In this document: positions 1 to 64,000 of the stretch, piece by piece
Numbering within the stretch: the first letter of the stretch is position 1
How the letters are laid out: each line of letters opens with the position of its first letter
Assembly (NCBI GenBank): GCA_963922205.1
Contig: CAWUHX010000086.1
Span: 806,001 to 870,000, forward strand
DNA: 64,000 nucleotides
Direction: 5' to 3'
Origin: Romanomermis culicivorax
Taxonomy: Eukaryota; Nematoda; Enoplea; Mermithida; Mermithidae
The notes under the pieces: model-generated
Database searches by the model: none
The model's input: the letters and a program-made list of their open reading frames with translations, nothing else
What the model was told of the DNA's origin: nothing
Made by a program: the position numbers and the translations under genes

Positions 1-280
1 TTTTGCACCTTCGGATATCCGGATATATCCGGATATTTTTAATGTTATTTGCACATAGGTAAAAAGAAGTCACATAAGTAATAATACACTGGGTGAACTA
101 CAATACTAAATAATAATATTCAATAGGTGCCATAACTTTTCGTTTTATATTTACGTTAACCGTGATTGTTATAAAAGTAAGTTACTTTATTAAACTGCAA
201 TATCACAGGAAGTACTGCAGGAAAAGTATAGCTTTATTATATTTTTTTATTTTCGTTTTTAGTAAAAAGTGAAAAAGCTC
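1..280. other. AT-rich flank, no gene
   Basis: No reading frame here looks coding. The first 40 bases hold overlapping TCCGGATAT motifs. The same motif recurs around 4740-4805, so both are probably pieces of one repeat family. Confidence 0.4.
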
Positions 281-288
281 TTCTGTGG

Positions 289-3200
289 TAGAGCTTCACA
301 CCGGGTACCCGAATCACCTGGGTACCCGGATACAAAATGAAAACCATTACCCGGGTACACGGGTAATTCGGGTACCCGTTTTGTATCACGTATAATATGT
401 AGACTTCAGAGTAGAGGTGTATGCATAGCTTTTTTAGCCTTTTACGAGCCATGGCTTGTTGGACTGACAAAATGGCTTGTAGAATTTTAGTCCAACAAGC
501 AAAAATGGCTTGTCAGAATTTTTGAGTCATGTGTAGAGCTTCACACCGGGTACCCGAATTACCCGGGTACCCGGGTACAAAATGAAAACCATTACCCGGG
601 TACCCGCGGGTACCCGGGTAATTCGGGTACCCGTTTTGTATCACATATAATATGTGGACTTTGAAAGTAGAGGTGTATGCATAGTTTTTTTAGCCTTTTA
701 CAAGCCATGGCTTGTTGGACTGACAAAATGGCTTGTAGAATTTTAGTCCAACAAGCAAAAATGGCTTGTCAGAATTTTTTGAGTCATGCTTCTAACATGT
801 CTACCTTCATTTATCATTTAATCTTTAATAGTTTTAGTCATCTTAAACGTATTATCTCATGTTTTAATTTGTAATCTTCAATATTTCATCTTGATATTTA
901 ATGAAGATTCACATTCTTCCCTTGACACATTTTTTGAAAAAGATCAATACGTCAAGTCTGTAAACTTTTTGAAGTGATTATTCCTTTCTCAACGTAAAAT
1001 CAATCCAAAAGATTCATGGAAGTAGTTTTCGGAAACTTCTACTCTTCTTGCTCATATCTATTTGGCCAAGTTCATTAGAGTGTGTGAATAAATTGATGAT
1101 TTTAAAATTTTTCAAACATGAAATCCAGAAATTACGACCTTTGAAAAGAAAATTCGAAACTAATTCTTCAAACAAGTGGTTGGAAAATTGATTTTCCAGT
1201 ATCGCAGAATGTCAATACCCAAAAAAATTTTCCGGCGTTTCAGGCAGGAAAGATTAATAGCTTTTTTGGGCTCTCACTTGTCATCATAGACAACTTAACC
1301 GTCGATTTCTCATGTAATTCAAAGTCATTACGTTCTTGGATAGTTTGCTGGAAAATTTTTCCTACAATGCTTGCAGATTAGACTTCGATCAAACACAAAA
1401 ATTTCAAATGTTTCCTGAATTTTAATGAATTAACGGCTCTAAAATGTTATTGAATAAATGTTGAATGACATCTCTTTTTTGATCGATTGCCGTGGTGCTC
1501 AATATATACGTTTCTTTAAAAAATAACCTAGCATTGGAATTTATTCACGTATACTGATATTATAAAATTGGCTTGCAAAAATTTGGAATGGCTTGTAAAA
1601 TTTGAGGTCAACAAGTCACTTGGCTTGTGACTCGTAGGTCAAAAAAAATCCTGGAGGTGTGCAAATTTTGCTTTGTCTCGTCAATAATATTGAGCTATCG
1701 TGATGTGATGTGTAGTATTTTGCAGCGTAGGTGCGTCGATGATGTGTATCAATCATCATCTCTAGCATTATATTCGCAATATACCTACCTATGCAGCCTA
1801 TTATATACAACAACACAACCAGTGTCTCAACACAAGTGTTGGAAAATATTATGTAGTAGGGACTACGGAGTGTGTGTAATGCATCATTCTATTTTCACAG
1901 TGTATCTGTCTAATATTATATATGTACATTAACATTACAACTCATTTTAACATGTACCCGGGTATACCCGGGTACCCGGGTAATGAATAAACGGGTACCC
2001 GGGTACGAAATTTTTGTCGTGTGAAGCTCTAGTCATGTGTTTGATCATATCGGATACAGAAAAGATGCATTTTGGTGCATTTTAGAAGGTCATGATCTCG
2101 AAATTTTCCGGCGCTTCGCGCCGGTTATAACTTAAATAAGCATTATTATTTATTTCCTAGCTCAGGCGCTGCTTCTAGCATGTCTACCTTCATTTATCAT
2201 TTAATCTTTAATAGTTTTAATCATCTTAAACGTATTATCTCATGTTTTAATTGGTAATCTTCAATATTTCATCTTGATATTTAATGAAGATTCACATTTT
2301 TCCCTTGACACATTTTTTGAGAAAGATCAATACGTCAAGTCTGTAAACATTTTGAAGTGGTTATCCCTTTCTCAACGTAAAATCAATCCAAAAGCTTCAT
2401 GGAAGTAGTTTTCGGAAACTTCTACTCTTCTTGCTCATATCTATTTGGCCAAGTTCATTAGAGTGTGTGAATAAATTAATGATTTTAAAATTTTTCAAAC
2501 ATGAAATTCCAGAAATTACGACCTTTGAACAGAAAATTCGAAACTAATTCTTCAAACAAGTGGTTGGAAAATTGATTTTCCAGTATCGCAGAATGTCAAT
2601 ACCCAAAAAAATTTTCCGGCGTTTCAGGCAGGAAAGATTAATAGCTTTTTTGGGCTCTCACTTGTGATCAGAGACGACTTAACCGTCGATTTCTCATGTA
2701 ATTCAAAGACATTATGTTTTTGGATAGTTTGCTGAAAATTTTTTCCACAATGCTTGTAGATTAGACTTCGATCAAACTCAAAAATTTCAAATGTTTCCTG
2801 AATTTTAATGAATTAACGGCTCTAAAATGTTATTGAATAAATGTTGAATGACATCTCTTTTTTGATCGATTGCCGTGATGCTCAATATATACATTTCTTT
2901 AAAAAATAACCTAGCATTGGAATTTATTCACGTATACTGATATTATAAAATTGGCTTGCAAAAATTTGGAATGGCTTGTAAAATTTAAGGTCAACAAGCC
3001 ACTTGGCTTGTGACTCGTAGGTCAAAAAAAACCCTGGAGGTATGCAAATTTTGCTTTGTCTCGTCAATAATATTGAGCTATCGTGATGTGATGTGTAGTA
3101 TTTTGCAGCATAGGTGCGTCGATGATGTGTATCAATCATCATCTCTAGCATTATATTCGCAATATACCTACCTATGCAGCCTATTGTATACAACAACACA

Positions 3201-3423
3201 ACCAGTGTCTCAACACAAGTGTTGGAAAATATTATGTAGTAGGGACTACGGAGTGTGTGTAATGCATCATTCTATTTTCACAGTGTATCTGTCTAATATT
3301 ATATATGTACATTAACATTACAACTCATTTTAACATGTACCCGGGTATACCCGGGTAATTCGGGTATCCGGGTAATGAATAAACGGGTAGCCGGGTACGA
3401 AATTTTTGTCGTGTGAAGCTCTA
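289..3423. mobile_element. Outer hAT-like non-autonomous DNA transposon
   Basis: The element starts TAGAGCTTCACAC and ends with its exact inverse, GTGTGAAGCTCTA. It is flanked by a perfect 8-bp direct repeat TTCTGTGG at 281-288 and 3424-3431. An 8-bp duplication and a TAG-type terminus fit the hAT superfamily. No transposase frame is present, so it would need a transposase supplied in trans. Just inside both ends are arrays of the palindrome CGGGTACCCG. A second copy of the same family (534-2031) is inserted inside it; without that copy the outer element is about 1.6 kb. Confidence 0.85.
534..2031. mobile_element. Inner hAT-like copy nested in the same family
   Basis: This 1,498-bp copy has the same 13-bp terminal inverted repeat TAGAGCTTCACAC. 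It has its own perfect 8-bp target duplication GTCATGTG at 526-533 and 2032-2039. Its interior (about 785-1930) matches the outer element at about 2168-3315 with only scattered substitutions, so the two insertions are close relatives. The outer copy has about 120 bp near 2040-2165, including a GC-rich hairpin at 2108-2124, that the inner copy lacks. Short frames at 1627-1932 and 3010-3315 are duplicated only because the element is duplicated; I do not read them as genes. Confidence 0.85.
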
Positions 3424-3431
3424 TTCTGTGG

Positions 3432-3816
3432 ATAGATTCTAAAAAATTGACCTGCTTCTGCTACGTCTGTCTTGAATTTACGAAGATCCAGCCACTTAAT
3501 GGAGGTGTATCCGGATCTTGTACTGGATTTTACTCTGCCATCATTGGATCCGACAGCTCCGGTAAAAACTGATTTCCAAGAACTTAGCGACTTTTCAGGA
3601 AAAGTTACTTTTAAACCACATCTTGGACTTCAATTGTCCAATGTCCTTTGCATTTCAAAGTAAACAGAATTTTATTTAATCTTTTTCATGCCTCTTAATC
3701 GAAGACGGACTGCAATAATCATTGTTAAAGTCGTTAACACAACGCTTTTACAGTAGGATTCTCACTCTGTTTAAGATTGGTTTAGTATTCCAAATTTCAT
3801 GTAACGTATATAGCAG
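3432..3816. other. Unassigned segment with a short open frame
   Basis: A frame at 3472-3663 on the plus strand stays open for 63 codons but opens with TTG. It resembles nothing I recognise. There is no clear splice signal or repeat boundary, so no gene is called. Confidence 0.2.
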
Positions 3817-3817
3817 G

Positions 3818-4131
3818 GTTTTTTTAGCACGGTGCTAATGACTGTAAGTGAGAAATTTTCGAAAAAAGTTCGAAAAGAAAGTTGAGAATATCACAAAATT
3901 GTGGTGAAAAATCAAAAATCGCCGTTTTCACAAATAGTTTCAGATACAATGAAAAGATGTAAACGTTTATCGAAACAGAATGAGTCAATACAATAAAAGC
4001 ATGTTATCAGAATTGACCAACTCGCACATTACTTTGACATCAACGAAGTAACATTTGTCAAAAGTGCTGACTGTGCTAATGAAATATTTTTTCATTAGCA
4101 CGAATGCTAATGGGACTCGTGCTAAAAAAAC
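3818..4131. mobile_element. MITE with GTTTTTTTAGCACG termini
   Basis: The segment begins GTTTTTTTAGCACG and ends with the exact inverse CGTGCTAAAAAAAC about 310 bp later. A subterminal GTGCTAATG is also inverted near the right end. There is no coding frame, and I found no clear target duplication. It is a short inverted-repeat transposable element of undetermined superfamily. Confidence 0.6.
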
Positions 4132-4262
4132 ATGCAGTGAATAGTATACATTGCAGTGAATGGTAAATGAACAGTACTATGCACACTTATACAATTTAAA
4201 CTTTTTGTTGTTTTGTTGTTGAAACTTTGTGTAATAATGAAGCACCTAACTTCTCAGTAACC

Positions 4263-4708
4263 ATACATGTAATTGGGGGGGGAGGTGCTATGGGAACCCC
4301 CAACCCCAGAAATCGTCGACCATATGGCTAGCCTTTGGGCGACCGCCCCCCAGGATTTTCCAATCCAATGGCTAGCCATATGGTAGCCGTTGGGTCCCCC
4401 ATACTTTTGGTCGGAAAAATACTGAAAAATGTCAATTTTTTGATTAAAAATGTCAATTTTTAAATGAAAAATGGTAAAAAATGTGAATTTTCTTGGCGCT
4501 TCGCGCCGCCATGGATACATTTTTTCGGTCTTTTTAGGGAAAAATTACTATTTTTTGAACTATTTTTCGGACTTTTTTCGTGAAAAATCGAATTTTTTTT
4601 TCCTTGAGAGACCCCTCCCCCCAAAATTTTGGGAATTACTGACCCCCGGCCCCAAAAAAGTCGCCCAACCCCCTCCCCCCCAGACGTCGAGGCTCCGTTA
4701 CATGTATG
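4263..4708. mobile_element. MULE-like MITE, copy 1
   Basis: The 446-bp element begins ATACATGTAATTGGGG and ends CGTTACATGTATG, giving an inverted terminus built on ACATGTAA. A perfect 9-bp direct repeat TCAGTAACC flanks it at 4254-4262 and 4709-4717. Nine-base or longer duplications are typical of Mutator-like elements. Its interior has C- and G-homopolymer tracts and a GGCGCTTCGCGCC hairpin at 4495-4507. Another copy lies at 15154-15560. Reading frames through it are not conserved between copies. Confidence 0.75.
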
Positions 4709-4904
4709 TCAGTAACCGTTACATCTTTTTGAACAGTGAAAATATCCGGATATTCTTTCACATCCGGATATCCGTTTTTCAAAATATCCGTTCGGATATC
4801 CGACGCACATCACTAATCGTGAATCAGGATCAATATCATTCACAATTCAACGAAACATGACCGACATTTTGTTTCAGAAATACATTTTTGGTGAACCTTG
4901 AAAG

Positions 4905-5165
4905 TTGATAAAAAATGTCAGTTTTTGAACAAAAAATGATCAAAAACGTCAATTTTCTCGGCGCTTCGCGCATTGAATACATTTTTTCAGTTTTTTTAGA
5001 CAAAAATCACTGTCGAACCGTTTTTCGGACTTTTATGGTGAAAAAATTGAATTCTTTTCCTTCACAGACCCCTCACCTAAAAGTTTGGGGTATCAATGAC
5101 CCCCGGCCCCAAAAAAGTCGCCCGATCCCCCAGACCTCGGGACCCCGTTACATGTATGCTTTCAA
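4905..5165. repeat. Truncated relative of the MULE-like MITE
   Basis: This stretch matches the right two thirds of the 4263-4708 element: the GCGCTTCGCGC hairpin, the acidic-looking A/T block, the run ending CCCCGGCCCCAAAAAAGTCG and the terminal GTTACATGTATG. The left terminus is missing. Confidence 0.6.
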
Positions 5166-5349
5166 TAACCCACTATGCTAACGTGTGTATAAGATGGGTA
5201 CGAACCAGACGCAATAATACCGATAATTCAATTAATATAAACTTCTTGAACAATTCTAGAGTTCTTGGAATTTTATCAGCACTCTATTTCTTTTTGAGTC
5301 GTAAACCATTTTTTGCACAGTTTTATCTATCTCACTGACATGATTAGCT

Positions 5350-5560
5350 TAAAAAACAGGTTGGGCACGATTTTTACAAAAAATTAACGGCTTAAACGAA
5401 GCTTTAATTCGGTTCATTTCTGTCAAACTTTTGGCCTAAACCTTTTCACGGCTTTCAGTATGTTTTTGGTAGAAAAATTTTTTTGTGCCATTGGCACAAA
5501 TTTTTTTGGCCTCTTGCGCCAATTGGCACAAATGTCCGTGCACAAAAAAAACGTTGTTTG
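5350..5560. repeat. GTTGGGCACGA-family repeat, copy A
   Basis: This copy runs from GTTGGGCACGATTTTTAC to CGTGCACAAAAAAAACG and holds paired TTGTGCCA/TGGCACAA palindromes in the middle. Related copies lie at 7355-7556 in the opposite orientation and at 29847-30200. Confidence 0.55.
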
Positions 5561-6104
5561 GGTATACTCCTACTGAAATGCAGAAAAAAGCATCCGCGGC
5601 CACATTATACACGTTTATAAAATTGTGGAAAATTATTGGAAAAAGAGGAAAATAATTTTGGGTTCGGTTCTCATGTGGAAAAAGATTTAATGCAGAATGT
5701 GGTCTGAGAACTAGAATGGAAGTAGCGTTGTGTATAATACCTAAATTTATTGTCGATAACTAGAAAAGCAAAATCAAGCTGTCGGGCGCCAGTTCGGGAT
5801 TGCTGGAAAAAATTCCGAGCGGACGGAATACTTAGAGAAGACTAGTGTTTTTTTGCCGCATTTGAGGAAAAACCCCAAAAAAATTTTCCTCATGAGGAAA
5901 GTCAATTTTTTAGTTTCCTTGCTTAAAAATCGCTCAAAATCATTTCTGATGTGTTTTTTGAACGTTTCTCATCAAATTGCATCTGATTCCGCCAAAAAAC
6001 CGATACTTTTTATGCAAAAACACTCGAGCTATGACCTGCATGTAAATAAATATTTAGGTGAGTTTACATGAGCCAAGCAAGAGTATAATTCAACGGCATA
6101 ACCT

Positions 6105-6391
6105 CATACCGTATACAGGATTTTTGAAGAAGGAGGGGGGGGGGGAATTTCAACATTTTTTTTAATTTACTGAATGAAAAGAAAATCATTTTTGCAGTAA
6201 AAACGACTTATCTTCAGTTAGTTATGTGTGCTTGGATTAGTGGCTAAATTCGTTGTTTGACGAAAAGTATGTAAGTATAATAATTTAATTTAGGAATTGT
6301 GATGTATAAGTACAATGATATTGCTGAAAATTTTAAATATAAAAAAATTTAGAGGGGGAATTCCCCCATTCCCCTTCTAAATACGGGCCTG
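6105..6391. mobile_element. hAT-like MITE with G-tract ends
   Basis: This 287-bp element has imperfect inverted ends containing CCGTAT and a purine-rich GAAG...GGGGGGAATT block at each side. It is flanked by a perfect 8-bp duplication CATAACCT at 6097-6104 and 6392-6399. It has no coding capacity. Confidence 0.7.
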
Positions 6392-6399
6392 CATAACCT

Positions 6400-7354
6400 T
6401 TATTTCTTATATTTCTTTGACGACATAAAACAACCTAATTTTGACATAACATGTAAATCAAACTTTGATAAAAAGATAACAATGGACAATGAAATTTTAA
6501 AACTGATTCTGAACAGCTGACAATTTGAAAATTGGTATGAAACTTGACCACAGGGCTTTTTTTCTGCCAAGGCCAGGTTCCAATGTGCAACTTGGGTAAA
6601 AAATTTTGGTTGCACAGATAAATTTTTGGTTGTTAACTCTAAAATAGAAGCAAGGAAGCCAATCAATAAATTGGCTTAATTTTATCGGAAAAACCACCAA
6701 AAGGTAGTCTTATTTTATTTCATTCGATTCACGTCGGTTTTAGGCTTTTAAAACCAAATTTTCTGGGTTTTGAAGAGGAAATGAAAAGATTGGTATGAGT
6801 GACTTGTTCGGCGCCTAGCGCCAAAAATTTTTCTGGGATATTGATATTCTAGAACGCTGGATAATGTACCTTTTCAACTTTTATTTCCTAGACAGGAGGT
6901 TCAATTTTTCAGCGAATTGTACGAATTTTCAGTCGGGCAGACTACAATTCAAAAACTAGGAAAGCAACCAGGAATTTTGATTCTTCAACCAGCAAGAATT
7001 CCTACTTGGACTCAAAATGTTTAAATCACGTAAATGTCAAAATGTTTATAAAGACCGCAAAAAGACTTTGGAGAAATAAACCGAAAAAAATCTTGCTTTT
7101 CGTCAAATTCTCAAAAAATGAAACGATACAGGATCAAACATTTATCCATAATATATTGATAATTAGAAGCTAAAGCATGAGATAGAATGACATTTTCTAA
7201 CCGCGCACTGGAATAATACAGAAAAACTATCAAATAATTAAAATCCGGCGCTAAGCGCCGGAAAATTTCAACAAGTTTCAATTTTATAAGGCGTAAAATG
7301 CACCACCAGACCAGACAGGAAACCATCAAAAAATTTTTCCTCAAAATGGTGCCT
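6400..7354. other. Non-coding stretch with two GC hairpins
   Basis: No convincing gene. Two short perfect GC hairpins stand out in AT-rich sequence: GGCGCCTAGCGCC at 6810-6822 and CCGGCGCTAAGCGCCGG at 7245-7261. Confidence 0.4.
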
Positions 7355-7556
7355 AAGGAGCGTTTTTTTGTGCACGGACATTTGTGCCAATGGGCACAAA
7401 GGGCCAAAAAAACTTGTGCCAATGGCACAAAAAATTTTTTCCAGCCTAAAAACATACTGGAAACTTTTAAAAAGTTTTATGCCAAAAGTTTGATAAAAAC
7501 ATAACTAAAGGTACTTTCGCCGCACTAATTTGCATAAAGAATCGTGCCAACTCTAT
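7355..7556. repeat. GTTGGGCACGA-family repeat, copy B
   Basis: This is an inverted copy of the 5350-5560 repeat. It starts GCGTTTTTTTGTGCACGG, contains the paired TTGTGCCA/TGGCACAA palindromes, and ends in a degenerate ATCGTGCCAAC. Confidence 0.5.
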
Positions 7557-7962
7557 TTTATCTAAAGCACGTCAGTGCGATAAGAAAAACTGATGAAGAA
7601 AGCAGTTTATACGATTCGGAAAGAAATCGGAAGCTGCGAGAATTCAGATATTTTTATAGAATTTTTCAGGCATTTTATATTTTTCTTTAATTTTCGGCTG
7701 CAGATTTCTTCTTAAAACCAATGTAAATAAATTAAGGATGTCCATAATGATTTCGCCTGCAAAAAAACTAGACCGGAAGTCACGTAGCGTAAATTTTTAG
7801 TTAAAAAATTGTGCCAACAAGGTCAATTTTTCTGTTCGAATCAAACACCAAAAATTAAAATTTTGGTTTCCAATCACACTGAATGAACAGTGGAAGTTTC
7901 ATTGATAATCTCAAAGTTTGTTGCGATCATACAAACCTACTATTCGAATACAATTCTTTCAG

Positions 7963-8132
7963 AGCCGAGGTATTACTGCGTCTGATTTACACTCACCCTA
8001 TAGCGTTAGCATACGCAAAACGTACCTACAGTGAACGTAGTAGCATGTTGACGTCATACGATAAACGCAAGTACTTGTGCATCGCGTTGTTTGTGCGCGA
8101 AATTCAAAGCAGCTATTTGGTTACGCATCGCG
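7963..8132 (+). CDS. Candidate orphan internal exon
   Basis: A 170-nt block is bounded by a good acceptor, TTCTTTCAG before 7963, and a consensus donor, GTGAGT from 8133. Between them the frame starting at 7964 is open for 56 codons and encodes a mixed hydrophobic/basic peptide with Tyr, Arg and Ile residues. The block is visibly less AT-rich than its surroundings. I recognise no family and find no partner exon nearby. It could be an exon of a gene whose other exons lie outside the window, or a relic. Confidence 0.35.
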
Positions 8133-8227
8133 GTGAGTGACCTCTGTAATCTGTTTTTTGTAAAATGCTCCCAAAAAGAAAATTGACACAAATCAAAACT
8201 GCCGTCCAAATCGTTTACACAGAGTAC

Positions 8228-8393
8228 TTACTATAAAATTTTTCAGTCGAAAAATTGTTAAAGGTTGGGTCAGTACGTCCACATATTTCCAGTCCCATAT
8301 GGTATATTGCTTATCAGAAAATCGTGAAAATCTGAAATACAACTTGCTTTCTACTTTCATTATTTAGAAGCATTTCAAGAAAAACGGACTATA
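8228..8393 (+). repeat. Dispersed 165-bp repeat R1
   Basis: R1 runs from ACTATAAAATTTTTCAGTCG to CAAGAAAAACGGACTATA, with CAGAAAATCGTGAAAATCTG in the middle. Recognisable copies occur at 20829-20990 and 24762-24855 (minus orientation) and at 62545-62710 (plus). Weaker relatives lie near 21528-21665, 27940-28080 and 44820-45000. No TIR is obvious. It is a multi-copy non-coding family of unknown class. Confidence 0.6.
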
Positions 8394-10079
8394 AATGCTA
8401 ACTCTACGAAGTATAATGCTTGTGTTATATTTTGAAGAATAATGAACAAAGTAATTATATGTTGTGCTGTGTTAAATCGAAATTCAGACCAGTGATCCTC
8501 CGAATGACCAGTGGTCAACCGAGTGACCAGTGGTCACTCAAGTCAACGAACATATTTTTTGATGGAGAATTAGCCCATTAACTGGCAATTTGAATGTTAT
8601 CTAATATTCACTCAAGATTGATGCCCAGGGGTCATCCGAGTCACCATCCTCATTTACAGTAAAAATTCATCAAAGCAAGACAGATGTTTACCGGACAGGA
8701 TCTACTTTAACAATTTCTAAAGTATCTCATCTTTCTTGCCCTTTTATGGCACTCCTCAATTATGTCCACATGGCAAAGACAATGCCTAATTCCGAAGAAC
8801 TACTATTTTGAGCCATTTGAAAAAGTCACAATCATGAGCAGTTGAAATCACCACAGCCACTTTCATACAGCAGATTCGGGGAACTCACAGTTTGCGATCA
8901 GGAGGTGCTGCAGCAGCAGCAGCTGCAGGTGTTCCAGACCACGTAATCTAGATACAAGGTCAGTGGAAGACTGAATTTTGTAGAAACATGTACATTAAAA
9001 AAGGCATTCAAATGGACAGCTTGTCTAAAATATTTTGATCAATTTCTCTTCTCTGAGGTTCTGTATAAATATTCCATTTTTCTTTTTTAGATTTGAGCTG
9101 GCTAAATTTATGTTTCTTCTAGCAGTACGCCCACGCATCGAGAATAAAGTTTTGCGATTTAGATCATCTTTTTTTCCCATTGAAATTGTTTTTCAACATT
9201 TCACAGAAAATTCCACAGGAAGCAGCCTTATATTTCTTACCAAAGAATTTTGTTTTGTTTCTTATCACATTTCCTTTTTTCACATCGTTGGTTCATGCGG
9301 TTTTGTAGATTGTTTCATGTACATTACGATTGTAAAGTGCGATATACTGTAGCCTAAAGCCCCAATTTACCTCATCCTAATAAATTCACGTTTGACTTAG
9401 AATTTACAAAATAAGTGTTTTATGTTCCATTGCATAGCATTAGAACATAATAACAATTTTCATGTGAGAAATGTACAGTAATTACACTTCATATGCATTA
9501 TATTGGACTGGGACAAATACTTGCAAGTCGCTCCAATAGACATACACTTATCATTTTCCTCAAGCTCAGGCTTAGAGGTGAAGCAAAGAGCCCAAGCCCC
9601 AAAGATCCTGAGCAAGAACCCGTGTAGGTGTGCGCTGGCGCCCATCCTGCCAATTCAGTCATAAATTGCCAAATTCGCTTCTAGCATTTCATCAGCTGTT
9701 GCTATTTGAGAATTTAGTTTACACAATTTAGTTTACACTCTGATATGTACAGTCAAAAAAAAGTTTCTGGGTGGTTTGGGCGGTTCAGCCCTAATGCTGT
9801 TTTTGAATTTTTGAATATGTTTGCTAAGCGTAAGTTATTATGTGCTAGAACATATTGCAAGTGGCCGTGGATGCTTTCTTTCTGCATTTTAGGAGCATAC
9901 CGGGGCATTATGATGTTTTTTGATGCTGAAAGCTGTAAAAATGAGGAAAAAATTGATAAAATTCTAGTCAGGTCAGTCAAATTGAGCTAATGAATAATAA
10001 ATTTGTGTTCTACAGGAGCAGAGAATAATAATAATAATAATATTGTAATATGACCCCATTTGTAATAAAGCAAATGGAG
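8394..10079. other. No gene seen
   Basis: The interval contains a short GACCAGTGGTCA palindromic cluster near 8488-8540, a CAGCAGCAGCAG run near 8910 and an AATAAT microsatellite at 10026-10045. Open frames at 9035-9352 and 9745-9990 have the composition of translated AT-rich intergenic DNA, and I do not call them. Confidence 0.4.
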
Positions 10080-11650
10080 TCAATTATAAAAGGTTTGTGA
10101 ATTGTGAAGAAAGATCCGGAAGTTGATACCAAAAGACTCGCATCAAGTAGACAAAAGAGATGTGGCTACTGTAGCCGGGAAAATGATGGTCATTGTTTTT
10201 TTTGTTTTGTTGTTCTGAGCAGTTGGTCATTATTTTTGCTCTCCCCACGTTGTGTAATTTGTGAAAGGGAGCAGTGCCTTTATTTTTATAGTGTTTAATA
10301 AAGTGAAAACCCAACTGTGTGTTCTAGAGTGAGTCAAACTATTTGGGAAATAGTTTGAGTATTTGGGTTCCATTCTTAAAAGGGTATGTTAGTGCATTCC
10401 AAATTTGGCATCCGAAAACCTTGAATGACTAGGGTATTCCCAAGTGAACAATTCCCAAGTGAGTGATTCCCAATGGAGCGAATTCCCAAGTGAGCAAATT
10501 CCCAAATGAGCGAATTCCCAATTGGGTGATTTCAAATGAGTGATCGAGAATGTAGTAATACTTTCTTCATATTTTCCTTCTTTACCTTTGTATGTTTCTT
10601 TGTAGGTATTTCTTTTTTCTGTTTTCTTCCTTTTTCTAATGATTTTCCACCTATTTTTACTTATTCTTATTGTCTTCTTTTTTCTTGACGTTCCTTTCCC
10701 TAGATGTTTTGCTTGTTCCAGCATTTTTTTGTTTATGTTTTTATGAAGATTTTCACACTTGTATGATGAAAGATTCAAGCATGTCCAACTGTACAAAAAT
10801 TATACAGGAGATTAGGGTTATTTAAAATGGCCTAACGTGTTGTTTCATGAGCAAAAAAGAAATAGTAGATGACAAGAAAAACAAAAAGGAAAAAAGCAGA
10901 GGCAAACAATGAAAACGTCAAAACATACATGAATGAAAACATTAACAATACACTCAAAAAACAGAAAAAAAGAAATACATACAAAAAAATGTAAGGAAAA
11001 GAAGAAAAATATGAAGAATATTCTTAATCATTCGTTGGAATTGCCCAATAGGCCATTCCCTCACTTGGGAATTCGCGCAATTGGGAATCACTCACATGAG
11101 AATCACTCAAATGGGAGTTCACTCACAAGGGAATTCACTCAATTGGGAATCAATCACATGGCAATCACTCAATTGGGAAGTAACTCACTCGGGAATTTGT
11201 TCAATTGGGAATCACTCAATGGGAAATTCACATACTTGGGAATTCGCCTACTTGGGAATCAACCACATTGGAATCGCTCAATTGAAATTCGCTCACTTAG
11301 GAATCGCTCACCTGGGAATTGCTCACTTGAGAATGGCTCACTTGGGGACTGCTCACTTGGGAATCACTCATTTGGGAATTGCTCACTTAGGAATAGACCA
11401 AATGATTAAGGGAAGTTCCGTGGATTCATGACACAGCCTGTTCTACAAGCCCGTTGTTCTCTTGCGTTTTAATTATCATCGCTTAAATTACGCGGGACAC
11501 TCCGAGTGTTCTGACTAATCTGTGTTCCGCACGCAGGTACACGATACAACAAATCTGCGTTCCACATGCATGATATCTCTGTTCCACACATAAATATAAC
11601 ATTCTCATGAATTTATCCGCTATTAACATTTCTATGATTCGATTACTCTA
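10080..11650 (+). repeat. Decayed LTR related to element 1, split by an insertion
   Basis: Read on the plus strand, 10080-10431 and 11409-11650 together resemble the 3' LTR of element 1 read on the minus strand (31072 down to 30483). Shared landmarks in order are GTGGCTAC, a GTGTTCTAGA..GAGTCAAACTATTT block, the AAACTATTTGGGAAATAGTTT palindrome at 10338-10358, CATCCGAAAACCTT, ACACTCCGAGTGT and repeated GTTCCGCAC motifs. An AATAAA at 10297-10302 is a plausible polyadenylation signal. No gag or pol adjoins it, so this is a solo or remnant LTR. A foldback element occupies its middle. Confidence 0.55.
10432..11400. mobile_element. Foldback element FB1 with minisatellite termini
   Basis: Both ends are tandem arrays of about 15 bp (core TTGGGAATCGCTCAC and variants), arranged as long inverted repeats. 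Inside each array is a T-rich (left) or A-rich (right) arm carrying the same sequence inverted, around a short loop near 10800-10850. The flanks carry an 8-bp duplication AATGACTA/AATGATTA (10424-10431, 11401-11408) with one difference. No transposase is encoded. The protein-like frames through the arrays are translated repeats. Confidence 0.75.
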
Positions 11651-11828
11651 AAATATTAAGATCGCCAATTACCATTTGAACCTTCATTTCGCCAATTGGA
11701 ATAGCACTCTTATCCCTCATCATGTGCAGCCAATCAAAGAGCTCGATGTCATCGGATGTTATGTCAAAGGCACATAAAACAATGCATGTGTCAAATGCAA
11801 CAGTAATATTGATGAAAAAACCAAATGC
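11643..11828 (-). pseudogene. Coding-like relic, C-terminal end
   Basis: On the minus strand the frame from 11828 to a TAA at 11643-11645 is open for 61 codons. It encodes a well-mixed acidic/hydrophobic peptide that looks more protein-like than other frames nearby. It is preceded directly by an in-frame TAA at 11829-11831, so it would need a splice acceptor or be a broken remnant. Family not recognised; it may belong to a dead transposon. Confidence 0.3.
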
Positions 11829-12173
11829 TTACAATGTGATTATTGGGACTTGTAGATACACTCAAAATGTGTTGCCTTGAACGATTTTGCCTATCAAGTA
11901 TTTATCAAGTAGGATCAACTGTTTTTTTGTACTATCTATTTACCAACAGCGAAATGAATTACCAAGTTTGAAGCCTGTTTAATGAACTTTGAATGAAAAT
12001 TTTATTACTTTACAGCTTTGACTAAGTTGAATGAACTTAATAAAAATGGGCCAAATTAATCATATTTGCCTTTACCATACAATAAACCAGATTTATCAAC
12101 CATGTACTTTATTACCCAGTTGGTCGAAAACAGGGTCGAAGCTGAAAACAAGAAATAAACTGCTGTTTTACAG

Positions 12174-12560
12174 AATTTCGTTATCGATGATGATGAGGAA
12201 ATTTATGATGATGTCAAAGTCTTCACTGGCGAAATTGGATTCAACGGCAGTGTAATAATTGGTGCATTATGCTCAGGGCCTACTATTGAATGAAATAGTG
12301 CACCTCTGCCTCAGATTGTCAAAGTTATGTGCAGTTCAGTCCTGGTCAAAGAAAACTTCATCAAGTCTGTATATGCCAGCCAAAAGCAAAAGTCCAAAAA
12401 AGTTTTCACTTGAAATGATTTACCCTGGATAGAATGTGAGCAGCGATGGCAATTGCACAAAAAATTGGTTGACGTAAAAGAGGGCACTGGTAATGATAAT
12501 TTAAGTGATTACAACACTGCTAACATTTTCCCATTCACTAAGAAGCCAAATTTTCCGAAG
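12174..12560 (+). pseudogene. Coding-like block with two in-frame TGA codons
   Basis: A 387-nt block (129 codons) lies between an acceptor-like TTTTACAG and a GT at 12561. Its frame encodes an Asp/Glu-rich start followed by a Lys-rich, Trp-containing stretch, interrupted by TGA at 12291-12293 and 12411-12413. The other frames are worse. The simplest reading is a decayed exon or transposon ORF; I cannot name a family. Confidence 0.35.
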
Positions 12561-12692
12561 GTTTTTATATACGTTACAACACCTAAAATGATTCAAAATT
12601 TGAATGCATAATGTTTATTGCTTTTAGTTTAATGAACAGGCTGAATAAATTCCATTTTCTGCTTCAAAATTATGAATATGATTTGATTTTTT

Positions 12693-12917
12693 GTTGTTGA
12701 AACATGGCTGTCTAATCAAATTCCAGACGGTTTACTGATAAATGATTCTTATTGTATTTTAAAATCAGATCGTCAGGGTTCCAAAGATGGTGGTGTTTGT
12801 ATTGTTTTCAAGAAATGTTTGAAAATCTCCTCTATCCTAATCTCTGCTGAACTTTTAGCAGAATTCCTCGCTGTTGATCTCACTTGCAAATCTAATGTTA
12901 TTAGGTTTATAGTTGTT
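12693..12917 (+). pseudogene. LINE endonuclease fragment (APE type)
   Basis: The frame starting at 12693 encodes an ETWL motif followed by DGL, a DR motif and GGV. This pattern is characteristic of the apurinic-like endonuclease domain of CR1/RTE/Jockey-class non-LTR retrotransposons, where ETWL and the later DR..G.GGG.. segment are conserved. About 75 codons remain. The fragment ends abruptly where foldback element FB2 starts. Upstream sequence shows no ORF1, and downstream no reverse transcriptase, so it is a truncated dead copy. Confidence 0.7.
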
Positions 12918-13870
12918 GGTGTATTCTCGTGTGTAAGATTCCCAAATGGGCGATTCCCCGGTGAGTGATTCCCAAGTGAACAATTCTCAAGTGAGTGATT
13001 TCCAAGTGAGCGAATTCCCAATTGAGCGACTCCCAATTGAGCGAATTCCCAAGTGAGCGAATTCTCAATTGAGCGATTCCCATGTGAGCTATTCCCAATT
13101 GAGTGAATTCCCAAATGAGTGAATTCCCAATTGTGTGATTCCCGTTTGTGGGATTCCCATGAGTGAATTTTCAAATGAGCAAATTCCCAATTGAGCGATT
13201 CCAAACGAGCGATCGGGATGCAATAACACTTTCTTCAAATTTTCCTCCTTTACCTCATATTTTCCTTTGGATGTATTTCTTTTTTCTTTCCTTTTCTTGA
13301 TGTATTGTTAATGTTTTCATTTATGTATGTTTTTACGTTTTCATCTTTTGTCTGTGCTTTCTTCCATGTTATTCCTTCTTGTCATCTAAGTTTTTTTTGC
13401 TCGTGATACAATACTTCACAAGTTGTTATTTTACATAACCGTAGTCTCCCGTATATTTCTTGAACATTTGGTCAAGAAAGAAAAAGTAGGATAGATAAAG
13501 CAGCAAGGAAGAAAAAAATAATGTGAAAAAGAAAAAAAGGAAGAATCGGGAGAATAGAAAAATATAAAGATAAAGAAGTAAAAGCAAAAAACTATGATGA
13601 AAAGTAGATAAGAATGAATAAAAAATGATAAAGGATAAAATTAAATAGCAAATAGAACGTGTCGAATTGTATAATAATTAAATGGCGGACAATGCTTTTT
13701 ACAAATAACTTGTAATGTATATTGTTTCACGAGCAAAAAAGAAAAAAGTATATGACAAGAAAAAAGAAAATGAAAGAAAGCAGAGACAAAAGATAAAAAT
13801 GCAAAAACATGCATAAACGAAAACATTATTGCAACACAAGGCAAAGAAGGAACAAAAAATAAAACCCAAT
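12918..13870. mobile_element. Foldback element FB2, right array lost
   Basis: The left end starts GGTGTATTCTCGTGTG and continues into a minisatellite array (about 12940-13215) of ATTCCCAAGTGAGCG-type units. The T-rich arm follows to about 13440. The matching inverted A-rich arm is at about 13720-13850, but the right minisatellite array is missing. The right boundary is approximate. A (CA)n run follows at 13966-13980. Confidence 0.6.
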
Positions 13871-14461
13871 GGTGGATGTGGTCTGTGGAAAGACTCCGGT
13901 GCAGATAAAAACAATCTGAAGGCATGGGGGGGAGTAGTGACTAATACCGAATTAAATAAAAAACACACACACACACACCTACCGAATCTGAAACCTACAG
14001 TAATCGCCTTGGAATGGTCCGCTACGTTCAGTCAGGCGCGTGCCCGCTGGCGTCTTTCAAAAACCAACACGAAATTACGAAATTAGCTAAAATCAGTGGA
14101 AACACACTAGAACATATACTCTCTTTGCTGCAAGGTCAAATATGCTACAGAAATCCAAATAGTCTCATTTCGTAGCAATGCCGACCGTGGAATGCTAATG
14201 GGACCCATTACGTGCAGGCCGCTGTGTATTTACAATATGGCCAGATTTATTCAAATAAATAAGGCCGCGTCGCATGATTTGGATACTATCTGGATGGACA
14301 GTATGGTGCGTCATCCCAAAATCAAGTCATTTTGTGGGGAAACTTTACAGTTCAACCTGATGTTTACATTGAGATTTTTGTAAATTCAGTATGGAACTTT
14401 TTGTTTCTTGGTAGTAAGTCGGTTCTTTTCTTTCTCTCTTGACGCTGTAAAAAGTTCGATC

Positions 14462-14869
14462 ATGTCCGTCCGAAGTGAGAGAGGTCCGATCGCATCGTTG
14501 ACAATCAAACAAGTTTTAAACGTAATGAAAAAATTGGCCGCCAATTCTAAACAAGACACCGTTTCTTTGAACGATTTAGTCTGGCATTTTGTCAACGCCG
14601 GCTCCAAAAGGCGAAAAATCGAAGAAGAAGCATCTGGAACGCCGTTCGAAGATCGTCAGAAAGCTTTCCGAGCGAAGATCGTCGAACTTTTGCGTCACGG
14701 GGCGGCCGAAGGCGCTTGTTACATGATCAAACCGAATATTTATCGATTAGACGACCAAACGCAGAACCAGGGCGCCTTCGCCAATGGCGAAAAAAATTCT
14801 AGTTCGGACGCCGGCCCGTCGAAATTCGGTGACCTGGAAGCAATTTTGGAAGCGCATCTCAATGCTCAG
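14462..14869 (+). CDS. Winged-helix/AT-hook protein, exon 1
   Basis: Exon 1 begins at ATG 14462 (context gatcATGTCC) and ends at a CAG|GTAACG donor, giving 136 codons, phase 0. Residues about 8-88 have the helix-helix-helix-wing pattern of an H1/H5-like or SAMD1-like winged helix. A conserved-looking segment ends in KPNIYRL, like the last beta strand of such folds. With exons 2 and 3 (18461-18799, 23505-24077) the protein is about 439 residues, basic and nuclear in character. A pyrimidine-rich TTTTGTTTCTTGGTAG just upstream (14399-14414) could be a 5'-UTR or trans-splice acceptor. The role as a chromatin or DNA-binding factor is inferred from domains only. Confidence 0.7.
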
Positions 14870-15153
14870 GTAACGTTTGTCATTTGGAATGACTTTTATT
14901 TCCTCTGTCTCTCTCTTTGCTACCTTACAATATCTTGTTGCTACAACATCGCAGAGTTCAAAATTTTATAAATTTACATTTTACTGTATAATTGTTATCG
15001 ACTTCGCATAGACAGATTCTGTTTGCTTCAATTGCGTTTTGTTTTTTTGTTCTTTACTTAGAAACGATATTACCATTTTTATACTATTGTTTGCTTCACG
15101 ATTTTTTCACTTCAGACATTTTTCCTTGGCTACTTCAATTTATCTCATATCAC

Positions 15154-15560
15154 ACATGTAATTGGGGGGGAAGTGCTATGGCAATCCCCCCAGAAATCGT
15201 CGACCATATTGCTAGCCATTGGGCGACCGCCCCCCCACAGGATTTTCCAATCCTATGGCTAGCCATAGGGAAGCCCTAGGACCCCCATACTTTCGGTCGG
15301 AAAAATGTCAATTTTTGAACAGAAAATGGTCAAAAACGTCTATTTTCTCGGCGCTTCGCGCCATAAATACATTTTTTATCATTTTTTAGACAAAAATTAC
15401 TATTTTTTTAACTGTTTTTTCGGACTTTTTTCGCGAAAATATCGAATTTTTTTGCCTTCAGAGACCCCTCCCCCCAAAATTTTGGGAATTACTGACCCCC
15501 GACCCCAAAAAAGTGGCCCAACCCCCCCCCCCCCGACCTCGGGGCTCTGTTACATGTATG
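15154..15560. mobile_element. MULE-like MITE, copy 2
   Basis: This copy is collinear with 4263-4708: ACATGTAATTGGGG start, GTCGACCATAT...GCTAGCCAT blocks, GGCGCTTCGCGCC hairpin at 15350-15362, GACCCCTCCCCCC tract and GTTACATGTATG end. The flanks TCTCATATCAC (15143-15153) and TCTCATACCAC (15561-15571) form a target duplication of 9-11 bp with one difference. An apparent 200-codon frame beginning inside it is an artefact of this repeat and the intron. Confidence 0.75.
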
Positions 15561-16125
15561 TCTCATACCACAGCTTTTTATCCGTTTATAATTTTTTTCG
15601 ATTTTATGATTGTTTCCCTATTGCTCTTTATTCATCACTGCATTTTCATTTTTTGTTCCATCAACAAATAAGCTGTTTTATCCTTATTTTACTTTTATTC
15701 ATTTTACTCTTGTTCGTCCAGTTTCCTATTTTTCAGTTTTTGTCACTTCGCATTGGTTTTTGCCCTTCTGAACTTTTCAATTTCAATAATCATCAGTTCT
15801 GCAAGTGGAAATTGCACCCCTTACTAACCCACCCCAGAATGACTGGCTACCACTGTTATCAAGAATCCAGCAAAAAAATTTTTGAGCACTCAACGTCCCT
15901 CTTTTAAAATTTGATTACTTTAATTTATTATGATAGATTTTACCAACTTATCCTTCCTCAACTTTCTTCATTTATAGCTACATATTGTCTCATTCTACCA
16001 AATACCGTACTTTTTCTCATTTTTCTCTCTCTTTCATTACCTGTGAATTTTTTTGAGTTTTGTTGCGTATTCTTGAACACTACTCCTTTTTTCTGTCTAC
16101 AATTTTTCTTGTCAGTTATATGCAC

Positions 16126-18071
16126 CAGGGCCGTTCTTAGGGTTTTAGCGGCTCTGGGCGAACTCTGGTTCAACGGCCCTAAATTTTTTTCAATAATCAT
16201 TAGACACCACACCATTTTTAGGGAATAGATGATTCACTATTTTACATACTTTAGAATATCTAGAAACGGCGCATAATTCCATTATTACAAGATTTTATTC
16301 ATTAAAATAACACGTTTATGAACCGGTTGAATGACAACAACTCTGGTGTTGTCATGATAGACAACATTACACAGTATGTAACTTTTATAATGCAAATCTG
16401 CACATAACACCTTAATAAAACGCCTGAGGCAAGGTGTCCAGAGGTTTTTCAAAACTAAATTCTGACGTTTCTAGGTTTTCCTCGGGTCGGTTTCATCAAA
16501 GAAACTTAAACTCCAGCTGAGCTGCAGTTTAAGCTGTAGCTTTACTCTATATGTTATAACATTGCCGTTAAGCTGTAGCTGAGCTGCAGCTTAACTCATG
16601 CACAGAAAACATATCGAGAAAGTTAAGCTATAGCTGAGCTGCAGCTTAACTCTGTACGTTATAGCATTGTCGTTAAGGTGCAGCTCAGCTGCAGCTTAAC
16701 TTTCCCGATATGTTTTGTGTATATGAGTTATGCTACAGCTGAGCTGCAGCTTAACGGCAATGGTATAACATATAGAGTTAAACTACAGCTTAAGCTGCAG
16801 CTCAGCTGGCGCTTAAGTCTTTTTGATGATACCGGCCCCTATCTTTTTTCTAGAATTTCATTTTTTCGGAGCAAAATTCAATAATTGCTACATAAAATGG
16901 TAAAAATGTGTATACCATACAGAGACCTGAGCAATGTGCTGATATTTTCTATCAGCTTGATAATCCTGTCAGCAAACTACTAAACCAAAAACATCAACTA
17001 GAAACCTACTTTTTTTGCCACCTTTGGAACAAAAAAGCGGTGTAGAAAAAATATGCTTTACAGAATTATGGAATGTATGTGCTCGTATGCACATTCCATA
17101 ATTATGTAAACTGTAGAGCACCCAAATTTTTTCCCAAATAGGAAAGATATTTTTAAAACAAGTTAATGCTCAAAGAAGCTTATATAGCTATTGTTTGAGT
17201 ACAATTTAGAATGATTAATTCTTACTAGTGACATTAACGGTTTGAGTGGTGTACTCATATGTACCTCAAGGAAGATTGTAGTATCTGTTTTATTTCTACT
17301 ATACATAAATTTTATGTATCTAAAACGTGATGTAACCTGAATCTGGTGATTAAATGGTCATCAAAATTTCAACTAAATCGGTCATTAATTAACGCTTGAC
17401 AAAGTACAAAAATATTTCTCAAAGCGTGTCGCGAACTTCCCGAATTATTATTATTCTGAGAGAATTGCGATTCTGAAACTATATCGTCATCATGCAGCCG
17501 ACCACCAGATGAAGAAACAACTTGAAACTAAAAGTGATGCCGAACAAATTCTCTTTTGTAAGCAGAAAAGTCAACATTTGAAACAAACCCTCTGATATAC
17601 AGCTTTCGCAAGTAATGGTCGGGTATTTAAAGCTTTATAAAAAATTTGATTCCGGACAAATATTAATCCATAAGCCTTTTTAACCACGCACAGCAAAATA
17701 TTAAATTCTGATATGAAATGCATTGTATGTGATTTAGTAGTGAAACGCCCACTATTGGTTTTTTCATTCAGTTTTGTTCCCTTTTGTAATGCTGCTAGAA
17801 TAATATTATGATTTTCATTTTAAACACATTTTTCCAATGCACTCCAACTAACACGGAAGATTCTTAAGGCCAAAGAAAATAGAATTTTCTGAAATTCATT
17901 TTAATTTCATCATGTACAAGGAATGTTAGCGGAAATTTTGTAATGTTTGCATACAAAAATATACAATTTTATTAAGGGCCGCTAAAAAGGCATTCTTCAG
18001 GCACTCACTAGGAAATTTTTAGCGGCCCTGGGCGGCCGCCCAGTTCGCCCCCCCCAAAAAGAACGGCCCTG
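16126..18071. mobile_element. hAT-like non-autonomous transposon, 1.95 kb
   Basis: The element starts CAGGGCCGTTCTTAGGG and ends with AAGAACGGCCCTG, so the terminal 12-13 bp are inverted. Subterminal TTTTAGCGGC and GGGCGAACT blocks are also inverted. The flanks ATATGCAC (16118-16125) and ATATGCAT (18072-18079) are an 8-bp duplication with one difference. CAGGG termini with 8-bp duplications fit hAT. No transposase frame is present. Confidence 0.8.
16487..16838. mobile_element. Long palindromic MITE nested in the hAT-like element
   Basis: The 350-bp segment is palindromic overall. It starts GGTTTCATCAAAGAAACTTAA and its right end inverts to GGTATCATCAAAAAGACTTAA. Inside, the motif AGCTGAGCTGCAGCTTAA recurs five or six times in alternating orientation. 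A transcript would fold into a long hairpin. Confidence 0.65.
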
Positions 18072-18460
18072 ATATGCATATTAGTATTTTTTGTTTTTCA
18101 AATCGTCTTTTTTGCTTCGCCGGCTTTTTCTCATTGTTTTTCTACTCGCAGATTTGGTTTCTAGGGATATTTTTGTTATCGTTTTCTTGAATCAGAATTC
18201 ATTATTCTCTTATCAACTGATTTTCCCTTTTAAAAAATTTCTGTTACAACCCTTTGTTGTGTTCGTAGAATGCTTCTATTCAGTACAACGTTTTATGTGC
18301 ATGCTATTTCAACGAGAGTGTTTTTTTGTCGATTTTCACTTTACAAGCATATTATGAAAAGCAGATCGTTGATTCATCAATTTTTTGTCGTATCTTCGAA
18401 TAGCATGTTTTTTCTTTCCTCTTGTAGTTTCCTCTAGAGTCAGGTTTGGCATTTTTCCAG

Positions 18461-18799
18461 AAAAAGAAAGCAAAAGTTTGTAAGCAAACGAAACTTATCA
18501 TCGATAGAGATGAGAATCAAACGATAGATAGTATCGTTAGCATTGCCTCGATCGATGTTCAACATGACGAAAAAAATTTTGGCGTCGCCAAAAAGAAAGT
18601 CGATCGTCGAAAAACGCAAAATAAAGGTCGAGAATCGGTCGATCAAGAAAACGAAACGAAGGGACGTTCCGACGAGCCCAAGCGAGCGAAAAATCGAAAA
18701 AGTGTTGCCCGAAAAACGACGAAAAATTTACCTAAATTTGACGGAAAAAGTAGCAATCACGTTGATCTAAATTCAACAGCGTCGAACGAACATTTTCAA
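18461..18799 (+). CDS. Winged-helix/AT-hook protein, exon 2
   Basis: The acceptor ATTTTTCCAG precedes 18461 and the donor is CAA|GTATAA after 18799. The 339-nt exon is 113 codons in phase 0, so it joins both neighbours without a frame change. The peptide is very basic (Lys/Arg-rich) with interspersed Asp, consistent with a disordered, DNA- or nucleolar-associated linker. The following in-frame TAA lies inside the donor, so retention of intron 2 would truncate the protein. Confidence 0.7.
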
Positions 18800-18908
18800 G
18801 TATAAATTTTTTTACTGCCAACCTTAAGGCCGAATCGCAGATGATGACAGAGCAAAGAAAGAGCAGAGAATGAGTTAAGTAAAAGCTATGTAGGCGCAAA
18901 CTAAAAGA

Positions 18909-19991
18909 AGGGTATTCTCATGTGATCGAATTCCCAATTGAGCGATTCCAAACGAGCGATCGAGAATGTAATAACACTTTCTCTATATTTCCTTCTTTAC
19001 ATTATATTTTTCTTTGTACGTATTTCTTTTTTCTTTCGTTTTCTGTGTGTATTGCTTATGTTTTCGTTTATGTATGTTTTTACGTTTTCATCTTTCGTCT
19101 GTGGTTTCTTTCATTTTATTCCTTGTTGTCGTCTAAGTTTTTCTTTGTTTGCTCATGATACAATACATCACAAGTTGTCATTTTAGATAACCGTAGTCTC
19201 CCGTATAATTCTTGAAAATTTCAGCATGCTTGAGTCTTTCATCGTTGTAAATGTGAAAATCTCCACAAACAATATAAACAAAAGAATGCAGGAAGAAAGA
19301 AAACAAAGGAAACGTCAACAAAAATAGGTAGAAAAGCAGAAGAAAAAGACAAAATATGAAAAAAGTGACAAAAAAGAAACAAGATAGAGAAAACAGCAAG
19401 GAAGAAAGAAATAATAATTTGAAAAAGAACAAAAAAAGAAACAATCGGAATAATAGAAATTAAAAATGAAGATAAAGAAGGTGAAGCAAAAAAACAAAAA
19501 AGATGAAAAGTAGATAAGAATGAAGATTAAATCACAAAGGATAAAATTAAATAGGAAATAAAGCGTGTCAAATTGTATAACAATTACATGGGAGACAATG
19601 CTTATTAAAAATGACAACTTGTATTATTTTATGAGCAAAAAACAAAAAAGTACGTGACAAGAAAAAAGAAAATGAAAGAAAACAGAGACAAAAGATAAAA
19701 ATGCAAAAACATACATAAACGAAAACATAATCGTAACACATAGAACGAAATAAAAAAGAAATATATACAAAGAAAGATATAACGTAAAGAAGGAAAATGT
19801 GAAGAAAATGTTATTGCATTCTCTATTGCTCGTTTGGAATCGCCCAATTGGGAATTTGCTCCCATGGGAATTCGCTCAATGGAAAATCGTTCACACTCAA
19901 TTGAGAATTCGCTCATTTGGGAATTCGCCCAATCGGGAGTCACTCACATGGGAATCGCTCAGTTGGGAATCGCTCACTTGGGAATAAACCG
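18909..19991. mobile_element. Foldback element FB3
   Basis: The left end (from 18909) has a short array of ATTCCCAATTGAGCG units and a T-rich arm. The right end mirrors it with an A-rich arm and a longer array of GGGAATCGCTCA units ending GGAATAAACCG at 19991. The flanks CTAAAAGA (18901-18908) and CTAAGAGA (19992-19999) are an 8-bp duplication with one difference. The arms extend over about 300 bp, so the element can fold back on itself. No protein is encoded. Confidence 0.75.
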
Positions 19992-20828
19992 CTAAGAGAG
20001 AATATAAAGTAGATTTTCCGAGTTTACTTCACTATTTAATATGCTCCAAACTTGCTGCTCTGTAATATCGCAGAAGGTGTAGTAAAGTATCAGATTTTTC
20101 TTGGGAAGAAAGCTGGAGAGAACTTGAAGCTTGTGCAGACATTTTTTTACGTCCGTTTTTCCAATTCATTTCTCGCCACACTTACAATGTGCTCTGCATA
20201 TGAAAAGTTGAACACAAAATAAAAATGCATATCTTTAATGACGAGCGTCAAAGCAAAACGATCAGAAAGCAGCTGTAGATCATTGCCTTGAAAGAAGAAA
20301 TTAATATGTCAAAAATTAAAGCTGATTACTACAGAGAAAAGATCTTGATGATGAGGCGAAAGGATGTCGAACAAAGAGAGACAGTTGATCCCAATAGTCA
20401 GACTACAGTGGTGGTGTTATAGAATTTGTGACCAGTGGTTTTCTAAATGAGTGTCCTCCTTTTTCACATGGCTGATCTGACAACGGCTCTTCTGTCAGTT
20501 ATTTCACGTAGTAATTTTTTCACTGTTTCGTTTACTTGCATTTTAGCTAGTTAGATTTGACCAACTAAATAAATCAGATGGTGAACATGCGAATTTCTGA
20601 ATTCGTCATAAATTCTGAAAGCATGTCTTCTTTGAATCGGCCTAATCAGTGGTGTCAAAGCTCCTTCTTCACCCGTATCGATAATATCATTACCCTTACG
20701 ATCAAAGAATGTACTAACTCCATCGCCATCATTTTTCACTCTGCAAATGTATGCCTTTCTCCGAATTTACTGCTCCTATCAGGAATAATATTCAGAAAAA
20801 TTTCGTTTCCTTTTTCTCCTAGTTTGCT

Positions 20829-20990
20829 CTGTTTTTCTTGAAATGCTTCTAAGTAATGAAAGTGGAAAGCAAGTAGTATTACAGATTTTCACGATTTGCT
20901 GATGAGCAGTATATCATATAGGGCTGGAAATTCGTAAGCATATTGTCCTAGCCTTTAACAATTTTTCGAGTGAAAAATTTAACAGTAAGA
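20829..20990 (-). repeat. R1 repeat copy
   Basis: This is an inverted copy of the 8228-8393 repeat: GTTTTTCTTGAAATGCTTCT at the left and AATTTTTCGAGTGAAAAATT near the right end. A weaker, partly diverged relative continues to about 21075. Confidence 0.6.
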
Positions 20991-21964
20991 GCTTCATGTA
21001 AACGATTTTGACGACAGTACTGATTTGTGTCACTTTTTTATTGGTAAGCATTTTATAAAAAGCAGACTATAGTTTCTCCAGCTTTGCTTACTTTCTTTTC
21101 TGTTTACTTTCTTTACTTTCTTAACCCTCTTCGCCAAAAAAAGTTGCTCCTAATTTGCCAATTGTTTACTCACCAGAAGGCAGGCTAAATGATCGAAAAA
21201 TTTCATTACACTCCAAATTTTGAAGCATTAGGAATTAAAATGTATCTACTTATCAGTCCCGAAAATACAAAAAAAAATTCAACAAAAAATAACTATTTGG
21301 TTTTTGCCTTTGAAATTTTTTGTATCTTTAAAAGGCCAACTTCACTTCTGTCCAATTTTCCGAAAATCAAATACTATAGTCTGTTTTTCTTGGAATGCTA
21401 GCGAATATTGAGAGTGGAAAGCAAGTATTCTTTTACATCTTTGCCGTTCCCTGCTTAACCATATGTCGCATAGCACAAAAATCAGTACTATCGTCAATAT
21501 CATTTAGGCAAGTATAATTTTTCACTCAAACAATTGCTGAAGGTTAGATGACTACGTTCACAAATTTGCAGTCCAACGTAACATATTTTTCAGCAGAAAA
21601 CTCTGTAAAATATGAAATAGCACTTGCTTTTCGCTTGTATTATATAGAAGCATTCCAGGAAAAAAGGTTATGGGAACGGAAATCTATTGGTCGTGGATTT
21701 TCGGTCATTTTTTTCAATTTAACCTGTTGAGCATTCGATGATTTCGGAATGATTCTGTCGATAATGACGCAAAAGTTTATCAAAAGTAATAGCCTCTGTA
21801 AAAAGGGCCTAGCTTAGTGTATGTTTCGCTCGTGATTTCAAAAGGAGAAAGCAAATTGGTCCAGACCCGTATAGTGCTACCTTATAGTAACCAGACCAAA
21901 ACAGATGCTACGGTGTTTTTTTGCGCTTGACTGAAAAAATTCCTCCAGTACTCTATATTAAAAC

Positions 21965-22720
21965 AGGGTAAGCCAAAAAAGGCGACCGGTGCTGACTATC
22001 ATAGCTTTCGAATGAATGCAGGTTATGTAATGAGATTTGCTGCCGCCGATAGGAAAAACATCTGGAATAATTACTGCAAAATTTCAGCTATATTGCTCAA
22101 ATATTGACTGATCAGAATCAAAAATATTAAACGTCGATTTTTTTGAAAAAAAAAAACAGAAGAGATTAACAAAAATCAACATGTTTTGTAACGAAAAAAA
22201 GTAAAATAGATTTGTTCATAAGAAGTATATAACAGTTGAAAACTATAGGAGAGCAGTTTCAATGTGTCCTCCTCTCCCTTTGACTACTAATTTTAATCGT
22301 TTTTAGAACTGGTCAATGGCAAAATTGATTTTGCCTTGATTTTTCTTTTTTTCCGAGTTCAAAACGAAAGATATTGATTTCGGCAAAAAATTTTCCCGTA
22401 TAGAAACAAGAGACTGATGATTTTAACTAGCGGGTAAATTACAAATCTGGGTGATTTTGAAATATTTCTGTGTGTGAACAACATAACAAAACTTTTTTCT
22501 CAATAGGAAAACTTTTACTTTGATTTCACAACTTTGACTTTTAGAAAAATGGCCACTTGTACAAAATTTCTGTTTATGCAAAAACCATGAAGGCTAGGAG
22601 CATAAAACCTAGCCCTTACATCGTAGACAGGTAGGGATTGCAGCGATTCGCATTACAAAAAGCTTCACCTGTTCCAAAATTATGAAAGTAAGCATCGGTC
22701 GCCTTTTTTGGCTCATCCTG
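21965..22720. mobile_element. TIR element of unknown superfamily, 756 bp
   Basis: The left terminus CAGGGTAAGCCAAAAAAGG is inverted at the right end as CCTTTTTTGGCTCATCCTG, and the match extends through GCGACCG to about 28 bp. I cannot see a clean target duplication. No coding frame. Confidence 0.65.
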
Positions 22721-23504
22721 CGAATCCGAAATTTGAACATTGGTCAATGTAGCTCAGTTAAAATTGACTGCTAATTTCTATATTCCTTCATGAATTATTT
22801 TCGACTGATTTCAATAAAACCATAAAATTCAATGGAAAATAACGCCCAAGTAGATTTAAGTCTTTGAAGTTTCAATTTTAATTAATTCGAAGGATTTGTT
22901 CCGAAATGATCCCTATTGACAATTTTAGAAATTTGATATTTTTCGTAACACTCTGCTGTCATGACTTTCAAAATTCAGAAAACAGACGTCCTGCCTTCAG
23001 TCCGTTTAGTGGAATTAAGAAATGAACTTTGACACAAATAAATTCGATGGCTACCATGAATCAGTACATGCAGGTGGTATACTGTAGATACATAATATAT
23101 GAAATTTTAAGAGGAAGAACTAAATTTCATTCATTTTGAAATGATCGATGCAGTGGTCGTAGTTCCGGCGAGTGCAGCCTTACTAGAGATCAGGAAATAA
23201 ATTTTGATAACTTATTCTCTGTATCATGAGGGAAAAATCTATCAAATCAGTCAACCTTCCATAATTTTAAATAAAAGCTTGGCTGTGTGACCTCGCTGCA
23301 TCAATCATTTCAAAATGAATGGAATATAATATATTTTTGAAATGCTTGTAAATAACATCGATAGCAAGTACTATCTCATAATTTTACGATTTTTTACTAG
23401 ATCGTTATATCACATAATACTGATGATTTCTATCTAGCTGACGTCAAGCCCACATCCGCCAAACTTTTTATATTAAAAATCTCGATTCACCGCAACATTT
23501 TTAG

Positions 23505-24077
23505 GCCGAAATCCAAAAGCCGAATCCTCGCAGAGGTCGACCTCGAAAAACTGCCGCCGTCCGAAGGACTAAAAAGACGGTCGCCGAAGGTTCGAGCGGT
23601 GATCAAGCCAATCCCGACGACGTAATCGGAACCATTGGTCGTAAACCAAGAACCAGGAGGGTCAAAACCACGTCTGTCCAGCGGGTGGGACGGCGCCGAA
23701 CCGCGGTCGAAAAAGCCGACGACGGCAAAAAGGAAATCCGCGGTCGAAAAGCGAAAATTTTCATTCCGGATTTAGATTTAGAAAGCGTAAACCGCGCCCA
23801 AAGTTTTGAACTTTTGGCGAAAATTTTCGATCGAGAAGCACGCCGGGAAAGGCGACGATTGAACAGGCACAACAACAAAGAGGTCGTCGTACCGGCGCCA
23901 TCGCCGCCAACCACTGGGGACGACAATTGTTTGGTAGGCGAAAGCAGCATCAAGGAGCCGCCGACGGTGTTCCAAGTGCGGGCTGAAAGCGGCGACGTCG
24001 TCAGCCTCGAAAAGACCATTGTGAACGAGAATCCGGAATCAAATGCGACGAATCGCGAAGAAGACACTGCCGTTTGA
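23505..24077 (+). CDS. Winged-helix/AT-hook protein, exon 3 with stop
   Basis: The acceptor CATTTTTAG precedes 23505 and the frame runs 190 codons to TGA at 24075-24077. Near its start is a canonical AT-hook core (RRGRPRK), followed about 30 residues later by a second hook-like GRKPRTRR and then further Arg/Lys clusters. AT-hooks bind the minor groove of AT-rich DNA. A moderately acidic, Ser/Val/Glu-containing tail closes the protein. The exon is much more GC-rich than its introns, which supports coding. Confidence 0.75.
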   Translation, partial: AEIQKPNPRRGRPRKTAAVRRTKKTVAEGSSGDQANPDDVIGTIGRKPRTRRVKTTSVQRVGRRRTAVEKADDGKKEIRGRKAKIFIPDLDLESVNRAQSFELLAKIFDREARRERRRLNRHNNKEVVVPAPSPPTTGDDNCLVGESSIKEPPTVFQVRAESGDVVSLEKTIVNENPESNATNREEDTAV

Positions 24078-24625
24078 ATATTATTTTTCCAACCTTAACA
24101 GCCCGTTTTTCCGCTTTTTCATCTAAATACTACTCGTACTTTTTTGTGAAAAATACCATAACCTGTGATATAAGTTAACTCCTTTGATTTTTCATTCAAA
24201 GTATTCACATTAAAATTTAACTTTTAATTCACTGTCGAAAGTCGTAAACTCAAAGCACGAACTGCTAATTGACAGTAACCGTCTATATACTGAGGAGAAA
24301 AGATTTTTTTCTACACTCCATTTTGAAATGATCGATGCAGCCATGCAGAAATGAGACTAGTGTCAATACGGAAAAAAGCTAGACCATGTAGTATACTAGT
24401 TTATAAGAAAATGCCCCGCTGGGGCAGAAAAAAAACTTGATTGGATATAGTTTTCATGCACGAAAAAGAAGTTGACTAGATTTTTGAGAACTTGAGTTGC
24501 GGTTAGAAAATATTCACATTTGCAATATTGGATTTTCATTCCTTCTCATTAAACAATTTTTCATGTCCATGAATATTGTGCAAAAAGCCGCATCTGTAAC
24601 CGTTTTGGCTCTAGTGATGAGGGTT
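24078..24625. repeat. Downstream flank with a partial repeat
   Basis: Sequence after the gene's stop codon. From about 24385 to 24590 it matches the left arm of the inverted-repeat element at 24856-26556 (ATGCCCC..GGGGCAG hairpin, TTGACTAGATTTTTGAGAAC, ATATTGGATTTTCATTCC). Confidence 0.45.
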
Positions 24626-24752
24626 CTAGGACAATTCGCCCCCAGCAATTTGTCCACCACAATTTGCCCCTGGCAATTCACCCCTACTGCAGTTCGCCCT
24701 CGGACAATTCGCCCCTGATCAATTCGCCCCCGGTAATTCACCCCTGGTATTA
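24626..24752. repeat. Minisatellite, CAATTCGCCCC units
   Basis: About seven degenerate units of 15-18 bp with core GACAATTCGCCCCC. The same minisatellite appears in the opposite orientation at 29238-29392. Confidence 0.7.
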
Positions 24753-24761
24753 TACATACCT

Positions 24762-24855
24762 ATAGTCTGTTTTTCTTGGAATACTTCTAAATAATGAAAG
24801 TGGGATGCAAGCAGTATTTCAGATTTTCACAATTTTCTGATAAACAATATATCAT
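24762..24855 (-). repeat. R1 repeat, partial copy
   Basis: This holds one end of R1 (TATAGTCTGTTTTTCTTGGA through CAGATTTTCACAATTTTCTG) in minus orientation. It abuts the inverted-repeat element that follows. Confidence 0.55.
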
Positions 24856-26556
24856 ACTAGTTTATTAGAAAATGCCCCGATATGGCAGAAAAAGGAGAAT
24901 ATACTTGCTTCGACAGTTGCCATGCTAGAAAAAGAAGTGGACTAGATTTTTGAGAACTTGGGTCAAAGTTGGAAAAAATTCACTTCCTTTATATTGGATT
25001 TTCATTCCTTCTCAAAAAAATTGTCTACGTCTGTGAAAAAGTATATTCTGCAGCATCATGCATTTTGTCCTTCAACTGGCATCAACTACAGTAAAATTTT
25101 TCTATATGAAAATTATATGCACATGACTTCAAATGTAAAGAAAAGGTAAACCAATAGCATTCTAACTCCCGACCAATTCAAAACTTCTGCCTCTCACACT
25201 AGCTGAAAAAAAGTGAGGTAGGCATTTTATAGTCATTTATAGAACCTGAGGTTGGTTGCACTAATCCAACATGAGGATAATCTCAACATCGGAAGTAAAT
25301 TGATGATCCTGAGTTTGAGCTAATTGTTATGTTCAAAATATTCTCTTCCAGTGCACAATAAATACTCACTTCAGGATTAACTACTACTGATGTGTGAGTT
25401 CGAGTTTGAGAATCGCAGACATTTTTATAGTTACTTGCTTTAGAGATAAGAAAATTATGCGAAAATGTTAGTTCAACCCGACAGTTCGAGTTGGGGATAA
25501 CCTCGACATTGAGCTCGTTATAATCCTGATGACATTGAAATTATACCGAACTTGATATCAAACCGAGTTGCTTTTTCGTTCGATATTATCTTGAGCTCGA
25601 GCTCAGATCCGTTTAGTGCAACTGGGCCTTGGTTACAGTTATTGGGCACTGATCTGCAAATGGGAGAACAGGGTAAAGCATACAAAAATGCACCTGATTC
25701 AGCCCTGCCTATATTAGGAGTGTGCGCAAAATCCCGTACCCGGTTCTCCTCGACTCTACTCGCAATCCCACGGCTACAGTACGACTTTTTTCAAAGCAAG
25801 ATCGGAGCGACAAAGATGGGTGAAATTGCTTCCCATTTGCAATCCTGCAAAAAGCGCTCTTTCTGCAAATTTCAGTTTAAATCGAAAAACTGTGAATGAT
25901 ACTATTTTGTTCAATAGTTAAATAGAAGAGAATAAATTTGTTTGCAGCTTGTAATCAGTAGAACTTACGGGGTGAATTCTATATGATATGTTATATAAAA
26001 TGAGTGAATGAAACGTATCTTGCACAATCAATTTTGTTCTTTGAAGACGTTATGCTGTGGCTCTTTTTTCCGAAAAAGCTGAATGGGATTTCATGTGCCA
26101 CTTTCCCTCAGTTGATTCCTTTTGTTGACACCAAATTCAGTAAAAATGTTTAACACAGTTGGAAGCAAACATGTGTGAGAGGGGACATGGGGGTACAAAC
26201 CTCCACAAGGGTTTTGAAACTGGAAAATTTGTTATGCAAAAAATTTTTTGGTCAACTTTTTTTGAATTTTTTGTCTCACAAAATGCCAAAACACCAAGGT
26301 CCACTCCTGTACCCTCCTAAAAATTTCAGAGATGCACATGCTTGGTTCAGCTGCAAAATATACTTTTTCACAGACATAAACAATTTTTTTGAGAAAGAAT
26401 GAAAATCCAATATAACGAAAGTGAATTTTTTCCAACTTTAACCAAAGTTCTCAAAAATCTAGTCCACTTCTTTTTCTAGCATGGCAACTGTCGAAGCAAG
26501 TATATTCTCCTTTTTTCTGCCCCATCGGGGCATTTTCTAATTAACTAGTTCCTCTT
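24856..26556. mobile_element. Element with about 200-bp inverted arms
   Basis: The arm 24856-25070 (ACTAGTTTATTAGAAAATGC, GACAGTTGCCATGCTAG, GTGGACTAGATTTTTGAG) is repeated in inverse orientation at about 26340-26556. The arms enclose 1.3 kb of non-coding DNA that itself holds a MITE at about 25250-25630. No target duplication or transposase was found. Confidence 0.55.
25250..25630. mobile_element. MITE with GTTGCACTAA ends
   Basis: The left end GGTTGCACTAATCC is inverted at the right as TTAGTGCAACTGG. The interior repeats GATCCTGAG/CTCGAGCTC-type motifs near both ends. No coding capacity. Confidence 0.5.
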
Positions 26557-26729
26557 TTTAGTGGGCCTCAACCATGCACGAAAACTTTCATAGAAGCACA
26601 TTGAAGTTTTAAATTTGGTCATCTGCGCTTCAAAAAAACAATCAAAAAACTTCAGGCAACGAATTCTCACCTCCGGCAAAAGTAAAGGACGTGTAAACCG
26701 CATATTACTTAAAAAACGTTGTAAAGATA
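26557..26729. other. Unique-looking AT-rich spacer
   Basis: Nothing recognisable between the inverted-repeat element and the satellite. Confidence 0.4.
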
Positions 26730-27440
26730 CTGAAAGGTGACCATATCTATTGAATTCCTCATGGTTTAGAATCCTTCAACCCAAAAAATCGCAGAAATAC
26801 CTTTGTTTACACAAATGACTTTTTTCATGTAAACTGACTCCGTTAATTGAATTTCCCATGGTCAGAAACATCTTCCCTCAAAAATCGCAGAAATACATTT
26901 GTTTACACTCAATTTGAATTAGTGTGTAAAGTGATCACTTTCATTAAATTCCCAGTGGTCGAAAACCCCTCCCACAAAATACTCACGAAAACAGGCTTGG
27001 TTAAATCCGGAATAATTTTTTTGTGTAAAGTGACACATCCGTTGAATTCACCACAGTCGAAAACCCCTTCCATAAAAATCACGAAAATACGTTTGTTTAC
27101 ATCAAATTCTCCGTGATCGAAAACCCCGTCCACCGGGAAATCACGAAAATACGTTTGTTTACACACGAGATAATTTTTGGTGTAAAGTGATCACATTCAT
27201 TGAATTCCTCGTGGTCGAAAATCCCCTCCACAAGAAAATTACGGCAGTACGCTTGTTTACACCGCGGATAATTTATTTGTGTAAAGTGAGGACGTCTATT
27301 GAAACCCCCCGCAGTCGAAAACTCCCTCCACTGAAAAATCACGGAAATACGCTTGTTTACACCCGGGATAATTTTTCGTGTAAAGTGACCGCGTCCATCA
27401 AATTCCCAATGGTCGAAAACCCTTGCAGCCCAAAAATCCC
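26730..27440. repeat. Tandem satellite, units of about 95-107 bp
   Basis: About eight degenerate units. Each contains GGTCGAAAACCCC, a TCACGAAAATACG block, then GTTTACAC...GATAATTTTT...GTGTAAAGTGA, where GTTTACAC and GTGTAAA(C) form a small inverted pair. One unit near 27090 has lost the second half. Open frames through the block on both strands come from the repeat period and are not genes. Confidence 0.75.
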
Positions 27441-29237
27441 AATAAGGCTATAGGTTTATTTGAAACGGCTAAAAAATTAGTAGTGCATTATGCTGCAAAA
27501 AATTATTTTTTTGAACCCATAAGTATTATATAACAAAATTGGGGAATTTGGCGTTTTCCGGAACTTTGGACAACCATATAATTGAATTGAGGCCATATTT
27601 CAAAAAAAAAATCGCATTTGAGATTACACCCCCAAGATGCTTAGGCCGAAGTATGAAGGTTGGATATGTCACACCGATTGCTGGGTATGGTGGAACTGGG
27701 GGGCCTTAAAAATTGCGTTTTTTACCTGTTTTTGGGGCCTCGTCAAGCACCACTTGCAGATAGAGGCGAAATGACGAAAGGCACCCCATAGTTTGCCCCT
27801 ATGTTCGATATTATGCAAAAAACCCGAAAGTTCTAGCTCTTGCCGTTTTGGCTCTAGAGGGGGGGACATGAAATTTGGGGGCCAAGTATATTATAGGTTG
27901 ACGCTGTCGCGCCACCTATGACAGGACTGGACATTTGTCAGCATACTGACCTCACTTTTAACAATTTTTCGAGTGAAAAATTTTAAAGTAAGAACTCCAT
28001 GTAATTTTTTTTGACGACGACAGTACTGATTTGTGTCACATTTCTATTTGGAAGCATTTTATAAAAACAAACTATAGGTTTTAGATTTAAAAGCAACTCC
28101 ATGATATGTTATGTAATATATCTCCAGACACTTCCCCTATTAGGTAACCATATTTTATGTGGAGCATAAAGGAGATGAAAAGATGATTTTTCACGTCGTC
28201 CTGTCTCCTATGTTTTCCTTTTTACTTTTTTACATTGTCTTTTTTCTTTTCTTTTCTGGTTGCATACATGTTTTCTTTTTCCAGCACCATTTTTTGTAAC
28301 TTTTTATCTGAATCCATGGAGAGCAATTAAGATTATGACAAAGTATCACAATTATTCTACATGTGACTCTATCGTGTTCTTCACTATCTTTTTTGTGACA
28401 ACTTTGTGGTGTACCAAAAACAAAAAAGAATAAAAATAGAAAAAACAGAAGAAAAATATAAAGGAAAAAAATAAGAAAAGGAGAATGAGTAAAAAGTAAT
28501 CAAAAAAATATAGAAGAAACTAAACAAGAAAGATGAAAGACAAAAAAAGGAATACAAGAAAAAAATTAAACGAAAAAAGGAACAAAAAACATAAAAAACA
28601 AATGCAGATCGAAGAACATAAACGACTCGCAATTCTGCTTATAAAATCCGTGTACACATTAAAATTCTGTGTAAATTCTCCCGGGTATTCACGCCATCAG
28701 ACTAAAATTTGGCATGGTTTCTGGAGATTAGGACACCATCATAACAAACCTGAAAAATATGGACTTGTAAATTGCCAGTGTTGAGATTTTTCACACATTT
28801 TTGGTCGAAATTGATTGTTTTCATTAAGATAAACTTTAGCTGCAAGCTTTCCTTTTGAACTCGAAGCCACACATTTTGTTTGAAAAACAACCGGCCACTT
28901 CAATTTTTAGCGAACTACTGCTCAAACGTCTGTATTGCTGACTGTAAGAGTAAAAAAGACTTATACTGACTTCGTACTAACCGCACCAGTAAAATCTTAT
29001 ATTCAAAGAAAATAAAAAAAATTGTTTCTGGACCTTTATTTGGAACATTGCTGTAAATCTTTTTCTTCTTGTACATAATACTTGCACTCTGCATGCAGAA
29101 TTCATGAATAGACATGCTATTTCGGCTGGAAAAAATGTCTAGGTTTTGTGTATGGATGTGTAGAAATGCTATTACATAACTGCCAACAACCTAGTGGACT
29201 TATTTTTAAATCTGAATTTTTTAAATTAAAAAACAGT
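27441..29237. other. Non-coding repeats, no gene
   Basis: Contains an R1-like fragment near 27940-28080 and T-rich (28190-28310) and A-rich (28410-28610) blocks that resemble foldback-element arms without the minisatellite. No supported coding sequence. Confidence 0.4.
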
Positions 29238-29392
29238 GAATTGGGGGTCAATTACTGGGGGGCGAATTGCTCAGGCTTGAATTGTGTTGGGGGCGAATTG
29301 TCCGGGGGCGAACTGCAGTGGGGGCGAATTACCAGGGGCGAATTGTCAGGAACGAATTGTGGGGGAAGAATTGCTGGGGGCGAATTGTCCGT
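29238..29392. repeat. Minisatellite, GGGGGCGAATTG units
   Basis: About eight degenerate units of 15-18 bp with core GGGGGCGAATTGTC. This is the reverse orientation of the array at 24626-24752. Confidence 0.7.
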
Positions 29393-29846
29393 ATCCCAGT
29401 ATGGTGAGACCCTAAAAAAGGGGTCCAAGTATGTTATAGATTGGTGCTACCAGAACATTCAAGAGAAAACAAATTTTAATACGTGGTCAGAAGTAGATTC
29501 GCTTTTCCTATGATGAAAAGATTTGGATTCTCCCAAAAAAAGTTTGTCTATTGTGAGGCCGTGTTGCCAGAAATTAAGGAACAGTTTGACGAGTCTTCGT
29601 CGTTCTGTGTTACAGATCGAAAAACTCTATAAAGCATAGAACACCTCAAACACAACTCCTTAGGAGAAATTATCTGACGTTCAAAAGTGAAAGAGTTCGC
29701 TTGCTGTGACAGATTTCAATACATTCCACTTTGTTAGCCATCACGGATGATCAACGAGCATACAATGTTATCAAAAAACGTCAAGCTGGAGAAACTATTA
29801 CTGTATGCCAACAAATTTCTAATCCTGATCAGCGATCTTTTTGTGC

Positions 29847-30200
29847 ACAGCGGCGTTTTTTAGCACGGATATTTGTGCCAATTGACGCATAAAAACTGCG
29901 GAAAGGTATTAGGCCAAAATGTGATAAAATTTTAACGTTTAACGCATTAATTTTTTGTAAAAATTGTCCTCAACCTATTTTTCAGCGGCATAACCAGGGT
30001 TGGCAACAGCGTTTTTTTGTGCACGGACATTTGTGCCAATTGGCACAAGAGGCCAAAAAAATTTGTGCCACTGGCACAAAAAAAATTTTTTACTAGAAAT
30101 ATACTGAATACTGCGGAAAAAATTTATGCCAAAAGTTTGATAAAAGCCCGTTTAAAATTCATTATTTTTTGGAAAAATCGTGCCCAACCTATTTTTCAGC
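29847..30200. repeat. GTTGGGCACGA-family repeat, two adjacent copies
   Basis: A degenerate copy (about 29847-29975) is followed by a fuller one (about 30005-30200). The second begins CAGGGTTGGCAACAGCG, holds TTGTGCCA/TGGCACAA palindromes and ends ATCGTGCCCAACCT. Same family as 5350-5560 and 7355-7556. Confidence 0.55.
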
Positions 30201-30482
30201 TAAACCATGTCAGTCAGATTAAAAAAAACTGTGCAAGAAAATAGTTCACGACGACTCTAAAACAAATGGAATGATGACACAATTTAAATAACTCCAGATG
30301 TTCAGGGAGTTCAAATCGATTCGATTTTCGACTACGAATATGAATTATCTAAGAGAAAATAAAGTCGAAAAATGTGTAAATTCTCGGTCGATATATTGTA
30401 CCATTACCAAACCAACGATATCGATTTTTCTATTTGAATCAATCAAACACAAAAAGTAAGAATTCCAGTTTTGAATCCGATC

Positions 30483-31072
30483 AATTATGTCGTGCGTGAG
30501 AAAATAGAAATAGATAGACGATGCAGATGAGAATTTAGCTGTGTAGCTCGACGATTTATCGCGCGTTTAGGAGAGACGTACGGAACGTAGAAGAGCGTGC
30601 GGAACGCTATGGACGAAACACTCGGAGTGTTTTATGAAATCAACGCAACGATAGTCGAACGCAGGAGATTGACGGGCTCGTAGAGAGCGCTGTGTCAATT
30701 TATCCAGGGATCTTCGCTCAGGTCGTCAAAGGTTTTCGGATGCCGAAACTCGCGTCGCGCTAACTTAATTGCTTAGGAGTTTCACTCGCTTATTCAAACT
30801 ATTTTCCAAATAGTTTGACTCAATCTAGAACACACTTTTCGCACAATTTACTAATGTACAAAACAGCCGCCACACACCTTTTCAGACAAACACCAAAACA
30901 CAACCGTTTGGCTACAGTACAACGCAATCTAATGAAAAACACTTTCATAATTTCTTCACGTTGTAGCCACGCCTCTTCGGTGGTCTCGTCACGATCTTTC
31001 CTATTCAAACTTGCCGATCTTTTTCGCAAACGACACGAGCTTTACAAATACGCCAAATCGCTCCACAACACT
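30483..31072 (-). repeat. 3' LTR of element 1
   Basis: On the minus strand it begins AGTGTTGTGG right after a purine tract and ends GCACGACATAATT. The same 13 bases end the 5' LTR just before the TGG of the primer-binding site at 42144. Length 590 bp. It contains the AAACTATTT..AAATAGTTT palindrome and ACACTCCGAGTGT, both shared with the decayed LTR at 10080-11650. The 5' boundary could alternatively be two bases further in (TGTTG). Confidence 0.7.
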
Positions 31073-31088
31073 CCTCCCCCTTTTGATC
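31073..31088 (-). promoter_or_regulatory. Polypurine tract of element 1
   Basis: On the minus strand the sequence reads AAAAGGGGGAGG directly before the 3' LTR, the usual position and composition of the plus-strand primer of LTR elements. Confidence 0.75.
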
Positions 31089-31418
31089 TAAATCGCCTCA
31101 AGCGATTTCCACGTGTCGTGGTGAATTGACGTTTTGATCGAATGAGAGCGTTTAGCTCGTTTTTAAGCAAGTTTCTTTCGACGATTTGTCTTTTCCGTTT
31201 CTCTACTCTGCGACACATACTACACAAACAAAGAAAGTTTAAACAATGTTATCACAAAAAATGTTACGGCACAAAATGATGAGCAAATGAAAACTAGTAT
31301 TTCACACCGAGAAATTTAAAATTTTAAGAGATTTGAAAGAAAAGATTCTAGTGGAAAAAGAATAAACTAGTGAAAGGAAAAGAGATGCGTTAGCATCGTG
31401 ATACTTATCCATTTTGAC

Positions 31419-32537
31419 TCATTTCAGCGGAAATCCGCGACCTTTAGGCAAAACTTTGACCGGGGTTTTGCTTGCTTTCAGAATACCCGGCGGGGGCATC
31501 TGTATCGGTTGGCTCGTAGTCGGCGCACGTGGGGCCAAAGCTCGTTGTGCGGCGCCCAATGATGTTCGCACTCCAACCGTCGATGGTTGAGCCGTCGCGG
31601 CCGTTGTCATAGTGATGATCGGGGCCGGTGTCATTTGATACTTTTGTGGTACGACCGCTTTTGCCTTTGCCATCGCGTCTTTCTTTTTCTTTTCTTCGGC
31701 TCGCTTGGATATTTCGATTTGATACTCGCGATGTATATCTTGGATGATAGCCTTTCTTTCTTCAGTCGCCGGATAATTCGGGGCTCGCGTATCGGTGAGG
31801 CATTGCAAGATGTAGCATAGAGCCATCAAATACGAATTATCGGTCGTTTTGTAATCATAAGCTTGTCTGGGGTGGAAGAGGAACAGCGTGAGCTGTGTTA
31901 TCACGATTGCGTTTTCAGCGCCGTAATACTTGTAGTAATCACACATCCAACTTAGAAGAACTGCAGTGAGTTCTTCTGTGCAATGCGGATCTCGTCGCAA
32001 ATATCGTGCTTGGAAATAGTCAGGAAAGTCCTGCGCTATTTGTTGCGAAGCCGCGGTGGCTTGACGTAAAATTACGGGATCGAAATCCAAATGAGCACGA
32101 TTGAAGTAATTAATGATAATTACTTCGTCGGTCGTTCTCGGTTGGATTTGAGCCGTAATAGGTGCTGTAGGTACGCTAGGGTACCGTTGTTCCGGCGGTG
32201 TACGCTGTCTACCATGTCGTCGATACGGAACTTTGTATTCTCGGACGGTTCGTTGCGATTTCTGTTGTTCGCTAGCAGTTTCCGCTTGCTGCGACGTTGT
32301 TGGTTCGTCGATCATCAGTTCGGAGCCAGCCGTCGGAGGCTGTTGGCCCTCTAACTGTTCTTTTCGCAATTGATTGCGTTTCAAGGCACTAGCCCATTCG
32401 ATTCTTTTTTGTCGATCTTTTGATTCGCTAGAATGTTCTCGTCCATATTCGCGATCTCGGTGAAATTTTCTAGGACGCTCGTTTGACGCGTATTCACCAT
32501 GTCGATATTTTCGACTGTCATAATCGTCGCTTTCCTT
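31419..32537 (-). pseudogene. ORF3 third segment: helical C-terminal region
   Basis: This frame continues ORF3 after the TGA at 32538-32540 and stays open 372 codons to the stop at 31419. The start of the segment continues the Arg/Ser/Asp-rich character of the end of the previous segment, so the stop interrupts one domain. A middle region of about 130 residues looks alpha-helical, with aromatic and Cys residues. It is followed by a Lys/Glu coiled-coil-like stretch and a Pro/Thr/Ala-rich basic tail. No family recognised. There is no ATG near the beginning; the frame would depend on readthrough, splicing or is dead. Confidence 0.45.
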
Positions 32538-33914
32538 TCAGGCAGTAGACCGCGAGGGTCGTTCTCGTGATCGTGATTTGGTTTCTTTTCGTTCTCTACT
32601 ACGAGTATCTTCTCGTGATTCGCGTCGTTTTTTAGGTGGAGGCACGTAATTAGGATCTTCTGGGTGAGTGTCCAGATAATCCTGTATTGTGCGCAGCTGT
32701 TTATCGATGGCATTTCGTCTGCGAAACAGTGAAAACTGATACGCTCTGACGTTGCGAATGGGTACACCGTGTTCATCGCACAGTCGATCGTCTTTCACCT
32801 CCAAAACTGGAGTGGCGGTTTCGGTACTGATCGGAGTAGAGGTGTCTTCCTCGTTTTTCTTCGGTATTCGGTATCGCGTAGGTACTATTTTCGGAGGTAC
32901 CATTTTCGTTTCGTCTTCTTCTACGTCATCAATTCGCGAAACATCATACATCGATGAGGTTTTCACCAACGCGGCTACCTCTTGTATGTTTCGTTTCTTT
33001 ATCTCCTCCGATTCCAATTCGAATGTACTGCTCGATAAGTTTTTGGATAACGGAGTTAACGAAGACGTGGTTTTAGTCGTCATTATAGGAGCAGTAATAT
33101 CAGCTGTGGATACGTCTTCTTCTTCGCTTTCGAGTTGTATAACATCGGTTTCGGACGGTAGTTCCGTTTTTACCGTGAACGATTCTTCAGCGGTTTGTTT
33201 GAGCAACGAATCGACGGCCATCGCCGTTTCTGTATCGAATTCGGTATCCGCGGTGGATTGTGTAGGAGCCTGTGTAGGCGTTTTCGTGGGGCTTTCTCCC
33301 GACAATATAGCGGTCGGTATTACGGGCAAATTCGAACTCATTGTCAAAATATGACTCAGCGGAAAGCAAGTGAGTTGCTCGCATTTTCTCGACATCAAAA
33401 TCGGCGAATTGTATGAAAAGTAGTAGTAGGGATTTTCCCTATACTTCTTTTTCGTTACAAGATCGGTTTCGTTGGAGACAGGGAAACTGTCGTTTTTGAA
33501 TACGATTTGACGCATAAAATATCGATTCGCGTATATCGGTCGTTTACTGTCGCTGCGACTCTTTTCGTTATAGGGCAAGCGACTAGCCCATTCCATTAGT
33601 TCAAATTCGAACGTACCGTCTCGTTTCACCCAATTTTGTTCGCAAATAAGATCTATGTCGATACTGTCACTTTTCGATAACAGTTTCGAGATCTCATTTT
33701 TGATGATGGCTCGCAATTCCATTTCAGAATGTGGGGAGCAGACGTGAGCCACTAGCGGCATAGTTCCGCGAACAGCGTTCATCCATTGATGATGATTCGG
33801 AAGTGCATAGAGCGGCGTTAGAGCCGGCTTTTCGGCGATCTGATGATCGCATTTTATTTCGTAGATCGGCCACGTTTCGGGTGGACCGTAGGTAGTGAAT
33901 GGATCGTTTACGAC
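32538..33914 (-). pseudogene. ORF3 second segment: unknown domain plus RS-rich tail
   Basis: In frame with the exonuclease segment and separated from it by a single TAA (33915-33917); open for 458 codons to TGA at 32538. Codons between the TAA and the first ATG (33782) still encode a protein-like sequence, so translation originally ran through. About the first 190 residues look folded (Trp, Tyr, Phe). Next comes a Thr/Ser/Glu-rich linker, then a basic Arg/Ser/Glu tail with repeated RE/RS/SR dipeptides, as in nuclear or RNA-binding proteins. Function unknown. Confidence 0.5.
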
Positions 33915-35230
33915 TTATTCAAAATTTATTTGTTTCGCTTCGTCGCTCGTCACCATGTTTTGATCTATTTCGGAAAGAAATAGCAACGACATTGGTGCGC
34001 CGACTTCGTGATGGATACTAACTACGTCATTGGAGCGTAAAGCTCGCTCTATAACTCTCGCGCATACAGCGGCGTCGTCATACGGTTCAATTTTTCCGTC
34101 GTCGGTCAAAGAAGACGTGTTGTTTTTGCTACCTTTTATCGTCCGTAGTTTCATCGGATGCATTTTCAATCCGAGTGGTTTAGTGGAGTGCTCCACGTTT
34201 ACATGATTATACATGCAGTATCGCATGTTCGGGACGTTATAGTCGTAGTATATGATTCGATTTAACGCCAAGATTTCGTCGCGCATGATCGCATGCAGCA
34301 TACTTTTCGAGAGCGTCGGATCTACGACGCCGAAAGCGCCCTTTTCGTCGCCTTCGCGATCGACGTTTGCGTTGTCATACAAATTTTGCGTAGCAATGTG
34401 TATGTATTCGGGCGGCAAGAAATCGTGCGGGAAGATTTGTATATTGTTGTAGACGCTGTCTACGAAGCCGTAGCGCCCGTACGCTAAAAACATTAGTATC
34501 GGATAATACGCGTCTAGAATCGAATACGTCAACACTTGTTCGTCGGGTTTGCCTGCTTGGGCGATGCGATCATTTGCTTGCGGAAAATACAACGTGTAGC
34601 GTTCTACGTCTAGCGCGAACGCGTCGGCAACGATTCCTTTCAATTTTTTGTTTTCGGGGCACAAGCCGATCAGACGAGCTCTTTCCCACTTTTCGGGTGA
34701 GCGTTCGATATTTTCTAGTATTATCTGGACGTGGACCAGTATACTAGGCGCGAGCACGTTAGAGTGCGTTTTTCGAGCGTCGGAAGAGTAATACTCGCGT
34801 CCGTGCATGTCTTTGAGACATTTCCAATCATCGGCTTGATCGAATCCGATTACGATCGTTTTAGGGGCCGACACGAACTCGTAGAAGGCCGTCCAATCAT
34901 CGGGTGTCGCCGTTAAGGCGTCGAACATTATAGTGTATCCAGTGGGAAAACCCAGCTGGACGAACCGAGCAACGTGGGTCGCGTTCTGGTTCACTATATT
35001 CATCTTCGTTTTCTTGTGTATGTATAGTTGAGTAGTCGAGATTTTTTCGACGTCGAATCCGACTAGCACATGGCCGCGGAAGTTCGGTTTTGCGTATGCC
35101 GATAGGGTGCCTTTCAACTCTCCGCTCTCAACGTATTGAGGATCGCGTAGCACGTTGAGCGGTCTTGCATATACCGTCTCGAACCAACGTTCGAATTCCG
35201 TGATTCAGATCATTCTTTTGATATTGTACT
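33915..35230 (-). pseudogene. ORF3 first segment: DEDDy 3'-5' exonuclease domain
   Basis: Exon 2 of ORF3 follows a TTTTTTAG acceptor. Counting from the GTG codon at 35153, the DEDDy signatures are present in order: Asp34 and Glu36 in a GFDVE motif, Asp108 or Asp109 in GFDQADDW, and Tyr210...Asp214 in a YSILD motif. The conserved helix before the last motif also fits the RNase D/WRN type. Such enzymes trim 3' ends of RNA or single-stranded DNA using two metal ions. Related DEDDy ORF3s are reported in bdelloid rotifer LTR and Penelope-like elements. The frame has a TGA at 35205-35207, eight codons after the acceptor, and ends at TAA 33915-33917. With only single-stop interruptions, it may be recently inactivated or recoded. 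Confidence 0.7.
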
Positions 35231-35443
35231 CTAAAAAATATCATAAAATTTCGATTAATTTCTGTGAGATTTAGTTTCGCATGGAAACATCACTCTTTCG
35301 AATCGCGGCGTGCAAATCTTCTAGCGAAGTTACCGCGACTCACGTTTTTTATCGACAGATCGATATTTTACTCTTCCCAGGGGAAGTGAAACCCGGAGTT
35401 TCTTTTTTAGAGACTTTAGTCTAATTGGCAGTGCAGAACTTAC

Positions 35444-35606
35444 CATCAGCAAAGAAAAATCTGTCGTCTTGACGGTACTGCTTTTTCTGATACGCCACGT
35501 ATCGGTCCTGATCATTAAAATATTTTTTAAATATTGGCGGCGGATTTATTAGCGACGTGGATATCGCCGATCCTTGCGACGTTGTCGCCTCCGATTCACT
35601 CGCCAT
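35444..35606 (-). CDS. ORF3 exon 1
   Basis: Starts at ATG 35606 and runs 54 codons plus one base to a consensus donor G|GTAAGT (35443-35438). A 213-bp intron ends at TTTTTTAG (35231-35232). Joining keeps the exonuclease frame. The peptide begins Ser/Thr-rich and ends aromatic and basic. It lies 489 bp downstream of the pol stop, so ORF3 probably uses a spliced subgenomic RNA or its own initiation. Confidence 0.5.
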
Positions 35607-36094
35607 CGTTTTTCTCTATCAACTTTGATTTTGAACAATTTCAAATTGATGCGACCATTCTCTATCATTTCAATATTGCAAAATGAAAATATAAGCCAAA
35701 CTATCTTGCTAAAAGATGAAGGTGTAAAGTGGAAAGTTGTTAAACCACGAATTTAAATTTTCATGCACATGGCGAAAAATGTAAAGTTCAGATTGGGTGG
35801 GTCCAGAGGAAGATTTTCCTACGGCGCGCGCTTTCTACTCATTTTCTTTTCTGCGCAACTACTTATGGAAGGTCAATTTATTTGAAATGGACGTGAATAA
35901 ATACAAAATCACATGATAATATCACACGCATTCCTTTCATTCATTCCACATAGAATCTGTATGAGCGCGTTTAGCGCGTTTTTAAATATTCGAAAATTTG
36001 TACTCATCGCTTTGCTCACAATCATTAAATAGTTAGAATTTATTTAACAAAATTAAAAATTAATGTTAGTTGAAATATATCAAAATTATTAGTT
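35607..36094 (-). other. Spacer between pol and ORF3
   Basis: AT-rich, non-coding. Contains the short hairpin GCGCGTTTAGCGCG at 35964-35977. A splice acceptor for a subgenomic ORF3 mRNA would be expected here, but I cannot single one out. Confidence 0.4.
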
Positions 36095-39000
36095 TTAATT
36101 TTTATAAAGTTTTGGAGGACCGTTGTCTTCCGTTTCTAAGATTGCCGATGCCGTACGAGGCATGTATGGCTTTACGCGAGAAAGTGAGACTTTCTGAGAT
36201 TGTCCGGGACAATCTAAACTGTCGATCGTTATGACGTTTTTCGAGATTTCAGAATTTTCGACCACTACGAAGGGTCCGATATAGTCTTTGTCGATTTTAG
36301 TTGCTTTTTTATTGTTAAGCAACAGTATGAGATCGTTTAGATCGTATTTCTGGTCTTTCGCTTTCTTATCGAAGTATCCTTTATGCGATTCGGACGCATT
36401 TTTTAAGTTTTCGGAAACTTCGTTATATAGCGTTAGTTGCGCTTGCGTGAAGATATACTGATAGGCATCGTAGTTTAGCGGTAGTGTTAGACTTTTCGCG
36501 CAGTCGAAATCTATAGCGATTCTGGGTTCATACCCTCGCAAAAGTCGAAATGGAGAAAAGTGAGTAGCTGTGTGAGGAACAGCGTTATAGGCGAATGTCG
36601 CAAAAGGTAAATACCGTTCCCAATTGTCAGGGTCTTCGGCGGTGAATTTTTTGAGTTGCAAAATCAGCGTTTGATTGAATCTTTCGACCATTCCATTACA
36701 TTGTGGGTGATACGCAGTGGTATTGATTTTCTGGACTTTTAGAAGTTTCGCGATGTCTTTCATCAAGTTTGAAGTGAATCCTGAACCCTGATCTGATAGT
36801 AGATGTTTGGGGCTGCCATGAACCAAAACTACATTGTTTACGAAACTTTCGACTATAGTGGTTGCTTTTTGATCCGGAATCAAATGAGCGCTTACCCATT
36901 TCGTGAAGTAGTCTTGGAATACGATGACGTATGATCTTTTTTCACCCAAAGGGGATATGTTTACTATGTCGGTCGCGACAATTTCAAATGGATATTTCGG
37001 TTGAATCGGCATCAAAGGAGGTGGTTTCGGCAACTGAGAAGTTGTTTGCTGACATGTTTTGCACGTTTTGATCCACTTTATTATCGATTCTTCCATCTTC
37101 GGCCACCAGAAATGCTGTCGTATCATCGCTGTAGTGCGTCTATGACCTTGATGGCTTAAAATCTTTGCGCCGTGAAATTGATACAAAACACTTTCTATCA
37201 AAGTAGTCGGAACTACTATCGCAGAAACTGTGTTAGCTTGTTTTGACGTTCGGTACACTATTTCGTTTTCGGTATGAAAAGCAGATGAAATCGTAGAGAT
37301 TTGTTTCTGTTCAAGGACTTTTATCAACTTGGCGATGTACGGATCTTTTCTTTGAGCTTCTCTGATTTCTTCCGGCGATTCTATAGTTACTAGCCGTTTC
37401 TCGGGCTGTTGGAAATCTTCTTCGAACTTCGGCACTTTATTTCTTTCTTCTTTTTGTGTCATTGACCTTGTTATGACCGCTGCGACAGTCTTTTTCTCTT
37501 CGCGAAACGTCGGTCTGAATATTTCATTCGTTACTTCTTCGTTAGTCTTTGACTTCACTTTAGCGCGAGGCTCATTTCGTGATAGAAAATCAGCGTAAGC
37601 ATTTTCTTTGCCCTTTACATATTCAACTCGATAGTCATAGTCTTGTAGCTTTATTGCAAAGTTTTGAAGTCGCGAATTTCGATGTTTTTCTTCTTTAATC
37701 CATTGCAAAGGCTTATGGTCAGTTCTGACCCTTACTTTTTGACCATAGACATAGTGTCTGTACCATCGGAAAGCTTCTACGATTGCTAGACATTCGCACT
37801 CAGTCGTACTGTAGCGGGTTTCTACGTCAGAAAGAACTCTACTATTATACGCGATGACCCATTGATCAGTTTCATTTTCTTGATACAAAATCGCGCCGAT
37901 AGCAGTCATACTAACATCAGTTTGAATGATGAATTTCGATTTTTCGTCATTATATACAGGATATTGCAAGAAAGGAGTAAAGGTTAGAGATGTTTTAATC
38001 TCGTTAAAAGCTGTACAATGTTCTTCGCTTATCTCATATTTCACGTTTTTTCGTAGAAGTTGATAAAGCGGTCGCGAAAGAGTGGCAAGATTTGGTATGA
38101 ATCGTCTACACCATTGGACAAGGCCCAAAAAACTTTGAAGATCTTTGACCGTTTTTGGCATTTCATGGTTTACGATCGCGGAGACCTTTTCGGGATCAGG
38201 CGAGATTCCATTTTCGCTTAGCAGATGACCAAGAAATTTGACTTGTTTCGGCACGAAATCGCATTTATCTGGTCTTAGCGTTAGATTCGCGTCACGGAGA
38301 GCATCAAAGATCAGTTGGATATGTGCTAGATGATCATTATACGTTTGCGAAAAGACTATGATATCGTCGATATAGACCAGACAGATTTTCCAGATATATG
38401 GATGCAGGATCCATTCCATTAGTCTTTGAAATTCAGCGGGAGCATTTTTCAAAGCAAAAGGTAGAACTTTGAAACGAAATAAGCCTTCTTGACTGACGAA
38501 AGTAGTTTTATCGCGTGAAGCGATATCTAAAGGGATTTGCCAGTACCCTGCTTTCAAGTCTAGAGTTGAGAAAAATCTTGCATTGCCTAAAGCATCTAAA
38601 TAGTCATCGATTCTCGGGATCGGAAATTTATCGCTAGGAGTAACTCCATTTATACCTCTATAATCGACAACGGGTCGCCAACTTCCATCTTTTTTGGTTA
38701 CCAGAAACATAGGCGCAGCCCACGGTGATTGCGAAGGTTCGATGAGGCCTTTTTCTAGCATTTCTTGGATTTTCTGACGAACCATTGGTCTTTGTTCAAT
38801 CGGCGCTCGATAGTAGTGTTTTGCGACTGGTTTTGCATCACCGATGTCTATAGAGACCGTTAACTCGTGAGTGAGAGTAGGCTGATCTCCAGGGAGACTG
38901 AAAACATCGCGATATTGCTTGAAGACTTCGATAGCAATTTTTCTATCTTCATCGTCGATATTCGACTTTTCGGTCATTTTTTCGAGAGCGAGTTGAAGTT

Positions 39001-42000
39001 TTTCTTCTTCCGACATAGTTGGCTGATCTTTAACCAATGTTACTGGTTCATAGTCTTCTTCATGATCGCTTAGCGACGCGACGGTCATTTTCGATTCTTC
39101 GAGTTTGAATTTAACCTCAGCGATGAGCTGGTTGGGTTGCAGATGGATACCGTTCGCACTATTATTGACGAATAATAGTGGACATTTGCCTTCAGTTATG
39201 TTGATTATCGCAAGTTCGATCGGATATTCCCAGTTTTCTTTTCCGAAGTTCACTGGTTGAACTATAACGCTTTTGAAGCTTTCGTTTGTGAAAGGGAAGA
39301 CTTTCCCATTAACCCACGTTTGACAATTCGGTTCTACGTAGCATGACGAGATATTTAGAATCGGTAGCGATCTGTCGATTTTTACGATTTGCGCTTGACT
39401 TTGTCCCGTAGAAGTATTTGAAAATACTTCATCGTAGGGCGCTTTTTCGATCGGTTTCAAAACTAGATTTAGTTCTTGTTGAACGTCTCCGATTCTGATG
39501 AAATTTTCACCAAAGTTTATTACGGCTCGAACGCTTGGATGCACTAGGAAATCGGTTCCTAGGAGGCATTGCTCTCCTGTAGTAGGCAGTATCCAGCATC
39601 GTACTAGATGCGTTCCGAAAGATGAACTGATTTTGAAGATTATCGGACCTCGGGCATCGACGATAGCACCGTCGGCTACTTTTATCTGCGCGGATGTTTC
39701 TAACGTATCATAGTCAATCCCCAAAGAGGGTTGAGCTAGACATGAGGAAATGACTGAACACTGAGCACCAGTATCGATTAACGCTTTCGTTTTGATTTTT
39801 CCGATTTCGGCATCGATATGAAAAGCACGAGTAGGAGCGTATAAGCTCAGAAGTTTGATGTCTTTTTGTGAACATTCTTCGATTCGACACACGCTAGATC
39901 TCGCGATCCACGGTTCAGTAGGTTTTTCGATTGTGAAATCTGTGATTCCGGGAGCGACGAAGAAGTTTGTAGCTTTAGAAGCTTCTGTCGGTTCAAGCAT
40001 ATTAGCTGTACTAGTTGTCGGCTTCATCGGAACGAAAGGTTTAGGTGAGTTGGACACCGTTTTGGTTTCTGATGGCAAAACTTGTTGTGAAGATTTCGGA
40101 GAAGTTAGCTGAGTCTGTATAGACTGTGAGTTGTTCATCGGATAGTAGTAGTGCTTTTCGATTATCTTTTCTTGTCCGGATTCGGAATCGCAGAGAGAAA
40201 TGTTTGCAACATCTCTCTGATAGTTTCGATTATCGCGATTGAAAAATCGGTTATTTCGGTCAAAATTTTGATTCTGATTGAGCGTGTAGTTACGCGTATT
40301 TTGTTGATAACGAGGACGCCAATTATGGTTATTTTGCCATTGATGATTTGGTTGCTGTTGCCGAGGCTGAGAAGCCTGTGGTTTCAATTGATAGCATTCG
40401 GAGCTGTCGTGTTTACACTGACCAGGATAGGTGCAATACTTCACGGGTCGTTCAGGTGACTGATTTCGTTGGAAGTTTCGATTCTGAGAGAATCCCGTAT
40501 AGGAATGTTTTTCTCTATTCCGGAAATTCGGACTCGTCCCGCGATCGAATCGCGATCTTCGATTTTCGAAATTATTAGCGTTTTGCGTATTTTCTCGGAT
40601 TCCGAACTTTTCTAGGACTCGTTTCACGCTTTCCTCGAACTCTTTAGTCTTCATTAGAGTCGAATTTTCTTGAAATTGGACGGTATTTCGCTGTCTAGAG
40701 TCATCTCTATTTCGGGATTGAGAGTTATCTTGGAAACGAGGTTTCGAATCATCTCTGAAACGCGACTGAACTGGTTGCTGTTCCGACGGATTTTCGAGTG
40801 TATTAACCAGTATAGGTTGTTCTACTCTGACAGTTGACTGTTTATTCGCTCTTTGGATTTTCTGAACTTTCGCAACGGCTATAGCTAAGTCAGTGATCGT
40901 TTCTAGAGTACTCGCGTCAATCGAGACTCTGTAAATTTCAGGCATTTTCCAAAGAAAAGTTGTGATAACTTTTCTATGGCGATACTGAGCGCTTCTGTCA
41001 TAGTACAGTAAATGTACGTAGGTGCTGATTCGATTTAAGAAAGCTGACGGATCTTCGGTTTCAAAAGGAGCGATAAACTGGAGCTCGCATTGGAGCGTAT
41101 CTTGGTCACAATTCGGTGCATTCATACACATCAAAATCTGTTTCGCTTCATCGTAGGATCGGACATCTCTTATGGTGTTTAGAGCACCATCGCAAGTCAA
41201 GCGACGCAACGTGTGAAGTTTTACATACTCAGACGCATCAAGGCCGAACTCGTTTTCAAGTGCAATGAAGAATTTCAAAACTTGTTGATTTCGAGTCGAA
41301 TTATCTAGTTTTTGCGGCGCTATCTTTTTACAGATAGTCTTAATTCTCGTTTCGTCATCGGCGAAAGATCTATGCACCTGAGAAGGTGGGATAGATGGAA
41401 AGTTTATCTGAGAGTTTAGCGCGTTTAGCGCGTTAGAGCGGTCAAACGTTTGAGTCGGGGTGATTAGATCATCGTCGTTGTCGATTATACCACGAAAACT
41501 AAGTTGACTTTTTTGATCGCTAGTGACGTTTTTTGGTTTATTCGATTTCAGAGACTGAGCGTAAGAGCTCGTAGGTCTCGCGATATTTTCGATTTCAGGA
41601 ACATTCGGTTTCGTTAGCTCTTCTTTCTGAGCTCTCATCGCTTCGATTTCAGTTTTAAACTCATCAAGAAGTTTTCGTTGTTGAGTCGCGATAGTCACAA
41701 TTTCACTCAACGCGTTAGTAGCGTCGCCACGAAAATTTATCATTTCGGCATCACATTTTTGCATTACGTCGATATACGCGTCATTATCGAAGATTTTTCG
41801 AGTTTCGGTCTCTTTCGGTTTCGGTTTTAGAAAGTTGAATTTTCGATTTTCGACGATTTTCGGAGATAGAGATCGCGAAGTTTTTCGCATTTTTAGCGGA
41901 GCGGACGTTTCTGGTAGATCCAAATTATGCTTATCTGCTTCGTAGAGAAGCGGTAGATTCGCGTTTTCGCAGTCGAAATTTTCGATTTCTGGAGTAGCGG

Positions 42001-42145
42001 GATTCGCTAGTTTCTTATAGAAACCTTTCTCGTAACCGAGCGCAGTAGAGCGACGCGTGCGGTTTTTCTTCCATTTTTTGGATTTTCGATTTTTCGCAAA
42101 TTTTGGCGTTTCCTCAACCTTTAGACGAGCTGGTACGGTCACCAA
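36095..42145 (-). CDS. Element 1 Gag-Pol polyprotein
   Basis: A single frame of 2,016 codons. Gag: basic N-terminus, capsid-like helical region about residues 270-460, then an Arg/Asn/Gln-rich nucleocapsid with an unusual CX5CXHX4C knuckle near residue 600. Protease: IDTGAQ near residue 792 and LLGTDFL further on. Reverse transcriptase: YIDDI near 1258. RNase H: TDVS near 1408 and later TDHKPL. Integrase: HHCC zinc site near 1667, catalytic D (about 1726), D in SDQGSGF and E in VERFNQ (about 1820); GPF motif near 1958. No stop separates gag from pol. The frame opens at the primer-binding site; the first ATG is codon 86 (41890), so the true start is uncertain or spliced. All catalytic motifs are intact. 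Confidence 0.9.
42126..42144 (-). promoter_or_regulatory. Primer-binding site of element 1
   Basis: On the minus strand TGGTGACCGTACCAG follows directly on the LTR end CATAATT. TGG is the complement of a tRNA CCA end. I cannot name the tRNA. The site lies within the open gag frame. Confidence 0.55.
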
Positions 42146-42159
42146 ATTATGTCGTGCAT

Positions 42160-42259
42160 NNNNNNNNNNNNNNNNNNNNNNNNNNNNNNNNNNNNNNNNN
42201 NNNNNNNNNNNNNNNNNNNNNNNNNNNNNNNNNNNNNNNNNNNNNNNNNNNNNNNNNNN
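42160..42259. other. Assembly gap (100 N)
   Basis: Exactly 100 unknown bases, the conventional length for a gap of unknown size. It sits where the 5' LTR of element 1 should be; the LTR repeat probably broke the assembly. Confidence 0.95.
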
Positions 42260-43029
42260 GCAGTATCATCACTTACCTCGCGTCTTCTATACAGTAACAA
42301 ATAACAATTGAACAGTGGCTTCAACAATATGCAGCAGAGCAGACTGAAAAACAATTCTGAACTGGAAATACTGCTGTACAATGAATTTTTGACAGCCAGC
42401 TATTTGACGTTCGTTTTACAAAAACAAATGCGTGTCACGGGACATTTTCATAAAAGCTTGAAACGAACAAGATCATTTTTTCTTAGGCTTAGCAAGATCA
42501 AGAAAATCTGATATGTGCGGAAGTCGTTCGAAAACTTTTTACCTTCAATTAATGGGGTGTGCGTGACGACAGGGATGAAAGAGCATTTACTGTACGATTT
42601 TGATACGCCGGAAAGAAAAGTAGATGATTTTCCAGATATATTGATCGTCTTTTCTGAAAGACAATTTTTGGCTAAATAATTATTGAGTTTATTCAAAGTC
42701 GTGGATTTTTTTAATAGGGTTGTAAAAACTACAAATATAATTTTTTGTTCGGAGCAGCTGACCGCATGAAAATCAAGGAATTTCTAGAATGTGAAGATAC
42801 TACATTGATAGAGCTCATTTTTTTAACATTTCTCGAAAGTTCGTAATATTTTTGAAAAAACATATCGAGCATAATCTGCTATATATTTCCAAAAAATTTT
42901 AGGCATGAAACTTCATTTTTTTGCGTAGTATGTTTCTGAGTCGTCATATCGTGAATTTAATTCCCAAAATTCCATTGACTTTTGGCGAACGATAGAACTC
43001 ACAAGAAAGCTTTTTTCCACTTCAATCTT
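42260..43029. other. No gene seen
   Basis: AT-rich sequence after the gap. It does not resemble the 3' LTR of element 1, so the 5' LTR and its flank lie inside the gap. Confidence 0.4.
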
Positions 43030-43689
43030 GAATCAGGCGAGTTATGTTAACATTTACGATCAAAAGTAAGAAGGAAAAAAATAATGTGAAAAAGAACAAA
43101 AAACATAGAATCGAGAGAATAGAAACAGATAGAGATAAAAGAAGTAAATGCAAAGAACTAAAATGAAAAGTAGATAAGAATGAGAAAAAATCACACAGGA
43201 TAAAATTAAATAGGAAATAGAGATTGGCGAATTGTATAACAATTACATGGGAGACAATGCTTATTAAAATTGAGAACTTGTAGTGTATTTTTTCATGAGC
43301 AAAAAAGAGAAGAGTAGATGACAAGTACAAAGAAAATGAAAGGAAGCAGAGGCGAAAGATAAAAATGCAAAAACATACATGAACGAAAACATAATTGCAA
43401 CAGACAAATAAAAAAGAAATATATACAAAGAAAAATATAAGGTAAAGAAGGAAATTGTGAAGAAAATGTTATTGCATTCTCTATTCCTCGTTTGGTATCG
43501 CCCAATTGAGAATTCGCTCAATCGGGAATCACTTATGTGGGAATCGCTTAATTGAGAATTCGCTCACTTGGGAATTCACTCAATCGGGAATGGCTCACAT
43601 GGTAATCGGTCAATTGAGAATTCGCTCATCTGGGAATTCGCTCAATCGGAAACCGCTCATATGGGAATCGCTCACTTGGGAATAAACCG
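43030..43689. mobile_element. Foldback element FB4, right half
   Basis: An A-rich arm (about 43050-43480) followed by a minisatellite of GGGAATCGCTCA-type units (43490-43684) ending GGAATAAACCG, identical in layout to the right end of FB3. The left arm and array are absent. Confidence 0.65.
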
Positions 43690-45912
43690 TACTAATGCAT
43701 GCGACACTTTCTGACGTTGAATATCGTACAATGGTCAGAATTCTTATGCAAAATTTACTGTAGATATGATTCGTTGGGAGCGTTGTTCAGTGCTAGGACT
43801 ACCCAATGCGCTCGGAATCATGTCATATTTTGGAATCTTCTTCAGATTGATGCTTTAAACCTGATAAATAACTCAGATCTGAAAATGTCCGCCAGACTTC
43901 ATTCGTATGATGAATATAGACACGAACCCTTCCTCCTAATCCAAAGTCTACAAATCTGAACACATGATTTTGTAGGACGAAGCAAAAAAGCAAGGCTGGA
44001 AAATAATCCTGGTTTATAGATCTGTTCGTGCAAATGATACGATGTTGATAAGAGAGTAAATTGATGCACCAACCAACTGTAACTATGTAATTTTGGACAA
44101 ATTTTAGGTTGACTGGCAAAACGATGCTAATTGATGGGGCTAATTTTAGCAACAGTGAGGCAATGCGACGCCACCAAACACGTTCAAGATTTGTTGGACT
44201 ACGGAAATATCAATCATCGGAGGTCGATAAAAAGCTCAATAATAGGGGCTAGTGATAATTTTTTCGGACAATGCAAAGTGTTTGAAATTTCCGTCATGTT
44301 TCCAGTATTTGAAAAACCCTGTAGAACTTTCTTACGAAGGAAATTTTTGAGACTCGGAGACTGATATTGAGAATTGAGGCAGTGAAGTGCAATTCTGCAA
44401 CCTGTATGATAGAAAAGGAAGTTATAATGCTACATAACGCGAAAACATAATTATCTTTTAGAATACATTGCTAATTTCATAATTAATAATGAACCTAATC
44501 AGCTCTCGGCAATATAAGATACTCTGTTTTTTAATGAGAAAAATTTCAATTCAGAGAGCATACTGACGAACAAAATACTACAGTAACGAGCAAGCTTCCC
44601 GCTGTGACTTCTACGTTTGTGTCCACAACAGAATTTTTTAACGTTATGAAAATTAACAGAGTGCTCTCTGATCGTCAAGAATTGAAACAAGTGTAGACGA
44701 AAAAGCAGTGGTCAACTTATGCAATGATTCGTGGAAAAAATCAAAAACATCTGTTGTAAATGCTTATCATACAATGTGAGTTAAAAGGTAACAAAAATAC
44801 GTACTGTTCTCGTTTGCTTACTGTAAAATTTTTCGCACAAAGATTGTTGGATTAGTTGAGAGGGCATGCAAATGTGCAAAATAGTGTGACGCCTGATTCA
44901 CCGCAAACTTACAAAAATATAAAAACAGGTTTACTTTGTTTTCTGACTTCATTTTATAGCAGCATTCTAAAAACTGACTATAGTAAGTTCCTATACCATT
45001 ATATCCTTTGTGGATGGCCAAGTAACTAGCATAGTCCTCGTATAATTGATAGATAATAACAACCTTGCACAAAAACAAGCAAAAAGTAATCTACAGAGAC
45101 AAAAAACAATTTCCTCTTTAGCGTAATTTTCCATGAAATTGATAATCAACATGGACTAAAACATAAATCAATAATTTGCTCAAAATACTGGTTGCTTTTT
45201 AGCGGCACTGTGACTCATCGAGAAAAATTGATATTTATCGAATTTTTGGCAATAACGCACGGTTTTTTGACCAATAAAAAATAGTTTCAAATTCGAGTTT
45301 CATGACGATCAAATCTCTCTTGATGCTCAAGTATTTCACTTCACGTGTGTAGGAAGCTCCTATAGTGCATATATTTTGAAATTGCAAATATACCGACAAG
45401 AAAAAATATGTTTCATTTGCCGCACAATTTTGCGCAATGAAGAATTTTGTAATGTTGAATACGAAATGCGAGAAGGGTCACATGCAAAAAATCGTTACAA
45501 CTTGAAAGAATTTTTTACCACTTGAAAAATGTTTTGAAAATTGAATTGAAATTGACACTTGAAAATTTCATTGATTACAGTGAAGAAGTTACTTTCTTAC
45601 GACTTGACCTTAGTTTCAACGCTTCGCTGTTTTTAACAGGTTGCTAACTAACTTGTATATATTTTTACAGTCACCGAATCATATGCCAAAAATGTCTAAA
45701 TAAACACGAAACTTCGTGTAGTAATTTATATAGGGTGTGTTTACTGACCATTTCAAATTTAATGGAGCTCTCATGGTTTGGGTAATGGTTATTGAATAAT
45801 TTCAATTTATCGTCTGTTTCTTCTTGAAATATTTCTAAACGAGCAAGTGCTGCTTCATATTTCTACGATTTCTGGCTTGACCATGAGTCACATAGGACTT
45901 GTATTTTGTAAA
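43690..45912. other. Dispersed repeats, no supported gene
   Basis: Includes an R1-like copy near 44820-45000. Open frames here are short and have the composition of intergenic DNA. CTTA at 45913-45916 is the left target duplication of element 2. Confidence 0.4.
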
Positions 45913-45916
45913 CTTA

Positions 45917-47363
45917 TGTCACATTTTACGCCATGTCACGTGTATGACAGGTTTATCTTGGGAGAGCTGGAGAGGTTTGGGTATCTCATCAGGTAATACC
46001 GTGTTTTAGACGTCACATTGATGGTGAACCATATCAGATTGATCCTATTACAGTGAGTAATAGGCTGTGACTCCTGATGGATACTGGCATTTTCCCCAGG
46101 CTTCCCAAGTTGGCGTTGGGGGGCCTAACCTGGCAAATGGTGGCTATAGAGAGGTCTATAGTTGGTTCTCTTGTGTTGTCCTTGGGGTCTTGCTGTAGGG
46201 TAACGGACAACGCTGCCAGGCTAGGTGCGACAATCCCCGAGTCCTACTCAGTGAGAGTGGGGACAGGGTCACCCGTAAAATGACCTAAATTATGGGACCC
46301 GATTATGAACCAGGCAGCCCCTTTTAGCCCAAACCTGAGAGGTGGAGGCCCTACTTATCTGTGGAAACCTTGGGAAACCGACTTAGGAAGGATTTCCCAA
46401 CAAATAACCCACAAATAACAATAATCCCCTGAGAAGACTCACCTAGTCCTGTTTCTCAAGCGATTACGACGCAGCGGGCAGCAAGTCCCTGGATGCTTTC
46501 GGTCTTCTGGCACTGGGAGCAGGGGATGCGATCCTCAAACGTCCTAGGCCGCGAGCGGCGGCGAGCAGGAGGGAGCGGGAGCGAGCGGGAGGCGAAACTC
46601 CAACGTTTAATTCACGAACCGGGGCGGTCGGACACCTGGCACTGATAGGCAGCGGGGTACTGTAGGCGGTGAGCGGCGGACGCAGTAAGAAATGCAAGGG
46701 TATGCAAATTTATTTAAAATAATAGGCGGCGGACGCAATCGAGTATATAAAAATATGCAAATTGAGAAGGGCGGCGGACGCGAAGTGACAACCGGATGAA
46801 AGCTTGGTGAACCCAAGAATGAGCGAAAAACTAAAGAAACATGTCCTTTTAAGGACATGTTTGGCTACAGCTGCAGCTTGGGCGGAGTTTCTCGGCGCTC
46901 AAGCTAACTTCTGCAGCTAGACGCGATGCAGAAGATGCCTATGAGCACATAGACATTTTTTCATTCACATGCGTTTAGCACTGAGGCCGGCTGCAGTGCC
47001 TATGCTAAGCATACGAACGTCTTTAGCTAAAACTTCTTAGCTAGTCGTTTTGCGTAACAAAAACGACGCTAATTTTTGATGATAAGAGGTGCGTGAGCGC
47101 ACCAAAAATAGCCATGTGCTCGTGGAGCACGACTGGCGGAAGTTTTTAGCTAAAGGGCCTACTGTAGCCCGCGTTTGTAAAGAAATAAAAATACAACAAA
47201 ACGAAACATAGAAATGCATAAAAATATAAAAACGAACACAAAATGCATGTGTAAAAATGAAATAAACAAAAGCATGATCGAGTAATGAACGAAACATGAA
47301 AAATAACAAAATGTCGGCATGATCAGAATCACGTGACGTTGGAGAATTGAGCGGCACGTGACA
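45917..47363 (-). repeat. 3' LTR of element 2
   Basis: 1,447 bp. On either strand it begins TGTCAC and ends GTGACA. Contains an AATAAA on the minus strand at 46709-46714, a stem-loop at 46837-46862 (AAACATGTCCTT and its inverse) and short GC hairpins near 47088-47130. Short open frames inside it recur in the other LTR and are not genes. Confidence 0.95.
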
Positions 47364-48037
47364 CTGCGGTCCTTCGAAAAAGGGCGTCCTCGTCCTTGCG
47401 GTGGTCAGTAGTGAGGTTTTGCGTGGCGTGTCCGTGGTCGTAGGTCATTCCAAGGTGTGACGGCGAGAGTGGTCGAATAGGTCCGTTGGGTTGTCGGCGG
47501 ATGAAGCCTTCTTTGATCGTAATTCGTTCGGTGGTATGGTGACCGGAGGTTGTTGATGCGTGAAGTTGCCAACATTGAATATCCTGTGCGAAGGTCTGGA
47601 ACACAGAAAAGAAAAATTTTCAGGGCAAGATGTAGGCTATCGCAGAGGATGCGCCCAGTGAGGTACAGATTGTCGGGTTATCGCAGAGGATGCACCCAGT
47701 GAAGTGTAGGCTATCGTGTGAGGATGCGCCTAAGGCGTGACGCTTTGGTTGCTGAACATTCTCTTCTATCCACTAAGATCCAGCATGGACAAGAGTGGAT
47801 ACTTCGTGAGGGGCACGGCGGTCCTTCGAAAAAGGACGTCCTCGTCCGTAAGCGGGGACAATGAAGAGAATGCATCTTGAATTAAGGGTCGGGGACCTCT
47901 GCATCAAGATGTGGGTCAATCAAATTAGGTGTAAAGTCCCGGCTTATTGAAGGATACAACAAGGGGGCCGAATCCGTTGCCTGTGAAGTGGGAGGTGTAT
48001 CCTCTGCTTCACTCGGTAGTTCAGGGGACACGTAAAG
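47364..48037 (-). other. 3' untranslated region of element 2
   Basis: Non-coding. Holds three GAGGATGCGCCCAGTGA-like repeats (about 47640-47735). A block of about 35 bp containing the hairpin GTCCTT..AAGGAC occurs twice: beside the LTR (47366-47392) and near 47829-47853. No long polypurine tract adjoins the LTR; GAAGGACCGCAG is the immediate neighbour. Confidence 0.5.
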
Positions 48038-51000
48038 TCAAAGCTGGTTGACATGTACAGTGTCTTCCTGGTCCATCTCGAGACGAAGTGTGACATTTGG
48101 GTATGCCACACTTGTTACAAGGTAGGGCCCATCATAGATGGGCAGCAATTTAGGAGTGAGTCCACGTTTGCTGGAGGTGCGCAGTTTGAGCACCTGATCC
48201 CCTACTTTGTACGAGACATCATGTGCCCTCCGGTCGTACGACCGTGCATAGGCTTCCTGTGCTTTCTCAATCCGACTCTGGATTAAGGTTAACGCATTCG
48301 TGAAATGACGTTTGACCTCCATATCATATGAGGAAACATTAATGATATGGGCCGGAGGGTTGAATGAGAGCGCGGCATCAACAGGGAGCATGGGTGTGCG
48401 ACCGTACATGAGTTCAAAGGGCGAGTACCCTGTTGACTCATTCATGCTGATATTGACGGCAAACACAGCGTATGGTAGGTGTTCATCCCAATCGGTATGT
48501 CCTTGATAAACATACATACGTAGCCGTGTGGCTAGCGTCTGATTAGCTCTTTCCACTTCGCCGTTGGTCATCGGGTGATAGGCTGTAGAGTGGATTTTCT
48601 TCGTTGCGCAGATCGCAGTGATCTCAGTCATCAGTTTTGATGTGAAATCAGTGCCACGATCTGATTGAAGAATCTGCGGTGCCCCGTGCCGGCAGACAAT
48701 TTGCGTTACAAACAGCCGGGCTATGGTGTGTGCAGTGATGTCCGGAGTAGCAAAAGCCTCGACCCATTTCGTAAAGTAGTCGATAAAGACTACGATGAAA
48801 CGGTTGCCAGCTTCGCTAGTGGTCATTGGTCCCATGCAGTCTACACCTACCCCGTGAAACGGTCCCGTGATGGTGATAGGTTTCAGGGTCGCAGTGGTTT
48901 TCTGTCGAGCGGGCTTATTCCGTTGGCAAAGATCACACCGCTGACAGAAGGACTTGACATCCCGACTGAGGGAGGGCCAGTGGTATCTGCGAGCAATGAG
49001 CCGCGCAGTACGTTTAGCACCGAAGTGTCCAGCTAAGATGTCATCGTGATGAGCCCGGATAATGGTAGTAACCATGGATCTGGGTATGACGATCTTATTG
49101 GACTCGCCTGTCCATTTCTGAAGAACGTTATCCAACAGATGGTAGCCTCGCACATCATTCTGGTCGCCCAGAGGCTTAAGAGAGCGAATGATGTCGGCTA
49201 ACTCCGGATCCTCCAGCTGAGCAGCGAAAAGGTCGGGGTGCTGCGCACCGACGGATATCTCGGCATAAGACTCTGATCGTAGTGGGCGCTCCGCGCCAAC
49301 AGTGATCGGTGCTGAATTACTTGAACGCGCCAGGTGCTGCACACCATCGGTCAAGGTCCTTGATCTCGCCAGGTGCTGCGCACCATCGGTGATCATCATG
49401 ACATGCCCCTCAGGTCTGTAAAGGGGAGTATCATCAATACTCTGACCGGTGAGGGAGTTAGGATCCGGCAGGCATGATAATGCGTCAGCATTACCATTAG
49501 ACTGACCTTTTCGCGGCCGAATTGTCAGTTTGAATTCGGCGAGCGCGAGTCCCCACCGGGCGATCCGAGCAGAGGGGTTAGGCTTCTCCAACACTGCTTT
49601 GACCGCGGTATGGTCAGTCTGAACGACCACCTCGTGCTGGAAGAGGTATGGTCGAAAGTGCTTGACGAAATGGACAACAGCGAGAGTCTCCAGTTCTGTA
49701 ATGGAGTAGTTTTTCTCGGCCGCTGTTAACCCTCGGCTGGCGTACGCGACAGGATGGTCGTATCCATGTTCGTCTAACTGGCTAAGAACCGCTCCTATCC
49801 CCGAAATACTCACATCAGTTTGAAGGATAAAGGATTTCGAAAAGTCCGGATGGCGCAGGATAGGAGGGTTGGTCAGCAGGCGGCGGAGTTCATCGAACGC
49901 CTCCTGCTGAGGTTTTGACCACTGGAAAGTAGTTTCCTTCCGTAAGAGCTTGGTGAGTGGCTCGCTGAGCCGGGCACAACCAGGGATGAAACGCCTGTAG
50001 TAAGACACGAGGCCTAGGAAGGACTTGATGTCTTTGGCGTTTTGTGGAATGGGTAGGTTTTGGACGGCGGCCAGCTTGGCTTGGTCAGGTTCTAGGCCGC
50101 TCTGTGAGATGCGATAGCCTAGGTATTCTACCTCTGAGTGCGAGAATTTGCACTTGCTCAGTCTGAGCTTTATTCCACCCCGGCGAAGACGGGCGAACAC
50201 ATCTGCCAGGCGCTCAAGCATTTGGGTGTGAGAGTTCCCGAACACCAAAATGTCGTCGAGATAAGTCAGAACCGTGCGCCATTGGATTCCAGTAAGGAGG
50301 AGGTCCATAAGGCGTTGAAATGTCCCTGGCGCGTTGCATAAACCGAAAGGCGAGTAATTGAATTCGTAAAGTCCAATAGGCGTATTAAAAGCCGTCTTTT
50401 CCTTATCGGCCTCGGCAATCGGGATTGACCAATAAGCGTTAGCCTGGTCAAGGGTAGTGAAATATTTCATACCCTTGAGTGTGTCGAGAATGTCATCTAT
50501 CCGCGGGAGAGGGTAGACATCCTTTTTCGTGACCTCGTTAAGACCACGAAAGTCAACACACATACGGTGAGAACCGTTTTTCTTGCGCACCAGGACAGTA
50601 TTAGTAGCCCACGGAGACGTGCTCGGCCGAATAATACCTTTCTCCTGGAGCGCCTTGACCTCTTGCATGATGAGATCCTTTTCCTTAGGTGAGGACCGGT
50701 AAGGGAAACGGCGGACTGGGCGGGCATCGCCCGTGCTGATTTCGTGCTGGACGAGATCAGTGGAACCTGTGTCCTTTTCATCAAGAGCATAGAGGTCGGT
50801 GTATGCAACCAGCAGATCGAGTAAGGCTGCCCGGTCCCGAGGGGAGATGTCCGGTGAGATTACAGCGTTGGCCTCGACCCACTGACGATCGAGGACGATG
50901 TCTGAGTCGACTGGTGATTCCCGTGAGGGCTCACTATGCATCTGCACATGACCGATGGTCGTGTGCGGGTAGAGAACCACGGAATGAGTACTCGGGTTAA

Positions 51001-53173
51001 CTACCTGAAGTGGTATGTGACCGTTGGTCACGGTACTCACGCTTCCAGCAAAATATACGTGTCTTTGAGATCCGGTGAGGTGCTTCGGAAAGAAGGCCAC
51101 CTCAGGCACGTTCATATAGATTGGTGGAACAGGGACAGTGAATCGTGTCAGGGAGCGAGGCTCCAGAATTACCAAGTCCTTCAGGGGCAAGGCGCCGCGG
51201 GCAGAAGGTGGGCTGTGGATGAGACCGTCACAGGGGATTCTACTTTCCTTGAACTGGAGGAAGGATTTCTCCCAGTTCAAGCTGACACAATTGAACCGGC
51301 CAAGGAAGTTGGTTCCAAGGACCAGTTCGGCTGAACAGTTCTCCTGTATTTGGACCTGAATCCGTTCAGAGACATCAGCCACTGTAACCGTGATGTAGGC
51401 TGCTCCTAGCAGTGGGATCGGGGACCCATTGGCTGCGATAGGGCGTGCCCTGGTTGGTGATAGTGACAAGTTGGGCAGCTGGGCCGCTAACTTGTGGTCC
51501 AGGAGTGAGAAAACAGCTCCTGTGTCGACCAGTGCCTTCGCTTCTACCCAGTTGTTGAGGAGAACTTTGATATGGGGTGTCCAAATATCCTTTGGGTAAA
51601 AAGCAGTGGCCACATGACCGGAATCAGGTGTGGTGGCACCACAAGCGTGTTTGGTCTTACCGGACCGCTTTGGAATCGGCAGTCCCGTATGACGTAGAAG
51701 ACCTACTAGAGCATATCCGACGGAGGGTTCCGGGTCATTCAGAAGGGTGGACTCATCCTGCACCGTTAGTACGTGGTCTGAGTGATCCTTCGGACTCTGA
51801 GTAGCTCCTAGTGATTCAACCTCGGTGTCCGATAGCGGAGGCGCGTTTGGCACAGGTGATGTCGGAGCATCTGAATCACTTGGCTCACGGTATCGGCCCT
51901 TCTCTAGCGTAACTGGAGAGGTTCCAGGCGGAGGTCGAGGGCAACCTGACCCGTGCAAGGTCGACGGATGACGACTTGCCCGTCTAGAAGAGGCCCGGGA
52001 TCCCCTAGTTGACCCACGTGATGAGGCAACTGAGGAGGCCCGTGAGTGTGGCCGAGAGATGGACGAAGCCCTGGACCGCGATCGTGATCCCGACCTGTGT
52101 GAGTTTCGCGAGAGAGCACGGGTGTTCTCCCACCAGGGGTCGATCTGGTCAATCTCCGGCGTGGTCAGCATGAGGGGTAATTCTACCGCATCCAGCCTAC
52201 AAACATTACGTTGGTAGTCAAACATAATGTTCTTGAACTGTTCTAAGAAGTCCAGTCCGAGTATGAGGTCAACAGGTGCCCAGAAGGGAGACGTAGTCTT
52301 GCACACATGGAGATGTACATCGATCCGTGTGTTCGGCTGGCGGTTTCCGGGCAGCATGATTTCATATGGTCCCGAAAGGATGGTATGAACGGCTTTACCA
52401 TTGATGCTCATCAATGGGTTAAAGTCGTGATGTTGCTGGAACGCCATGACCGCCTTCGGACTTTCTTTAGCCAAGGCCTTATGAAGACGTTGGCTAATGA
52501 TAGTGCATGGGCAACCCGTGTCAAGGAAAGCAGGAGTTTCCTTGGTGTCCAGCAGCACGACGAAACACGGTGTGATTCCGTCAAGCTGGGAGGGCACATC
52601 GTTTTGCACGTAGTGAAAACCGATCCAGCGTTGGACTTTGCGGTAAAGACCCAATGGGGAGAAACGGCTAACAAACCTGACCTGTTTGCTCCGCAGACGG
52701 TAGCTGAGATAATAGGATACACCAAGATAGGCAAGGTATCCGGCACCGATCAGCACTGTCAGGGTAATTAGGATGTTAAAGATCAACTGGACCGGCCCGC
52801 TCAGGACAGCATGCAAGCCCTGGGCGAGGGTGTGTTGTTGACCCGTAATAACATGGTTTGCTGCCAAACCGACACCTTCCAGAGAGGCCTTGATGTCGGT
52901 TCCTACCCCTGCAAAGGCCTGGTAAGTGGCGTCTGGTTGCAGGGATAGACCAGCGGTAAAGTTTACCAGCCGGTTGAGTACCGCTTCAATTTGCTCAGTC
53001 TTGTAAACGTACTGTTTAAAGAAGGCAAAGTTTGAAGGGGTCATCGCCAACTGGTCATGGAAGAGCGCCGGTGCCTCAAAGTGAGTGATGTTGAAGCGCT
53101 GCTTCCAGAAGAGTTCCAGTGGGATGTGGCTCACATGGACCGCGCCAGACTCAGTAAACCAGCCCGAGCGATT
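48038..53173 (-). CDS. Element 2 Env C-terminus, two retropepsins, RT, RNase H, integrase
   Basis: Open for 1,711 codons after the TGA at 53174. There is no ATG until 53044, which shows it continues the upstream frame. Numbering from the GTG at 53134: Env stem with N-glycosylation sites, a helical region, and a transmembrane helix at about 115-145 followed by basic residues; protease 1 with LDTGCP at 204-209 and ILGLDFL at 291-297; an Arg/Ser-rich linker about 340-390; protease 2 with VDTGA at 536-540 and LVLGTNFL at 604-611; RT with YLDD near 956; RNase H from about 1105; integrase HHCC about 1370-1400 and DDE near 1431, 1493 and 1525. Catalytic residues look intact. Two complete retropepsins in one polyprotein is exceptional. 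Confidence 0.88.
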   Translation of the reverse strand, partial: NRSGWFTESGAVHVSHIPLELFWKQRFNITHFEAPALFHDQLAMTPSNFAFFKQYVYKTEQIEAVLNRLVNFTAGLSLQPDATYQAFAGVGTDIKASLEGVGLAANHVITGQQHTLAQGLHAVLSGPVQLIFNILITLTVLIGAGYLAYLGVSYYLSYRLRSKQVRFVSRFSPLGLYRKVQRWIGFHYVQNDVPSQLDGITPCFVVLLDTKETPAFLDTGCPCTIISQRLHKALAKESPKAVMAFQQHHDFNPLMSINGKAVHTILSGPYEIMLPGNRQPNTRIDVHLHVCKTTSPFWAPVDLILGLDFLEQFKNIMFDYQRNVCRLDAVELPLMLTTPEIDQIDPWWENTRALSRNSHRSGSRSRSRASSISRPHSRASSVASSRGSTRGSRASSRRASRHPSTLHGSGCPRPPPGTSPVTLEKGRYREPSDSDAPTSPVPNAPPLSDTEVESLGATQSPKDHSDHVLTVQDESTLLNDPEPSVGYALVGLLRHTGLPIPKRSGKTKHACGATTPDSGHVATAFYPKDIWTPHIKVLLNNWVEAKALVDTGAVFSLLDHKLAAQLPNLSLSPTRARPIAANGSPIPLLGAAYITVTVADVSERIQVQIQENCSAELVLGTNFLGRFNCVSLNWEKSFLQFKESRIPCDGLIHSPPSARGALPLKDLVILEPRSLTRFTVPVPPIYMNVPEVAFFPKHLTGSQRHVYFAGSVSTVTNGHIPLQVVNPSTHSVVLYPHTTIGHVQMHSEPSRESPVDSDIVLDRQWVEANAVISPDISPRDRAALLDLLVAYTDLYALDEKDTGSTDLVQHEISTGDARPVRRFPYRSSPKEKDLIMQEVKALQEKGIIRPSTSPWATNTVLVRKKNGSHRMCVDFRGLNEVTKKDVYPLPRIDDILDTLKGMKYFTTLDQANAYWSIPIAEADKEKTAFNTPIGLYEFNYSPFGLCNAPGTFQRLMDLLLTGIQWRTVLTYLDDILVFGNSHTQMLERLADVFARLRRGGIKLRLSKCKFSHSEVEYLGYRISQSGLEPDQAKLAAVQNLPIPQNAKDIKSFLGLVSYYRRFIPGCARLSEPLTKLLRKETTFQWSKPQQEAFDELRRLLTNPPILRHPDFSKSFILQTDVSISGIGAVLSQLDEHGYDHPVAYASRGLTAAEKNYSITELETLAVVHFVKHFRPYLFQHEVVVQTDHTAVKAVLEKPNPSARIARWGLALAEFKLTIRPRKGQSNGNADALSCLPDPNSLTGQSIDDTPLYRPEGHVMMITDGAQHLARSRTLTDGVQHLARSSNSAPITVGAERPLRSESYAEISVGAQHPDLFAAQLEDPELADIIRSLKPLGDQNDVRGYHLLDNVLQKWTGESNKIVIPRSMVTTIIRAHHDDILAGHFGAKRTARLIARRYHWPSLSRDVKSFCQRCDLCQRNKPARQKTTATLKPITITGPFHGVGVDCMGPMTTSEAGNRFIVVFIDYFTKWVEAFATPDITAHTIARLFVTQIVCRHGAPQILQSDRGTDFTSKLMTEITAICATKKIHSTAYHPMTNGEVERANQTLATRLRMYVYQGHTDWDEHLPYAVFAVNISMNESTGYSPFELMYGRTPMLPVDAALSFNPPAHIINVSSYDMEVKRHFTNALTLIQSRIEKAQEAYARSYDRRAHDVSYKVGDQVLKLRTSSKRGLTPKLLPIYDGPYLVTSVAYPNVTLRLEMDQEDTVHVNQL

Positions 53174-54481
53174 TCAGAAAATCCCTGTAAAGTGGTGATG
53201 ACACGGCACTATTGGGCTAGATTTAATGAGATCCGGACCACCGGGGGTGGCGAAGTAGATGGTGCCGCCAACCTGTACAGGTAAGTACTTGTAGCAAACG
53301 TTCCCCACCCGGTACGAGTGGTAAACGTAGGTGGCGTTGACCTTCTGACACGGCCATATTGTCAGCGCATCGCCTGTGAATTCCGCCGTCAGGTCATTCC
53401 TTTGGAGGAATGCCCGGGCACCCAGGGTAGGGTCGAAGCGAAGCAACTGCCAAGTCAGATCAAGATAGCGTTGAGCGTGAGAGCAGAGCTCAAGCCACGT
53501 GAACCGGAAACCGTTAATTTCCGACTCCTTGATCTGCTGAGCCAGATAGTTCAGTTTGGCATTGACAGGATTGGGACGGCTGTCCGTTGCCATTCTGAAC
53601 AAGTTTTGGGTCAAATTGTATCTCCCGTGGATGCGAAGGAGAAGACCCTGATCCGTCCGGACTGTGGTGGAACGTAGTTCTGGGCACAGTTGGAAGACGC
53701 GGGAGTTTCCCGGGATCTTAAGGGCAACCTGCAGATCATCGATGATGACGTGGTTCCCTGACATGAACGCAGTGTAATTTCCCTTGGGGTGATAATGACA
53801 CCGCGCCGTGAAGTTTTGTGCAGGCCAGACAATGACCCCGTCTAGAGTAGTGCACTGGCCTGCAGTGGGGCTGCATCCACCTACATCGCCTAAAGTGCCG
53901 TCCCACGAAGCGACTTGTCCCTCCTCGATGAAGAGGTTAGTCACTGTCTTGCAGACATCGCTGCAGCACCATTCGTACATCACTTCCAATGTTTGGTTTG
54001 TGCTATAAAAGCCAGGGCGAACGCCGACAAGTTTTTGTGAACCAAACATCTTAGTGCGATGTGCTAGCGTGCATGCCGCAGGCGCTAAGTGCTGAGTGGT
54101 GATGACGTCTGCAGTGATGCCCCTAGAGCCGAAGAAACCAGTGTTGGTGCAGACTTTGCGGGAGCGCAATGTGCATTTCCACGCTGTGGCTGTAATCGGG
54201 TCTGAGCTAGGGACATACACCGTAACATTCATGCGCCGCGGGCTCCATGAAGATTGCGGTGGTTTACACTCTACACGCTGGGGTAACTCAAGTAGATGTC
54301 CGCTTCTTGAGAGACCGCAAAATTGATACTGAGCCGCCGGTGCTGACAAACTCACCCCTAGAAACAGTGATGCTACCAAGGTCAATTTTATTGTCAAAAA
54401 CAACTGTACAAACGTAATTTCTAAGTGTTCACTCAATTTCACAAATCTGGCCTGAGGGGCAGTGTCAGATTTCTTCTTCAT
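52690..54481 (-). other. Env-type membrane glycoprotein region
   Basis: Domain-level entry for the Env part across the TGA. It runs from the ATG at 54481, which overlaps the stop of the alternative-frame ORF, to the transmembrane helix ending near 52700. It has a signal peptide, at least 15 cysteines, several glycosylation sequons, a helical stem and one membrane anchor. This is the build of a type I viral fusion glycoprotein. The Cys spacing and FFGS motif vaguely recall glycoproteins shared by chuvirus-like viruses and some animal retroelements, but I cannot assign the class. No furin-like cleavage site is obvious. Confidence 0.65.
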
Positions 54482-56983
54482 CGCTGTCGGACGAGATTGG
54501 TTCCTGGCCGGGGAAATCGAGGACCAATCCACCGCACGGGTGGATTTCCCGGAGGATACCGATTTTTGGCGACCGTGGGGCGACTGCCGTTGGGAACGGG
54601 GATTCCTCAACGATGCTGACATCTTCGTTAACCGGACGTAAGGTCTCGTCGACGGCCATGTGTTCGACGACGGGCGACTTGGTCGCAGCGGTCGGAGATG
54701 TCGTTTGGGCTGGTGCCGGCGATTTAACCTGGGCTGTTGCCGACGGTGTAGGATCATTTGCGGGTTCCTTGGCCGGGGGCGAGGAAGCAGTAATGTCCAT
54801 TTTCGTTGGCGATGTCGCGGCAACAGGTGGCGCTGCTGCCGGTGATGTAGCGGCGGCAGCAGGCAGGAGGATCCGACTGGCCTGTTCGACTGCTCGGCGG
54901 ACGGCATCGACTGAAGGCGAGGATGGCTCCCCGTCCAATAAGAACTTCTCGACGGGCGAGATGGTGATAGTCCCATTGGCAATGAACTCGAGTGCCCGTC
55001 GGGCGACGTCGGGTCGTAAGAGGCGCATTGAGACGGGTGCTGCAAGCACGACGTCAGCGGCCGTGAGCGCTTCGACATTCGATGGCTCGTTGAGCAGAGT
55101 CCACGGCAAATGCGGGTATTTCTTGGCCAGGTCGACTGACCAGATGGCCAACATCGCGTCTTGGACGGGCGATGGCGCTGTGAACAAGAAATCGATAGAG
55201 TCGTGGACTGAGATAGATTTCTGGTTCCTACTCTAGGATCACCTGAAGGAGAAGGTAGTATACCTGACAAATTCATGGGCTCGACCTGGTCGAGGACATC
55301 CGTAGCCGAATCCGTGGGGATCGAAGGCGGTGGTCCTGGAGGGACGATGCGGGCCGGTGGCGCCGAAGACGTCGTATTGGCGGCTGGAGTTGGCTCGGCA
55401 GTCTTAATTTTAGGAATGCGATACGATGCGAGGATGTTAGCGTGGCCAACAAACTGCGGTGTCGTCGAGGGGTCCAGAGTGACCGGCATCGCATACTTTG
55501 GTGGTGGTGGTGGCAGCGGTATGTCCGATACGTTTATCGGTAAGGGTACCTGGGCTGCTTGGACCACTGAAAATCCGATACTGATTACGCAGACAGGATA
55601 ACACTGTTGTGAAGAATCTGTCAGGTGTTCAGCAAGTGCCTCATCATCCAGGTCAAGGGGATCTGGATGAGGAGGGCCATCGGTAGCCCCAACGGCGTTG
55701 TTGCGGCGTATGGGCTGCCGATATTGGTTTCCTATCCCGTTGGGAGGGTGATAACCATTTCTTTGATGATACACATTTGTCCCCTGGGAAGAATAACCAG
55801 TATCTTGGTAGACATTCTCACCCGTGTTTGCCGGATTGCGCTGCGGACAGGCAGTTGATCGGTGCACTCGCACTTGACGACAATGAGGGCATGGCCTATC
55901 ACATCGGTCCGTGGGGTGGGCACGTGTACGGCAAAAATAACAGCGACCACCGTTAGCGGCGTTGTTACCGGGAGGGGTACCGGTGGGATGCTGGGCCCGG
56001 CAGTCGGCGTCGCTATGTGTACACAGTCCGTGGAAGGAGCACGTTTGAAGGTGTGCTCCCGACGAGCGTCGCCCGGCGGACTGATTTGGTGTCGACGGCT
56101 GTGGAGGCAGCGTCTGTTGGATTGGCGCGGGTGCACGTTGCTGGGCCGTGAGCTTCGCTACGTGGGCCATGAGCCTGGCCATTTCCTGTTTCAAGCGGCG
56201 AACCTCATCGGCGGAGGATGACGACGTTGGAGCGTTGCTCTGACGACCGTTTGCGCTTCTGTTAGGCATATCGGGATTATATCCGGCGTGTTTAGGTTCT
56301 GAAGAGAAAACGGCGTTAGATGGAGCAGTGTACCGGATCTCGTCCCGAAAGATTTGGGATTCTGCGTAACAGGCTGCCTTGAGTGTCTCTTCAAGAGTCG
56401 TGAACTCCCTAAACTTGATACTATCCCGGAGGACCGGCTTCAGTCCTCGCAGAAAGATAGGTTTGATGATAGAATCTCGGACATCCGTCGCGAGATCTGG
56501 ATACGCTACCCTGGATAGTCTCTTGAGGTGCTCAAGGTAGACTATCGCGGACTCTGTCGGCTTCTGCAGTCGATCTTGGATCAGCTGCTGATGCAGATCA
56601 GAGTCACGCCCTACCGGAAAATCTCTCCGTAGAAAAGCCGTAAACTCTTCGTAGCGGGTAGGTATTGGAGTGCTGCTGCTAAGGTCCCGGTAGGAGGCGA
56701 GAGCAGGACCCGTGAGGCATGACTCCAGAAAGGCGATTTTATACGCATGATCCGTTTCGCTTACACCCTGGAGTGTAAAGAAACGAGTAAGATGCGACAT
56801 AAAATCGGTGATAGACTCACCAAAAGCACCAGAGAAGGTGGGAGGGGCCATAAAGCTGGACACAGGAGGGTGCCTCCGACCATTCATGGCCTCTAACTTT
56901 TGGTTGAGGGGTCCAAGAGCATTCTCAAATGCTGCCTGGACTTTGTTCTCGATCTGTGAAGGGAGATCAGCTTCCGACTTCAT
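53174..56983 (-). CDS. Element 2 Gag and Env ectodomain frame
   Basis: Begins at ATG 56983; 1,269 codons to TGA 53174-53176. Residues about 1-240 are a capsid-like Gag. Three zinc knuckles follow: a CX5CXHX4C motif near 317, then CX2CX4HX4C and CX2CX5HX4C near 350-375. A Pro-rich region ends about residue 584. Residues 585-834 are low-complexity Ser/Pro/Arg and overlap a better-looking ORF in another frame, so this stretch may be incidental. At residue 835 (ATG 54481-54479) an Env-like protein starts: short charged leader, hydrophobic signal peptide, then a Cys-rich ectodomain with several N-X-T sites and an FFGS motif. Env may initiate at its own ATG or be made as a Gag-Env fusion. Confidence 0.85.
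54465..55154 (-). CDS. Overlapping accessory ORF in a second frame
   Basis: In the frame shifted by -1 relative to gag, the sequence is open from 55232 to TGA 54465-54467; the first ATG is at 55154 (229 codons). The first 90 or so residues look like a folded domain with Trp, Leu and Pro. An Ala/Pro/Ser/Thr-rich linker follows, then an acidic tail ending in Asp/Ser/Glu repeats. The composition is more protein-like than the gag frame over the same bases. Its stop overlaps the Env ATG, a layout typical of coupled or bicistronic expression. It could be a frameshift extension of Gag or a separate accessory protein. Family unknown. Confidence 0.55.
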
Positions 56984-59900
56984 GTCCGAGGGTTCGTTTT
57001 CCCCGTAAGGTGGTTAGAACAGACGTCCTTGCCCGTGAAGCAATTAAGTCAAATTGAATAGAGAGCGGCTCACTGGTCTGTACAGGCTGGGTACTGAGAC
57101 GGCAGGAACGACGGGGTGTCTCTATTGTGTAAAATGAAGGTGAGTACTACTTTGAATTCGCGGCGAAAGAGCGTGTGAATTCGGGAAACGCGTGCGCGAC
57201 GGCGTTTGTGAGGTAAACTTGATTTAGCTTAAGACTAGCGACCACGAAAAGGGAGCTAGAATGGAATAGGGTTATAAGATGTAAGATCAGAGTACATCAG
57301 GGTGACGCAGAAGGGAATTTATCTGGTTGCCCGTGATGGACAGAGGCATGGCCTGAGATATGGGGGAATCGATCCCGACCAAAAATGTAGAATTGGGGCC
57401 TGGACCCGGCAATTAGAATAGATGAAGAGGACAGAAGATCAGGTATAAAAAGGAGAGAAGAGGCGGTTTTCCTGCCGAGAAATAAGATGACGGATAAACC
57501 CGCTCAGGAGGGATTTTTCCTGGAGGTTCGACCGCTGTACTAGTTTACAAATCTTGGGGCGAGGCGGACTCGTAGCCGGCAAGATCCTACTCACCAGGAG
57601 TAGCGCATAAAGTGGCATAAGGTGAAAAGGACGGGGTCAACTGAAAATGAACGTAAGAGGGAGCAATAAATAGGGACAAAACTAATTTACAAACCCAGTT
57701 ACGCAAAGGGGTCGCGCAGTTACGCAACGGGCCTCACTCGCCAGGAGCGATTGCGATCTCTGCATAGTGAGACGGACTATACAGGAGGTTCCGTGTTGGA
57801 CGACATTCGCAAGTAACTTACAGCCGTGTCCGAAACGGGAGCCCGCATTCCGAACAGAACGGACACTCTCCAGGAGTATTATATACAGCTGGTGGCCGGG
57901 TTTGCCGATCACTGAGATGAAGTGAGGTTCGCAGGTCACACAGTAGAGGAGGGAAGGAGCACGGGTACCAAGGGTGCTATTCTGACACACTCAGTCAGTT
58001 AAAATGAAATACTCTGGATGTTTTGAGGGCGCACCCGAAAACATCTAAGGGATCACGGGTACAAGGTGTCCCTGGTTGAATATGAGTGTAAATTAACTGG
58101 GGCGGACGCAGTTATGTATCGAGGCGTACTCAATACCCTCACTGAGGCGGACTCAATGGTGCCTATTATTTACATGACTAACAGGGGGTGGACCGCGGAG
58201 GCGGACTCTGGGTCAGTGGCGACTCTAGCGCGGGCATCGTTAAGCCAGTTAACGAAGGCGTTCGAGTGAGTGGAATATGACAGGGGGTCCTATACACTCT
58301 AGGCCCAACCGGAGGCTGTGCCGCGGTCCCTTGGGAACCACTACGGCGGGGACACTAAAGAAGATCTATGTATGACAGCTCGATGAGATGAAAGAGAATG
58401 AGTGAATTTAGATAAGAAATTTACAAGAAGATTGCCGAACCCTTGCAGACGTCAGACACAGGCAGTACCGACTGCAAATGCCTACCATCTACACGAGTCA
58501 AGCAACCAACCCAGCTGAGGCCGAGTGTAACTCGTTCAAACCTGCAGTTAAAGCTTGAAAACAGCCACGTGCTGATCAACAGTGCCGCTACCCGGGCGGA
58601 CAACCTGATCAGCACGCAGGCTAGTGAGCATCTCGGGTGGTGTATGTATGTGGACTGATGTTTCCCAGGCATCAGCCCCCAGACACACACAAAACCCTTG
58701 GACAAGAGAGGTAGGTGATAGGACCATGCGCCAGCGACCACCTACAACTCAAGTGGAATACTCATAGGGCCGACAGTAACCTGGTGCGGACGTCAAAAGG
58801 TAGGGGTATGAACCAACGCATGACCTTGGTGCTGACTGCAGGTGCCTGGGATAAGAGTATCCAAGTATCATATCGCAGTTGCAGACGCCAGGGGGAAGTG
58901 CCTAAGGCCAGCAAACCCCTGCAGTAGCACGTAATGTTACCGTTGCAGACGTCAGAAATAGGATCATGTAACCTCAGTTCCTGCTGCGAGAACATGATAC
59001 ATTGTCATTGCTGACGTCAGCAATAGGGCCCTGAAGCCAGCTATCGGTATACAGCAACACGTGATGGTGCCGTTGCTGACGCCAGAAGGTGGAACCGAGG
59101 GTCTGATACCTTGAGTCAATGACATGAGATGCAGTTGTTGCAGACGTCAGATGTGGCACCCGTAAGACCTGCACATCTTCGAATAGTGACACGGTGCGTC
59201 ACCGTTGCTGACGTCACAGATGGGGTGCAGAGAACCAGCCGAACCTGTTGCAACAACGTTGGCTTCACCTGTTGCAGACGTCAGAAGTCATTACTGCTGG
59301 AGTGTTAACTTAAACAACAACACGTAATGTCGGTTGCTGACGTCAGGAGTAGAACCCGGAGGGCTACCCACCCCTTGAAGCAACAGCAAGTGAAGCGGCT
59401 GTTGCAGACGTCAGTGGTTGCATCCGTGGGGTTGAACCACACAACAACAACAACCCGTAACGTTGTCGTTGCTGACGTCAAAGAGCATGACCCGTAAAGT
59501 CTATGTTCAAGATGCAACAACCGGAAAGTAGAAGAAGCAGACCTTACAGTAAGTAGAAATGAAGAAGATAGACGAACTTACGCAAGGGTGTCATACTGTA
59601 GCGGTGGCATCCGGAAAACAGAAAAAAAATTTTTTTTTTTTTTTTTTTTTTTTGACACCGCTCAGATGACCGAGAAAGGAAAGGGGAAAGGAAGTAACCG
59701 AAGACGGGAACACGAGAGTTGGACATACGCGTGTTAAATGTGTAAATAGTCGGTGTAAAATTTTGGTGCCGGAAAAGTGAGCGATTCCGACAGTTTCCCC
59801 CGACAGACAAAAATTACTGTACACAATTAACAAATCGCAGCCACGTATGACGTCCAGAATCATACGTGGAGGGTGTACGGTATCATGGGGTCACGGACCA

Positions 59901-60635
59901 CCAACAGTCAGGAGAGGCCGTAAACCCCTACAGCTGTGATACCAGTACCCGCGTATGGGTATACTGTAGTTACAGTAGGGGAATGGTCACAGGCGTACTG
60001 TAATGGCACCCACCCGGAGGGCTACAGTATACCACCCAGGATTAAAGAAGGGGGGGATAGGAGAAAAGAAACAGATAAGGGAGTTTACAACACAGATTAA
60101 GTATGCGGAATGTACAGAATAACTCAGAGGAGAAATACAGAATACTCGATATATAACTCACCTCTGGGACAAATAACACGACTCTGGGGATAAATAACTC
60201 GACTCAGGGGGAATTTATTACTCATAGGGGATAATACACACGCATGAGATAATTATTTACACATATAGATCACATTTAGATCACTCGTAAGGGCAAATCC
60301 CGTCTTACAGTAATTAAATTTGATGTTCAGGGATAAATTCCCGACCTACAGTAATAACTCTCGGTGGCACGGGAAAAATTTTCCGACTTACAGTAATAAT
60401 ACGCGACGTGAGGTGGGGGTATCCGACCTACAGTAGCGGTAATCCGAAATAAGGGACATTCCCGACCCATTAGGCAGTAAACCCGAATTTGGGGGGTCTC
60501 CGACTTATTGGATGGCTAGTGCCCAATTTTAAGGGGGCTTGTCCGACTTAAAATGGGAGTTGACCCGACCTGGGGGTAGTTCCGACCCAAGGGTGAAGAT
60601 TTTTGCACTTAAGGGCGAGTGCCAGACTTAAGGTC
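56984..60635 (-). other. Long non-coding leader of element 2
   Basis: 3.65 kb between the primer-binding site and gag with no supported ORF. It is compositionally unlike the rest: repeated GAGGCGGACTC motifs around 57555-58210, a CRE-like array at 58440-59490, a T24 run at 59630-59653, and degenerate 60-bp repeats with CTTACAGTAATAA around 60310-60430. The length suggests splicing or structured-RNA functions. Confidence 0.55.
58440..59490. repeat. Array of CRE-like motifs in the leader
   Basis: About twelve occurrences of GTTGCAGACGTCAG or GTTGCTGACGTCAG (some GACGCCAG), spaced roughly 60-75 bp from about 58780 onward. Several contain a perfect TGACGTCA, the consensus for CREB/ATF-type bZIP factors. 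The bases between motifs vary more, indicating degenerate tandem duplication with selection or homogenisation of the core. Confidence 0.65.
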
Positions 60636-60653
60636 GATTTTCCAGCCTCGCCA
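60636..60653 (-). promoter_or_regulatory. Primer-binding site of element 2
   Basis: On the minus strand TGGCGAGGCTGGAAAATC follows directly after the GTGACA end of the 5' LTR. TGG complements a tRNA CCA end, and the complement reads CCAGCCTCGCCA. I cannot name the tRNA with confidence. Confidence 0.65.
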
Positions 60654-62110
60654 TGTCACATTTTACGCCATGTCACGTGTATGACAGGTTTATCTTGGGA
60701 GAGCTGGAGAGGTTTGGGTATCTCATCAGGTAATACCGTGTTTTAGACGTCACATTGATGGTGAACCATATCAGATTGATCCTATTACAGTGAGTAATAG
60801 GCTGTGACTCCTGATGGATACTGGCATTTTCCCCAGGCTTCCCAAGTTGGCGTTGGGGGGCCTAACCTGGCAAATGGTGGCTATAGAGAGGTCTATAGTT
60901 GGTTCTCTTGTGTTGTCCTTGGGGTCTTGCTGTAGGGTAACGGACAACGCTGCCAGGCTAGGTGCGACAATCCCCGAGTCCTACTCAGTGAGAGTGGGGA
61001 CAGGGTCACCCGTAAAATGACCTAAATTATGGGACCCGATTATGAACCAGGCAGCCCCTTTTAGCCCAAACCTGAGAGGTGGAGGCCCTACTTATCTGTG
61101 GAAACCTTGGGAAACCGACTTAGGAAGGATTTCCCAACAAATAACCCACAAATAACAATAATCCCCTGAGAAGACTCACCTAGTCCTGTTTCTCAAGCGA
61201 TTACGACGCAGCGGGCGGCAAGTCCCTGGATGCTTTCGGTCTTCTGGCACTGGGAGCGGGGGATGCGATCCTCAAACGTCCTAGGCCGCGAGCGGCGGCG
61301 AGCGGCGGCGAGCGGGAGGGAGCGGGAGCGAGCGGGAGGCGAAACTCCAACGTTTAATTCACGAACCGGGGCGGTCGGACACCTGGCACTGATGGGCAGC
61401 GGGGTACTGTAGGCGGTGAGCGGCGGACGCAGTAAGAAATGCAAGGGTATGCAAATTTATTTAAAATAATAGGCGGCGGACGCAATCGAGTATATAAAAA
61501 TATGCAAATTGAGAAGGGCGGCGGACGCGAAGTGACAACCGGACGAAAGCTTGGTGAACCCAAGAATGAGCGAAAAACTAAAGAAACATGTCCTTTTAAG
61601 GACATGTTTGGCTACAGCTGCAGCTTGGGCGGAGTTTCTCGGCGCTCAAGCTAACTTCTGCAGCTAGACGCGATGCAGAAGATGCCTATGAGCACATAGA
61701 CATTTTTTCATTCACATGCTTTTAGCACTGAGGCCGGCTGCAGTGCCTATGCTAAGCATACGAACGTCTTTAGCTAAAACTTCTTAGCTAGTCGTTTTGC
61801 GTAACAAAAACGACGCTAATTTTTGATGATAAGAGGTGCGTGAGCGCACCAAAAATAGCCATGTGCTCGTGGAGCACGACTGGCGGAAGTTTTTAGCTAA
61901 AGGGCCTACTGTAGCCCGCGTTTGTAAAGAAATAAAAATACAACAAAACGAAACATAGAAATGCATAAAAATATAAAAACGAACACAAAATGCATGTGTA
62001 AAAATGAAATAAACAAAAGCATGATCGAGTAATGAACGAAACATGAAAAATAACAAAATGTCGGCATGATCGGAATCACGTGACGTTGGAGAATTGAGCG
62101 GCACGTGACA
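60654..62110 (-). repeat. 5' LTR of element 2
   Basis: 1,457 bp, TGTCAC...GTGACA. It differs from the 3' LTR by seven substitutions and by one extra 10-bp unit in the GCGGCGAGCG array near 61290-61310. It contains the promoter of the element; I cannot place the transcription start. Confidence 0.95.
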
Positions 62111-62114
62111 CTTA

Positions 62115-63375
62115 CTTGACTGAACTTATAGAATTTTTTGACTGAACAAACATATAGTAAAAACTTTTTGTAAAAAATTTTGACGGCAGTAATGAGTTTT
62201 GTCATTTTAAGAATTTTATAAAAAATAAACTACAGCATACATGGTTTTCACAATTTCCATTCTCTAAATTGAATAAGGTCGCAATATTCATCGTTTACTT
62301 CAAAATTGTAGACGACAAGTATTGCAGCTACAACTATACAAGCTTGAGATAAATGAAAATTTCGGCCAATTTCCCGAACAGCGCCTCATGACAGTCAAGG
62401 CATGTCTTTAGTATGGAAAAATGTGTTTTAAGACATAGCATACAGTTATACTTAATAAAATGCTTTTGAAATGGAAATAATTACACAATTGTTTACATAG
62501 AGTAAAATTTTTCACTCGTAAAATTGTTGAAGGTTAGGTCTGTTACTGTAAAATATTTCACTCGAAAAATTGTTGAATGTTAGGCTAGTACGCTCACAAA
62601 TTTCTAGTCCTATATGATATATTGTTTATCAGAAAATCGTGAAAATCTGAAATACTATTTGCTTTCCACCTTTATTATTTACAAGTATTTCAAGAAAAAA
62701 CAGATTATAGGACTTCCATTCACTTAGAAATGATGCGATCTCATCAAAGTGAGTTCAATACGGAAAGAACTAGTAGGCTTATTACTGTAATCATTGAAAG
62801 AAGTTTTGCGTAGGTGAGCGACAAACAAATACTAAACTCCAATCATATTGGAATGATTGATGCAGATTTAAAAATGAGTGGAGTATAGCTGAAAATTTCT
62901 CCAATAGCACCCAGATATCCCTGCAGTTCCAAGTCAACAGTGGATTCTCACTGATTTTGGTCTTTCCCATTGTCATGAGAAAGTTTAGCTTTTCTCTACA
63001 GTATGGTTTTGCACTAAGCGAAAATTGCGAACCAGATACAGAACACATTTTTTCAGTTTTCGCTATGTCTGTCTACCACTTTGAATCAAGTTAAACTGAC
63101 GACTATGATTTTTTTTTAAATAAACATGCTTGCAAGTTTGACATTGTTAGCCGAAAATCGTAAAAATTAAACAATTGCTTGTCACACTAATTTAGAGACA
63201 TTCCAAGAAAAACAGTCAATAGTATTATGGAGGCGAAGAATGACTCTGATCAAGGTTAAAACAGTTTAGTATTCTGTATTTAATTTCTGTTCTTCCCAAT
63301 GATATGTGAAAAATAGATTTTGCCCACAGGAGCCATAAACCGATAATATAAATTTTACTGTAAAATACATTTTCC
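62115..63375. other. Dispersed repeats right of element 2
   Basis: AT-rich. Holds an R1 copy at 62545-62710 with a partial duplicate of its start at 62503-62543 and related fragments to about 63210. No gene supported. Confidence 0.4.
62545..62710 (+). repeat. R1 repeat copy
   Basis: Runs from ACTGTAAAATATTTCACTCG to AAGAAAAAACAGATTATAG and closely matches 8228-8393 in order and content. Confidence 0.6.
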
Positions 63376-63522
63376 ATGACGAAATCAATAAAACATACAA
63401 CAAAAATGAAAATTGCGCATAATCTTCAAAATATAGCAAGATCGAGCGGGAATATTTTTTTGAGATTCATCCACTCTCGACAGCTCGCTATATTTCATTT
63501 TCGACGCGTTTTCACAAAAGTA
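63376..63522 (+). CDS. Possible first exon, presequence-like
   Basis: ATG 63376 opens a frame rich in Arg, Lys, Ile and Phe and free of acidic residues up to a donor-like AAAA|GTAAGA at 63523. That composition is typical of mitochondrial targeting peptides. The supporting exons would lie right of the window. An inverted AATATAGC/GCTATATT pair inside may instead mark a small repeat, so this is tentative. Confidence 0.2.
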
Positions 63523-64000
63523 AGACCTTATAGTAAGTTTTATACAAATTTTTCGCGAGGCGCGAGTATCGTTTCGGGGTGACGATTACGAAAACCGGCG
63601 GCGTTTTATCACCAAGAAACATTGAAGAAAAAAGAGACGAAAAAACCGCGAAATATCATCACAATAACGCAAAATATAAAATATCTACAAAATCCTTGAA
63701 AAATATCAGGTAGTCCAAGAAACAGCCCACAGCGGTTTATTACAGTAACCCCAAAAAATTATTTCCGTTATGTAGGATAACGCGCTGTGTTTAAAGTCCG
63801 CTGATTGGTTGAAGAGAAGAAACTTTTTCCTTACTTCTACACGCCACTTTAGGCATACTTGGAAAAATGCGACTACTTTCAGAAATTTTGGAAAAGTATT
63901 AAAGAAAGTTTGGCTCTTATCGACATTGAACAAACTTGGTTTTCAACAGTTTTCAGAGAATAACAATTTGATGGAAAAATTTTAAAGAAATTATAATCAA
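63523..64000. other. No gene seen at right edge
   Basis: AT-rich with a short GCGAGGCGCGAG patch near 63556. No feature can be supported. Confidence 0.35.

What the first reader, a model, noticed from the sequence alone, without database searches (positions are those of the whole stretch)
48038..56983. Env located between Gag and Pol in one reading frame
Seen: one frame (2,982 codons, one internal TGA) encodes capsid and zinc knuckles, then signal peptide, Cys-rich glycosylated ectodomain and transmembrane helix, then protease, RT, RNase H and integrase. Known: retroviruses and env-bearing Ty3/gypsy or Bel/Pao elements place env after pol, usually expressed from a spliced RNA. Inference: this lineage inserted or moved env upstream of the protease. 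Pol would then be synthesised as a cytoplasmic extension of a membrane glycoprotein, or Env and Pol would be released from a Gag-Env-Pol precursor.
Basis: partly seen in the sequence, partly recalled or inferred. Interest (0 to 1): 0.92.

Follow-up and report, generated by a model that had tools for sequence, protein, structure and literature searches.

The report
Gypsy-type element with Env before Pol
A young, multi-copy LTR retroelement carries a virus-like membrane-fusion glycoprotein between its capsid and enzyme genes in one reading frame, whereas described relatives carry it after the enzymes, so its particle would have to be built in an unusual way.

Summary
A Ty3/gypsy-type LTR element (45917-62110, minus strand; LTRs 98.9% identical, 4-bp target duplication) has the order Gag, Env, protease, RT, RNase H, integrase. 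The order belongs to the family: 61 of 109 RT-selected and 53 of 97 Env-selected copies (best-scoring, window included) keep one open frame of at least 3,084 codons. The TGA is not the family state: 58 of 60 other copies have a sense codon there, 1 a stop, 1 not found. Two distant relatives share parts of the order: Env-protease-RT-RNase H, and Gag-Env. Env matches the Monjiviricetes fusion family and, weakly, herpesvirus gB.

There, selection follows another frame, a Gag C-terminal exon; a 56-nt GT-AG segment, kept in 41 of 41 rows, would join it to Gag if spliced. Best model: spliced RNA makes Gag; unspliced RNA makes Gag-linker-Env-Pol, with Pol as cytoplasmic extension of the glycoprotein. 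Splicing and polyprotein synthesis are inferred. Both structure predictions failed.

The parts
60654..62110 (-). 5' LTR, 1457 nt, TG...CA
   Evidence: 98.9% identical to the 3' LTR over 1460 aligned columns, 6 mismatches, 2 gap openings; ends read
45917..47363 (-). 3' LTR, 1447 nt
62111..62114 (.). target-site duplication TAAG, left copy
   Evidence: read
45913..45916 (.). target-site duplication TAAG, right copy
   Evidence: read
60636..60653 (-). putative primer binding site directly after the 5' LTR, begins TGG; tRNA not identified
   Evidence: read; tRNA match not tested
55264..56983 (-). Gag, first part (capsid-like domain, CCHC knuckles), frame 0
   Evidence: Ty3_capsid E 8.9e-06, below cut-off; unique changes 88 syn / 74 non, w~0.38; its C-part w~0.48
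55208..55263 (-). candidate 56-nt intron, GTATAC...CAG; its removal moves Gag from frame 0 to frame 2
   Evidence: same length and GT/AG ends in 41 of 41 rows, window included; more A+T than flanks in the window, 58% vs 40%; splicing not observed
54465..55207 (-). Gag C-terminal exon in frame 2, acidic end, stop at 54465-54467
   Evidence: w~0.25-0.33 in this frame; 16 of 149 scored copies have a stop inside
54482..55207 (-). same DNA in frame 0: linker joining Gag to Env in unspliced RNA; amino acids not conserved, frame mostly open
   Evidence: open in 37 of 41 rows of the second set; stop-making changes 4.1 vs 8.8 expected, ratio 0.47; P 0.067-0.097
54344..54424 (-). signal-peptide-like hydrophobic stretch of Env
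   Evidence: hydropathy
53177..54343 (-). Env ectodomain, part before the stop; central fusion-domain match
   Evidence: PF24664 E 1.7e-12; 40% and 32% identity to P0004 and P0005
53174..53176 (-). in-frame TGA inside env of this copy
   Evidence: 58 of 60 other copies sense, 1 stop, 1 not found
52787..53173 (-). Env membrane-proximal stem
   Evidence: aligned to P0004 and P0005, which have no stop there; stem+TM w~0.46
52685..52786 (-). Env transmembrane segment
   Evidence: hydropathy
52166..52588 (-). first retropepsin-like domain (PR1, DTG), approximate ends; no counterpart seen in P0004
   Evidence: blastp to PR2 E 0.002 and to P0004 protease E 2e-05; w~0.16; not significant in Pfam alone
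51959..52105 (-). Ser/Arg-rich linker between the two proteases (approximate ends)
   Evidence: read; linker region w~0.28
51254..51586 (-). second retropepsin domain (PR2, DTG)
   Evidence: PF13975 E 1.6e-09; w~0.12
50108..50590 (-). reverse transcriptase
   Evidence: PF00078 E 8.7e-34
49532..49921 (-). RNase H
   Evidence: PF17917/PF17919
48572..49087 (-). integrase (H2C2 and core)
   Evidence: PF17921 E 9.9e-22, PF00665 E 2.4e-08; a GPY-like motif near the C-terminus read by eye

Best explanation
A recently active Ty3/gypsy-type retroelement with the order Gag-Env-Pol. Shown: the order, its presence in many copies and (in parts) in two distant relatives, selection on Gag, Env and protease, and a switch of the selected frame around a conserved GT-AG segment. 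Inferred: (1) spliced RNA, 56 nt removed, makes Gag with its frame-2 C-terminal exon and then terminates. (2) Unspliced RNA, which is also the genome, is read straight on in frame 0 through a meaningless linker into Env and Pol, giving a Gag-Env-Pol polyprotein of about 3,000 residues or more. (3) The Env signal and transmembrane segments thread it twice through the membrane, leaving Gag and Pol on the cytoplasmic side and the glycoprotein outside. (4) The tandem proteases then release Pol, so Pol reaches the particle as a tail of the glycoprotein, and Env becomes the fusion protein of an enveloped particle.
For: Open frame of 3,084 codons or more in 53 of 97 Env-selected and 61 of 109 RT-selected copies. 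P0004: one natural ORF with Env, TM, protease, RT, RNase H; P0005: one natural ORF with Gag and Env, similar to the window in both. P0005 has no Met between its zinc knuckle and its Env signal. The ATG at 54481 is ACG in 58 of 60 other copies. Selection by frame: gag frame 0 w~0.38, overlap frame 2 w~0.26, env frame 0 w~0.14 (anchor L010); second set 0.48, 0.33, 0.48. GTATAC...CAG of 56 nt in 41 of 41 rows; a frame-2 stop inside it is changed in only 1 of 58 rows, so frame 2 is not simply read across it. Frame-0 stop ratio in the overlap 0.47, against 0.24-0.62 in coding frames and 0.74-0.86 in non-coding registers. Probability of an open frame 0 there by codon choice alone 4e-5, 4e-4 or 1e-2, by the codon usage assumed. 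Precedent for a small facultative gag intron making Gag-only RNA: BARE1 (PMC3735527, passages).
Against: No RNA or protein data. The stop depletion is only suggestive (4 seen, about 8 expected, P 0.067-0.097). 24 rows listed (214 matches, 150 candidates scored, list cut) carry a frame-0 stop in the linker, against 16 of 149 for frame 2. Within the candidate intron only 6 of 18 unique changes are silent in frame 0 and 3 in frame 2, so it shows no clear coding constraint. An in-frame ATG 66 codons before the signal core is kept in 60 of 60 measured rows, so Env-Pol could start on its own. No copy lacking the 56 nt showed among the rows, nor as a fused Gag frame of about 830 codons. Acceptor-like sites that would splice env out in frame exist. 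Both Env models are unusable (pLDDT 41.9 and 31.4).
Confidence: 0.5

Rival explanations
1. Env-Pol is a separate polyprotein. Gag is made from one RNA and Env-Pol starts at its own ATG (66 codons before the signal core) on a spliced or otherwise distinct RNA. The open frame 0 across the Gag exon is then incidental.
For: ATG kept in 60 of 60 measured rows; linker amino acids not conserved, w~1.6-2.8; some linker stops tolerated.
Against: The same bases are constrained by frame 2, so their conservation is not independent; P0005 has no Met between zinc knuckle and Env signal; frame-0 stop depletion.
Confidence: 0.27
2. Env is the alternative part: RNA spliced from the gag donor (55263) to an acceptor before PR2 makes an ordinary Gag-Pol without Env, and the unspliced RNA supplies Env.
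For: Acceptor-like sites in frame with that donor, for example ending at 52030 and 51913 (found in 16 and 19 of 19 copies).
Against: Such sites are common by chance (expectation not computed); the 3 internal deletions read have other ends.
Confidence: 0.12
3. The Gag frame switch is made by ribosomal frameshifting near 55208, not by splicing.
For: Selection switches frame there; frameshifting at gag-pol is common in retroelements (recalled).
Against: No canonical slippery heptamer seen by eye near the switch; GT-AG ends and length kept in 41 of 41 rows.
Confidence: 0.1
4. A one-off insertion of an env-like sequence into this copy, or an assembly artefact.
For: Only that the window copy is broken by a TGA.
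Against: 97 Env and 109 RT matches at 97-100% identity, just over half of each in a frame of 3,084 codons or more; two distant natural proteins share parts of the order.
Confidence: 0.01

Closest known systems
Env-bearing Metaviridae (errantiviruses, gypsy)
   Same: LTRs, TG...CA, 4-bp duplication, Gag capsid-like domain, pol order PR-RT-RH-IN, viral envelope gene
   Different: ICTV states that Env is encoded downstream of the integrase (PMC7879559, passages); here it precedes protease and shares the frame
Anakin BEL/Pao elements of mosquitoes with chuvirus glycoprotein
   Same: Glycoprotein related to negative-strand RNA virus (Jingchuvirales) G inside an LTR element (PMC7642597, passages)
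   Different: Pao backbone; here pol looks Ty3/gypsy-type (no tree built). I did not see where the glycoprotein lies in Anakin. A 2023 survey states no clear evidence of such capture by Gypsy (PMC10084718, passages)
BARE1 and EVD (plant Ty1/copia)
   Same: Facultative intron in gag: spliced RNA gives Gag, unspliced gives Gag-Pol (PMC3735527 and PMC8892269, passages). BARE1 donor CAG/GTAT as here
   Different: No Env mentioned in those passages; in BARE1 the splice makes an early stop, here it would join a long conserved Gag exon that overprints the Gag-to-Env linker
TelKA elements of bdelloid rotifers
   Same: LTR element with a fusion glycoprotein from a negative-strand RNA virus (paramyxovirus F) (PMC5408684, passages)
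   Different: Glycoprotein is an ORF3, described as downstream of pol

Membership tests
Metaviridae / Ty3-gypsy | LTRs TG...CA with short target duplication | tested here: met
Metaviridae / Ty3-gypsy | pol order protease-RT-RNase H-integrase | tested here: met
Metaviridae / Ty3-gypsy | GPF/Y motif in integrase | tested here: met
   GPY-like motif read by eye in the translation; hallmark status from PMC12440569 (one section)
Metaviridae / Ty3-gypsy | RT phylogeny inside the clade | not tested
   no tree built
Metaviridae / Ty3-gypsy | Ty3-like capsid | tested here: inconclusive
   25.7 bits against curated 29.1; gag similarity to P0005 E 3.7e-12
Env-bearing Metaviridae (errantivirus plan) | Env downstream of integrase | tested here: not met
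   Env precedes protease
Monjiviricetes fusion glycoprotein | match to the family profile above its cut-off | tested here: met
   PF24664 46.5 bits, cut-off 27
Class III fusion protein fold | gB/VSV-G-like fold | tested here: inconclusive
   profile search of PDB sequences: top three are an ORF8 (9cu4, a gB by recollection) and two chains named gB, E 0.0023, 0.0048, 0.064; models pLDDT 41.9 and 31.4
Gag intron elements (BARE1/EVD mechanism) | spliced RNA encoding Gag only | not testable with these tools
   no RNA data; candidate intron only
Anakin BEL/Pao | Pao-type RT | not tested
   no tree; the GPY-like motif and Pfam hits point to the Ty3/gypsy side

The most novel reading that the evidence does not exclude
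A retroelement lineage that makes Gag, Env and Pol as one membrane-spanning polyprotein, so that Pol is packaged as the cytoplasmic tail of the fusion glycoprotein, and sets the Gag to Gag-Env-Pol ratio by retaining or removing a 56-nt intron whose downstream exon overprints the Gag-Env linker.
Probability: 0.42. Interest if true: 0.92.

Novelty: new variant of a known kind. Interest (0 to 1): 0.82.

Why it matters
Env downstream of integrase is the stated plan of env-bearing Metaviridae. A lineage with Gag-Env-Pol in one frame shows that an envelope can sit inside the polyprotein itself, and makes testable whether Pol can be packaged through a membrane anchor. It would also be a Ty3/gypsy-type capture of a Monjiviricetes-type glycoprotein, for which PMC10084718 reports no clear evidence. 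Many near-identical copies in one genome, just over half of those scored with the long frame open, make RNA and protein tests practical.

Tried and rejected
Structure: two AlphaFold jobs (and 95/103) gave pLDDT 41.9 and 31.4; no fold search was run on them. More relatives: an alignment search of proteins found none at E 0.001, a P0004 search found only itself, three scans of viral contigs and one of genome contigs found no relative. RT comparison with L001-L008 printed no match. TGA as programmed readthrough between ORFs: rejected, it lies inside env and 58 of 60 other copies have a sense codon. ATG at 54481 as Env start: rejected, kept in 2 of 60 other copies. Host not identified: the COX1 search did not complete. 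The PF24664 search of the host genome did not complete.

Sampling. L009-L028 were picked, 17 of 20 for long frames, so their frame-0 stop counts are biased. L029-L068 were taken in list order, leaving out those already fetched and one row skipped by oversight; that list is ranked by frame-2 similarity, so its frame-2 figure leans low. Copies dropped: L028 (gag deletion); one search lost 3 of 61 rows (L028, L031, L059); one search used 39 (gag), 41 (overlap), 40 (env) and 41 (intron) of 41 rows.

Full report
What was checked. The finding describes one minus-strand frame, 48038-56983. Searches confirm 2,982 codons with one TGA at 53174-53176. I treated the two sides of that stop as separate proteins. 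Pfam finds a capsid domain (below its curated cut-off), a Monjiviricetes fusion glycoprotein match above cut-off, then protease, RT, RNase H and integrase. The element is bounded by LTRs 62110-60654 and 47363-45917, 98.9% identical, with a TAAG duplication. It is therefore a young Ty3/gypsy-type insertion of about 16.2 kb in an unnamed 359-Mb genome.

The order is a family trait. A search of the host genome with the Env part scored 97 copies (window included) at 97-100% identity; 53 lie in an open frame of 3,084 codons or more. A search with the RT part scored 109, of which 61 do. Both lists are the best-scoring copies only, so total numbers are unknown. The window's TGA is not the family state: at that place 58 of 60 other fetched copies have a sense codon, one has a stop and one was not found. 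The window's frame also ends 52 codons earlier than in three of three copies read at that end. Three copies suspected of missing sequence were read: C17, C116 and C137. Each has a deletion with different ends inside an otherwise env-bearing element; a fourth suspect, C82, was not read. I take these as decay, not env-less ancestors.

Relatives elsewhere. Of 5,137 candidates two proteins scored. P0004 (1,424 aa, JGI) is one natural ORF with Env, TM, one protease, RT and RNase H; its pol is 48% identical to the window's over 723 residues and its Env 40% over 401. P0005 (1,186 aa, ENA) is one natural ORF with Gag and Env, similar to the window in both. What follows P0005 on its contig could not be fetched. 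No further relative was found.

What the Env is. PF24664 scores 46.5 bits on the window part alone, cut-off 27. A profile of the three Env sequences searched against PDB sequences puts ORF8 of 9cu4 (a herpesvirus gB by my recollection) and two gB chains on top, E 0.0023, 0.0048 and 0.064: suggestive of class III, not proof.

Within the frame, residues ~574-834 read like nonsense. Comparing unique changes among 20 rows with L010 as anchor, gag part one is selected in frame 0 (88 synonymous, 74 not), the stretch 55206-54465 in frame 2 (88 synonymous, 50 not, 2 stops), and env in frame 0 (72 synonymous, 21 not, 1 stop). In the second set of 40 copies the figures are weaker but point the same way: w~0.48, 0.33 and 0.48. 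Between the two gag parts lies a 56-nt segment, 55263-55208, that begins GTATAC, ends CAG and has the same length in 41 of 41 rows. A frame-2 stop inside it is changed in only 1 of 58 rows. Unique changes silent in frame 0 / frame 2 number 38 / 18 of 83 before it, 6 / 3 of 18 inside it and 4 / 11 of 22 just after it. Removing it joins Gag frame 0 to frame 2 exactly. I infer an intron; no RNA was seen.

How frame 0 fares across the overprinted exon. Its amino acids are not conserved, but it is open in 37 of 41 rows of the second set, and in 54 of 60 rows over both sets (19 of these were mostly picked for long frames). Stop-making changes in the second set are 4.1 against 8.8 expected, ratio 0.47, compared with 0.24-0.62 in coding frames and 0.74-0.86 in unused registers. 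A stricter null gives P 0.067-0.097. Codon choice alone would leave it open with probability 4e-5 to 1e-2. Against this, 24 listed rows have a linker stop (150 candidates scored), more than the 16 of 149 for frame 2. I read this as a frame kept open with moderate force.

Where Env starts. The window's ATG at 54481 is ACG in 58 of 60 other copies and ATG in 2. An in-frame ATG 66 codons before the signal core is present in 60 of 60 rows, but frame 2 also constrains it. P0005 has no Met between its zinc knuckle and its Env signal. Gag-linker-Env-Pol from unspliced RNA therefore fits best, with separate Env-Pol initiation as the main rival.

Pol begins oddly. After the TM come two retropepsin-like domains, both under strong selection (w~0.16 and 0.12 among 21 rows), separated by a Ser/Arg-rich linker; P0004 shows only one. 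They should lie on the cytoplasmic side and are placed to free Pol from the glycoprotein (inference).

Known background. ICTV places Env downstream of integrase in Metaviridae (PMC7879559, passages). Chuvirus glycoprotein capture is described for Pao elements (PMC7642597, passages), and a 2023 survey states no clear evidence for Gypsy (PMC10084718, abstract, one section and passages). Facultative gag introns are known in plant copia elements (PMC3735527 and PMC8892269, passages). Paper searches on envelope position and glycoprotein capture listed none that, by title and start of abstract, describes an Env between Gag and Pol; they cover open-licence papers only and I did not open most of those listed.

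Verdict. The anatomy is secure (about 0.95). That Env and Pol are made as one chain I hold at about 0.8, and the spliced/unspliced division at 0.5.

Noticed in passing
36095-42145 (-): A second Ty3/gypsy-type element with a single 2,016-aa frame and no Env match in Pfam; many RT hits in the genome have open frames near 2,011 aa.
   Followed up: partly
31419-35153 (-): Three ORFs of 321, 414 and 412 aa on the same strand without significant Pfam match, possibly extra genes of a mobile element.
   Followed up: partly
48038-48040 (-): The window's Pol frame stops here, 52 codons before the stop in the three other copies read at that end.
   Followed up: yes
58500-59500 (-): The 3.6-kb leader between 5' LTR and gag carries many repeats around TGACGTC, resembling CRE-type sites (read; family D3).
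   Followed up: no
47376-47405 and about 47825-47860: A stretch just before the 3' LTR is duplicated some 450 nt upstream (read; partial matches also).
   Followed up: no
60654-60680: The LTR end contains an internal GTGACATGGCG copy that mimics the LTR/PBS junction (read).
   Followed up: no
L070 (C17:1938500-1939600): Three RT hits about 12.18 kb apart in C17 suggest tandem copies; the one read has a deletion from gag into env.
   Followed up: partly
10436-13202, 19836-19985, 43498-43683: Tandem arrays of a 15-16-nt unit like ATTCCCAATTGAGCGA in several places and both orientations.
   Followed up: no
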